Assembly: GCA_009841165.1 (NCBI GenBank)
Contig: VXMI01000057.1
Span: 1 to 42,478 of the forward strand
DNA length: 42,478 bases
Reading direction: 5' to 3'
Source: Gemmatimonadota bacterium
GTDB taxonomy: Bacteria; Gemmatimonadota; Gemmatimonadetes; Longimicrobiales; Gaopeijiaceae
A program made the position numbers and the translations under genes. The notes beneath the pieces were generated by a model, which did not search any database, had not been told where the DNA came from, and saw nothing but the letters and a program-made list of their open reading frames with translations. Shown piece after piece: positions 1-42,478 of the stretch. The stretch's first letter is position 1. Every line of letters begins with the position of its first letter.

Positions 1-232
1 CGGCCAGCGTGCGCTTGCTCCCGCCCTCGCCGAACGCGAACATCAGCCCGCCCACCACGATCGCGATCAGCGACAGCCCTCGCGCGATCGGTCCCGTGAA
101 CTGCGTCTGAAGCTCCTCGATCGCCTCGACCCACGGGCTCGTGCCCTGCGCGAGCAGCACGCCGGGCGTCAGCACCAGCGCCAGTAGCGCGGCCCATCCG
201 GCCGCTCTCAGCGTTCTCGACAACGTTCTCAT
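1..232 (-). CDS. trbC: TrbC/VirB2-family conjugal transfer pilin, 5' part
   Basis: This is the first 77 codons of a gene that runs off the left edge. The start at 232 is preceded by a strong Shine-Dalgarno sequence (AAGGAGGAG) about 8 bases upstream. The product begins with a basic, then hydrophobic, signal segment ending near LLAQG. It continues with the pilin core, including SPWVEAIEELQTQFTGPIA and a second hydrophobic stretch ending in GGLMFAFGEGGSK. This arrangement of a cleaved signal followed by two membrane helices around a short loop is typical of the VirB2/TrbC major pilin of type IV secretion systems. It implies that a conjugation gene cluster continues to the left. The missing part would hold the rest of the second helix. 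Confidence 0.85.
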   Translation of the reverse strand, partial: MRTLSRTLRAAGWAALLALVLTPGVLLAQGTSPWVEAIEELQTQFTGPIARGLSLIAIVVGGLMFAFGEGGSKRTLA

Positions 233-251
233 GCTCTCTCCTCCTTGGAGT

Positions 252-773
252 TCAGTTGCGCGTGGTGGCCGGGGCGGCCGCGCGGCGCCGCTCGATCCGC
301 TCTCGGATCCATTCCTCGACCTCCGACTCGACCCAGCGCACCACGCGGTCGCTCAGCCGGACCGGCGGCGGGAAGCGGCCGGCGGCCGACCATTCGTAGA
401 TCGTGCTCCGCGACAGGCCCGTCCGGGCCTCGACGGCCGATATCCGCAGGAAGCGGGTCCGCAGCCTCGTGCTCTTGTCTCTCAGTCGTTCGCTCATCGC
501 TCTGCTCCGCTTCGTCGTCCTCGCCCGCGTCGCGGGCTTCGATCTGCCCGGCTTGCCCGGCGGAGCCCTGGCGCCGCCCGAGTCCAGCTTGTAGCCAGCG
601 ATAAACGCCAGGACGCGGTCCGCCGTCCTGAGCGACGGCGAGCGTCCTCGCTCGATCTGGCGCATCAGATTCGGGTCGCCCACCGCCTTCATGCCGAGCG
701 TTGTCGGCCCAAGGCCCGTGGTGCCCAGAAACGCGCTTACTCGTGTGTTGAATTGCTCCTCCAGGGTCACCAT
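252..773 (-). CDS. HTH plus AlpA-type DNA-binding regulator
   Basis: The 173-residue product has two likely DNA-binding parts. Residues ~8-60 look like the short helix-turn-helix protein common on alphaproteobacterial and plasmid elements (GDPNLMRQIERGRSPSLRTA). Residues ~105-165 are an AlpA/MerR-like winged helix (FLRISAVEARTGLSRSTIY, then RWVESEVEEWIRERIE). AlpA proteins regulate excision or transfer genes of prophages and integrative elements. The gene lies just upstream of, and in the same direction as, the pilin gene. An internal ATG at 497 with GGAG about 7 bases upstream could give a stand-alone AlpA protein of 81 residues, so this may be a true fusion or an ordinary AlpA gene with an open upstream frame. 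The long start at 773 has only a weak ribosome site. Confidence 0.7.
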   Translation of the reverse strand: MVTLEEQFNTRVSAFLGTTGLGPTTLGMKAVGDPNLMRQIERGRSPSLRTADRVLAFIAGYKLDSGGARAPPGKPGRSKPATRARTTKRSRAMSERLRDKSTRLRTRFLRISAVEARTGLSRSTIYEWSAAGRFPPPVRLSDRVVRWVESEVEEWIRERIERRRAAAPATTRN

Positions 774-836
774 GACTGCGGTTCCAACCGTATCAAGGCC
801 CTCAACGGTGGAGAGCCATTTTCGAGTAAGTCAACT

Positions 837-854
837 CTTAGGAAATCTCCTAAG
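837..854. promoter_or_regulatory. palindromic operator-like site upstream of the AlpA-type gene
   Basis: CTTAGGA and its exact reverse complement TCCTAAG are separated by 4 bases, 64 bases upstream of the regulator start at 773. The position and perfect symmetry suit an operator for autoregulation. Which protein binds is inferred, not shown. Confidence 0.4.
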
Positions 855-874
855 TGTCTGTCCTGCACGATGTT

Positions 875-903
875 GTCCGAGGTGTCCGAGGTGTCCGGGA
901 GGT
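875..903. repeat. short tandem repeat, three copies
   Basis: GTCCGAGGT occurs twice in direct succession, followed by a third variant copy GTCCGGGAGGT. The array sits between the palindrome at 837-854 and the hairpin at 904-925, in the regulatory region of a conjugative element. It could be iteron-like or simple slippage. Confidence 0.5.
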
Positions 904-1336
904 CGCCGCCAGTGGAGTGGCGGCGCGCCCCCGCCGGGGCGGAGGTCCAAATCCCGGCTGTTGCGAAGCGAGGCTTGGCGAGGGGTCGTCGTGGAGGGAC
1001 GAGACACGCAGGTAAGGCCAGCCACGCGTGCATCGGTGGCGCACAGCCTCGTACGAGGTCAGGGGGCGTTGCCGAGGCACCCAAGAGACCGGGGGAAGTG
1101 CCGGTGGGAAGGGGTTCGACCGGAAGAGCGAGCCTGTGCGGGCCGGTGGCCCGTGGGAGGACGAGGTCTATGCGGGCCGGTCGGTAGCTGGCGCGGAGAG
1201 GGAGCGCGTCAGGAAGGGCGCGGAGCCCGAGGGGCTGTACGTGGGCGCAGGATCGCGGGTCGCGGAGGCCCTTATGGAGGGCCTGGACGCGCCCGTCCGG
1301 GCGGGGTGCGTGGGCAGCCCGGGTATCCCGGGCACG

Positions 1337-1380
1337 GGTCCCCCGGCGCGCTCGTAGCGGTTCGAGCGCGCCGGGGGACC
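1337..1380 (-). terminator. strong hairpin, terminator of the surface-protein gene
   Basis: The arms at 1337-1354 and 1363-1380 are perfect 18-bp complements and enclose an 8-base loop. The hairpin begins 17 bases past the stop of the minus-strand gene ending at 1398. There is no clear T-run, so it is either a GC-rich intrinsic terminator or an mRNA 3'-end stabiliser. Confidence 0.6.
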
Positions 1381-1397
1381 ACCAGTTCCGGCTCCGG

Positions 1398-4010
1398 TCA
1401 GTGCGTGAGCACCGCCCGGTATTCGTCAGCGTCCCTGAGCCCGTAGTCCTCGTCCGTGACCTGCAGGACGCGGACCCGGTAGAGCGGGAGCTGGTTGCGA
1501 TCCGGCACCCGGAACTGCATGAGGGGACCCGCTGCGAGCGAGCCCGCCACGATGACCTGATGCTGCCCGGACTCCCTGGACTCGTACAACTCCAGACCGG
1601 CGGCTTGGATGGCTTCGATCGCTGGACCTTCGAGTTCCAGCAGTACGCCCCTGTCGCGGTTGCCGGCGGGCGCAGCAAGCTCCACGGTCAGGAAGCCTGG
1701 ATCCAGCTCGGTGGCGGCTGGGGCGACCGGTCCCTCCGAGGCGTCCGTGCACGACCAAGTCATGATCACGGCGAGCAGCACGCCGACCGCGTAGCTCGCC
1801 ATGCTCCCTCGGCGGCGCCCACGGCGCACCGGTGCGTCTCGGCGAGGCTCGGGAGCCTGCCCGCGCCTACGGCCTGAGGTCCCCCGGCCTCGGACGGCAG
1901 CGAGCAGCGCGGCGGCACCCACCGGCCCGGCATCGGCGGAGGTTGGGCCACAGCGCGCCTCGCCTCGCTGGCAGCGCTCGATCCAGGAGAGTACGTCCCC
2001 GAGGTCGTACCTGCCGTTCCCGTTGCCCAGACGGTCCAGCGCGGCCTGCCGGGCCTCGCTGAGCACCCGCTCACCGAACAGGGCCGCGGCGGCCTCGTCC
2101 GGGCTCAACCCGCCCGCTACGGCCAGCGCCTCGTCCTTGGGGGCCAACGAGTCGACCGCCACATCGCCGTTGGCGTCACCCGCGCTCGGCCCGTCGATAG
2201 TCGCCGAGGGCGAGTTCGACAGCGGCCGACCGTCCGGCGTGCAGATCGCACCCGACGCGCTGCAGTCGGTCGTTGCCGCCAGCGTCACGGTCACGGTGTC
2301 GGACGAACGCGGCCGAACCGTGATCGTCCAGCGCTGGTTCTGCCCCTGTGCCACGCGCTTCGCGCCCGTCACCCGCCCGTTCGTCGCACTAAGCGCTTCG
2401 TCCTTGAGCTTCTTGTAGGGCAGCTTCCCCGGGAAGTTCTCGCTGAACCGAAGCTCGAAGCTGAACTCCTTGCCCTTGCCGCCGTGCGCGGTCGGCACGT
2501 CGTGAAACGCGGCGGTCAGCGGGGTTCGGTTCGATGGTCCCACCACCGTCGCCGAGGGCGAATTCGACAACGGCCGCCCGTCCGGCGTGCAGATCGCACC
2601 CGTCGCGCCGCAGTCGGTCGTTGCCGCCAGCGTCACGATCACGTCCTCGGACGAGTGTGGCCGCACCGTGATGGTCCAGCGCTGGTTCTGTCCCTGTGCC
2701 GCGCGCTTCGCGCCCGTCACCCGCCCGTTCGTCGCACTAAGGGCCTCGTCCCTGAGCTTCTTGTAAGGCAGCTTCCCCGGAAAGTTCTCGCTGAACCGGA
2801 GTTCGAAGCTGAACTCCTTGCCCTTGCCGCCGTGCCACGCGGGCACCTCGTGGAACGCCGCCGTCAGCGGCGCCCTCTCCTCCAAGGTGGTCACAGACAC
2901 GGGTTCCGAGTACGTCGGTACAGTGTTAAACCCGAACCGGATGCGGAAGCTATAGGCGGTCTCGGGGCTCAGTCCGGTAACTGTGTGCGCCACCGCGTCA
3001 CCGCCAAGCTTTGCCACCGGTCTCCACCAGGCCCCACTAAGACCCGCCTCCTCCTGTTCCACTGCGATGTAGAGCTCATCCGCTATCTGCGTTGCCCACT
3101 CGGGCAGTTCGGCGGGCAGCGTCCACGCCAGGTCGACCGTCGTCTGCGTCGCATTCGAGGCCGTCAAGCCGGTGGCGGGTTTCAGATCCTCCTGATCACT
3201 CGTCCACGACACGACCTCGGAATCCGCGTCGCCGAAGTTGGTGACGAGCCGGACGCGGTAGTAGTGGGTAGTGCCCCCGTGGCGCACATCCCGAGGAGTC
3301 CGGATCACGTCCCCCGGCTGCGGCTGCCAGTGGCCCACAGCGAGGCGCTGCGTTCGGCGCAAGTCCGGGACCGCCGTGACGCCGGGCTTTGTCCGCGCAG
3401 AATAATACTCCACGGCAGTCACACGCACGCCCGGCACGCCCGCGCCCGCGGGCTGGGCGGGATACGTCCAGGACAGCTCGACCGTCTTCCCGCCCTTGAA
3501 CAAAACCGAGAGGTCCGTGGCGGGATTCGGACCGATGGTCACCGGCGCGCCGGAGAACTTTGGCACCAAGGTGCCGTCGGTGTAGCGCAGGGGCTCGTGT
3601 AGCCCGTTCGGGTACCCCGGAGAGGGAGGGGTGTTGGGGACCTTGTCCGGGTCGTAGCTCACCGTGACCGTCTGCCCCGGTTCCGCGCCCATGCCGAGTT
3701 CGAGTGTGGCCGTCCGGTTGTCCATGGTCATCGCACTCGGCTGCACGCTGCCGCTGTTCGAGATCCCGTCAACCGTGAACCCCTCTACTAGCAGTGAGGT
3801 GGTTCCTATCACCACCGGCTTGTCGAATGCGAGGGTCAGCTTCGTCCCAAGCAGCCACGCGGACTGCACCGGCTGGGACGCGGCGTCCTGTGCCGCAGCA
3901 GTCCCAGTGCCCGCCAGCAGGGCGAGGGCCAGGGCGACTGTCGCCCGCCACGGACGTGCGAGGCGCGCCAATCCGTCCGGCGTAGTCCTTTGATCGATCA
4001 GGTTCATCAT
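1398..4010 (-). CDS. secreted multidomain surface protein (SwmB-like, fibronectin III, duplicated domain)
   Basis: The start at 4010 is chosen because AGGAGG lies about 8 bases upstream; the frame is open further up but runs through the recombination site. The 870-residue product has a signal peptide ending near TAAAQ (about residue 41), then a SwmB-like beta domain. Two fibronectin type III-like domains follow (ELSWTYP and DLAWTLP strands). Next comes a ~115-residue domain present twice almost identically (residues ~377-493 and ~495-607; each has KEFSFELRFSENFPGKLPY). A helical calcium/dockerin-like part follows (LDRLGNGNGRYDLGDVLSWI). A second hydrophobic segment ending in MTWSC (residue ~754) precedes a C-terminal beta domain. 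The likely role is a cell-surface or adhesive protein. The upstream flank carries one of two inverted recombination sites 28 bases before the start codon, suggesting switchable expression. Confidence 0.75.
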   Translation of the reverse strand: MMNLIDQRTTPDGLARLARPWRATVALALALLAGTGTAAAQDAASQPVQSAWLLGTKLTLAFDKPVVIGTTSLLVEGFTVDGISNSGSVQPSAMTMDNRTATLELGMGAEPGQTVTVSYDPDKVPNTPPSPGYPNGLHEPLRYTDGTLVPKFSGAPVTIGPNPATDLSVLFKGGKTVELSWTYPAQPAGAGVPGVRVTAVEYYSARTKPGVTAVPDLRRTQRLAVGHWQPQPGDVIRTPRDVRHGGTTHYYRVRLVTNFGDADSEVVSWTSDQEDLKPATGLTASNATQTTVDLAWTLPAELPEWATQIADELYIAVEQEEAGLSGAWWRPVAKLGGDAVAHTVTGLSPETAYSFRIRFGFNTVPTYSEPVSVTTLEERAPLTAAFHEVPAWHGGKGKEFSFELRFSENFPGKLPYKKLRDEALSATNGRVTGAKRAAQGQNQRWTITVRPHSSEDVIVTLAATTDCGATGAICTPDGRPLSNSPSATVVGPSNRTPLTAAFHDVPTAHGGKGKEFSFELRFSENFPGKLPYKKLKDEALSATNGRVTGAKRVAQGQNQRWTITVRPRSSDTVTVTLAATTDCSASGAICTPDGRPLSNSPSATIDGPSAGDANGDVAVDSLAPKDEALAVAGGLSPDEAAAALFGERVLSEARQAALDRLGNGNGRYDLGDVLSWIERCQRGEARCGPTSADAGPVGAAALLAAVRGRGTSGRRRGQAPEPRRDAPVRRGRRRGSMASYAVGVLLAVIMTWSCTDASEGPVAPAATELDPGFLTVELAAPAGNRDRGVLLELEGPAIEAIQAAGLELYESRESGQHQVIVAGSLAAGPLMQFRVPDRNQLPLYRVRVLQVTDEDYGLRDADEYRAVLTH

Positions 4011-4037
4011 CGTGTACCCCTCCTGTTTTGGAGTTTG

Positions 4038-4065
4038 GCGCGCGATAACTGCCTTTATCGCGCGT
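4038..4065 (+). repeat. dif-like recombination site, left copy
   Basis: Two 11-bp inverted arms, ending in CGCGATAA and beginning with TTATCGCG, flank an asymmetric 6-bp centre, CTGCCT. The ATAA, six bases, TTAT core is the layout of Xer dif and plasmid pdif sites. The site lies between the start of the minus-strand surface-protein gene and the start of the plus-strand recombinase gene. Confidence 0.75.
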
Positions 4066-4105
4066 GAACTCCGGAGGAATCCGCCGACGGACTGGAGGGC
4101 ACTGA

Positions 4106-5095
4106 ATGCCAGATTCGAGGACCTGGGACCGTTCCTCATCGGACTCATGGGCGGGGAGCGACTCGGATGGAGAGGGAGGGGAGCGATTGGACTCGTTCCT
4201 CGCGTCGGTGAGCGGTGCGTTCACCCGCAATACAGAGCGCGCGCTGAGGGCCGACCTTCGGATCTTCGTGTCCTGGTGCCGGCAACATCGGCTCGACTCC
4301 ATGCCGGCCCGCACCGCTACCGTGGCCGCGTTCATCGATGAGATGGAGCGGGAAAAGGCTCCGGCCACGGTGCGCCGCTACGTGTCCAGCATCGCCACCT
4401 TCCACAGGGTGCTCCGGGCCCCCAATCCGGTCGACAGCGCCGCCGTCCGGCTCGCGCTGCAGCGGATGTACCGGATCCGGGGACGTCGCCAAGCCCAAGT
4501 GCAGGGACTGACCTGGAATCTGCGGAACCGGCTTCTGGAGGCGGCGGGCAGCCGACTGATCGACATCCGAAACCGAGCGCTCGTAGGCGTAGCCTACGAC
4601 ACGCTACTGCGCCGATCGGAACTGGTATCGCTGAGAGTGTCCGACTTGACGGAAGAAGTCGACGGCTCCGCCACCCTGCTCGTCCGGAAAAGCAAAACCG
4701 ACGCGGAGGGAACGGGCGCGGTGCTCTATCTGGCCCGCGACACCGTGTTGCTCGTCAGGGATTGGCTCGACCGCAGCGGAGTCGCCGGAGGGCGGCTGCT
4801 ACGGTCGGTGCGCAAGGACGGCACGGTGGGGGAACGGCTCCCTCCGAGCCAGGTGCCCCGCATCTACAAGGCAATGGCGCTGCTCGCCGGGTTTCCCGCC
4901 GATACCGTGGCCGCTCTGGCGGCGCACAGCACGCGCGTGGGGCCGGTGCAGGACATGATCGCCTGCGGAATCGAGTTGCCGGCGATCCTCCAGGCCGGGC
5001 GCTGGCGAAGCGCGCGGATGGTCCAGCGCTACGGTGAGCGATTGCTGGCGCGGCGCAGCGGCGCGGCGCAATTGGCCGCTATGCAGCAGCGCTGA
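4106..5095 (+). CDS. tyrosine recombinase/integrase
   Basis: The 329-residue product has a SAM-like core-binding N-terminal part (residues ~28-130; TERALRADLRIFVSWC) and a catalytic C-terminal domain. Catalytic residues visible are the first Arg in YDTLLRRSELVSL, Lys in RKSKTD, the His-Ser-Thr-Arg box in AAHSTRVGPVQDM, Trp in AGRWRSA (the His/Trp position) and the nucleophile Tyr in MVQRYGERL, so it should be active. Start choice: ATG at 4106 with GGAGGG about 7 bases upstream. It is bracketed by identical inverted dif-like sites 41 bases before its start and 176 bases after its stop. The family includes integrases, dif-module recombinases and DNA invertases. The flanking sites make a local invertase the most economical role. 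Confidence 0.85.
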   Translation: MPDSRTWDRSSSDSWAGSDSDGEGGERLDSFLASVSGAFTRNTERALRADLRIFVSWCRQHRLDSMPARTATVAAFIDEMEREKAPATVRRYVSSIATFHRVLRAPNPVDSAAVRLALQRMYRIRGRRQAQVQGLTWNLRNRLLEAAGSRLIDIRNRALVGVAYDTLLRRSELVSLRVSDLTEEVDGSATLLVRKSKTDAEGTGAVLYLARDTVLLVRDWLDRSGVAGGRLLRSVRKDGTVGERLPPSQVPRIYKAMALLAGFPADTVAALAAHSTRVGPVQDMIACGIELPAILQAGRWRSARMVQRYGERLLARRSGAAQLAAMQQR

Positions 5096-5211
5096 AAAGA
5101 TCGGCTTGTCGTCGCGGTGCCTGGGGAACCTCCGGTCAACGGCCGGCATGATCGCTGCTCCCTAATCGTTCTCTGCGGCTGCTGTGAGGCGAGATTACCG
5201 TCGCGTATTTC

Positions 5212-5240
5212 TTGACGGCGTGACATGGTCGCGATACAAT
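5212..5240 (+). promoter_or_regulatory. sigma-70-like promoter directed out of the invertible segment
   Basis: TTGACG (5212-5217) and TACAAT (5235-5240) are separated by exactly 17 bases, each one mismatch from consensus. Transcription would start near 5247 and run through the dif-like site at 5271-5298. After inversion of 4038-5298 it would read leftward into the surface-protein gene, with a leader of roughly 80 bases that includes its ribosome site. Confidence 0.6.
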
Positions 5241-5270
5241 GCCTCGTGTGTTCGATAGAAACAGCGTTTC

Positions 5271-5298
5271 ACGCGCGATAAAGGCAGTTATCGCGCGC
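5271..5298 (-). repeat. dif-like recombination site, right copy (inverted)
   Basis: This is the exact reverse complement of all 28 bp of 4038-4065, including the asymmetric centre (AGGCAG on this strand). Weak similarity continues a few bases into both flanks. No third copy is present in the window. Confidence 0.75.
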
Positions 5299-5803
5299 AA
5301 AACCGATCGAAGAACCGCTGAGGACATCGCCCATTTCGGGCTCCCACTCCTTCAGCTTGCCGGGCTGGCTCACACTCGCGCAAGGAGCATGCCCGTCGCA
5401 GTGGCAGCACTCGCACCAGACGCGCGCAGGACGAAGCGGTCGCCGGTCTTCTGACTGGTCGAGTTGGGTCGTCTCCGCGGACTACCTGCTGCCGGTTCCC
5501 AGGCTCGTGTCGAGCTACTCTTGCCTGTACAGCGTGCGGTCGTCGGGAGGCCCGATGAGGACATGAGCGCGGCCATCGGACGCCCGGCGACGGTCACCTC
5601 CGACTGGTGGGAAGGAACGCTGGTACCGGTGTTTCCAGAGCGGATCTGGCGAGAGCGGGTCACGGAGTTCGAGGACCGGTCCGTTTGTTGTCCGAACGAC
5701 GCAGCAGATAGCTCGGTCAGGTCACTCTAAGTATCTTCGAGGCTCCGACGACGCGGCGCATGTTCGTTAGAAGCGAAGCGTCCGCAAGCTCCGACGTTAC
5801 GAT
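5299..5803. other. non-coding stretch with dispersed-repeat sequence
   Basis: I see no convincing gene here. It holds a dispersed repeat copy at 5523-5640. A block at about 5352-5395 (with GAGCATGCCCGTCGC) resembles 15190-15233. Transcripts from the outward promoter at 5212 would cross this region towards the DUF2971 gene. Confidence 0.5.
5523..5640 (+). repeat. dispersed repeat family A, copy 1
   Basis: It begins with a CCTGTACAGCGTG block, has GGCCATCGGACG in the middle and GGAACGCTGGTACC near the end. The same ordered blocks recur at 16902, 18202 and, partly, at 15075, 23452 and 9809. The copies are diverged and intergenic. No protein reading is preserved between copies. Confidence 0.55.
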
Positions 5804-6598
5804 ATGTACTCCGATCATTCGCAGCTTTGGCCCCCACCGGACGACGCCGTGCTTTGGCGGTACATGGATTTCACGAGATTCGTGTCACTGCTCGACACAG
5901 GTGCGTTGTTCTTTTGTCGTCCGGACTTGCTTGGCGATCCGTTCGAAGGATCCTTATCGCCAGCAACACCGCCTCTCCTCGCTGCGGACCCCGAAGCGGG
6001 ATCGTTCACGCTGCGTGAGGTCGACATTCGGAAGTTTGTTGGCCAGGCGCGCGTGAACTGCTGGCACATGAGCGAATTCGAGTCCGAGGCGATGTGGCGG
6101 CTGTACGCTCAAGAACGGAAGGGCATCGCGATCAAAACGGTCTTCGCTCGTTTCAAGGAAGCCTTCGTCGGCGACGAGACCATCACGGCATCGATGGTTC
6201 GCTATCTGGACTACGAAACCGAGGGCTTTCCCTTCTCAAACCTAATGATTCCGCTGTTCCACAAGAGGGTCAGTTTTCAGCACGAACAGGAGGTCCGCGC
6301 TCTGTTTGTTCCGCACTTATCGGAAGATGGGCCGGACGAGACAGCCGGCTGCTACTGTGAGGTCGATCTACCGAAGCTCGTCGAGGAGATCGTTGTCGCA
6401 CCGTTCGCGGAGGACTGGTTCGCCGACCTCGTGCGTTCCCTTTCAGAGCGATACGGGATCGGCGACCGGGTTCGACCGTCCACGTTGTCGAAGGTCCCCA
6501 CGTTCACGGCCCGCTTCCTGATGGGTCACGGTGGCGACCGCCTGTGGCGCGACGAGAAGCCCCTCCCCACGGTAGGGAAACTCGATGGAGGTCCATGA
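5804..6598 (+). CDS. DUF2971 family protein
   Basis: The 264-residue product matches the DUF2971 pattern: an N-terminal LWRYMDFTRFVSLLDTGALFF, the conserved DLLGDPFEGS block, NCWHMSEFESEAMWRLYA, GIAIKT, and FHKRVSFQHEQEVRALF in the second half. The biochemical role of the family is unsettled; it is frequent among accessory and defence genes. No ribosome site stands out before the ATG. The next two genes on the same strand (6790 and 8217) also look like defence or nuclease genes, so the three may form a small defence cluster, though gaps of 130-190 bases argue against a tight operon. Confidence 0.75.
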   Translation: MYSDHSQLWPPPDDAVLWRYMDFTRFVSLLDTGALFFCRPDLLGDPFEGSLSPATPPLLAADPEAGSFTLREVDIRKFVGQARVNCWHMSEFESEAMWRLYAQERKGIAIKTVFARFKEAFVGDETITASMVRYLDYETEGFPFSNLMIPLFHKRVSFQHEQEVRALFVPHLSEDGPDETAGCYCEVDLPKLVEEIVVAPFAEDWFADLVRSLSERYGIGDRVRPSTLSKVPTFTARFLMGHGGDRLWRDEKPLPTVGKLDGGP

Positions 6599-6789
6599 CG
6601 ACCCCCAGGGAGTTCACTCCTCTATGAGTCCGGTAGCGGTGTGTTCATGTTATCGGGCGCCCTTGGTCGCCCCTACGTTTCCCCCAACGCACCGGATCCG
6701 TTTCGGAGGCTCAAGCGGATTGGCTACAGTGATCAGGTAGGCTGCGAATCGGCGGTGCCGGGATCCTAGGATCCAGACCGGACGTGCTA

Positions 6790-8087
6790 ATGAGTCTTAC
6801 GCCATCAGAGGCTCTCGTAGCAGAGCTCTGCCGTGGGTCCTTTCTGACGCTCTGGAGTGAGCCCAACCCGGTCGCGAAGCCAGGTAAGGAGCTTTGCGAC
6901 CTGCTTGTGGTGTGCAGCCCAGATGTGTGGTGATCTTCTCCGTAAAGGAAGTCGGGCTCACGGAGTCGGAAGATCCGCGTGTCGGCTGGGAGCGGTGGCG
7001 TAGGCGAGCGATCGAGGCATCTGTGAAGCAGATCTACGGAGCTGAGCGATGGCTGCGGAAGGCTGAGCGAGTGATTCGCAACGATGGCTCTACGGGCCTA
7101 GCAATCCCACAGCCGGAGGAGCTACGCATCCACCGCATCGCGGTTGCTTTGGGTGGCCGCGGAGAAGTTCCGTATCAACAGGGGGATTTCGGCAAAGGCC
7201 TCGTTCACGTCCTCGACGAGGATGCACTCCGGACCGTTCTCGGTGAACTCGACACGATTACCGACTTCGTGAACTACTTGGCCACCAAAGAAGCACTCCT
7301 TCGGTCTGGCACCCTTCCCCTAATGGAGGGTCAAGAGGAAGACCTATTGGCCTTCTACATCCATCAGGGCCGACGCTTTCCGGAGGAGCCCGACCTCATT
7401 GTAGTTGGTGACGGACTATGGCAGGGCCTGACTGCCAAGCCAGAGTGGCGTGCTCGAAAGTGGGCTGATCGGGAAAGCTATGTGTGGGACGGTCTAATCG
7501 AAACGCTGTTTGAGCTGAACCACGCACCGGGAGTACCCCCGGTTGAAGCCCTCGATGCGATGGACGGAGCCCTGGGCGTCATGGCACGGGAGGGCCGCTT
7601 CGAGCGCAGAGTCCTGGCCCAAGGCTTTAACGAATTCATGAGGGATGCAGCTGAGGAGCGAACCCGCGCACGAGTAATGTCGTCCCCGTCAGGAGTGAGG
7701 TACGTTTTTCTTGCTTCCGCGCGTGACGAGGACCGAGACCAGCGTCGTCAAGAGTTGGTGCTTCGAACCTTTGTGGCTCGCGGCCTCTGGTCATGGGACG
7801 GACACACGGTAGTTGGCCTGGCGACGGAGCGGTACAAGCCCAAAGCTGGGTTTTCGATTGACGCGGTCCGTTTGTCCAAGAGCGAGTGGACCGAGGAAGA
7901 TGAAGCCGCCTTGAAGGGTATTCAAAGCGACCTCGGGTACTTTGCTAAGCCTGAGGTTTCTCGGGCGACCGGGGACGAATTCCCCACCGGACCACAGGTG
8001 CTTAAGGCGAAAGTCGGTCGCAACACCCTTTGTCCATGCGGCTCGGGCGAAAAATTCAAGAAATGCCACGGACGTGAGCGCGGTTGA
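6790..8087 (+). pseudogene. nuclease-like/SEC-C protein, split by a 2-base frameshift
   Basis: From ATG 6790 the frame reads 47 codons to a stop at 6931. The frame open from about 6930 to 8087 then continues the same protein, as GKELCDLLVV and IFSVKEVGL belong together. A GTGTGGTG run at 6925-6932, where GTGGTG would keep the frame, marks the site of a 2-base insertion. Repaired, the product is about 431 residues. It has an N-terminal endonuclease-like core (E..D..VV, then F.VKE, the PD-(D/E)XK spacing), a long alpha/beta middle and a C-terminal SEC-C zinc motif (LCPCGSGEKFKKCHG). This could be a sequencing error or a real inactivation; the downstream frame stays open for nearly 1.2 kb, so the break is recent or artificial. 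Confidence 0.7.
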
Positions 8088-8216
8088 GACATACAGCACT
8101 AGTTGTCCGGGTCGCGCGGGGTGCGTGCGGATGTCATCTTAGACGCGCAGCGGAAGGCCGAGTCGCTGGAGTGGCGCTTTGTCCCGGGGGCGTGATATGC
8201 ATCAGAGAGGTAGTGA

Positions 8217-9029
8217 ATGAGTGAGGCGTTCGCACGGCACGAAGAGCTCGTTGTCGATGTCGCGGTCATCCTGGAGACGCAGGGCTTCGAGGTCGCGCTT
8301 GAGGCCGATGTCGCCGGCCTTCGGGTGGACCTACTGGCGACGAAGGGACGAGGAAGGGGGCGGACTCGCATCTTGGTCGAGTGCAAGGCGCTTTCGAAGC
8401 TCGTTGGACTACGCACCGCGCGGTCCTTCGCGACGACGGTCCAGTTTCTTCGTGAGACGAAGCACGTAAAGGCAGGTTGGCTTGTCGCCCTCGAGGGTTT
8501 TACACCCAGGGCTCGTGAGGTGGCTGAGCGCTTCGGCATCAAGGTCAGTACGCTGTCTGAGCTTAGGAATGAGTATTCGATTGAGCCCGAGGAACTACGC
8601 TCCGGGCTCGAAAAGCTGAGGAGTGTGCACTATCCGGCGGCGCGCACTAAGAAACGCGTGTTCGTCGTCATGCCGTTCACGCCGGAAATGGATGATGTTT
8701 TCCTGCTCGGCATTAGATGGGTGGTTAACCAACTAGGAATCGTGGCCGAACGGGCAGATGATCTCCAGCACAACGGTGAGATCATTGGCGTGATCCAGAG
8801 GGCCATCCGCGAGTACGACGGAGTGATTGGTGATACTACGGGTGCCAATCCGAACGTCTGCTACGAGGTCGGATTTGCTCATGCACTGGAACGGCCGACG
8901 GTCCTGCTCTGCCGGAAGGGAGAATCGTTGCCGTTCGATCTCCAGGGCGTGAACCACCTCATGTATCGGAACGTCGTTCATTTGCGGGAAAGGCTGCCGA
9001 AGCAGTTGAAGGCAGCTCTTGGCCTGTAG
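8217..9029 (+). CDS. restriction-endonuclease-like domain fused to a nucleoside deoxyribosyltransferase/TIR-like domain
   Basis: The 270-residue product has two parts. Residues ~1-115 show an Mrr/RecB-type endonuclease core: LRVDLLATKG, then ILVECKALS, with D and ExK spaced as in the PD-(D/E)XK fold. Residues ~145-270 start with KKRVFVVMPF and contain REYDGVIGDTTGANPNVCYE and VGFAHAL, the signature of nucleoside 2-deoxyribosyltransferase-like proteins related to the TIR/SLOG group. Such domains act on nucleotides or NAD derivatives in several anti-phage systems. A nuclease-nucleotide enzyme fusion next to DUF2971 and a second nuclease-like gene suggests defence. The start ATG 8217 follows a GAGAGG sequence; the boundary is otherwise conventional. 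Confidence 0.7.
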   Translation: MSEAFARHEELVVDVAVILETQGFEVALEADVAGLRVDLLATKGRGRGRTRILVECKALSKLVGLRTARSFATTVQFLRETKHVKAGWLVALEGFTPRAREVAERFGIKVSTLSELRNEYSIEPEELRSGLEKLRSVHYPAARTKKRVFVVMPFTPEMDDVFLLGIRWVVNQLGIVAERADDLQHNGEIIGVIQRAIREYDGVIGDTTGANPNVCYEVGFAHALERPTVLLCRKGESLPFDLQGVNHLMYRNVVHLRERLPKQLKAALGL

Positions 9030-9094
9030 CGCTGCGGTAGCTTCGCCCAGATCGTGAAGCAACTCAACTGTACGGCATCTGCTGCGCTGACGCT

Positions 9095-9245
9095 GGGTCG
9101 GTCATCGGAGATGGGCCGCGGACATGACCTACTCAGTAACCGACCGAGAAGCCAACTGCCGTGGCTAACCGAGGGGCCGGTCCGCGAGCCGTTCGATCAA
9201 TCAGTACGCCGCGGTCATCACGGCGTTGACCGAACAGGCTGCCGT
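9095..9245 (+). repeat. decayed gene start shared with 29.6 kb (family C, copy 1)
   Basis: The region aligns with 29573-29730. Both have an ATG (9123 and 29602), then CCGACCGAGAAG, then a block containing CGCGAGCCG and ending in a TTGACCGAACNGGCTGC-like stretch. Both reading frames are broken. The remnants probably derive from the 5' end of the same, perhaps transposase, gene; no further identity is claimed. Confidence 0.45.
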
Positions 9246-9363
9246 TCTCCGGCGGCTTTGACGAATCGCGGAAGCCGACGCCACAGACCGTCTCGGACCG
9301 GACAGCCTCTCGGCGGTGGAGGGCACGGCTCCTTCACTCCGTCCCACCGGTAACCCCTAAGGC

Positions 9364-9430
9364 ATCGTAACGGTCCCACCCAAATGTCTGCCATTTGACC
9401 CGATCTGTTCGCCAATTGAGCAGGACAGAC
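9364..9430 (-). repeat. IS21-like terminal remnant, copy 1
   Basis: Starting with TAACGGTCCC, it contains repeated CAAATG/CAATTG-type half units spaced about 20 bases apart, as in the multiple terminal repeats of IS21-type elements. A matching copy lies at 39437-39495. No istAB genes are present, so these are solo or decayed ends. Confidence 0.4.
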
Positions 9431-9808
9431 CCGATTTTCGGACGCGGACGTGGTGGCCCTTGTCGGCACGGACCTGTCGAGCGCGAGCGCATCGATGAGA
9501 TAAGGGAACATCCTCCAACCCTACCGCCATCCGCGACTCCGGCTTGAGTCGCTTGGCGGGCGGTGTCGCGCGAGCGTTGCCCGGCGGCCAACCGTGGTCG
9601 CCAGCCTGGCTCTCGACCGGAGTGTCGCCCTGAGGCGGGCTTGCACGAGTCCGACGTATAAGATTGGCGGGCTTCTCACCCAAGATACCGCAGATCGGCT
9701 CGGATACCACGATGAGCGGGCTGACGGTAGCCACTCTTCGAAGGGCGTGGAGTCGATGGAGCGAGTGGATGCTGCTCGGGCGCGTCATGGGCCAAGAGAA
9801 GCTGCTCG

Positions 9809-9840
9809 CCTGTGCAGCGTGCGGTCACGACGGCATCAGC
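9809..9840 (+). repeat. dispersed repeat family A, short copy 2
   Basis: Only the leading CCTGTGCAGCGTGCGGTC block is well preserved; similarity fades within about 30 bases. Confidence 0.4.
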
Positions 9841-10027
9841 AATCCTCATCGTCGAAGTCCGAGTTGCTAGAGGCCACCTTCGGGCCGTTTCCGAGCACGT
9901 AGCTGAACCGGAAGCGCTGATTCGCGTGGTTCAGGAGTCGCCGGAGCACTTCAGCGTCATCGGCTCCCCTAGCTCCGGCGAGTACGGCGCGCTGGGCGTT
10001 GTGAAACAGCGAAGGGTCAGAATGCAA
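9836..10027 (-). CDS. possible small protein following the P450 gene
   Basis: A 63-codon frame starts with TTG at 10027, overlapping the last codons of the P450 gene (stop at 10017), and ends with an acidic tail (DFDDEDC). The middle (DDAEVLRRLLNHANQRFRF) looks like protein rather than shadow, but no family is recognised. The TTG start and lack of a ribosome site other than by coupling keep confidence low. Confidence 0.3.
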   Translation of the reverse strand: MHSDPSLFHNAQRAVLAGARGADDAEVLRRLLNHANQRFRFSYVLGNGPKVASSNSDFDDEDC

Positions 10028-11423
10028 CCCCCGGCCCGGGTGAGCGCGGCTCGAGCGTCATGCGAAGACCGTAGCGCGGGCGAAGGGTAATCCCGCCTTG
10101 CGCTTCAAGCCGGTGTCCGGGCGCCATACGCAGGCGATAGGCGCGGGCGATGGTGGCAAGCACCATGCACGCCTCCATCATGGCAAAGCCCCTACCGATA
10201 CAGATGCGCGGCCCGCCGCCGAAGGGCAAATACGCGAAACGATGACGTGCTTTGACCCGATCAGGTGTGAACCGCTCGGGATCGAAGCGTAGCGGATCCT
10301 CCCACAGCCTCGGATTGCGGTGGGTGAGGTAGGGACTGATCGTCACCACGCTGCCGGCACGAATGGCGTGCCCCCCGACCTCGTCGTCCGCGACCGCCAC
10401 GCGATTGAAAGCGTGGCCCGGCGGAAACAACCGCATCGCCTCCTGGATGACCATTCGGGTATAGGGCAGCGCTTGGACGTCAGCGAACGTCGTCTCCCCT
10501 TCGCCCAGCACACGGTCCACCTCGTCGTGCAGCGCGCGTTCGATGCCGGGATGTCGCGACAGCAGGTACAGCGTCCACGTCAGGGCCAGCGCCGTCGTCT
10601 CATGTCCGGCGGAGAAGAACGTGAGGACCTCGTTGCGGAGCTGCCGGTCCGTCATCCCCTCGCCGGTCTCGTCGTCGCGCGCGGCGAGGAGCAAACCCAA
10701 CAGATCTTCAGGACCGTGCTGGGTGGCGCGTCGTGAAGCAATGATGCCGTAGACCATCCGGTCGAGCCGAGCCAGCGCTGAGCGGGTGCGGTGCGAGCGC
10801 CATCGTGGGATCCATGCCGGGAGGCCGAGAAGGTCAAGCGGATTCGGCGTGCCCAGGGACGCAAGGAGTGTCGTCATCGCCCGCCCCAGCTCATCTATCG
10901 AGTTGGCAATCTGGCTGGAGAACAGCGCCTCGGCGACGATCTCCATCGTGAGCGACATCATTTCGTGGGCGATGTCGAGGCGTTCTCCCCTCTCACACGG
11001 CGTGCGCCAGCGTTCGATGCGCTGCCGCGCGCGACGCACCATCACATGGGCTGCCTGCGCTAGGTGCTGGTGATGGAAGGCGGGGGCCATGATGCGGCGC
11101 TGGCGGCGCCAGAAGTCGCCCTCGCTGATCACCAGGTTGTTGCCCAGAGCCCACTCAAGAATCTGGCGGGCAAGGTGTCCCTTGACATAGTTCTGGCGGT
11201 TGGTGACGAGGATGTGCTCGATGAAATCGGGTTCATTGAGGAGAACGAAGTTGTGAAAAAGAAGCCGTACTTCGCTGAAGTCGGCGACGAAAGAGTCGCG
11301 GGTGTACACGGACAGTTGGTTGTCGCGCAGCAAACGGAGGAACTGGATCAGATTGACTCTCTCAGCCAGCGGTTCGGGTACAACGCCTGGTTCGTAGGCG
11401 ACTGCGGGGTGAACTGCCGTCAT
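10017..11423 (-). CDS. cytochrome P450
   Basis: The complete 468-residue P450 shows every hallmark: the C-helix WxxxR-type region (FWRRQRRIMAPAF), I-helix oxygen-activation motif AGHETT (272-277), K-helix EAMR (328-331), PERF-like DPERF, and the heme loop FGGGPRICIGRGFA with the heme-ligand Cys408. No N-terminal membrane anchor or fused reductase is present, so it would be a soluble class I enzyme needing separate ferredoxin and reductase. The sequence style (YVKGHLARQILEWALGNN, TFFSAGHETTA) resembles bacterial CYP102/CYP4-like hydroxylases of fatty or terpenoid substrates, but the substrate cannot be read from sequence. No redox partner or pathway gene adjoins it. The ATG at 11423 overlaps the stop of a 30-codon upstream frame. 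Confidence 0.95.
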   Translation of the reverse strand: MTAVHPAVAYEPGVVPEPLAERVNLIQFLRLLRDNQLSVYTRDSFVADFSEVRLLFHNFVLLNEPDFIEHILVTNRQNYVKGHLARQILEWALGNNLVISEGDFWRRQRRIMAPAFHHQHLAQAAHVMVRRARQRIERWRTPCERGERLDIAHEMMSLTMEIVAEALFSSQIANSIDELGRAMTTLLASLGTPNPLDLLGLPAWIPRWRSHRTRSALARLDRMVYGIIASRRATQHGPEDLLGLLLAARDDETGEGMTDRQLRNEVLTFFSAGHETTALALTWTLYLLSRHPGIERALHDEVDRVLGEGETTFADVQALPYTRMVIQEAMRLFPPGHAFNRVAVADDEVGGHAIRAGSVVTISPYLTHRNPRLWEDPLRFDPERFTPDRVKARHRFAYLPFGGGPRICIGRGFAMMEACMVLATIARAYRLRMAPGHRLEAQGGITLRPRYGLRMTLEPRSPGPGVAF

Positions 11424-11512
11424 CGTCGCGTCAACTCCATCTGGACGGCTGGAGCCTCCAGAAGCAGCGTGTTGCCCCGCTTCCTCGGGACGAGCCGAAT
11501 GAGTCTTCTCAT
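11420..11512 (-). CDS. possible 30-codon upstream reading frame of the P450 gene
   Basis: ATG 11512 opens a frame of 30 codons, rich in Arg and Leu, whose TGA overlaps the P450 start as ATGA. This arrangement favours translational coupling. There is no clear ribosome site before it, and it may be a relic of a longer gene. Confidence 0.25.
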   Translation of the reverse strand: MRRLIRLVPRKRGNTLLLEAPAVQMELTRR

Positions 11513-11616
11513 TGTAATTTAGTCGGGAACCAGGATCACGTCAGGCAGCCGACCGGCGAACCGCAACGCGACGCGGTGCCGACCACGAGGGTCTTCCGCT
11601 GCCGCCCTCTGGCCGC

Positions 11617-11850
11617 TCAGGCGACACTTCGGCGGGTGATGGCTTGGCGCAGACCTTCCAGCAGACCCTCCAGGTGCGCCATGCGCTCCCGGAGTTCCCC
11701 GATCGGGGTGTCCACATGTCTACGGAGGTCAGCAACCTCACCGCGCAATTCCTTCAAATCCTGACGTGTGGCGCGAGTCTGGACCAGGATGAGACTCCCC
11801 AGGGGAATGAGGATGGAGGCGATGAGGGTCAGGAGTTGTTCGTTGGTCAT
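11617..11850 (-). CDS. small membrane-anchored coiled-coil protein
   Basis: The 77-residue product (from the ATG at 11850, MTNEQLLTLIASIL) begins with one hydrophobic helix (about residues 5-22). A charged amphipathic coiled-coil tail follows (TRQDLKELRGEVADLRRHV, then LRERMAHLEGLLEGLRQAI). This plan is common among small bacterial accessory proteins of unknown role and some phage holin or spanin-like accessory genes. A start five codons earlier (11865) is also possible. It follows an FRG-domain remnant on the same strand and slightly overlaps its open frame. No function is assigned. Confidence 0.6.
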   Translation of the reverse strand: MTNEQLLTLIASILIPLGSLILVQTRATRQDLKELRGEVADLRRHVDTPIGELRERMAHLEGLLEGLRQAITRRSVA

Positions 11851-11873
11851 TATCCTGGCCGACATGTCGCAGG

Positions 11874-12073
11874 GCGCCCCGCAGCAGGATCTCGGTGTAT
11901 GCTGCCAAGGAGTGCGTCACTTTGCCTAGGTCCTCCCCCTTGGCACCGGGCGCGAGTCGACGCGCCGCGGAACAATCCACACTCCACTCAGCCTTGGCTT
12001 GGCTGCGGTACACGGCGTCACCGTAGCTCTCGATCTCTGTGAGGAATGCTGCAACCGTGGAGACTGTCGTCAT
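11874..12073 (-). pseudogene. truncated FRG-domain protein
   Basis: About 66 residues match the start of FRG-domain proteins: FLTEIESYGDAVYRSQAKAEWSVDCSAARRL, and a following helix ending in YTEILLRGA. The expected rest of the domain (its large second half, normally over 150 residues) is missing. The frame continues out of register through the next gene to 11738. FRG proteins are of unknown biochemical role and frequent in defence islands. The conserved RGQ-type triad is RSQ here. This is a 5' remnant, probably not functional. Confidence 0.5.
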
Positions 12074-12358
12074 TTGCTTCCTGTCCTCGGGTGCCCCAAC
12101 CGACTCACGCCCGAGATTCTGTTGGGCCGCGAAGCCACTTCTCTGTCGGCCTCATCCAGAGCTTGGCGCTGGCATCGAACCGACATTCGGGGAACATCAG
12201 CAGCACGGGTCGCTACGCGTCCCACTGTCGCGATCCCGACCACAGGCGGTAGACGGGGCAGCCACTCCCGGGAAAACGATCAGACACGTCGTCGTCGACC
12301 ATGCGGAAGCGAGCATTCTGTACGAGTCGAGATCGGTTTCGGGGAGGTTCCGAAACAC

Positions 12359-13789
12359 TCAGGTCGGATTCGGCCTGTGTGCTCCAATCGACGGCCCCAC
12401 CGCCTTGAGGGTGTCGACGAGTGCGTCGATATGGCGCTCGCTCGTTCGCCCGTTGGTGATGCAGGCTCGCAGCACTGTTCTGCCCTCGAAGACTGCGGTT
12501 GACACCCAGAACCGGCCGTCCCTGTGAACGGCATCGACGTAGCTCTGAACGGCCTCATGGCCCTCGGGCGGCACGAGACACGCGACCGCCATGGGGGAGT
12601 CGTTCGCGAGCGACCAACCGTCGCGCTGCAACCGCCGCGCGAGTCTGTCCGCCAGTCGAATGGCGCGCTCGACGTGGCCGGCGTATCCCGTCCAACCCGC
12701 TGCCGCGAGTGCAAGGAACAGTCGCAGGCCGACGAACCGGCGCGACCACTGGCTCGAGTTGACGAAGAAGTCCTTGGCCGTGTCGCTCCTGGGCATGTAG
12801 CTGGCGTTCACCCGGAAGACCTGAGCGGCCACATCCGGTCTGGAGGTCAGGAACATGCCGGCTCCCATGGTCGTTGCAAACCACTTGTGGGCGTCGATCG
12901 TGATCGAGTCCGCTCGCTCGATGCCCTTGAGAGCACCGCCGGTATCGCTGGCAATCAGCGCACCACCCCATGCCGCGTCGACGTGGAACCACATGCCGTG
13001 CTCGCTGGCCAGTTCGCCGCAGCGGGTCAACGGATCGACCATGCCCGCGTTGGTGGTGCCCGCCGTCGCCGCGATCATCACAGGCATGCGGCCGCTGGAG
13101 ATGTCAGTTGCAATCGCTTCGGCCAAAGCATCGGGGTCCATGCGTCCTCGCCCGTCGGTCTGGATCAGCCGGACCGCGTTGCGCCCGATGCCCCCGGCGT
13201 GAGCGATCTTCAGCCAAGCCAAATGGCTCTCCTCCGACACATAGACGTGGGGCGGACGGGCAAATGCACACACGCCGTCATCACCATACGCCGGACATGC
13301 AGCCTGAAGAGCGCAGAGCATTGCCGTGAGGTTCGCCTCCGATCCACCGCTAGTGAAGTGCCCGCCCGACCCATCCGGCATGCCGGCCCTGCGCGCCACT
13401 TCCCGGATCACGTGCAGCTCGATCTCCACCGCCGCCGGCGCATGCGAGTGCACGCAGACCTGGGGGTTGAACGCGGAGGCGATCCGGTCGGCGCACTCGG
13501 AAGCGAACGTCGGCGCAGGGTTGAACAGGCCAAGATAGCCCGGATGCGTCACCTGTACCGTGCCGGTCTCTAGACCGTCGATCACCCATTCCGTCAAGCC
13601 CGCCAGCTCTCTGGGCCGGTCGAATCTCATGTTTCGCAGCTCCCGCAGCCATTCGCCGGACGGGCCAGCGGGTACTACGTCGCGCGACGGCATGAGACGC
13701 CGCGACACCCCGAGGCGTTCAGTGAGCGCGTGGTCCGCCGCCGTCAGGGAATCATGGTCGGGAAACAGCGAATAGTGCGGATCGGTCAT
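12359..13789 (-). CDS. PLP-dependent group II amino-acid decarboxylase
   Basis: The 476-residue product has the features of pyridoxal-phosphate decarboxylases of the aromatic amino acid, tyrosine, histidine and glutamate group. These are an N-terminal HPGYLGLFNP segment, GGHFTSGGSEANLTAM for cofactor phosphate binding, FHVDAAWGGA with the Asp that pairs with the pyridine nitrogen, and DAHKWFATTMGAG with the Schiff-base lysine. The substrate is not determinable. The chosen start is ATG 13789, which overlaps the stop of the upstream Ada-type gene as ATGA, showing translational coupling; the longer frame to 13909 lies wholly inside that gene. Its pairing with a DNA-repair methyltransferase is unexpected. 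Confidence 0.9.
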   Translation of the reverse strand: MTDPHYSLFPDHDSLTAADHALTERLGVSRRLMPSRDVVPAGPSGEWLRELRNMRFDRPRELAGLTEWVIDGLETGTVQVTHPGYLGLFNPAPTFASECADRIASAFNPQVCVHSHAPAAVEIELHVIREVARRAGMPDGSGGHFTSGGSEANLTAMLCALQAACPAYGDDGVCAFARPPHVYVSEESHLAWLKIAHAGGIGRNAVRLIQTDGRGRMDPDALAEAIATDISSGRMPVMIAATAGTTNAGMVDPLTRCGELASEHGMWFHVDAAWGGALIASDTGGALKGIERADSITIDAHKWFATTMGAGMFLTSRPDVAAQVFRVNASYMPRSDTAKDFFVNSSQWSRRFVGLRLFLALAAAGWTGYAGHVERAIRLADRLARRLQRDGWSLANDSPMAVACLVPPEGHEAVQSYVDAVHRDGRFWVSTAVFEGRTVLRACITNGRTSERHIDALVDTLKAVGPSIGAHRPNPT

Positions 13790-14643
13790 GGGACGGCTTG
13801 GCCGCTGGCAGATTGCCGACTCGCCTCCCACGCCAGCATACAGCGTTTCCGCGTGGCGCCCCCGGCGTAGTTGCCCGTGATCCCGCCCGCGCGGATCACG
13901 CGATGGCACGGAATGAGGAAGGCGATCGGGTTGCTGCCAACCGCGCTCCCCGTCGCCCGAGCCGCCTTCGCGCTACAAACCTCTTCGGCCACGCGACCGT
14001 AGGTGACGACCTGCCCGGGCGGCACGCGCAACAGCGCGCGCCAGACGGCCAGTTGGAAGTTGGTCCCGCGCACATGGACGGTCAGCGGGCGGCTCTCAGC
14101 TTCGAAGGGCGCCGAGAAGATGGACCGCGCCAGTGTCGTTGCCCTCGATTCGTCGCGTTCGAGCGACGCCCGCCCCCAGGCCCGGTGGAGAGCCTCCTTC
14201 TCAGTGGCGACATCCCCGTCGGCGACAAACCCAACCCGACAAACGCCGCGCTCGGTCCAGGCGACGAACACAGGCCCGAACGGTGACTCCCCGGTGCCGA
14301 AGTGGATCGTCAGCCCCGCACCCCTGCTCCGGTACTCTCCCGGCGTGACGGCTTCCACGGTTACGAAGTGATCGTGCAGCCTGCCCGGCCCGGAGAGCCC
14401 GCTGCCATGGGCGGCCGCGAGCACGGGCTCGGAGCTGTCGAGCAGCTTCTTGGCGTGCTGAACGGTGAGAAACTCGAGAAAGCGCTTGGGCGTGACGCCG
14501 GCCCAGCGCGAGAAAAGCCGGTGCAGATGGCTTTGGCTCAGACCGATGTGCGTCGCCAACTCCGCGAGTTCCGGCTGGCGCTTGCGATGCCGGGCCAGAT
14601 AGCGAATGGCCGCCTCGATTCGGTCGTAGTCGGTCGTGTTCAT
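13786..14643 (-). CDS. Ada-type AraC regulator fused to O6-methylguanine-DNA methyltransferase
   Basis: The 285-residue product has an AraC helix-turn-helix domain (residues ~1-105; LATHIGLSQSHLHRLFSRWAG) followed by a methyltransferase domain. The latter has the Ada/Ogt N-terminal ribonuclease-H-like part and the DNA-binding/active-site part (TNFQLAVWRALLRVPPG, then the PCHRVI active site with acceptor Cys). It removes methyl groups from O6-alkylguanine in DNA by suicidal transfer. Compared with E. coli Ada it lacks the N-terminal zinc-cysteine phosphotriester-sensing domain, so its way of sensing damage is unclear; many bacteria have this two-domain form. It is translationally coupled to the downstream PLP decarboxylase gene. 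Confidence 0.9.
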   Translation of the reverse strand: MNTTDYDRIEAAIRYLARHRKRQPELAELATHIGLSQSHLHRLFSRWAGVTPKRFLEFLTVQHAKKLLDSSEPVLAAAHGSGLSGPGRLHDHFVTVEAVTPGEYRSRGAGLTIHFGTGESPFGPVFVAWTERGVCRVGFVADGDVATEKEALHRAWGRASLERDESRATTLARSIFSAPFEAESRPLTVHVRGTNFQLAVWRALLRVPPGQVVTYGRVAEEVCSAKAARATGSAVGSNPIAFLIPCHRVIRAGGITGNYAGGATRKRCMLAWEASRQSASGQAVP

Positions 14644-15334
14644 GCGAGACTCCGGAGATCATCGATGGGAACCTCCAGTAACTTGAACACTCCTAATGCT
14701 TGAAATCGACCCGATCCTTGCCATGCGATGGCGACGCGGAAGGCTGCCCGCTGGCGTTGAGTGGTTTCCAGCGCAACGAACCGCCACCGCGCCCCGGGTG
14801 GCGCGGGCGACCAATGGGGGCCATGGCGCCGGGTGAGATTGAACGGTTCCGGCACGTCGGCGGCCTTCCCAGCGGAGGACTGACGGTTGTGGAGCGACCT
14901 GCCGGGGAAGATGACACGGGCATGTCCTATGCCGATTGTCCCCGCTGCCGATCCAGGCATTTCGAAGGGCTGGGTCGCTCTGGGCCGCGGCCTTGACGGC
15001 CGACCATCGGTATCGCGGGCGGCTTCCCAAGGCGATCCGGTACCCGACCCCTAGAGCGCCCCATCGGGCCCTCGCCTGTGCAGCATGAGCGTCTTGGGCG
15101 GCTCTAGCATGGGTATGCCATCGGACGCTCGGCGGTGGGTCGCGTGCCAACTGAGAGACGCACGACCGACGGACCGAATCCGGGTTCGGCCTACCGGGCT
15201 GCGTCAGACTCGTGCAGTGAGCATGCCCGTCGCCTGCGCTGGCAACGGCCATATCCCGCCGGGGGCAGGAGGCCGACGACCATAGGGGCCACGATGTTGT
15301 CACGGATTGTTTGCTGCCGCCCGCGCGCACCGCT
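14644..15334. other. non-coding stretch upstream of the Ada-type gene
   Basis: I find no supported gene here. A minus-strand frame ending in FKLLEVPIDDLRSLA overlaps the Ada-type start (stop 14640-14642) and may be a relic or a short leader. A family A repeat copy lies at 15075-15170. The block at 15190-15233 resembles 5352-5395. Confidence 0.45.
15075..15170 (+). repeat. dispersed repeat family A, copy 3
   Basis: It opens with CCTGTGCAGCATGAGCGTC, then has GCCATCGGACGCTCGGCGG in the position equivalent to copies 1 and 5. The 3' block seen in the longer copies is not clear here. Confidence 0.45.
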
Positions 15335-16618
15335 CTAAGCCTGCGTCGAATCCCGTCGGGGACTCCCTCCAAGCACCAGCGCCTTCCAATCCGGACTGCT
15401 CCCGACCCTCAACATTTTTAGGATTCCGTCTCGGCAAAGCTCCTGGGCGGCCGTCAACAGTTCTTCCCTGCCGTGCACCTCGCGGCCGTGTACGGCCACC
15501 GACGCCGCTTGGTACGCTTTGAGCAACGCGCCATGGTAGCGATGCCGTTCTTCCACGCTCGCCCCGAGGAACCAGGCACCATGCATCGCAAGACGGAAAC
15601 GCGACTCGCCTTGAGCGTTGTCCAGGAACAGCGCCTCCAAGGCGACCCGCAGTTCGATGAACTTGTCCGTCAGGCTCGACTCCTGCCGTTTCGAGTTCAC
15701 CCAGCGCCGGACGCCGGTATCAACCCGGTTCCTGAGCCCGCGGGCACTTCGACGCGTCTGGTAGATCCTCCATGCTTCCTCCAGCAGTTCCTGCGTCAGC
15801 GGTGTGGCCACGGAGGACTCCGTGGCATGTATCGTCCGCCAACCCAGCGAATGAGAGCCACTACAGAACGCCGCCGTGTCCCCATCGTCTTGCCACACAT
15901 CCACCGGGCGCACGCAGTGGTTGCAGCTCAGCGACAACGCCTCGCAAAAGTCGTGGAGCATTGAAGTCGACAGGCTTCCTCCCGCCCACGTATGGCTGAC
16001 CTTCCCGCCCTCACCGTACTCCATCGGATCTTCGTATCTGAAGAACGCCGGCCGAGCCGCGATGTCGAACGACACTTCCGCGCTGCCTGCCCTTGGTGTC
16101 CTGGGCAATCTGGCTATGATCGCATCACCCGGGATCGGCGGTAGCGTCCGGGACGCCTTTCTGACCTCGATTCCGCTCTCAAGAACCAGGGGCTCCTCCA
16201 CCGAGAGGCCATCGACCAGTCCGACCACCTTGTACCGAATCGGCTGGCCTTCGAGCCAACCCGAGAACTTCGCCGCCGCAGCCCCGGGGGTCAGCAAGGC
16301 GGCAGCCCTGACCAGCAGCAAAGCGATGTCCTCGACGTTGCGGCGGATGACGACGCCCCGCACATAGTCGACGCCGTAGCCGACCAGTCCACAGTGCAGC
16401 TCCATGTCTTGGTTGGCATAGGGCTCCAGCCGCCGGCGCAGATGGGTTACCAGAGGCGTGAGGGCGTGCTCGCGGCATACCGTCTTCTCGTAGATGCGCA
16501 GCCTCTCGCCCGCCGAATACAGCGAGCGTAGCCTTCTCGCCGATACCCGTCTCGACGGCGCATGACCGAAATCGGTGTTCGCCACAGCGCTCCGCAGAAG
16601 CGATGTCAACTCGTCCAT
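15335..16618 (-). CDS. large protein with C-terminal ApeA-like HEPN domain
   Basis: The 427-residue product starts at ATG 16618, with GGGAG about 7 bases upstream. The N-terminal ~290 residues match nothing I can name: an all-alpha start, then a beta-rich part. Residues ~320-410 look like an ApeA-type HEPN domain: KFIELRVALEALFLD, then RFRLAMHGAWFLGASVEER and YQAASVAVHGREVHG. HEPN proteins are often RNases with an R-x4-6-H motif. Here the Arg usually found in the YxxRSxxVHG segment is replaced (AAS), so catalysis is doubtful unless the second HGREVHG repeat supplies it. ApeA itself is an anti-phage HEPN protein. The gene stands alone on the minus strand, with a broken antitoxin upstream. Confidence 0.6.
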   Translation of the reverse strand: MDELTSLLRSAVANTDFGHAPSRRVSARRLRSLYSAGERLRIYEKTVCREHALTPLVTHLRRRLEPYANQDMELHCGLVGYGVDYVRGVVIRRNVEDIALLLVRAAALLTPGAAAAKFSGWLEGQPIRYKVVGLVDGLSVEEPLVLESGIEVRKASRTLPPIPGDAIIARLPRTPRAGSAEVSFDIAARPAFFRYEDPMEYGEGGKVSHTWAGGSLSTSMLHDFCEALSLSCNHCVRPVDVWQDDGDTAAFCSGSHSLGWRTIHATESSVATPLTQELLEEAWRIYQTRRSARGLRNRVDTGVRRWVNSKRQESSLTDKFIELRVALEALFLDNAQGESRFRLAMHGAWFLGASVEERHRYHGALLKAYQAASVAVHGREVHGREELLTAAQELCRDGILKMLRVGSSPDWKALVLGGSPRRDSTQA

Positions 16619-16691
16619 GTCATCTCCCAAAGCGGTCATGGGCAACTGGCGGGTGTGCCTCCCGAATCCACCGAAGCATCCTTGAAGGAAT

Positions 16692-16922
16692 CTATGGAGC
16701 AAGGATGTGGTCGTTCCAAGTCCGGAGGAACGCTGCGCCGCGGCGGCAAGTCCGACCGCTGATGCTTTTGACCCGCATGGTGACCTGATCGGTGCGACTG
16801 GGTTCGACAGGCTCCGCCCGCTCCCAGAATCCTGCGTCCAATTCGGGGATATCGCTGAAGTCGATCCCGGTGGCTGACGAGCGCGCGCGCCTCGGGCCGT
16901 CGTCTGTGCAGCGTGCGGCCAT
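16692..16922 (-). pseudogene. truncated BrnA-like antitoxin
   Basis: The frame contains GIDFSDIPELDAGFWERAEPV followed by a DQVTMRVK strand. This is the linker and ribbon strand of BrnA/CopG-type antitoxins. The helix-turn-helix part expected next is replaced by unrelated sequence (SGRTCRRGAAF) and the frame ends. No BrnT toxin gene is found upstream. The 5' end overlaps a dispersed repeat. Confidence 0.45.
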
Positions 16923-17015
16923 GCGGTGGGCCTGGAGGGCATAGCTTGGCTATCGGATGCCCGACGGTGACCGTGCCCGATTGGAGACACAAAGGAGCGC
17001 TAAATTCCGTGCGCG
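16902..17015 (+). repeat. dispersed repeat family A, copy 4
   Basis: It begins CTGTGCAGCGTGCGGCC and has TATCGGATGCCCGACGGTGA and AAAGGAGCGCT blocks in the same order as copies 1 and 5. The ~280 bases that follow (to 17297) show no gene. Confidence 0.55.
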
Positions 17016-17297
17016 AGAGCCACACCGCTTGGCGGAGCAATGCCGCCGTGATTGCGATCTCTAACGCACGATGCAAGCCCGAGGTCCAGGCGTTGTAGGA
17101 CTGGGTCCTGCTGATGACCGCCGGCGAGCCACGCGGGTTGGAATCCTGCATTTGGGGTGGCAGATTAATCCGTTTGGGACTCAGGGAGGCAGTGAACCCC
17201 TGGGCATTTGGCGGACACCTGCTGCGGAGGGAAGAGCTATGAACGGTCTGCTTGGGCGCATCTTGATTTCTCACGCACGCTGCGAGGTCAATGGCAA

Positions 17298-17753
17298 GTG
17301 GATTTCGTGCTTGCCGTAGCCACCGCGCTTATTGCGTTCGCGACCCTGCTGGTCGTCCTGTGGAGCGCCCGGCAGGATCTCCTCAAAGACAAACCGAGGT
17401 TTCGCTTCGGCTCGCGCGTGGGCTGGACGAGCGACGGGTCGTTCGCGACCGCGAGAATCACCAACATAAGCAGGCTCCCTCTGGGGATCGCGTCCATCGA
17501 CCTGCTGCTCCGAGATGGCAACGAGAGAAGGGTCTTCGATTCGTTCGATGAAGAAGGTGCTGTAATCAGCCCGATGCAGTTGAGGTCTTACCCCTACGAT
17601 CTGCAAGCACCGTACGGACATCGGGATGTGCGAGGCTTCCGCGTCCGGACCGAGTGCGGGATCGTCAAGGAGATCATGCTTGTCGAGCGGCCGACTCCAA
17701 CTCGCTTTGCCCGCCTCCAAGAGCGCTTGGCGAGGTTGCGTCTACGCCCGTAG
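17298..17753 (+). CDS. small membrane-anchored protein of unknown function
   Basis: I prefer the GTG start at 17298, which puts a single membrane helix at the N-terminus (FVLAVATALIAFATLLVVLW) and has GAGG about 10 bases upstream; the frame stays open to 17208. The 151-residue product continues with a beta-rich soluble part (RFRFGSRVGWTSDGSFATARI, then LRSYPYDLQAPYGHRDVRGF). This plan of a helix plus an immunoglobulin-like beta domain is frequent in small uncharacterised bacterial proteins. I recognise no family. It is followed by a degenerate gene copy at 17790. Confidence 0.55.
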   Translation: MDFVLAVATALIAFATLLVVLWSARQDLLKDKPRFRFGSRVGWTSDGSFATARITNISRLPLGIASIDLLLRDGNERRVFDSFDEEGAVISPMQLRSYPYDLQAPYGHRDVRGFRVRTECGIVKEIMLVERPTPTRFARLQERLARLRLRP

Positions 17754-17789
17754 CGGTAAGCACACCACTCCGCGTGCGCCCAGGACACA

Positions 17790-17971
17790 TTCCCGGGGGA
17801 CGTCTAGTTCGTCCGCGAAGCAGCGGGCGAAGCATGGGACTACGAGCGCCGCCCCGCTTGCCGCGCAGGCGCCATGTCCTCCGCAGAGCCGCCAGAGTGC
17901 TGATGACTCAGGCAGACACCATCCAACGTGAAGATGCGATGTTCGAAGATGCGCAGCCCCAGTCCGACTGA
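17790..17971 (+). pseudogene. decayed copy of the small gene at 18426
   Basis: The sequence aligns with 18466-18620: GCGAAGC-TGGGACTAC near the start and CAACGTGAAGATGCGATGTTCGAAGA near the end. Internal length changes move the reading from one frame (GEAWDYERR) to another (QADTIQREDAMFEDA). It is a frameshifted tandem duplicate about 0.6 kb from the intact gene. The dispersed repeats at 18125 and 18202 lie between the two. Confidence 0.6.
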
Positions 17972-18124
17972 TCCGACCAACTCCGCCGGGTCACGTGCCG
18001 CGTCCCACGGTCGAAGCGCACAACGACGGGACGGAGAGACACGAACCCTTGGACCGTGGTGCTGGTCCGTCCAATTGATGCCGCTTTCCGGCTATGTTAG
18101 CACGTCAGATCCAGACATCATCTA

Positions 18125-18190
18125 ACGGCAAGAACGGCAGATCGTGCAGTCTTGGTTGACTTTATGCGGGTTGCTTGCCGGGAATCACGC
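18125..18190 (+). repeat. family B direct repeat, left copy
   Basis: The first 27 bases (18125-18151) are identical to 39517-39543 and in the same orientation. A second block, CTTGCCGGGAAT, corresponds to 39571 onward. The pair flanks 21.4 kb that includes the whole defence island. Confidence 0.6.
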
Positions 18191-18201
18191 CATCCGGAAG
18201 A

Positions 18202-18315
18202 CCTGTGCAGCGTGAGGTCGTTAGGGGCGGCGCTGGGGTCATGGGCGTGGCCATCGGACCGCTGCCGTGATGGAGAGGAAAGGAGCGCTGGTTCCCGTGA
18301 TTCGAGAGTCACAGC
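18202..18315 (+). repeat. dispersed repeat family A, copy 5
   Basis: It begins CCTGTGCAGCGTGAGGTCGT, then has GTGGCCATCGGACCG, then AAGGAGCGCTGGTTCCCGTG, in the same order as copy 1. It directly follows the family B repeat at 18125-18190. Confidence 0.55.
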
Positions 18316-18425
18316 GGAGGTTGCCGCTGTTGCGGGCGTGGTGGTTGGGCGCGGCGCTGATATACCGATGATGAGCCCCGTGGTATCGTTGAGCACCAGC
18401 GACCATCCAACCCGGAGGACCACCT

Positions 18426-18647
18426 ATGACGACCATCGAGAGGCTCCGCGCCTTGGCCCGCGATCTGGCTGGCGAAGCCTGGGACTACAAGCGCCGCCAC
18501 CTAGCTGCGCAGGCGCATGTCCGCCGGAAGGCCGCCAAGACGGTGATGAAGCAGGCTGACGCGATCCAACGTGAGGATGCCATCTTCGAAGACCCACCAG
18601 AAGACGTAGACACCCCGCGGCGGGATCCCTTCCTGCGTCGGCCGTGA
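18426..18647 (+). CDS. small protein of unknown function (intact copy of a duplicated gene)
   Basis: The 73-residue protein starts at ATG 18426, preceded by GGAGGACCACCT, a good ribosome site. It is highly charged and probably helical (IERLRALARDLAGEAWDYK, then KQADAIQREDAIFED), with a Pro/Asp/Arg-rich tail. No family is recognised. A degenerate copy lies upstream at 17790. The intact frame and the conserved segments in the decayed copy indicate that it was a real gene. Confidence 0.5.
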   Translation: MTTIERLRALARDLAGEAWDYKRRHLAAQAHVRRKAAKTVMKQADAIQREDAIFEDPPEDVDTPRRDPFLRRP

Positions 18648-18708
18648 CATGTTGCAGGGTCTGGGGTGCCGCCAGCAGATTCCCGTGATTCAGAGCCTGC
18701 GAGGAGCG

Positions 18709-18828
18709 ATGACCGGATACCTGTTCGTGGCTATCGCGGTGCTCGTGGCCGTCGCCGGCATGAGGGTCCGGCACCGGCTGGGTCACCAAACGGCCGCCAG
18801 CGCTTTCCGGATGGGCTGGTCGCTGTGA
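18709..18828 (+). CDS. possible 39-residue single-helix membrane protein
   Basis: ATG 18709 follows a GAGGAG sequence at short distance. The product has one hydrophobic helix (YLFVAIAVLVAVAGM) and then a basic tail (RVRHRLGHQ). Such small membrane proteins are hard to validate by eye. It precedes the nuclease lipoprotein gene by 64 bases. Confidence 0.35.
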   Translation: MTGYLFVAIAVLVAVAGMRVRHRLGHQTAASAFRMGWSL

Positions 18829-18892
18829 AGGGTGCTAGCGGTCGACGCTGTCCTCCTACCAACCAACTTCGAGTCTCAAGGGAGGGAAGCGC

Positions 18893-20311
18893 ATGCAACG
18901 GGTCCTGCCGCTTCAGGCGATCGCGCTGGCTGCCTGCTTGCTTGTGGGCTGCTCCGAATCCGGAACTCGCAGCCCGACTGATCCCGAGCCACCCACACCG
19001 TTCACCGCCGCCTTCGCGGCGGGCGCCGATACCGTCCAGGTCCAGTTCACCATCGAGATCCAGACGGGACAGACCGTCCATTTCACCATCACGATCACAG
19101 GTGGCGACCCCGACACCGAACCGTCCTGGACGTGCACCTCAGCCGACACCGCAGTGGCTTCGGCCGCCGAAACCTCCTCTGGATGCTCCGCCACGGGAAC
19201 GGGCGTCGGCACCACGACCATCACCGCGACCGTCACGCAGGGCACGGCGACCGCCACCGCCGCTGTCGGCCTCCGGGTGACCCAGCCACCGCTCGCCGCC
19301 ACCCTCGCGCCTGCCGCCGACACCGTTCAGACAGGCCAGACCGCCCAGTTCACCATCGAGATCGCCGGAGGGGACCCCAACACCGAAGCTGCTTGGACGT
19401 GCGCCTCCACCGACACTATGGTAGCGTCGGCTGCGGCGACCTCCTTTGGATGCTCCGCCACGGGAACCGGCACTGGCGCCACCAGCATCTCCGCGACCGT
19501 GACACGAGGCACGGCCACCTTCAGCGCCTCCGCCAGCCTTCGGGTGGCGGGCGAGAGAGACACGTTCGCCTACTGGGATGCCAACGGGAACGGCGACCTC
19601 ACCTGCACGGAAGCAAGGAGCAAGGACGAAGGACTGAGACTTCCCGCCTACAAGGATAACCGGGACGGAACCGGACTGATCTACGAGTGGCTGGAACGTG
19701 GCAGGTCGAGCGATAGCGACGATGACGGAATCTCCTGCGAGACCACTCAGAACTCCAGCGGCTACGTTCCCGTCCGCCTGCCGCCCGTAACGCAGACTGG
19801 GGATAGGACGTGTCCGACAGGGTCGCCCACATGGATGGGACTGCCGGTCTGCGAGGAGGCTGAGCGCACCGGCTATGACCGAGACGCCTTCGGCACGGCG
19901 TACACTTCGTTGGAGGACGAGATCATCGAGGAGCTACCCAAGTCCGGTGGACAGGTGTACACGCCCTATTCGTGCAAGCTTTTCGACATACGGGCCGACG
20001 GAACCGCGGCGACGGATATCGACCACATCGTCGCTCTGGCGGAAGCCTACGATTCCGGGCTCCCCGACTCGCAGTTTCGGGATTTCGCAGGGGATCTCGC
20101 CAACCTGACCATTGCGGATCCGGTCGTGAACCGGCAACAGAAATCCGACTCTGACGCCGGAGGTTGGAGGCCGTCGCGCAACAGGGGCTGGTTTGCCGCT
20201 CAGGTCGTGGCCGTCAAGCAGAAGTACGTCCTGGCCGTGAATCCAGCCGAACGCGATGCGCTGGCGTCCATGCTCGCCTCCGACTCAAGCCGCAGGGTGA
20301 CCTGCAATTGA
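18893..20311 (+). CDS. secreted lipoprotein with Ig-like repeats, excalibur motif and HNH nuclease domain
   Basis: The 472-residue product starts at ATG 18893 with GGAGGGAAG upstream. A lipoprotein signal ends in LLVGC. Two ~95-residue repeated beta domains follow (each with QTGQT, an FTI motif, DP-TE--WTC and SGCSATGTG). Then comes an excalibur-type calcium motif (YWDANGNGDLTCTEA, then DSDDDGISCE). The last ~130 residues form a GmrSD/DUF1524-like HNH nuclease: YSCKLFDIRADGTAATDIDHIVALAEAYDSG, NLTIADPVVNRQQKSDSDAGGWRP. The DHIV histidine and the downstream N...N..K...D...W pattern are intact. The expected role is an exported, membrane-tethered nuclease, whether for nutrient scavenging, entry exclusion or competition. 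Its stop overlaps the next gene's TTG start. Confidence 0.8.
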   Translation: MQRVLPLQAIALAACLLVGCSESGTRSPTDPEPPTPFTAAFAAGADTVQVQFTIEIQTGQTVHFTITITGGDPDTEPSWTCTSADTAVASAAETSSGCSATGTGVGTTTITATVTQGTATATAAVGLRVTQPPLAATLAPAADTVQTGQTAQFTIEIAGGDPNTEAAWTCASTDTMVASAAATSFGCSATGTGTGATSISATVTRGTATFSASASLRVAGERDTFAYWDANGNGDLTCTEARSKDEGLRLPAYKDNRDGTGLIYEWLERGRSSDSDDDGISCETTQNSSGYVPVRLPPVTQTGDRTCPTGSPTWMGLPVCEEAERTGYDRDAFGTAYTSLEDEIIEELPKSGGQVYTPYSCKLFDIRADGTAATDIDHIVALAEAYDSGLPDSQFRDFAGDLANLTIADPVVNRQQKSDSDAGGWRPSRNRGWFAAQVVAVKQKYVLAVNPAERDALASMLASDSSRRVTCN

Positions 20312-21162
20312 CTCCTGCCGAACGCTTCGCTCAGCGCACTTGGTCCACGCTCGGTCGTGCCAACCAGCTTCGGGCACGATTCGGCGAGGAAACGCTGACC
20401 GACCTGCTTGTACTGGACATGCTTCCACACCAGCGTGCGAGGGGCTTTTGGCTCCGCCCGACTACGAAACATGAGGAGCACTGGTGCGGCGCCGACCTCT
20501 TCGTTGCGGTACGGCATCCCACCGGCAACTGGTCCCGTTTCGCGCTTCAAGCCAAGAAGCTGTACCCGGACGACACCTACCCGATGTTGAACGGGGGGCG
20601 GAAGTGCGCGAGGCAATTGGACAAGCTCGAACGGTTCGCGCGGCAGCTACACGCACTGCCTCTCTACCTTCTCTACAACCACTCGAACACCGCACAATCT
20701 TCCGAGCATTGGCACTGCCCACAGCCTTTTGCCGTGGGTCAACTGGGCTGTACGCTTGTCCCGAGTTGGCACGTTCGGAGCATGATCTCCCGTCCGCCCC
20801 CCCGGGATTTCGACCTGGCTCACAAGATCTGTCAATCCAGACCATGGCGTTGCGCCTTCGATTGCCCCGAGGCCGAGACATCGCTCATCCAAATGGCGTT
20901 TCGCACTCGGCGTTGTGACCCGAATACACCGCGCCGCGGGCATCGGCAGTACAAATGGCCCTGTGAACCGATGGAGGGTGCTTGGCCTGAAAGGCTGTTG
21001 CAAACATCCAGGACACGGCTGACGACGAAGGACGTGGACCGAATCCGAAGCGAACTGTCCGAGTTCTACCGTTCCGTTGCCGAGGTCGCGCCACGAGAAA
21101 CCTTCAGATCTGACGAGAGGTGGTTGTATCCCGCACGACTCCTCATAGTTGATCGGTCGTAG
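20308..21162 (+). CDS. DUF6615-like protein, possible restriction-endonuclease fold
   Basis: I take TTG 20308, overlapping the upstream stop (TTGA), as the start; no ATG lies closer and coupling to the nuclease gene is likely. The 284-residue product shows ERFAQRTWSTLGRANQLR, TLTDLLVLDML, KHEEHWCGADLFVAV, then RFALQAKKLYPDDTYPMLN and HALPLYLLYNHSN. The E..GAD and QAK elements have the spacing of a PD-(D/E)XK nuclease core, as in the DUF6615 family as I remember it. A cysteine-rich part near residue 185-195 is not assigned. The gene would give a two-gene unit with the secreted HNH nuclease. Confidence 0.55.
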   Translation: MTPAERFAQRTWSTLGRANQLRARFGEETLTDLLVLDMLPHQRARGFWLRPTTKHEEHWCGADLFVAVRHPTGNWSRFALQAKKLYPDDTYPMLNGGRKCARQLDKLERFARQLHALPLYLLYNHSNTAQSSEHWHCPQPFAVGQLGCTLVPSWHVRSMISRPPPRDFDLAHKICQSRPWRCAFDCPEAETSLIQMAFRTRRCDPNTPRRGHRQYKWPCEPMEGAWPERLLQTSRTRLTTKDVDRIRSELSEFYRSVAEVAPRETFRSDERWLYPARLLIVDRS

Positions 21163-21359
21163 GAACCGCCAGTGCGGTCCTGCCAGCCTAAGCTGCTGGG
21201 CGCGAGCTGCCCCCCGTTTCTCCTTGCCGTACTCGGCTCCGCTCCTGCTCTCCTGTTCGAGTCCCGTGATCCGGGGCTCTCATGGTCCCATTTCGCCATT
21301 CGGTTGCACTCCCGCGAGAAACAGATTTGGATAACCGGACACCCGATCGAGGAGGAGTG

Positions 21360-21587
21360 ATGCCCGACCGATACCACGAGAACGGCAACCGCTCGGCACG
21401 AGCCGAGGAGTTGCGCCGAGCTTGGTTCGACGGCTGGACGGAAGGAGTGATCTGGACCCTAGCGAAAACCGTACGTGTCCTCCGAGAGGCGGGTCATCCC
21501 GAAGCAGTGGGTCGGAGTATCGTCGAGCATGTATTGCCGGGATACGGTCCGGCGGAAGGTGAAGGCGAGGCAGAGCTGCGAGCTTGA
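21360..21587 (+). CDS. small protein of unknown function
   Basis: ATG 21360 follows GAGGAGGAGTG, a very strong ribosome site, which decides the start over the longer frame at 21282. The 75-residue product is acidic and probably helical (ARAEELRRAWFDGWTEGVIWTL, then REAGHPEAVGRSIVEHVLP). It has no recognised family, signal or membrane segment. Codon use looks like that of its neighbours. Confidence 0.55.
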   Translation: MPDRYHENGNRSARAEELRRAWFDGWTEGVIWTLAKTVRVLREAGHPEAVGRSIVEHVLPGYGPAEGEGEAELRA

Positions 21588-22074
21588 GTGCGGGCGTCGC
21601 CGCCGTCCGGGCTGGATATTGCGGTATCTCGGATTCGAGGAGCGCGTGAGGGGAAGCCACGACCTATTCCACAGGAAGGGGTTCTGGAGATCGTCAAACT
21701 GTCGGGCTGGAGCGATGGCTGATTTGGCCGGCCGGGGCAGGGGTGCAAGCGGTCGAGTGGCCGGAGTCGTCAAGTCAACGCCCCGGCCGGAGGGGCCGGC
21801 TCCGCTCGCCCCAGAGGCCTGGGGAACCGGCGGCGACGCGACGGGACCCGTCGTCGCCCGCGTTCCGCCGGTTTCGGGCGCGGTCGCGCGTCGCACGGTG
21901 GGATTCAAGCGGCGGAGCCCAAGGCATCGGCGACGAGACGGAACAGCGCCTTGCGGGGCGCGCATGACCTCGTGTTCCGTGCACCGCAGGCGAGGTTGCA
22001 ACTGTCTTTCAGCTTCAGGTCCGGCTAGAATGGTGCGGATCCCTGCTCGAGCCCAGCGAGGATGCCGACTGCCT
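21588..22074. other. non-coding stretch before the DprA-like gene
   Basis: I found no gene with a ribosome site. A GC-rich inverted stretch near 21780-21800 (CCCCGGCCGG, then GGGGCCGG) may fold. The frame of the DprA-like gene is open upstream to 21475, but its translation there has no protein-like character. Confidence 0.45.
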
Positions 22075-22752
22075 ATGACCGAACACCTGATTCAGGACCT
22101 GCTCGGAGATTTGACTCCGGTTCACCACAGGATCGCTCCGCAAACGATCTACGTCGCGGGAGACGTCGAGGTGGTTCGCCAGAGCCCGAAGGTGGCCGTG
22201 GTGGGCTCGCGGAAGGCCACCACCGAAGGGCTGGACAATGCTGCCCGCGTGACACGGGCGCTGGTGAGGCTCGACACGACCGTGGTATCCGGCCTCGCCG
22301 CCGGCATCGATACCATGGCTCACAGGAGCGCCATCAAGGCGGGAGGCCGGACGTTTGCGGTCATCGGCACGGGCTTTGACAGGGCCTATCCCGCCAAGAA
22401 CCGAGCGCTCCAGGCGCACTTGGCCTCGCATTTCGCTGTCGTCAGCCAGTTCGCGCCCGGGTCGCCGGTGACGCGAGCGAACTTCCCCCAGCGAAACCGC
22501 ACGATGGCGCTCTTGAGCGATGCGTTGGTCATCGTCGAGGCCGCTGAGAAGAGCGGCACGATAAGCCAGGCCTGGGAAGCCCTTCGCATTGGCCGCCCGG
22601 TGCTTCTCCTTGAGACCGTGGCGGAGAACCCGGCTCTCACATGGCCGAGCAAGATGCTGTGCTACGGAGCGGAAGTGCTTCGAGTCGGTCACCTTGAAGC
22701 CCAGCTTCGTGAGATTCCTTGGGTGACAGCGTGCGGTGAGCCCATCTTCTGA
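22075..22752 (+). CDS. DprA/Smf-like SLOG-domain protein
   Basis: The 225-residue product is essentially one DprA-type Rossmann (SLOG) domain: VAVVGSRKATTEGL, VVSGLAAGIDTMAHRSAI, TFAVIGTGFDRAYPAKN, then FPQRNRTMALLSDALVIVEA and SGTISQAWEAL. It is shorter than housekeeping DprA, lacking the N-terminal SAM and C-terminal winged-helix domains. The start is uncertain: ATG 22075 is used; an in-frame ATG at 22030 is possible. It overlaps the next gene, a phosphoribosyltransferase, by 17 bases. From memory, DprA-like SLOG proteins paired with phosphoribosyltransferases are reported as candidate nucleotide-based conflict systems. A competence role is also conceivable, with a ComF-like partner, but the truncated form and location argue for defence. 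Confidence 0.8.
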   Translation: MTEHLIQDLLGDLTPVHHRIAPQTIYVAGDVEVVRQSPKVAVVGSRKATTEGLDNAARVTRALVRLDTTVVSGLAAGIDTMAHRSAIKAGGRTFAVIGTGFDRAYPAKNRALQAHLASHFAVVSQFAPGSPVTRANFPQRNRTMALLSDALVIVEAAEKSGTISQAWEALRIGRPVLLLETVAENPALTWPSKMLCYGAEVLRVGHLEAQLREIPWVTACGEPIF

Positions 22753-23383
22753 TCCGCTGACTTTCGCGGCCCTTCTAGTCTACACGCCGAGGTACCGGGA
22801 TGTCGCGGGGACCGGCGTCCGGCCGAGAAAGGTCATGGGTTGGGTGAAGGATGCCCGCCGCGATGTCCTTGAGCGTATCGCGACTCTGTGCAGGGAGCGG
22901 GAGTCCACAGCCTTCGAGGGCGTCCTCGGACCCGACGCGACCCTGGTGCCCATTCCTCGCAGCGCGCCCCGTAGGACGGACGACACGCTCTGGCCTGGAC
23001 TCAGTCTTGCCAGAGCTCTTTACGAGCAGGGCCTCGGGCGCGATGTCCAGCAGCTTCTCGAACGGACCCGGGCGGTCCCGAAGGCACATGGATCGCCGGG
23101 CGGCGGCCGACCGGATGTCTCCACCCTCAGTGGATCTCTTCGATGGCGGGGCGACCTCGGATCCGATCTTGAACGAGTCGTGCTCGTCGACGATGTCGTG
23201 ACTCGGGGCACGACCTTCCTTTCCGCACGCGACGTGATTCGCAGCGTTCAACCCGGGCTTGAGGTCGAGGGCTTCGCGGCCATCCGGACGATGAGTTTCG
23301 AGGTCGTCGAAACGCCGGTCGACCCGGTCAGGGGGACGATCACTCTCGCCTCGAACGGGCGCTGGGGTTGGCGGGAACCCTGA
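22736..23383 (+). CDS. ComF-like phosphoribosyltransferase
   Basis: Translation probably starts at GTG 22736, inside the end of the DprA-like gene. The 215-residue product carries the PRPP-binding loop of type I phosphoribosyltransferases, RVVLVDDVVTRGTTF (residues ~145-159), preceded by VPIPRSAPRR and the WPGLSLARAL segment that also occur in ComF proteins. The N-terminal zinc-cysteine motif of ComF is absent. No nucleobase specificity can be read. Its overlap with the DprA-like gene suggests that the two products work together, for example in making or degrading a nucleotide signal; this is inference. Confidence 0.75.
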   Translation: MSPSSDPLTFAALLVYTPRYRDVAGTGVRPRKVMGWVKDARRDVLERIATLCRERESTAFEGVLGPDATLVPIPRSAPRRTDDTLWPGLSLARALYEQGLGRDVQQLLERTRAVPKAHGSPGGGRPDVSTLSGSLRWRGDLGSDLERVVLVDDVVTRGTTFLSARDVIRSVQPGLEVEGFAAIRTMSFEVVETPVDPVRGTITLASNGRWGWREP

Positions 23384-23980
23384 AGGGTGGCGATCCTGTC
23401 GCCCACCCAAGGCGACCGAGTGCCCGACCTTGGGTGCCCATCGGCGTTTTCGCCTGTGCAGCGTGAGCATTCGGACGGCCCTCCAAGAAGTGGGAACAAT
23501 CAGGCGCCCAACGGTGATCGGTCGGCGTCGACCTCGGAATGGCGGTGAACGTGTTTTCGGGAGCTTGCCTAACCCTCCGACGACGCCCCTGATCCACGTT
23601 GTGGGTGGACACCGCGAACTAATTCAGCCAATGTTGGGCGGCAATCTGTGGTGGAGTGCGAGAGCCTTCCACGTGCACGCAGCGATGTCCGTTTACTGGA
23701 AGAACTCAAACATGACCCGATCCCGTCAACACATCCTGCTACTTCTGGACGACGGGACAGTCGCACGGTGATCGGTCACGCTGTTGCGGCAAGTCCGGGG
23801 TTGGCCAGCATGCGTGGTGACGCGCCAGCCAAGGGGACAAGTCTCCAGCTGCCTAGCGCGGAGATCGGGCATGGCCGTTGAGCGGCGCTTCGCCATCCCG
23901 GTCGCGGCACGCCTCCAAGGGCTAAGGGGCCGGAGGGCAACGCGGTCAATAGAGATCGACGGTGACAGAAGGGTACGCTG
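23384..23980. other. non-coding stretch with family A repeat
   Basis: I see no gene. It contains an inverted sequence after the PRTase stop (GGTGGCGATCCTGTCGCCCACC at 23387 onward, which can fold as a terminator) and a family A repeat at 23452-23530. Confidence 0.45.
23452..23530 (+). repeat. dispersed repeat family A, copy 6
   Basis: It begins CCTGTGCAGCGTGAGCATTCGGACGG and retains a CCAACGGTGATCGG block that matches CCGACGGTGACCG in copy 4. The 3' part is not recognisable. Confidence 0.45.
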
Positions 23981-25051
23981 ATGTTCATCGTGCAGAGCCA
24001 AGCTTCGCCGGGAACGATGCTGAACGGGTTGCGCGACATCATGCGAGATGGCGTTGTGAGCGCCCGTGTCTGCTCTGCCTATGTTACCCTGTCGGGTAGT
24101 CGGATGCTCGCGGATTGCATCGCCCGATCAGCGCCAGGTGGCAAGCTCGAGACCGTCGAGAAGACGATCGTGGCATCTCTCGACTTTGGGATGACAGAAC
24201 CCGATGCCTTGCGTTTCTGGCAGGACATGGACAACAGTCGGATTCTTGTGGCCGGCGCGCCTCATCTGGATGCTGGCCGGCTCACAACCCACGCGGCGTT
24301 TCATCCGAAGCTGTACGTTTTCGGACGGCAGGACGGAACCGTCGGCAGTCTGGTGGGATCCGCCAATCTTACGAGCCGGGGCCTGACCGCCAACGCCGAA
24401 GTTGGCTGGCTGGAAAGAGCACATGATCGGGTGGGACCGGTAGATCATGCCTGGAACGCAGCGATTGGCTCGGCTGTTGAATTGACACCGGAGGTACTTG
24501 ATCGATATAGCGCGGCGCGCAACCGCCTCCCGACCGAACCGCGGGGCGAAGAGACGGAATCGGTGCCTGAACCACACGTGGCAGGTGCCAAGCCGATGGC
24601 GGACGCAAGCGTGGACCTGGGTGACTACGGACAGATGTGGGTGGAAGCACTTAGCCTGCAGGGTGGGGCACGAACGCAACTAGAATTGCCACGGGGCAGT
24701 CATCGCTTCTTCGGACCTGCTTTTCTTGGGTACAGTCTCGGACATGTGGAGCCGATTGCTGAACCATCGTTGGTGTCTGGCCAAATGCGGTGGGACGAAT
24801 GTCCCGTTCGTTGGCACGGAGATAACCGAATGGAGCGGATCAACCTGCCCTCGGTCGGGAAGGGGGGCTATGAGTATGAACACTCGCTGGTCCTGTTCAG
24901 GCGGATAGAAGCAGACACGTTCGAACTGCAAGTACACCCGCGCGGGTCCGATGCGGCGCGTTCACTGATCGCGGCCTCACAACAATTGGGGCTAGTGTTT
25001 CGTGTCGGACTCAGAAGTCCTCGGCTGACCGGTTTACTTGACCCACGCTGA
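23981..25051 (+). CDS. PLD-family restriction-type endonuclease
   Basis: The 356-residue product has a phospholipase D-type nuclease motif: H108-x-K110 within AAFHPKLYVFG, followed by GSANLTSRGLTANAEVGW (Asn129 and Glu140). Only one HxK motif is present, as in NgoFVII- and BfiI-type restriction enzymes, which dimerise to build one active site. The C-terminal ~150 residues, with no named domain, could be the DNA-recognition part. The gene is convergent with, and 39 bases from, two DNA methyltransferase genes, so it is most likely the restriction subunit of that system. A DISARM DrmC-like role is less likely, since neither the DISARM helicase nor DUF1998 protein is in the window. Confidence 0.75.
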   Translation: MFIVQSQASPGTMLNGLRDIMRDGVVSARVCSAYVTLSGSRMLADCIARSAPGGKLETVEKTIVASLDFGMTEPDALRFWQDMDNSRILVAGAPHLDAGRLTTHAAFHPKLYVFGRQDGTVGSLVGSANLTSRGLTANAEVGWLERAHDRVGPVDHAWNAAIGSAVELTPEVLDRYSAARNRLPTEPRGEETESVPEPHVAGAKPMADASVDLGDYGQMWVEALSLQGGARTQLELPRGSHRFFGPAFLGYSLGHVEPIAEPSLVSGQMRWDECPVRWHGDNRMERINLPSVGKGGYEYEHSLVLFRRIEADTFELQVHPRGSDAARSLIAASQQLGLVFRVGLRSPRLTGLLDPR

Positions 25052-25090
25052 GTCGGCTAAGCACATGAGATGGCAGTGACAGCGCCCTCC

Positions 25091-27211
25091 TTATGATGCA
25101 ATCCTCTGTCGACCGGCACGAAGATCGCGTGTTCGCGCCGCTAAACGGGCGGCCAGTTTTGGCAACGATTGCTCCGAGACCGCACTGGGCAGCAGCGCTT
25201 GGAGGACAATGCGATTGATGTGCTCCTGCATGTCATGGGAATCTCGGGTCAAGTTCCTACCCGCGGCATCCAGCGCGGACCGTGCCTCCTTCGTGAGCCG
25301 GGGCACGAGGAGTCGGCGCAAGTGCGTGGCCTCTAGCTTCAGGGCACCGCCGCCAAGCGGTGTGCCAGACGCTTCCATGAAGCACCTACACCAGACGCTG
25401 TTGAGCAACGCTTTGACTCCGAAGCGTGTCCAGCTGTCGTCCGGTATCGAAATGGTCGAAAAGTTGGCGTCTATCAACAATGGTGGATCCACGTTTCGTT
25501 CGATCCATGGCGTGCCATGATTCACTCGGGGTACGAACGCTGCTGGTAGGTGCCGCGGGGCAAAGTCCGGAATCATGTACCAGAAGCGGGGTATCGCACC
25601 CTCGCGGTTCGGTTGGCGTACATTAGTGCGTACCGCCGAGAGCTCTGGGATGAGTTTCTTGCCTTGCGACCCATCGGCGGAGACAGTTGAGGCGTGGCGG
25701 ACGAACGCGGCCAGCGCAGCTGGCATGACACATGGGGGATTTGTCCGATGTTGCTCGTAGGCCGGACGAGCGTCCGCGACCGAGGCTGAGTCTTCCGGGA
25801 GAACCCAGGCGCGCAGGTCGAGAACGCGGTCGTGTGGAACTCCCCCGCTTTCGACAAGCTTCATCTCCGCTTGACGCCGGAGCGCGGGGCGGAGGGCGGC
25901 GGAAGGCACCGCAAACTCAGTACCGCCTAGCGGGTACGATGCCCTAACCTGAACGCTCGCGTTCCTAACCGCGCTGCAGGCCGTCACGTAGAAGAATGCG
26001 TTGCAGCCCGTACGGAGCCCTTGGCCGATTCTCACGCCAGCCTTTTCCAAGGGAATGAGAGGCGCGGTGTCGGCACTAGGGGGTAGCAGGTCGCGCAACG
26101 CTTCGGGAAGAGCTGGCCGTGACGGCCGCCGTGCGGCAGAGACCGGCGACCCGCGTGCGCCGTCGCCTTCAAGCGATGGGTACCAGGAGGTTCGCCGCAA
26201 GCGTGCATTCAGCGTAGCCCATTCATGGCGCAACTCGAAAGTCTTGACGTCAATACCGCGCGCTGGATCGGTCGCTCCTGCGTAGACCGATGCTGCAAAT
26301 CGTGCTTCGGGATTTGCGCCCGCGAACGCGGCTCCAACAAGTGAGTGTCCATCTGACGCTCCTTGAGCAACGTGAACCCATCGAGCGTCGGCCCACCGTG
26401 TTCTTCTGTGGAGGCGCGGTCTTGTTTGGGGAATGCTCAGTCGCCTTGCAATGATCAGATGCGTGCGTACCAGAGCGTCGGAGAACCAGCCCGGTTGGGA
26501 ATCCGCGACGATGGTTTCAAGCGCGAAGAAGCGAAGAAGCATGTACCGGATGACATCGGCGTAGTTGCGGGAGCGCCAAGTAGCTGGGGCGACAAGAGCA
26601 AGCCGGCCGCCCGGACGCACTAAGAGGCCAGCAAGGAGCCAAGCCGGTACGGATAGGTCGGATAGGCCCGAATAGTTCCGCACGAGCACTCTCCAGATTT
26701 CGCGGTCTGCCCCACCGTAATGTCTGTCGAGGATCTGCTCGAGACCCGAGCGAGGCGGGATGGTGGCCTCATCATCGCCATTGCGCGTCTGGTAACGCAC
26801 ATAGGGCGGATTGGTGATGACGAGGTCGTAGCCCCGAACCGGCAAGGCGCTCGCCGTAGCTGGATCGAAGGCGTCCGCTTCAAGAATCAAACCATCGGGA
26901 CCGGATGTCTTGGGGACGAGTGCAGCAAGGCGGCCACGGCATACATCGGCAGTGGTCGTGTCGATCTCAATGCCGTCAAGGCGCGCGATGTGAATGGCTC
27001 GTTCGACGGCCGCCTCGCGAGTTGCATCCAGCAGGTCCCCATGCCCCGCCATCGGATCTAGAACAGTGCGGGTATCGGACCGTAGAGCGAGGTGCGCAAG
27101 AAGCTTACCGAGCGGAATGCCCGTGAAGTACTGGCCGAACTGCTTGCGCCGCGCCGGGTCCAGCGTCTGCTCGTAGGCACGTGCTGCGGCTCTTGCTGTA
27201 CACCGCCTCAT
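25091..27211 (-). CDS. N6-adenine DNA methyltransferase (Eco57I/TaqI-type)
   Basis: The 706-residue product shows FGQYFTGIPLGKLLAHLAL (residues ~25-43), the AdoMet-binding motif VLDPMAGHGDLLDAT (~49-63) and catalytic motif IV NPPYVRYQ (~134-141). The long C-terminal half, including an ELSAVRTNVRQPNREGAIP region, is likely for target recognition, as in Eco57I-like methyltransferases. It modifies adenine N6 in DNA to protect self sites. Its ATG at 27211 overlaps the stop of the upstream methyltransferase gene as ATGA, so the pair is co-translated. Together with the convergent PLD endonuclease it suggests a restriction-modification system with an asymmetric recognition site needing two methyltransferases. 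Confidence 0.85.
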   Translation of the reverse strand: MRRCTARAAARAYEQTLDPARRKQFGQYFTGIPLGKLLAHLALRSDTRTVLDPMAGHGDLLDATREAAVERAIHIARLDGIEIDTTTADVCRGRLAALVPKTSGPDGLILEADAFDPATASALPVRGYDLVITNPPYVRYQTRNGDDEATIPPRSGLEQILDRHYGGADREIWRVLVRNYSGLSDLSVPAWLLAGLLVRPGGRLALVAPATWRSRNYADVIRYMLLRFFALETIVADSQPGWFSDALVRTHLIIARRLSIPQTRPRLHRRTRWADARWVHVAQGASDGHSLVGAAFAGANPEARFAASVYAGATDPARGIDVKTFELRHEWATLNARLRRTSWYPSLEGDGARGSPVSAARRPSRPALPEALRDLLPPSADTAPLIPLEKAGVRIGQGLRTGCNAFFYVTACSAVRNASVQVRASYPLGGTEFAVPSAALRPALRRQAEMKLVESGGVPHDRVLDLRAWVLPEDSASVADARPAYEQHRTNPPCVMPAALAAFVRHASTVSADGSQGKKLIPELSAVRTNVRQPNREGAIPRFWYMIPDFAPRHLPAAFVPRVNHGTPWIERNVDPPLLIDANFSTISIPDDSWTRFGVKALLNSVWCRCFMEASGTPLGGGALKLEATHLRRLLVPRLTKEARSALDAAGRNLTRDSHDMQEHINRIVLQALLPSAVSEQSLPKLAARLAARTRDLRAGRQRIAS

Positions 27212-29142
27212 GAACTTGCACCTTCGCTCAACTCATCGGCACAACGCTCTTCATACCAACGGTAAAAGGAATCCGCGTCCACCGGGATCGGCTGATGACG
27301 AGCAAGGAAATGGCCAACCAGACGTGAGAAAAGCCGCTGCGCCGACCGTTCGCTGGGGTCGTTGGTCAAGGCCGCCTCCTGCCGGAGTCTCTCGGCGATC
27401 GTCCAGACGGGGGAAGCCGATTTAGTGTCCGGCGGCGCTCTCTTGGTGAGCAGCAGCACCGGATCACCCCGGACGGCGCCGTTCGTGGTAACCTGCTTGA
27501 AACTCCCCTGTGTCTTATCGAGGATGCCTGCGCAGTCGAGGTGAAAACCGGCGTCGGTATAGGCACCCCGTAGTGCGTTCCAGATTTCCGCTGAGGCTGA
27601 GTGAAAAACAAGCGTGGTCATGCCGGTAGGCTTGAGAATGCGACGAACCTCGCTGAGTGCGATCGTGAGGAGCCGCTGGTATTCCGAGACAGACTTGTTC
27701 TGGGCGTTGCTGACGATGATCTCCTCGGCGCGGTTGGTCTGGCGCCCGAGCCACGCTTCATTGATGAAATTGATCTCTGCGTAGGGAATGTTGCCTCCGA
27801 AGGGTGGGTCAGTAAACACATAGTCGACGCTACCATCAGGCAGATGGATGCGGCAGCTCGACTCCTGCCGAACCTCGACCCTTCCCTTGCGACCGTGCGT
27901 TACCGCGAAAGCTCTGGCGATGGTCGAGAGCTTCCGCCGCAACCCCAGGATTAGGTTCTTCTCAACCGGAAGGCCGCTGACATAAAGAACGCCCGGTTGG
28001 GCACTGGTGGGAGTCAAATCTCTCTGGCCCGACTTTGCGACAACGCGCGTCATGATGGTTGCATGCGAGGCGTTGTAACTCAGCAGCCAGAAGCGCAGCG
28101 CGTCGCGAACCTCGGCATTATAGGACGCGGTACGCTGCCAGAGGCGACCAAACACGATCAGATTGCGCCTTGTGTAGAGGTGGTGGAGGTGGGTGATGCC
28201 GGCATGATAGCCTCGGCGATACAGATCACCCCAAGGCATGGCCACGCGAGGCACGGTATCCGGGATGGATTCAACCTCGATCCGGTTGAGCAAGGAGATA
28301 TCCTGCTGAGTAGCATCGCGCGACCAACTCTTGTTGCCCGTCGAGCCGTAGATGCGTCCGATACACCTCAGGCGGAGCGTCCGGCTTGTCCCAAGCAGGC
28401 AATCGTGCGTTTCCTGGGTGACGCGCTCGACCTTGTCTAGTGGCGCTTCAAGCGCACAGCGCCCGCAGGTGAAGAGGGATGCGATGCGAGCCGGGTCCAG
28501 GGAAACGGAGGAATCCCACAGAGTCGTTTCCCGCCGGCAGGTTGGACATTCCAGCACGTCGGACCAAACGACATGGCGGATTACGCCACTTCGACCCTCG
28601 GGATTCTTGGCGGCGTACATCCAGCCGTCTTCTGCTTCGGCGACCCGCAAGATGTCCTCTGCGGCTTTCCGAAAGGCTAGCGGATCGGGCGGGTTGGTCA
28701 GCGTGCGCCCGACAAACGCGCCGAGTGCGCCTAGTTCGTAGAGCACAGCGTTGCGAGCACCCCACTGCGTGCCCAGACCAAGCCGCTGAGCCTCCGCACG
28801 CAGCGTCAGCGGAGGATCTTCGCACAGCAAGGCCGCAACGCCAGTGGTGCCGCTTCCGGCAAAGCCGTCGAAAACGGTGTCGCCGGGCTTGGTATGGGCG
28901 GAGATGAAGAGTGCGATGGCTTCGGGCGAGATCTTCGTAGGGTACGAAAAAGCGCTGTATAGAGGACCGCTGCGACGTGCGGGCAGCGCCCTATGGTAGA
29001 GTGCCTCGCGGTGGCCGAAGGGAGGCCTGAAATGCTTTCGGTTGGACTCCGTACGGCTCACTTGGCTCGCCTCCAATTCATTCGCGCTCACGGCCGCCAG
29101 TGGCTTGGAAGCCCCCCGGTTCGTGCCTCCGGAGGTACTCAT
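27208..29142 (-). CDS. DNA methyltransferase with zinc-binding insert
   Basis: The 644-residue product has YSAFSYPTKISPEAIALFI followed by AdoMet motif FDGFAGSGTTGVAAL (~91-105), and catalytic motif TDPPFGGNIPYAEINFINE in the second half. These are features of N4-cytosine/N6-adenine methyltransferases related to DUF1156 proteins. Between the two motifs lies a CxxC...CxxC pair (ECPTCRRET and TCGRCALE), a probable zinc knuckle. It is the first methyltransferase of a two-gene unit; its 5' end overlaps the ribbon-helix-helix gene by 65 bases. Which base it methylates cannot be told. Confidence 0.85.
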   Translation of the reverse strand: MSTSGGTNRGASKPLAAVSANELEASQVSRTESNRKHFRPPFGHREALYHRALPARRSGPLYSAFSYPTKISPEAIALFISAHTKPGDTVFDGFAGSGTTGVAALLCEDPPLTLRAEAQRLGLGTQWGARNAVLYELGALGAFVGRTLTNPPDPLAFRKAAEDILRVAEAEDGWMYAAKNPEGRSGVIRHVVWSDVLECPTCRRETTLWDSSVSLDPARIASLFTCGRCALEAPLDKVERVTQETHDCLLGTSRTLRLRCIGRIYGSTGNKSWSRDATQQDISLLNRIEVESIPDTVPRVAMPWGDLYRRGYHAGITHLHHLYTRRNLIVFGRLWQRTASYNAEVRDALRFWLLSYNASHATIMTRVVAKSGQRDLTPTSAQPGVLYVSGLPVEKNLILGLRRKLSTIARAFAVTHGRKGRVEVRQESSCRIHLPDGSVDYVFTDPPFGGNIPYAEINFINEAWLGRQTNRAEEIIVSNAQNKSVSEYQRLLTIALSEVRRILKPTGMTTLVFHSASAEIWNALRGAYTDAGFHLDCAGILDKTQGSFKQVTTNGAVRGDPVLLLTKRAPPDTKSASPVWTIAERLRQEAALTNDPSERSAQRLFSRLVGHFLARHQPIPVDADSFYRWYEERCADELSEGASS

Positions 29143-29272
29143 TGATCGCGCGCCGGATTACCCAGGATATCGAGGCATCGTCCTTGGCGGCGAGCACTGA
29201 AAGCGCTTCGTAGGCGTCGCCCGTCAGGCTGACCGTGAGACGAGGACCGAATCTGCGGGGTTTTCGCTTCAT
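29078..29272 (-). CDS. small ribbon-helix-helix (CopG-like) protein
   Basis: The 64-residue product, from ATG 29272 with GGAG about 10 bases upstream, contains the ribbon strand RLTVSLTGDAYEAL and a helix pair ending in SISWVIRRAINEYL. This is typical of CopG/Arc DNA-binding proteins. It is the first gene of the methyltransferase operon and overlaps it, so it is a good candidate for its repressor, timing methylation against restriction as controller proteins do; the latter is inference. The longer frame upstream (to 29611) has no protein-like character and crosses a palindrome. Confidence 0.65.
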   Translation of the reverse strand: MKRKPRRFGPRLTVSLTGDAYEALSVLAAKDDASISWVIRRAINEYLRRHEPGGFQATGGRERE

Positions 29273-29542
29273 CCTGGAATCGCTCCGTTCACTGAACAGC
29301 CGCCACGCTCTTGGATCTGGGCAACCAGAAGCTATGGGAATGCGGAGCTGCATGCAACATGGTGATGCATTGCGATGCACAGTTGATCTTGGCGTCATGT
29401 CGCGTAAGGATCGGTGAACCCGCAGAACGATCATCGTTCCCGTTTGGCGGCGCACGGAGATCCGTCTTGGTCGGGAAGCAGTGGATCGAGGCGACTTCGA
29501 CCATGCCGTGCGGATTCCTGGCCGCGAATCACGTTGTCCAGA

Positions 29543-29578
29543 GGCCGATTCTGCAGACAGGTGTCTGCAGAATCGGCC
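29543..29578. terminator. perfect 17-bp inverted repeat downstream of the helicase gene
   Basis: The arms at 29543-29559 and 29562-29578 are exact complements around 2 bases, near the 3' end of the minus-strand nuclease/helicase gene (stop at 29736). It could terminate that transcript. There is no T-run, and the site could equally be an operator for the methyltransferase operon starting at 29272 or a transposon end. Confidence 0.45.
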
Positions 29579-29730
29579 ATCAGCGGTGGACCGGGCACAA
29601 ATGAGCCACACGGTGCCGACCGAGAAGGCGCGGGCCCTGGCTAGCGCTAGCCAAGGGGTCAGCCCGCGAGCCGCTTGATTCGACCAGTGCGCTGCCGGTC
29701 ATCACGGAGTTGACCGAACCGGCTGCAGGT
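29573..29730 (+). repeat. decayed gene start shared with 9.1 kb (family C, copy 2)
   Basis: It aligns with 9095-9245 from just before an ATG (29602) through CCGACCGAGAAG and a CCGCGAGCCGCTTGATTCGACC block to GTTGACCGAACCGGCTGC. The copies share order but neither keeps an open frame. The left end touches the palindrome at 29543-29578. Confidence 0.45.
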
Positions 29731-29735
29731 CCCGT

Positions 29736-32700
29736 TTAGGTGGCTCTCCGAAGGTCACAGGTCCTTGCTTGGCCCGATTCATACAATGTCACGGTCCCTG
29801 CGGAAGCACATGTCTGCTCAGCAAACCGCTTCACCAACAGAGACTCCGCGAGCACGTCTTGATCGTTCGACAGATGCTCAATAAGAGACTCGGTCAAGAA
29901 GACGACCAATTTGGCTCTGGCTCGCGAGGCCATGACGTTGAAACGTCTCAAGTTGTAGAGGAACTCCTCTTCAGACGCTATCACGTCGGGGTCCCCGATA
30001 CCGAAGGACGCGAGAATGATGTCGCGCTGCTGACCCTGAAATCGCTCGACGGTGTCCACAGCCCCACGTATGAGATCTGGCGGCTCGTCCGGGAACATCG
30101 ATTGAAGCTGCGCAACGATTAGCCCCATTTGTGCCCGGTGTGGCACGACGATGCCCACTGATTGCCGCCAGAACTGGGAGGGCGTCGTCGTTCTTGGGGC
30201 ACGGTATCGTCCGTCTCGGATCTTAACCCCGAGGGGATCGAGTTCGCCGTCCAACCCGTGGAGCAAGTCTCGGCGGAACAGCCACACCAACGAGACAATA
30301 CTCTCGGCCTCAAATCGGTTGGCCTGACCGCTCCGGCGATCCTTGTACACGATGGCAGTGATCGGGTAGTCGGGATCCATGATCTTCGCATGGTCCGAGG
30401 TCCAGGTTAGGTCGGAAGGCCAGCCCTCTGGAGCCGCGGAGTGAGTTTGGCGTAGACGGATGCGGAGATCCGGAGAGCGTGCCCTCAACTCAGGTTCGTA
30501 GCCAGCTTCGCGAGTGAAGGCGATGAGCGTGGAGTTAGACCTGAAGCTGACGTTCAGTGGCACGGGCTGTACACCGAGGTGATGCCGACAATAATTATAG
30601 ATTGAGCCGACGACATCTTCAAGTTCAAGTGGCGGCGTGGCTGGATGTATGGGCGGCAGCTGAAGATCATCTCCCGCCAATACGCATGTTCCCCCGGCGG
30701 CCCGCTTCGAGAACACAAGCGTGCTATGTGCTACGTCCACCTGTGAGGCTTCATCTAGAACGATGAGATCGAACCACTCCCGCTGAGTTGTACTGGCTGG
30801 GGGATTCCTCCGCGCGCCGATCGCGAGATTGTGAAGTTGCTGCGTGGGACTACCGACGACCATGATGTGGTCGGGCGCGTCAAGCGATCGCAGTAACGCT
30901 TTCACCTCCACAGACGGCTTGAAACGATTCAATGGCAAATTCTCGACCATGCGATACCGGTCATCGAAATCATGCTCGACCGGCCTCCTATCGCTCTGAA
31001 TCCGATGCAGCGTACACGGCCACCTTCCGGTCGAATGCAGGTCGCTGAGATCGTCGTGAAGCCGAAGGAGAATGTTGTCGACCGCCGGGTATGTGTTGGC
31101 GGATACTAGGATCCGTAGTGGCTGCCGGCGGCTAGCGGCGTTCAGCACCGCGCCGACGATAATGGCTCGAAGTGTGTAGCTCTTTCCCGTGCCAGGCGGG
31201 CCCCAGACGAGAGTAAGTCGGCGGTCCAGAGCAATCTCCAAGGCGTTCCATTGGTCATGCATGAGGACCTTGCTGACTCCATCGAGAGCCTTCTCAAGGT
31301 TTTTCCGAAGCGGCGCCACGGCCGTGCCGCTTCGTTGCTCCCGCAGGCGCGAACCATCCCAAAGAACCTCTGCCGCTGGAGTAAGCCGGCTCCTGCCCGC
31401 CGTTGTCCCTGCGGGAAGTCCCAAGGCCTCAAGCATGCGCCGGGTCGGTTGGGCAATCGGTGGGTTGGCGATCCCGCGTAGAGTGAGCTGGACTTTCTTC
31501 GTAAGGTAGTCCGTCTCTACACGATCAAGGGTACATGGGCCGGCGAATGAAATCCCGACCTCATTTGTCAGTTCTGCGAACCGGCTCCGTGGGTCCGGGC
31601 GGAGTGCGACAAGCCCCTGCTGGCGCTCGATGCTCTCAATCGTTACAGCCGTCAGCTTGGCGTCCGCGACAGTGGTTCCGTATGCCCGAATGCTGGTGTC
31701 CTTTGTGAGAACGTAAGGATGCTGGTCTAGGAAGTTGGTGTGGGCGTCGGGGACAATCGCGTATCCGAAGTCTCCTGGTCTCGCGTTAAACTCGTAGGAG
31801 CCTGGGGCCAGCTTGTAGACGAGCAACTCGCTTGGCCGAGTTAGCGGACCGGGCGCCACACGCTGAAGATAAGGAAGGGCATCCCGGTGCCCGGCCCCCT
31901 CGAGGCGCATCAATAGCCGGGCGGACTTGAACCGGGCTTCTCGCTCGTGCGGAGGCATCGCCCGTACACGATCTGCCTCTAGCGACGCGAGAGCACCGTT
32001 CAGGTGAGTGAATTCGAGCCAAAGGTGGCTCACGGGTGCCAGTCCAGCCGTCCTTTTTGGTGGGGTTGGGATCAGAGGTGCGCTGAGCAGGCTGAGTTCA
32101 TCCTTCAGCCGCCGCTCTAGGGTGCTGACGACGAGCCCGAGGGCCAGCAGCTTCTTCTGAGACGTCTCTACGATGAGAGCTTGAGTCTCTTGCCACTTGC
32201 CGCGCTTCAGCCAGAATTCGTGGATTCGCTCAGGCGGCAACAGGTTGCTCAGCGTATCGCGATAGAGGGGGTGTATCGTCGGTGAAGTCAGAGACGTGTC
32301 ATTGAACGTAGCGGCCACATCCAATAGCGTGTAGTGGTGAGGGTTGGGCAGTGCAACGGTGTTTCGCACGACATCGTACACGAGTGTGAACGGGCTGCGC
32401 CTCGTTGCGTCGTCTGGTTTGGTGAGTAGTTCAGGGGGAGGGAACAACCACGCGAGAACCCGGAGTTCCCGATCCGCCAAGATTCTCGGAAGGTAGCGCG
32501 ATACTAGTCGGACCAAGTGCCGTCGCTGGGCGTCGTCCCACAAGTAGATCTGGTAACTGCTGTGGCGTGTCTTACGATTCCGTCGTCCGGCAGCGTCATC
32601 AGCCTCATCCTGGCCGTGTACCTCGCGGAAGATCCGCCTGATGTGGCGGAGGAAGTTTCGGAACTCGCGCCATTCATTAGGTACTCCCTGGCGGTCTACC

Positions 32701-34172
32701 AAAAACACTTCCGTATCACCACTACGCCGGCCCCAGCGCCGGATTCGATTCTCAATTGTCGCCCCGTAGGGAAGCGGTTCCTTCCAGAATGCCCTTAGTC
32801 CGAACGAGACCGTCATTGCCGTCGCAGGGTCGTAGTCGACAAACACGTAGACATGCAGGTCTGGCCATCGTGGCATCAGAGCATCGCCCCCACTATCAGG
32901 GACGATGGTCGACGTTCGTCGCCCCAAGGCATCGGCTCTTGACGGGTACACGGTACGTTTTGCCCGAAGTCCCTGATGGTCCGTAAACGCGGTGTGGTCA
33001 GGGCTGGCTCGGGCCAAGGCAGGCACATCGGCAACCTGATGTTCCCTTAGAACCCAAACGGAACCTTTGGACAATCCGAACACACGAGAGAGGTGGTTTG
33101 TTCTCTCGGCAGTCGGCCAGCAGTGGAGAGAATCTTGGGTAGGACGGTTATTCGTGTCGCGGATGTGCGGGTCACCCAAGAACTCACATCCGCTACACCG
33201 ATAGTCTACATGGTACGCCGTGTCCGTCCATGGCGTCTTGAGGAGCGTAGGAAGAGCATTGGCGAAGAGGTCTCGAAGCCGCGGTGCAAATGCTTCTACC
33301 GGCGCAACCTCCAAGTCGTTCTCGAAGACTTGGCTTAATTCGGCAGCGGTGGGGATGTATCCCGTTTCTCGCCACTCACGCACTTGCTTCAGAAGCTCGG
33401 AATCCTCCAGCGAACCCGGCAATACAGCTGGAGCTGCGACGACCAAGTAGTCCTTTGCGAGGTCTTGATCTACCAGCCAGCCAGCCAAAGCCATCGAGTA
33501 GAAGACAACCTCGGCGTAGTAATGTGCACCAGGTTGGCTAGCCATCTTGATGTCCGCGACACGGAGGCGGACGCGGGAGTCATGCACGGGATCGACTGGC
33601 CGGGTATGCCCGCTGGGAAGAACTTCCTCACAGTATCCAGCCTCCACGTGCGTCCAGTCAGCTTGGTGCTGAATAAGCGGTGGAAGTACTTGAATCAAGT
33701 CCGGCTGCAGGTCTCCGAGCTGGAGTGTGAGGCCGTTCAGATCGTCTAGGGCCAATAGTCCGACGGCGGCCTGAAAGGCAGATGTCTTGGCGGAGAACTT
33801 TCCTTCAACCAAGAACTGGTACGGGGTCAATGATGTCAAGACTGAGTCGAGCGGTGTATGTGGGATTCTTCCCGCACTGTCGATACCAGATTCTAAGATC
33901 ACGTTTGAGGCACCGAAGACACCTTGCAGTTCCTTGACTTTCTTAGCTTGCCACAAAAACCCGTGCCGACCGACTAATCCGAGCCCAGCCCGACCGCCTT
34001 GATGAGGAGGCATATTTAGGGCAGCCCTGGTTTTCTTGTCAGTATACAGATGCAGCAAGAGTTGTCTCTCGCACCCCACCCGGAAGAACAAAGAGATTGC
34101 GCGTTTGGTTAGGCGAGGAGGCCGCAGCTCCGGTGTTGACGAAGAGGCTGTTGGTGCGATCGGTTCGCTCAT
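29736..34172 (-). CDS. Cas4/TM0106-like nuclease fused to an SF1 (Upf1/Dna2-type) helicase
   Basis: The 1478-residue product starts with a RecB-type nuclease of the TM0106 kind. Cys34 (FRVGCERQLL), Cys326, Cys329 (YRCSGCEF) and Cys351 (LHCW) fit an iron-sulphur cluster; Asp207 and Lys209 in RVADIKMA belong to the nuclease core, with a YAEVVFYSMAL segment after. A long middle region leads into a helicase: Walker A VWGPPGTGKSYTLR (~990), DEAS in VLDEASQVD (~1136), AGDDLQLPPI, then VERFQGQQRDIILASF (~1380) and RRFNVMASRARAKLV. This resembles Dna2-type proteins that process DNA ends. The gene overlaps the upstream methyltransferase gene by 4 bases (ATGA), which points to a methylation-guided restriction or defence pair. 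The stop lies just past a conserved-looking C-terminus. Confidence 0.85.
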   Translation of the reverse strand: MSEPIAPTASSSTPELRPPRLTKRAISLFFRVGCERQLLLHLYTDKKTRAALNMPPHQGGRAGLGLVGRHGFLWQAKKVKELQGVFGASNVILESGIDSAGRIPHTPLDSVLTSLTPYQFLVEGKFSAKTSAFQAAVGLLALDDLNGLTLQLGDLQPDLIQVLPPLIQHQADWTHVEAGYCEEVLPSGHTRPVDPVHDSRVRLRVADIKMASQPGAHYYAEVVFYSMALAGWLVDQDLAKDYLVVAAPAVLPGSLEDSELLKQVREWRETGYIPTAAELSQVFENDLEVAPVEAFAPRLRDLFANALPTLLKTPWTDTAYHVDYRCSGCEFLGDPHIRDTNNRPTQDSLHCWPTAERTNHLSRVFGLSKGSVWVLREHQVADVPALARASPDHTAFTDHQGLRAKRTVYPSRADALGRRTSTIVPDSGGDALMPRWPDLHVYVFVDYDPATAMTVSFGLRAFWKEPLPYGATIENRIRRWGRRSGDTEVFLVDRQGVPNEWREFRNFLRHIRRIFREVHGQDEADDAAGRRNRKTRHSSYQIYLWDDAQRRHLVRLVSRYLPRILADRELRVLAWLFPPPELLTKPDDATRRSPFTLVYDVVRNTVALPNPHHYTLLDVAATFNDTSLTSPTIHPLYRDTLSNLLPPERIHEFWLKRGKWQETQALIVETSQKKLLALGLVVSTLERRLKDELSLLSAPLIPTPPKRTAGLAPVSHLWLEFTHLNGALASLEADRVRAMPPHEREARFKSARLLMRLEGAGHRDALPYLQRVAPGPLTRPSELLVYKLAPGSYEFNARPGDFGYAIVPDAHTNFLDQHPYVLTKDTSIRAYGTTVADAKLTAVTIESIERQQGLVALRPDPRSRFAELTNEVGISFAGPCTLDRVETDYLTKKVQLTLRGIANPPIAQPTRRMLEALGLPAGTTAGRSRLTPAAEVLWDGSRLREQRSGTAVAPLRKNLEKALDGVSKVLMHDQWNALEIALDRRLTLVWGPPGTGKSYTLRAIIVGAVLNAASRRQPLRILVSANTYPAVDNILLRLHDDLSDLHSTGRWPCTLHRIQSDRRPVEHDFDDRYRMVENLPLNRFKPSVEVKALLRSLDAPDHIMVVGSPTQQLHNLAIGARRNPPASTTQREWFDLIVLDEASQVDVAHSTLVFSKRAAGGTCVLAGDDLQLPPIHPATPPLELEDVVGSIYNYCRHHLGVQPVPLNVSFRSNSTLIAFTREAGYEPELRARSPDLRIRLRQTHSAAPEGWPSDLTWTSDHAKIMDPDYPITAIVYKDRRSGQANRFEAESIVSLVWLFRRDLLHGLDGELDPLGVKIRDGRYRAPRTTTPSQFWRQSVGIVVPHRAQMGLIVAQLQSMFPDEPPDLIRGAVDTVERFQGQQRDIILASFGIGDPDVIASEEEFLYNLRRFNVMASRARAKLVVFLTESLIEHLSNDQDVLAESLLVKRFAEQTCASAGTVTLYESGQARTCDLRRAT

Positions 34173-35299
34173 GGTTGTCTTGCAGGGATGGAGTGATTGG
34201 ACTCTAGACTTTGACTAGTCGCCTCTAGAGAAGGATCGTAACGAGTCGTAACTCCGTTCGTCGCGGGAGCCGAGACAGAGACGTCGGCCAAGTCAACGCC
34301 TACCGCCCGGCGCCCGAGCTTGACCGCTACTTCGAGCGTAGTACCCGACCCCACGAATGGATCAAGTACAATCCCGGGCATGAATCCGTCTTGACATGAG
34401 CAGGAGGAGTATCCGACCGATTTCCATTTGGGAAAAGTGAATTCCCGGAAGTAACCTCCCAGTAACTTCTTCGCTTCCGACGCGAGGCGCTGCACGTCTT
34501 CGGAGTTCCTTTGTCCTTGGATCCGGCGACCTTTACCCGCATCTGATATTCCAGTTGCTTGAATCGCTGCTATGTGATCTCTCGTTATGCCCACCTTCTT
34601 GGCCAACGCCTGTGCCCGCCTAGCCTGTGGCCGCTTCAGGTTCAGAGACATCGTCTTTTGCATTTGGCGCTCCCGCGGGCTTCCACATGACGGGCAGACC
34701 TGGCTCGGACAAGCGAGAATGATCGCGCGCTCAACAAGTTCACTCGGGAAGGGCGCCAAGTGAGCACCTTTGCGAAGGGAGGGTGGGAACTGCCAAACAT
34801 CGCCTGGTGCGGCTCCTTCACCCAAGTACTTGGAGTAGGCATGGAGATCGTAGAAGTACTTCGTCGATCTGGTCAAGTGCAGGACGTACTCATGTCGGTT
34901 CGGAAGTCGATTTCGGGCTGGCGTCGGCATCCCCCTCATCTTGGACCAGATGATGCGGTTCCGGATCTTCCACCCTTGTCCGCGCGCTACCTCCTCTAGA
35001 GCACCTGGGATCCCGCAGAGGCTGCGGTGGTCGTTGTACGTGTCACCGATGTTCATGAACACCGAGCCGGACGGCTTCAGTACCCGTTGCATCTCACGCA
35101 ACACCTTGGCCATTTCCTTCGCGTACTCTTCGGGACTGCTCTCCTGGCCGATCTGGAGCTCGAAGCCGTAGTCGCGCTGCTTGTAGTAGGGAGGCGACGT
35201 GACCACGAGATCGATGGATTCCGACGCCAAGGGGAGACACCGTGCGTCGCATCTGTATACCGCCAGGCGATCGATGATCTGGTTCGCTGCTCGACTCAT
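34169..35299 (-). CDS. site-specific DNA methyltransferase (SPPY, beta-class)
   Basis: The 376-residue product begins with catalytic motif IV TSPPYYKQRDYG (~33-44) and ends with AdoMet motif I DPFVGSGTTLEVAVKLGRR. This order is that of beta-class methyltransferases; SPPY is typical of N4-cytosine enzymes. A CPSCGSPRE motif and a later SSCSCQDG give a likely zinc site in the target-recognition region. The start ATG 35299 has GAGGGG at 4 bases. The gene is translationally coupled to the nuclease/helicase gene and preceded by its own promoter at 35349-35377, so the pair is a separate transcription unit from the ubiquitin-like operon upstream. Confidence 0.85.
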   Translation of the reverse strand: MSRAANQIIDRLAVYRCDARCLPLASESIDLVVTSPPYYKQRDYGFELQIGQESSPEEYAKEMAKVLREMQRVLKPSGSVFMNIGDTYNDHRSLCGIPGALEEVARGQGWKIRNRIIWSKMRGMPTPARNRLPNRHEYVLHLTRSTKYFYDLHAYSKYLGEGAAPGDVWQFPPSLRKGAHLAPFPSELVERAIILACPSQVCPSCGSPRERQMQKTMSLNLKRPQARRAQALAKKVGITRDHIAAIQATGISDAGKGRRIQGQRNSEDVQRLASEAKKLLGGYFREFTFPKWKSVGYSSCSCQDGFMPGIVLDPFVGSGTTLEVAVKLGRRAVGVDLADVSVSAPATNGVTTRYDPSLEATSQSLESNHSIPARQP

Positions 35300-35348
35300 G
35301 GTCCCCTCAACGCTCAGAGTGTGCTCGCCGTTTGCCCCTTCCGAAGAG

Positions 35349-35377
35349 ATTATACCTAGAGGACGCCCCGTCGTCGA
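35349..35377 (-). promoter_or_regulatory. sigma-70-like promoter of the methyltransferase-helicase pair
   Basis: On the minus strand a perfect -10 box TATAAT (35354-35349) is 17 bases downstream of TCGACG (35377-35372), a 4-of-6 match to TTGACA. The predicted start is near 35342, leaving a leader of about 43 bases before the methyltransferase ATG. Confidence 0.55.
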
Positions 35378-35410
35378 CCCCTGCCGACGTCGAGTCGCTT
35401 AGCTGCTCAG

Positions 35411-36556
35411 CTAGGCTCGTGGCGTCATCGGTAGGTTGCGGTCGAGTGGACCAATGCTGGTGTCGATCCAGGGGAGGTGGAGTGAGCCTCGGCTGGTGGC
35501 CAGACTGGTCTGAACCGTAGGATCGGGCCAGAAGTGCTGGCGAATGCGGGAAGTCGGAGGAGCCGGACGGCGAACGCCAAGTTGGAGGCCAAGCTGGTCG
35601 CGGAGGAGACGGATACAGGCCACAACCGAGGAACGAGGATCCGGGCTGCAGACTCCGGCGACGGTGAGCGAGACGAAATCGGACTCGAACAGCTTCTTAT
35701 CGTCGCCAACGACGAGGTGCTGTAGGCAGTAGAGCTTCCAGTATTTCGCCCACATCGGATCATCGGGCCGCTCGCGAGTCACCGTCAACCCAATGGCTTG
35801 GGCGTCCTCGGCCGAGATTACGTGTCCGTGGGTGTGCCAAGTATTGATGTTCATCAAGCTGGACACGGGCGCGGTTACCGGTTGACCGGCCATCATACCC
35901 GTCTTGAGCAGTCCTTCCGCTAGATGGCGGGTTCTCTGCTCGGCTCGCTCGATCTCAACGACCTCGTGCGGTTGGAACTTATTGAACAGGATCTGAACGC
36001 TGGCATCGCCCGGGTTCCTCCGCAGTTCTTCGGTGAAGCGCCTATGGGCCTCAAGGTAGCTGAGAGCCGAATAGAGCATCCATCCTCCTTGGCCGTCCGG
36101 GAACGGTACCTGAGGATCTATGGGGCCGAGCTCAGAAGTGTCGCTCATGACTATCGAATCCGCGCCGAGCGCCATTAGCGTTGCGGCGCTCTTCGCGTAG
36201 TGCGGCACGATCACACGAAGCTCCCCGTCCTTGACGGTATGCCGAACCATGCTGATGAGCTTCTCGGCAGCATCGATGTCTCCCCCGCCTGAGTGAAGGA
36301 CCAGATCAACGTTGCCGCCGGGCTCGATTCGACATAGGAGGTCGCGAAAACCGAGGATGTCGTCGCGGTCGATCTCGGTTCGCTTCCCTCCTATGTAGCA
36401 GATGACATGCCGATCCACTTCCTCTTGAATCTCACGGATCAGACGTTGTCGCTCATATCGATCACCCTGCTGAGCCTCGTAGAGTGGGGTTCTACGCGGC
36501 GCCGAGAATCGCTGATCGCCCGGCTGGTTCTGCGAGCTAGTGGACGGATCCCTCAT
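35411..36556 (-). CDS. ClpP/SDH-like serine protease of a ubiquitin-like operon
   Basis: The 381-residue product belongs to the SDH/SppA (ClpP-fold) serine peptidases: VDLVLHSGGGDIDAAEKLISMVR (~83-105), the serine in HYAKSAATLMALGADSIVM (Ser123), and SELGPIDPQVP after it. A C-terminal tail of about 65 residues is unlike typical members. The start ATG 36556 overlaps the upstream DUF6527 stop (ATGA), and GGAGGA sits about 7 bases upstream. As the last gene of a ubiquitin-like operon it could remove or process conjugated ubiquitin-like protein. From memory, such ClpP-like proteases accompany Bub-type bacterial ubiquitin-like operons. Confidence 0.8.
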   Translation of the reverse strand: MRDPSTSSQNQPGDQRFSAPRRTPLYEAQQGDRYERQRLIREIQEEVDRHVICYIGGKRTEIDRDDILGFRDLLCRIEPGGNVDLVLHSGGGDIDAAEKLISMVRHTVKDGELRVIVPHYAKSAATLMALGADSIVMSDTSELGPIDPQVPFPDGQGGWMLYSALSYLEAHRRFTEELRRNPGDASVQILFNKFQPHEVVEIERAEQRTRHLAEGLLKTGMMAGQPVTAPVSSLMNINTWHTHGHVISAEDAQAIGLTVTRERPDDPMWAKYWKLYCLQHLVVGDDKKLFESDFVSLTVAGVCSPDPRSSVVACIRLLRDQLGLQLGVRRPAPPTSRIRQHFWPDPTVQTSLATSRGSLHLPWIDTSIGPLDRNLPMTPRA

Positions 36557-36912
36557 GTTCTATCCTCCTGCGGTCTAACGGTCCATAGCACCCGGCCACC
36601 ATGAATGAAATAGTGACACCGGGACGACTTCGAGAGGTGATCCACACTCGGCTGGATCGTCAATGGATCCAGGTCGAGGGCTTCCCACCAAGGGTACCGC
36701 TCTGAATCGAGGTTGAGCATCACGCGATGCTGGCGAGCGCACGGGCAATTAAAGACGAGCCAGCCGGGCTTGCCTCGTCCGAACATTACCAGCGCGGCAC
36801 CCCGATAGGGGAGATCCTCTGGTACGTCGATGGCCGATGCAACCAAATGGGTCACGCGCCAGCGCCTCCACGGTAGCGGCAATCGCGCGTACCACTTCTT
36901 CAGCGCGTCCAT
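36553..36912 (-). CDS. DUF6527 family protein
   Basis: The 119-residue product (start ATG 36912; the frame extends 13 codons up into the E1-JAB gene) has YRGAALVMFGRGKPGWLVFNCPCARQHRVMLNL, WWEALDLDPLTIQPSVDHL and a CHYFIHGGRVLW ending. The CPC, a second Cys and His in the C.YFI-type segment could bind zinc. The family is small and usually sits beside E2, ThiF and JAB genes. It is placed between the E1-JAB and protease genes, overlapping both by a few bases. Its function in conjugation is unknown. Confidence 0.65.
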   Translation of the reverse strand: MDALKKWYARLPLPWRRWRVTHLVASAIDVPEDLPYRGAALVMFGRGKPGWLVFNCPCARQHRVMLNLDSERYPWWEALDLDPLTIQPSVDHLSKSSRCHYFIHGGRVLWTVRPQEDRT

Positions 36913-38285
36913 GTTTGGTCCAGGAACGGTACGGTCACACCGAGGCCCCACTGCGCGCCGTCTGGTGAACAGTAGTGACCAGCCCGCGGCTCGGCATGGT
37001 TGGTCGACATCTCACGGTCGTGCGCCCGAATTAGGATCTCGTTGGGCACAGGTCTCGGACCGTAGTGAATCAGGCGCTCGAGGAGCTCGGAGACGGCGAC
37101 TGCAGCAACCCAAGATGTGAAGCTCACCACGGCCGGCTCCACTCCGGGCATAGCAGGGGCATAGCCTTCAGCTGCGAGCGAAGCCCGTTCTGCAGAACTC
37201 CTGAGTTCAACAGCTGCTCGTTGGAGGTCAACGCGCCCTCGACAAACCAAACAGGCCCCGCCCGGATGAAGGACGGTGACGCGACCGTGAATCCCGTCAA
37301 TCGTTCCGCGAGCACTGCTCGTGAGCAGAACTCCAACGTCGACAACTGGAGTCAGGAAATAGGTTGAGAACCGCGAGAGCACAAGCCGGCCAGCGTTGTC
37401 GTCCGTGCAGCCGAAGACGATGTCCGCATCCATCAGGTGACGGGCTACGCTCTCGGTCGTGATGGCCGAAACATGGGTGCCGATTTGCGCCTGCGGTGCG
37501 ATGGATCGAAGATGCTCCGCGACGACATCGGTCTTCGCACGCCCGATGTCCGGTGGATGTGAGCCGTAGAGACGCGTCAGATTGGAGCTGCTGACATGGT
37601 CAGGGTCATACAGGTCGAGCTTCCGCGCGCCCATCCGAACCAGTTGCTCGGCTACAGCGGACCCAGTGCCACCGCATCCTACGACGGCAATCGAGAGCTG
37701 GCCGACCACCTTCTGGATGTGGGCACCGAACGCACGAATCTGACGGTCGTACTTTGCTCCGGGACCTGGGCGCTCTGGCCGCTCGTCATGCCACCTTAGC
37801 CGCAGTTCTGGACCCACTAACCACAGCCGATCTATGGAAGTTCTGGTTTCACCGTCATCGATGTGCCCAGCGAACCGGATATCCTCCCCATCGCTCGAAA
37901 GAACCAGAGCGCCGTAAAAGGGAGCGCCGGTGCGCAGGCGGAAGACTTCAGACAAACGGCGATCAACTTCGAAATCACGTTCACTCGGTCGCGGGGATGC
38001 TCCGTCACCTGGATGAGTATGCACCCAGATCGCCATGCCTCCCGCCGCCTCAATCTCCGCAAGGGGCGGTATGAATCCGTGTGAAGCAACGACCAATTCG
38101 TCGGACCGCTGCAGGAGATAGGCATCCTGTGGTACCTCCCAGATCCCGATTGCAAGCAGACGAAGGTTCCCGCCTTCCGTCTGCACGATCCGAGCCCCGA
38201 GGACGGCGCCCGTCTCCACGTTGGCTCGGAGCATGCGTTTGGCGGTAGCTGTAATGGGAGCGGGGACGACGAGCGTGACCGTCAC
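36900..38285 (-). CDS. E1-like ThiF domain fused to JAB/JAMM deconjugase
   Basis: The start is GTG 38285, which overlaps the E2 stop as GTGA and has GGAGG 4 bases upstream. The 461-residue product has a JAB/JAMM metalloprotease first: Glu24 (ETGAVL), His89-Thr-His91-Pro and Ser101-x-x-Asp104, the complete zinc set. A ThiF/E1 adenylation domain follows: IAVVGCGGTGSAVAEQLVR (~199-217) with the DPDHVSSSNLTR motif and VFGCTDDNAGR. A CxxC (CLVC, ~345-348) suggests one zinc ligand pair. It would activate the C-terminus of the ubiquitin-like protein as an AMP adduct and trim or remove it. The fusion is typical of prokaryotic E1-E2-JAB operons. Confidence 0.9.
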   Translation of the reverse strand: MTVTLVVPAPITATAKRMLRANVETGAVLGARIVQTEGGNLRLLAIGIWEVPQDAYLLQRSDELVVASHGFIPPLAEIEAAGGMAIWVHTHPGDGASPRPSERDFEVDRRLSEVFRLRTGAPFYGALVLSSDGEDIRFAGHIDDGETRTSIDRLWLVGPELRLRWHDERPERPGPGAKYDRQIRAFGAHIQKVVGQLSIAVVGCGGTGSAVAEQLVRMGARKLDLYDPDHVSSSNLTRLYGSHPPDIGRAKTDVVAEHLRSIAPQAQIGTHVSAITTESVARHLMDADIVFGCTDDNAGRLVLSRFSTYFLTPVVDVGVLLTSSARGTIDGIHGRVTVLHPGGACLVCRGRVDLQRAAVELRSSAERASLAAEGYAPAMPGVEPAVVSFTSWVAAVAVSELLERLIHYGPRPVPNEILIRAHDREMSTNHAEPRAGHYCSPDGAQWGLGVTVPFLDQTWTR

Positions 38286-38671
38286 GACACCTCCGGCGAG
38301 GCGCAACGGACGAGTTCCTGACGGATAAGCGTGAAGAAACTACCGATCCCATCCACCCCAGAATGCCACTGTTCGGGACGCAGATGCCGGGACCAGCGCT
38401 GCCAGCTCCTGCCGAGATGGTACTCCGTAGCCTGTGTGGCGGGGATCTCGCGCCCGTCGCTACGAAGCACGGCAGGATTAAACCACCACATGTCAGGCGG
38501 TAGATCTGGATATCCCATCGGCAAACGCACGAGGAGGTCGGCTTCTGGAAGGGTGTATCCCGATGGAAGCGTCCACCCGGGCACCACAACGCAGACCATG
38601 CCGCCCTCGGATGAGACTGAATACTCGACCCGGCGCTCCGACAAGAACGCGGTATCCGGCGCGGGCAACAT
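38282..38671 (-). CDS. prokaryotic E2-like protein (family E type)
   Basis: The 129-residue product starts at ATG 38671, one base after the upstream stop (TAAcATG); a start at 38725 would overlap that gene by 53 bases. It matches the E2-E family: VPGWTLPSGYTLPEADLLVRLP, MGYPDLPPDMWWFNPAV and GRSWQRWSRHL, then GVDGIGSFFTLI. The usual catalytic cysteine after the PPDMWWF strand is absent: the only cysteines are near residue 27 and near the C-terminus. From memory, the Bub-type E2s are reported to use a different residue. The protein is expected to carry the activated ubiquitin-like protein. Confidence 0.75.
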   Translation of the reverse strand: MLPAPDTAFLSERRVEYSVSSEGGMVCVVVPGWTLPSGYTLPEADLLVRLPMGYPDLPPDMWWFNPAVLRSDGREIPATQATEYHLGRSWQRWSRHLRPEQWHSGVDGIGSFFTLIRQELVRCASPEVS

Positions 38672-38672
38672 G

Positions 38673-38969
38673 TTACGCGCGTCCAGGATTGATGTGCGCC
38701 GGAGCTGTGAAGAAGCGCTTTCCATCCCTGATCTTCACGACGGTATCGAGTTCGATCTTCCTGTCGGACTCGCCTGGAACGACCTCGAACAGGTCGCGAT
38801 CCGGCTTGATTGGTTCAGCCGGCACCTGCCGCAACTCGGCTCCGGTCATTTCGTCCTTGCCGACCAGGTAGTGTTTCCTGTCGATCTGGATTTCGAACTT
38901 CTGCTCGATCGGTACGACCAGCTCCTGCGGGGTGCTGCCCTGTCTGTCATCAGGCCCTGAAACCGTCAT
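38673..38969 (-). CDS. multiubiquitin-type ubiquitin-like protein
   Basis: The 98-residue product starts at ATG 38969, with GGGAG about 8 bases upstream; the open frame extends to 39041 but crosses the promoter. Residues ~22-98 are a beta-grasp domain of the multiubiquitin family: FEIQIDRKHYLVGKDEMTGAE, LRQVPAEPIKPDRDLFEVVPG, then KIELDTVVKIRDGKRFFTAP and a tail ending AHINPGRA. Only one domain is present. If the NPG were exposed by trimming two residues, a Gly C-terminus would form; the JAB or ClpP-like protease could do this. It is the first gene of the five-gene operon. Confidence 0.8.
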   Translation of the reverse strand: MTVSGPDDRQGSTPQELVVPIEQKFEIQIDRKHYLVGKDEMTGAELRQVPAEPIKPDRDLFEVVPGESDRKIELDTVVKIRDGKRFFTAPAHINPGRA

Positions 38970-38996
38970 CGGCCATTCTCCCGTGGTTGAGGTGTC

Positions 38997-39053
38997 GTGA
39001 TACCACGGTATCACCGTAGCTTGACACGCAGCCTGTGTCAAGGCATGGTATCA
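38997..39053. promoter_or_regulatory. divergent promoter/operator of the ubiquitin-like operon
   Basis: The region holds a perfect palindrome GTGATACC-AC-GGTATCAC (38997-39014), the inverted pair TTGACAC and GTGTCAA (39021-39041) and a GGTATCA half-site (39047-39053). On the minus strand TTGACA (39041-39036), a 17-base gap and TACGGT is a plausible promoter for the operon, overlapped by the palindrome. The ribbon-helix-helix gene starts 3 bases past the half-site, so it likely binds here. Confidence 0.55.
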
Positions 39054-39055
39054 AC

Positions 39056-39262
39056 ATGAGGAAAATCAAAGCAATGACGATCCGGCTCAGCGCTAAGCAG
39101 GCGGCGGAACTGGAGACCGTTGCGACGGTGGACGAGCAGCCCGTGTCCGTGGTGATTCGTGCGGCGATCAACCGTCACGTCGTGGCCCGAAAAAGGGATC
39201 CGGTTTTCAGGGACGGGCTCCGGGCGCGGATCGAACGGGCTCAGGAGATGCTGGGCGAGTAG
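39056..39262 (+). CDS. ribbon-helix-helix (CopG-like) regulator
   Basis: The 68-residue product starts at ATG 39056 (the frame is open to 39035). It has a ribbon strand AMTIRLSAKQAAELETVA and a helix-loop ending in VSVVIRAAINRHV, as in CopG/Arc repressors, and a charged C-terminal helix. It is divergent from the ubiquitin-like operon across 86 bases containing GGTATCA-type operator repeats. A likely role is autoregulator and repressor of the operon; a CopG antitoxin is possible, but no toxin gene is adjacent. Confidence 0.65.
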   Translation: MRKIKAMTIRLSAKQAAELETVATVDEQPVSVVIRAAINRHVVARKRDPVFRDGLRARIERAQEMLGE

Positions 39263-39516
39263 CCGGTCGGTTTCGCCGTCGTTGGGTGGCCGGTCGGACG
39301 GGAAGTGTGCTCTCCCCGTGGGGCGGTAGCGTAGCGAAGCACTGAGTACCGGGATGGCGGTGATCAGTGGGCACGGACCGCAGGCTCGGGATCCGTTTTC
39401 CGGCAGCGGTGTGGCGGGATGGGGGGATGTTGGGTAGCGCTAACGGTCCCGCCAAATGCTCGCTATTCGACCCGACTTCCCCGCTATTTGACCACGACAG
39501 GCTCGATCATGGCGTG
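39263..39516. other. non-coding stretch with IS21-like remnant
   Basis: I see no gene. The only structure is the terminal remnant at 39437-39495. Confidence 0.45.
39437..39495 (-). repeat. IS21-like terminal remnant, copy 2
   Basis: It matches 9364-9430: TAACGGTCCC, then CAAATG, and ATTCGACCCGACTTCCCCGC with regularly spaced ATTTGACC-type units. No transposase gene accompanies it. Confidence 0.4.
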
Positions 39517-39585
39517 ACGGCAAGAACGGCAGATCGTGCAGTCCACGTTGAACTTAGACGATTTCTTGCCGGGATTAACGTCCCC
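39517..39585 (+). repeat. family B direct repeat, right copy
   Basis: The first 27 bases are identical to 18125-18151; a CTTGCCGGGATT block follows as in the left copy. It lies just 11 bases from the tRNA-Ile fragment at 39596. Confidence 0.6.
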
Positions 39586-39595
39586 TCGGAGCAGA

Positions 39596-39634
39596 TTATC
39601 AGGCGTGCGCTCTAACCACCTGAGCTACAGGCCC
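39596..39634 (-). pseudogene. 5' half of a tRNA-Ile (GAU) gene
   Basis: On the minus strand the sequence starts GGGCCTGTAGCTCAGGTGG and continues through the D-arm to the anticodon loop CTGATAA, with GAT at the anticodon. The next bases (TCTGCTCCG) do not pair with the anticodon stem CACGC, and no T-arm or acceptor 3' half follows. It is a truncated tRNA cut at the anticodon loop, a common integration target, marking a probable island boundary. Confidence 0.75.
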
Positions 39635-39917
39635 CCTGAAGGCCAGAAAAGCTAGAAGCGCGGGGCGACGGCTTCAAGGGCCTTCGAGCACACCGCGATA
39701 CATCGTGTCCCGGAGCACGCCGATCTCATCAGCCTCGCGACCCATGAGTACTGGCGCTGACGCGACCATGGGCTTCGTTCGCACCTGCCTGGCCACCGGA
39801 GGTGGCGCGGCGTGCTGTTTGGTAGCATTCTGCCACCAACCTGAGGGATTCGGCGTTCCTCGGCCTGGCCGACCGGCACCGTACCCAGGGGCACCTCATC
39901 ACGGGGGATCAGGGCAT
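39635..39917. other. short non-coding or eroded stretch
   Basis: There is a minus-strand frame ending at 39657 (DEIGVLRDTMYRGVLEGLEAVAPRF) that could be the end of an eroded gene upstream of the tRNA; it is too short to identify. The rest looks like the leader of the DUF885 gene. Confidence 0.3.
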
Positions 39918-41633
39918 ATGAAGACGTCGACCTCGATCAAATCCGCCTCGACGGCGCTGCTACTCCTCCTACTCCTCTTGACGGCGTGCCAGGGGCAGGC
40001 AGGAGACGCACGTGAGGAGGGTATGCCGGACGGGTCGGGCACCTACGATGACCTCGTTGCACTGTTCCAGGAATTCCTCGAGTGGACGGATCCGGCCAGG
40101 GCGTCGGGCAACGTTCCAAACCGGGACATCGCCGGCAGCGCGACCGACGTCTATCCCGACTACGCCGAGGCGACCGTCGAGCGTCGTCGTGCCACTATGC
40201 GGGACTTCCAGACGCGGCTCGAGGACATGGCGGTCGTGGACTGGGAACTCAATCAACAGGTCGACTATCTGGCAGTTCGTTCCCGATTCGATCGTCACGA
40301 CTTCACACTGAACGTGTCCCGCCCCTGGTCCAGGGACCCCGGCTTCTATGTGGATCAGATGCTGCGCATCACGTTCGCGGACTTGCCGTTGGACGACGAT
40401 GGGACCGCCGCGCTCCGGACGCGCCTCGAGGCCATCTCACTCCTGGTGGAGCAGGCCAGGAACAACCTGACGGAAGTAGCCGCCGACTACGCGGACCTCG
40501 CGATCTTCAATCTGACCAACGCCGACGGCGTGGGGCACGGCTACCCGTATCGGGCAGCGCCGCCGGCCGGCGTCCTTGGCTGGTACGACGACTTCCACGA
40601 GCGGGCGGCCACGCAGCAACCCGAACTTAGCGCCGACATTGCCACGGCCCGGGAGTCCGCCCGCGGCTTCCACGCCTGGCTCGTCGCAAATCGAGGCGAC
40701 ATGACCGCCGAGGGCGGCGTGGGTCGAGAGATGTTCGACTGGTACCTGAAGCACGTGAAGCTCATGCCGTACGACACGGATCAGATCGTCACGCTGGGCC
40801 TGCGGGAGCTGGATCGCCTCTGGAGTGCGTATGCGCTGGAACAGCACCGGAACCGGCATCTGCCGCCGCTCGAGCTGTCGGCGTCGGAGGAGGAGTATGA
40901 GGCACGGATCGGCAGCGTCGACACGCGGATCCGCGACTTCCTGGTGAGCGAGGACATCATCACGATCCCGGACTACGTCGGGGAGCTCGACACGAACGTG
41001 CCGTGGATCGTCCGTCCCGGCGGCCCGAACTTCTGGGAGCAGGTGCAGTTCCGTGACCCGACGCCCGATCACCTGCACGCCGTCATCCCCGGGCATCGCT
41101 TCGACGGCCTGGTCGCACAGCACAACACGCACCCCATCCGCGGCAAGATCAGCAGCGGGGCGCGCAACGAAGGCTGGGCCACCTACCTGGAAGAAGCCGT
41201 CATGGAAGCCGGCTTGCTCGATGACGCGCCGCGGGTCCGTGAGCTCATCTACATCTTCGGCATCTTCCGGGCCGCCAGGGTGCCGGCGGACGTGTGGCTT
41301 CAGCTCAACGAGATGACAGTGGACGAAGTGGTGGCGTGGTGGATGGAGCGCACCCCGTGGCTGGACGAGAACGTTGCGCGCGTGGACGCCGAGATCTACC
41401 TGCGCCGGCCGCCCGGCTACGGGCTGGGGTACGCGATCGGCATGCTGCAGATGCGGCAGCTCCTCGCCGATCGCAAGCGCCAGCTGGGCGACGATTTCGA
41501 CCTCGCGGAGTTCCACGACACGTTCATGGCAGCCGGGCGGCTCCCGATCTCGCTGATCCGTTGGGAGATGACGGGCCTGGACGACGAGGTGCGGGATCTC
41601 TGGAAACGGGAGCGGCTCGACTACAAGGAGTGA
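39918..41633 (+). CDS. DUF885 family lipoprotein
   Basis: The 571-residue product starts at ATG 39918; a long upstream frame is rejected because the signal peptide with lipobox (LLLLLTACQ, Cys26) fits here. The body matches DUF885: LNVSRPWSRDPGFYVDQML, VGREMFDWYLKHVKL, then VIPGHRFDGLVAQHNTHPIRG, GARNEGWATYLEEAVMEAG and LRRPPGYGLGYAIGMLQMRQL. DUF885 proteins have a peptidase M3/thermolysin-like fold, but here the metal-binding HExxH is not obvious; the conserved EGWA(T)Y motif is present. A periplasmic, membrane-tethered peptidase-like role is the usual guess. It is followed after 5 bases by another lipoprotein gene. Confidence 0.85.
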   Translation: MKTSTSIKSASTALLLLLLLLTACQGQAGDAREEGMPDGSGTYDDLVALFQEFLEWTDPARASGNVPNRDIAGSATDVYPDYAEATVERRRATMRDFQTRLEDMAVVDWELNQQVDYLAVRSRFDRHDFTLNVSRPWSRDPGFYVDQMLRITFADLPLDDDGTAALRTRLEAISLLVEQARNNLTEVAADYADLAIFNLTNADGVGHGYPYRAAPPAGVLGWYDDFHERAATQQPELSADIATARESARGFHAWLVANRGDMTAEGGVGREMFDWYLKHVKLMPYDTDQIVTLGLRELDRLWSAYALEQHRNRHLPPLELSASEEEYEARIGSVDTRIRDFLVSEDIITIPDYVGELDTNVPWIVRPGGPNFWEQVQFRDPTPDHLHAVIPGHRFDGLVAQHNTHPIRGKISSGARNEGWATYLEEAVMEAGLLDDAPRVRELIYIFGIFRAARVPADVWLQLNEMTVDEVVAWWMERTPWLDENVARVDAEIYLRRPPGYGLGYAIGMLQMRQLLADRKRQLGDDFDLAEFHDTFMAAGRLPISLIRWEMTGLDDEVRDLWKRERLDYKE

Positions 41634-41638
41634 CAAAC

Positions 41639-42127
41639 ATGAGAACGCTGAACTCAATCCTGGGCTTTTCGGTACTGTTGGCCGGGTGCGCCGGGATCGA
41701 TGATGGAGAGCTCACCGATGCCGAGCGTGCGGCGCTTGCCGACTCCATACGTCAGTTCGCCAACGAGATGGTCGAGACCATCGACGGTCACGATGTGGAC
41801 GGCTTCATCGGATATCACCTGGACGGCCCCGACTTCGCCTGGGCGAGCCGCGGGGAGATCACACCGCTGGAGTCACATCGTGCCTCGATGAAGGAGTACT
41901 TCCCCGGCGTCGGAAGGAACGTGCACTTCACGCTCGGGGAAAGCACAGTGCATGTGCTGGGCCGGGACGCCGCGGTGGCCACGTCGGTCATTCACTCAAC
42001 CAACGTCGGCGAGGATGGAGAGCCGATCAGCGGTCACGAGGTCTGGAGCATCGTGGTGCAGCGCATGGAGGGCGAGTGGAAGGTCGTGCAGGTGCACGAG
42101 TCGTACCCGCCGGTCCCGGACCCCTAG
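41639..42127 (+). CDS. NTF2-like (DUF4440/SnoaL-like) lipoprotein
   Basis: The 162-residue product starts at ATG 41639 with AAGGAG overlapping the previous stop. A lipoprotein signal (FSVLLAGCAG) is followed by an NTF2-like fold: helix ADSIRQFANEMVETIDGHDVDGF, then FAWASRGEITPLESHRASM, DAAVATSVIHSTNV, and a C-terminal WSIVVQRMEGEWKVVQVHES strand pair. This is the pattern of DUF4440 and SnoaL-like proteins. Function is unknown; it is likely cotranscribed with the DUF885 gene. Confidence 0.8.
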   Translation: MRTLNSILGFSVLLAGCAGIDDGELTDAERAALADSIRQFANEMVETIDGHDVDGFIGYHLDGPDFAWASRGEITPLESHRASMKEYFPGVGRNVHFTLGESTVHVLGRDAAVATSVIHSTNVGEDGEPISGHEVWSIVVQRMEGEWKVVQVHESYPPVPDP

Positions 42128-42167
42128 TCAGCCTGCCCCGGGACCTCCGTATCCCATAGCGATGGCC

Positions 42168-42376
42168 TCAAGGGCGTGGTCTTTTGGCCTCGCCCATCCA
42201 GCGGCCCATGCGCGGCGCGGCGCCCGGCAGGGGGAATGCGGCAACGAGCAAGCCCAACTCGTCCAGCACCCTGGTGAGGCCCGCGCCTTGCACCCAATCG
42301 CGAGCCGCGGCCGAGGGCTCGGTGATCACCACACGGCCTCCCGGCATGAGCACCCGGAGACACTCGCCCCACCACC
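42168..42376 (-). CDS. C-terminal end of a class I SAM-dependent methyltransferase, partial
   Basis: The frame ends at 42168 and is readable to about 42376, where it runs into homopolymer sequence. It shows WWGECLRVLMPGGRVVITEPS (motif IV-V region of small-molecule methyltransferases) followed by a C-terminal helix and strand pair ending in MGEAKRPRP. The AdoMet-binding N-terminal half is missing. Substrate is unknown. It is convergent with the NTF2-like gene 40 bases away. Confidence 0.65.
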
Positions 42377-42478
42377 CCCCCCCCCCGGGGGTTATAAGAT
42401 TTACGGAGCCCCGCGGCCCGCGGGAGGGGGGGGAGGCCGGCGGTGGGGTGGTATAAAAAAATGGGGGGGGGGGGGGGG
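42377..42478. other. homopolymer-rich contig end, probably unreliable
   Basis: The last ~100 bases are dominated by runs of C and G (poly-C just before 42387, long poly-G at the end) with A runs, unlike anything upstream. They look like low-quality read ends rather than genome sequence. Confidence 0.6.

Follow-up and report, generated by a model that had tools for sequence, protein, structure and literature searches.

The window, a 42,478-nt stretch of a Gemmatimonadota genome, contains near its left end a tyrosine recombinase gene bracketed by two inverted palindromic sites. The left site (4033–4068, + strand) sits between the recombinase gene (4106–5095, +) and a divergently oriented gene for an 870-residue secreted protein (1398–4010, −), the two genes being only about 96 nt apart. 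Beyond the secreted-protein gene stand a gene for an AlpA-like helix-turn-helix regulator (252–773, −) and a TrbC/VirB2-like pilin gene, truncated by the window edge to its 5′ portion (1–232, −). On the opposite side, a promoter-like sequence (5212–5240, +) is followed by the right site (5268–5303, −) and a flank with no clear gene (5304–5536). Farther to the right, positions 5804–6598 encode a DUF2971-type protein (just under the Pfam cut-off) that matches the candidate defence family PDC-S31; in G154, a protein that resembles it by eye is encoded beyond the trb cluster (L127:16556–17305). Positions 25091–38725 form a likely defence island, whose products include several proteins resembling DNA methyltransferases, one that resembles a helicase and matches DpdJ, and ThiF/E1-like and ClpP-like SDH protease proteins. 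The window contains no tRNA.

The recombinase reading frame is complete, as a previous reading made from the letters alone (hereafter the sequence-only reading) had recognized, and encodes 329 residues that match the Pfam Phage_integrase family at 1e-13. In a phmmer search of the PDB, Cre of phage P1 leads the matches (E about 3e-28), with XerD at 5e-5, and the top phage matches are P1/P7-type cre genes. Residues R169, E172, K197, H274, R277, W300 and Y309 match the catalytic set of Cre (R/E/K/HxxR/W/Y), and these positions are invariant in all ten aligned sequences. By homology, the enzyme is a Cre-type tyrosine recombinase. We rejected a XerCD/dif identity, since the XerC and XerD models match weakly, far under their cut-offs, and Cre heads the PDB matches. 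The structure model of the enzyme is of low confidence (mean pLDDT 58.7). Among related loci, dN/dS values of 0.09–0.46 point to purifying selection on the recombinase, and no convincing promoter of its own was found in the clade I loci. The window's own genome encodes a second, distant Cre-like recombinase (L024, G000:C21:276–1178; 35% identity), around which paired lox-like sites are absent from the stretch read.

The two sites form an exact inverted repeat of 31 bp (4038–4068 and 5268–5298) that reaches 36 bp at 97% identity with one mismatch (4033–4068 and 5268–5303), and by a rough estimate the chance of such a pair arising in about 1.3 kb is below 1e-10. Their core, CGCGATAA-CTGCCT-TTATCGCG (4041–4062 and 5274–5295), is a palindrome with an asymmetric spacer, which is identical in the two copies. 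The sequence-only reading had correctly placed two identical sites in inverse orientation around the recombinase gene but had called their core dif-like; because the enzyme is a Cre homologue with weak XerC/XerD matches, we denote the sites lox-like, and they are presumably the targets on which the recombinase acts. A search of the 4.27-Mb genome at up to three mismatches returned just these two copies and found no extra site able to be an inverted junction.

The promoter-like sequence at the right inner end of the segment consists of TTGACG and TACAAT elements spaced by 17 bp and points outward through the right site. Although a consensus match only, it has no sigma70-like rival in the scanned 2 kb, where shuffled sequences give an expectation of 0.2, and it is kept in the window's clade: four clade I loci carry an outward TTGAC-17/18 promoter-like sequence at this position (shuffle p 0.005–0.025 each), with weaker matches in clade II and L035. 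At the left inner end, facing the secreted-protein gene, the same scan of the loci found no promoter-like sequence that stands out. Both the outward promoter and the lack of a clear one for the secreted-protein gene in this orientation had been put forward from the letters alone, and both held. As far as 5536, the right flank is also present in the RHO3 relative L032, and parts of it are present in the bin94 and bin43 loci; in clade II it holds a gene for a GAF-PAS-kinase-receiver-winged-helix regulator or its remnant. GTGAC-type repeats lie on both sides of the element in clade II (L036, L037, L022, L038, L006 and L067), in the 5′ region of the recombinase gene and outside the right site, and are absent in four clade I loci; they are possibly sites of the adjacent kinase-regulator.

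The predicted target, the 870-residue protein, has a signal peptide (by eye), fn3 and a C-terminal modular domain. Its gene starts at 4010, 27–28 nt from the left site, and is preceded by AGGAGG, in agreement with the 28 bases and the ribosome site previously described. The inverted sites bound a promoter-like sequence beside a candidate target gene, which is the layout of a promoter inverton. This adjacency is repeated elsewhere: in seven of the ten loci examined, a long exported-type protein starts 17–34 nt from the left site, whereas in L032 a MauG-like gene starts there, and in L038 and L006 another open reading frame stands before the surface-type gene. Database labels conflict for L038, whose ‘Gammaproteobacteria’ metagenome-assembled genome (MAG) is apparently G405, placed in the window's family. 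The order of secreted-protein gene, AlpA-like gene and trb genes is shared by the window, G017, G154 and G405; in relatives, the pilin gene is the first of several consecutive trb type IV secretion genes, of which the window holds just the start of the first before the contig ends. The repeated adjacency supports the surface protein as a candidate target, but because the trb genes follow, the target may be wider. In the stretches read, no matching lox-like motif was found near other proteins that share the C-terminal domain of the surface protein and have no recombinase.

With modest confidence, we take the locus to be a promoter inverton of the Cre/lox type that encodes its own recombinase and was assembled in the OFF state for the secreted-protein gene. 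According to this model, the recombinase encoded inside the segment would recombine the two inverted lox-like sites and thereby flip the 1.2-kb segment. As assembled, the outward promoter-like sequence has its back to the secreted-protein gene (OFF); in the flipped state it would, if active, read across the left site into this gene and continue in the direction of the AlpA-like and trb genes (ON), so that transcription of the secreted protein might run on into the transfer genes.

The layout recurs in 11 loci in nine genomes (the window and eight more, with three loci in G097), each with a recombinase between inverted lox-like sites. The close recombinase relatives share 54–85% protein identity, and in the tree, whose deeper branches are unsure, the two-site loci cluster together (support 92/98). 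Prevalence is low: in the window's family 5 of 121 genomes are positive, and in a second family 2 of 35; paired sites are absent in the distant relatives G286 and G228. A protein scan of viral contigs found no relative; 22 viral contigs (L077–L098) each carry one GCGCGATAA-N6-TTATCGCGC palindrome.

Some copies are distributed as a mobile unit might be. Besides the three copies in G097, L032, from a MAG labelled Bryobacterales, is 86% identical to the window at the DNA level, nearer than the copy in the congeneric G017, and its homology to the window begins at the left site. The region L032:3267–4960 also shows a degenerate lox-like site, the third of the locus and directly oriented, which adjoins a decayed secreted-protein gene and is separated from the element by the MauG-like gene. 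Integration at a site could produce such an arrangement, which is possibly a site-specific capture of a gene. These features would suit a compact mobile or transfer-associated module whose paired sites are the unit ends, which spread with the secreted-protein/trb locus or was duplicated, and for which inversion is incidental or absent. However, the flanks are co-inherited (the left secreted-protein gene in most loci, the right kinase-regulator gene in clade II), insertion into unrelated genes was not seen among the loci, and conservative recombination between a pair of inverted sites does not allow excision of the unit; we consider such a module unlikely. The old degenerate L032 site may record a flipped junction, but the comparison is suggestive only: one of eight tests gave p 0.007, and a local-alignment version was not significant.

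The spacers bear on pairing. They are identical within the pair in 10 of 11 loci, L035 being the mismatched exception, and vary between lineages (CTGCCT, CGGGAT, TTGGTAG, TGGGAG and others). Cre-type recombination requires matching spacers, so identity within pairs points to functional pairing of the two sites; together with the difference between lineages, it is as expected of sites that recombine with each other. Orientation tempers this picture. In all ten loci checked, the recombinase gene diverges from the left-site gene, an agreement with a probability of about 0.002 if both orientations were equally likely, although these are assemblies with one genome per species, in which a minority orientation is invisible. 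This implies that switching is rare, strongly biased or absent, and frequent unbiased switching is unlikely. The sequence-only reading had proposed to seek the inverted arrangement in relatives and had named its absence as a refutation; within this assembly-only sample the arrangement did not appear (0 of 10 loci), and the phase-switch reading as a whole is partly supported. A single orientation, and a left site between such closely spaced divergent genes, would also be explained if the palindromes were mainly operators at which bound recombinase regulates divergent transcription, with the segment effectively fixed; yet binding alone would need neither the catalytic residues nor the spacer identity that are preserved, and we regard this explanation as improbable.

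Among more distant homologues, we read five from plasmids (39–50% identity). A lox-like palindrome lies upstream of the gene in three, including a single palindrome in each of the Methylobacterium and Flagellatimonas plasmids; at the criterion used, the other two have none, and an inverted pair like that of the window occurs in none of the five. Because these relatives have one palindrome or none and no pair, the two-site arrangement looks derived, as judged from five plasmids and a tree with unsure deep branches. In Acetobacter pAC258-29, the recombinase relative adjoins repA and type IV secretion genes, and trb genes adjoin the window locus and its relatives. Together with the lone plasmid palindromes, this context would fit a Cre/lox-like maintenance system that resolves multimers of a conjugative element, the second site being a duplication without a regulatory role. 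We hold this to be distinctly unlikely, given that a second inverted site with a matching spacer is kept across lineages, beside an outward promoter that clade I retains, and that one genome has three separate loci. More tentatively still than the inverton reading itself, and with considerable doubt, a single-site plasmid-maintenance Cre/lox system could have turned into a self-encoded inverton that brings a secreted adhesin-like protein and trb genes under phase variation in animal-associated Gemmatimonadota.

For the inverton, existing data could be informative: the sponge Aplysina aerophoba is the source of the bin94 and bin43 genomes, and its PacBio and Illumina reads are reported as deposited (PMC5649159), making inversion directly testable. 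Should the segment flip, a Cre homologue encoded inside it would operate a natural promoter switch, and phase variation would be tied to a secreted protein and, after it, to conjugation genes in uncultured symbionts.

A recombinase encoded within its own segment was claimed to be unusual; the layout recurs in 11 loci and has a precedent in Hin, although the latter is a serine enzyme that uses unrelated sites and is not homologous to the window enzyme. Rci of the R64 shufflon is a tyrosine recombinase that acts on a conjugation-linked adhesin, but it rearranges the adhesin ends through several sites and its gene lies outside the segment. FimB/FimE-type recombinases and RecV share with the window locus a tyrosine recombinase and the proposed segment flipping; these enzymes, however, do not belong to the Cre type and are encoded outside the segment that they flip. 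Segment flipping by these enzymes phase-varies surface structures (PMC5903667, PMC11868660), and the Hin segment of Salmonella likewise encodes its recombinase inside the invertible segment (PMC5903667). There is also a close likeness to Cre/loxP of phage P1 and to Cre-type systems such as Nigri/nox and Panto/pox: their enzymes are homologous and share the catalytic residues, and their target, close to the gene, is a palindrome with a short asymmetric spacer, although the spacer is 6–7 nt as drawn for these loci and 8 in loxP. In one survey, each candidate recombinase was paired with one target site (PMC4957104), whereas the window locus has two inverted sites that bracket the recombinase gene and a promoter-like sequence.
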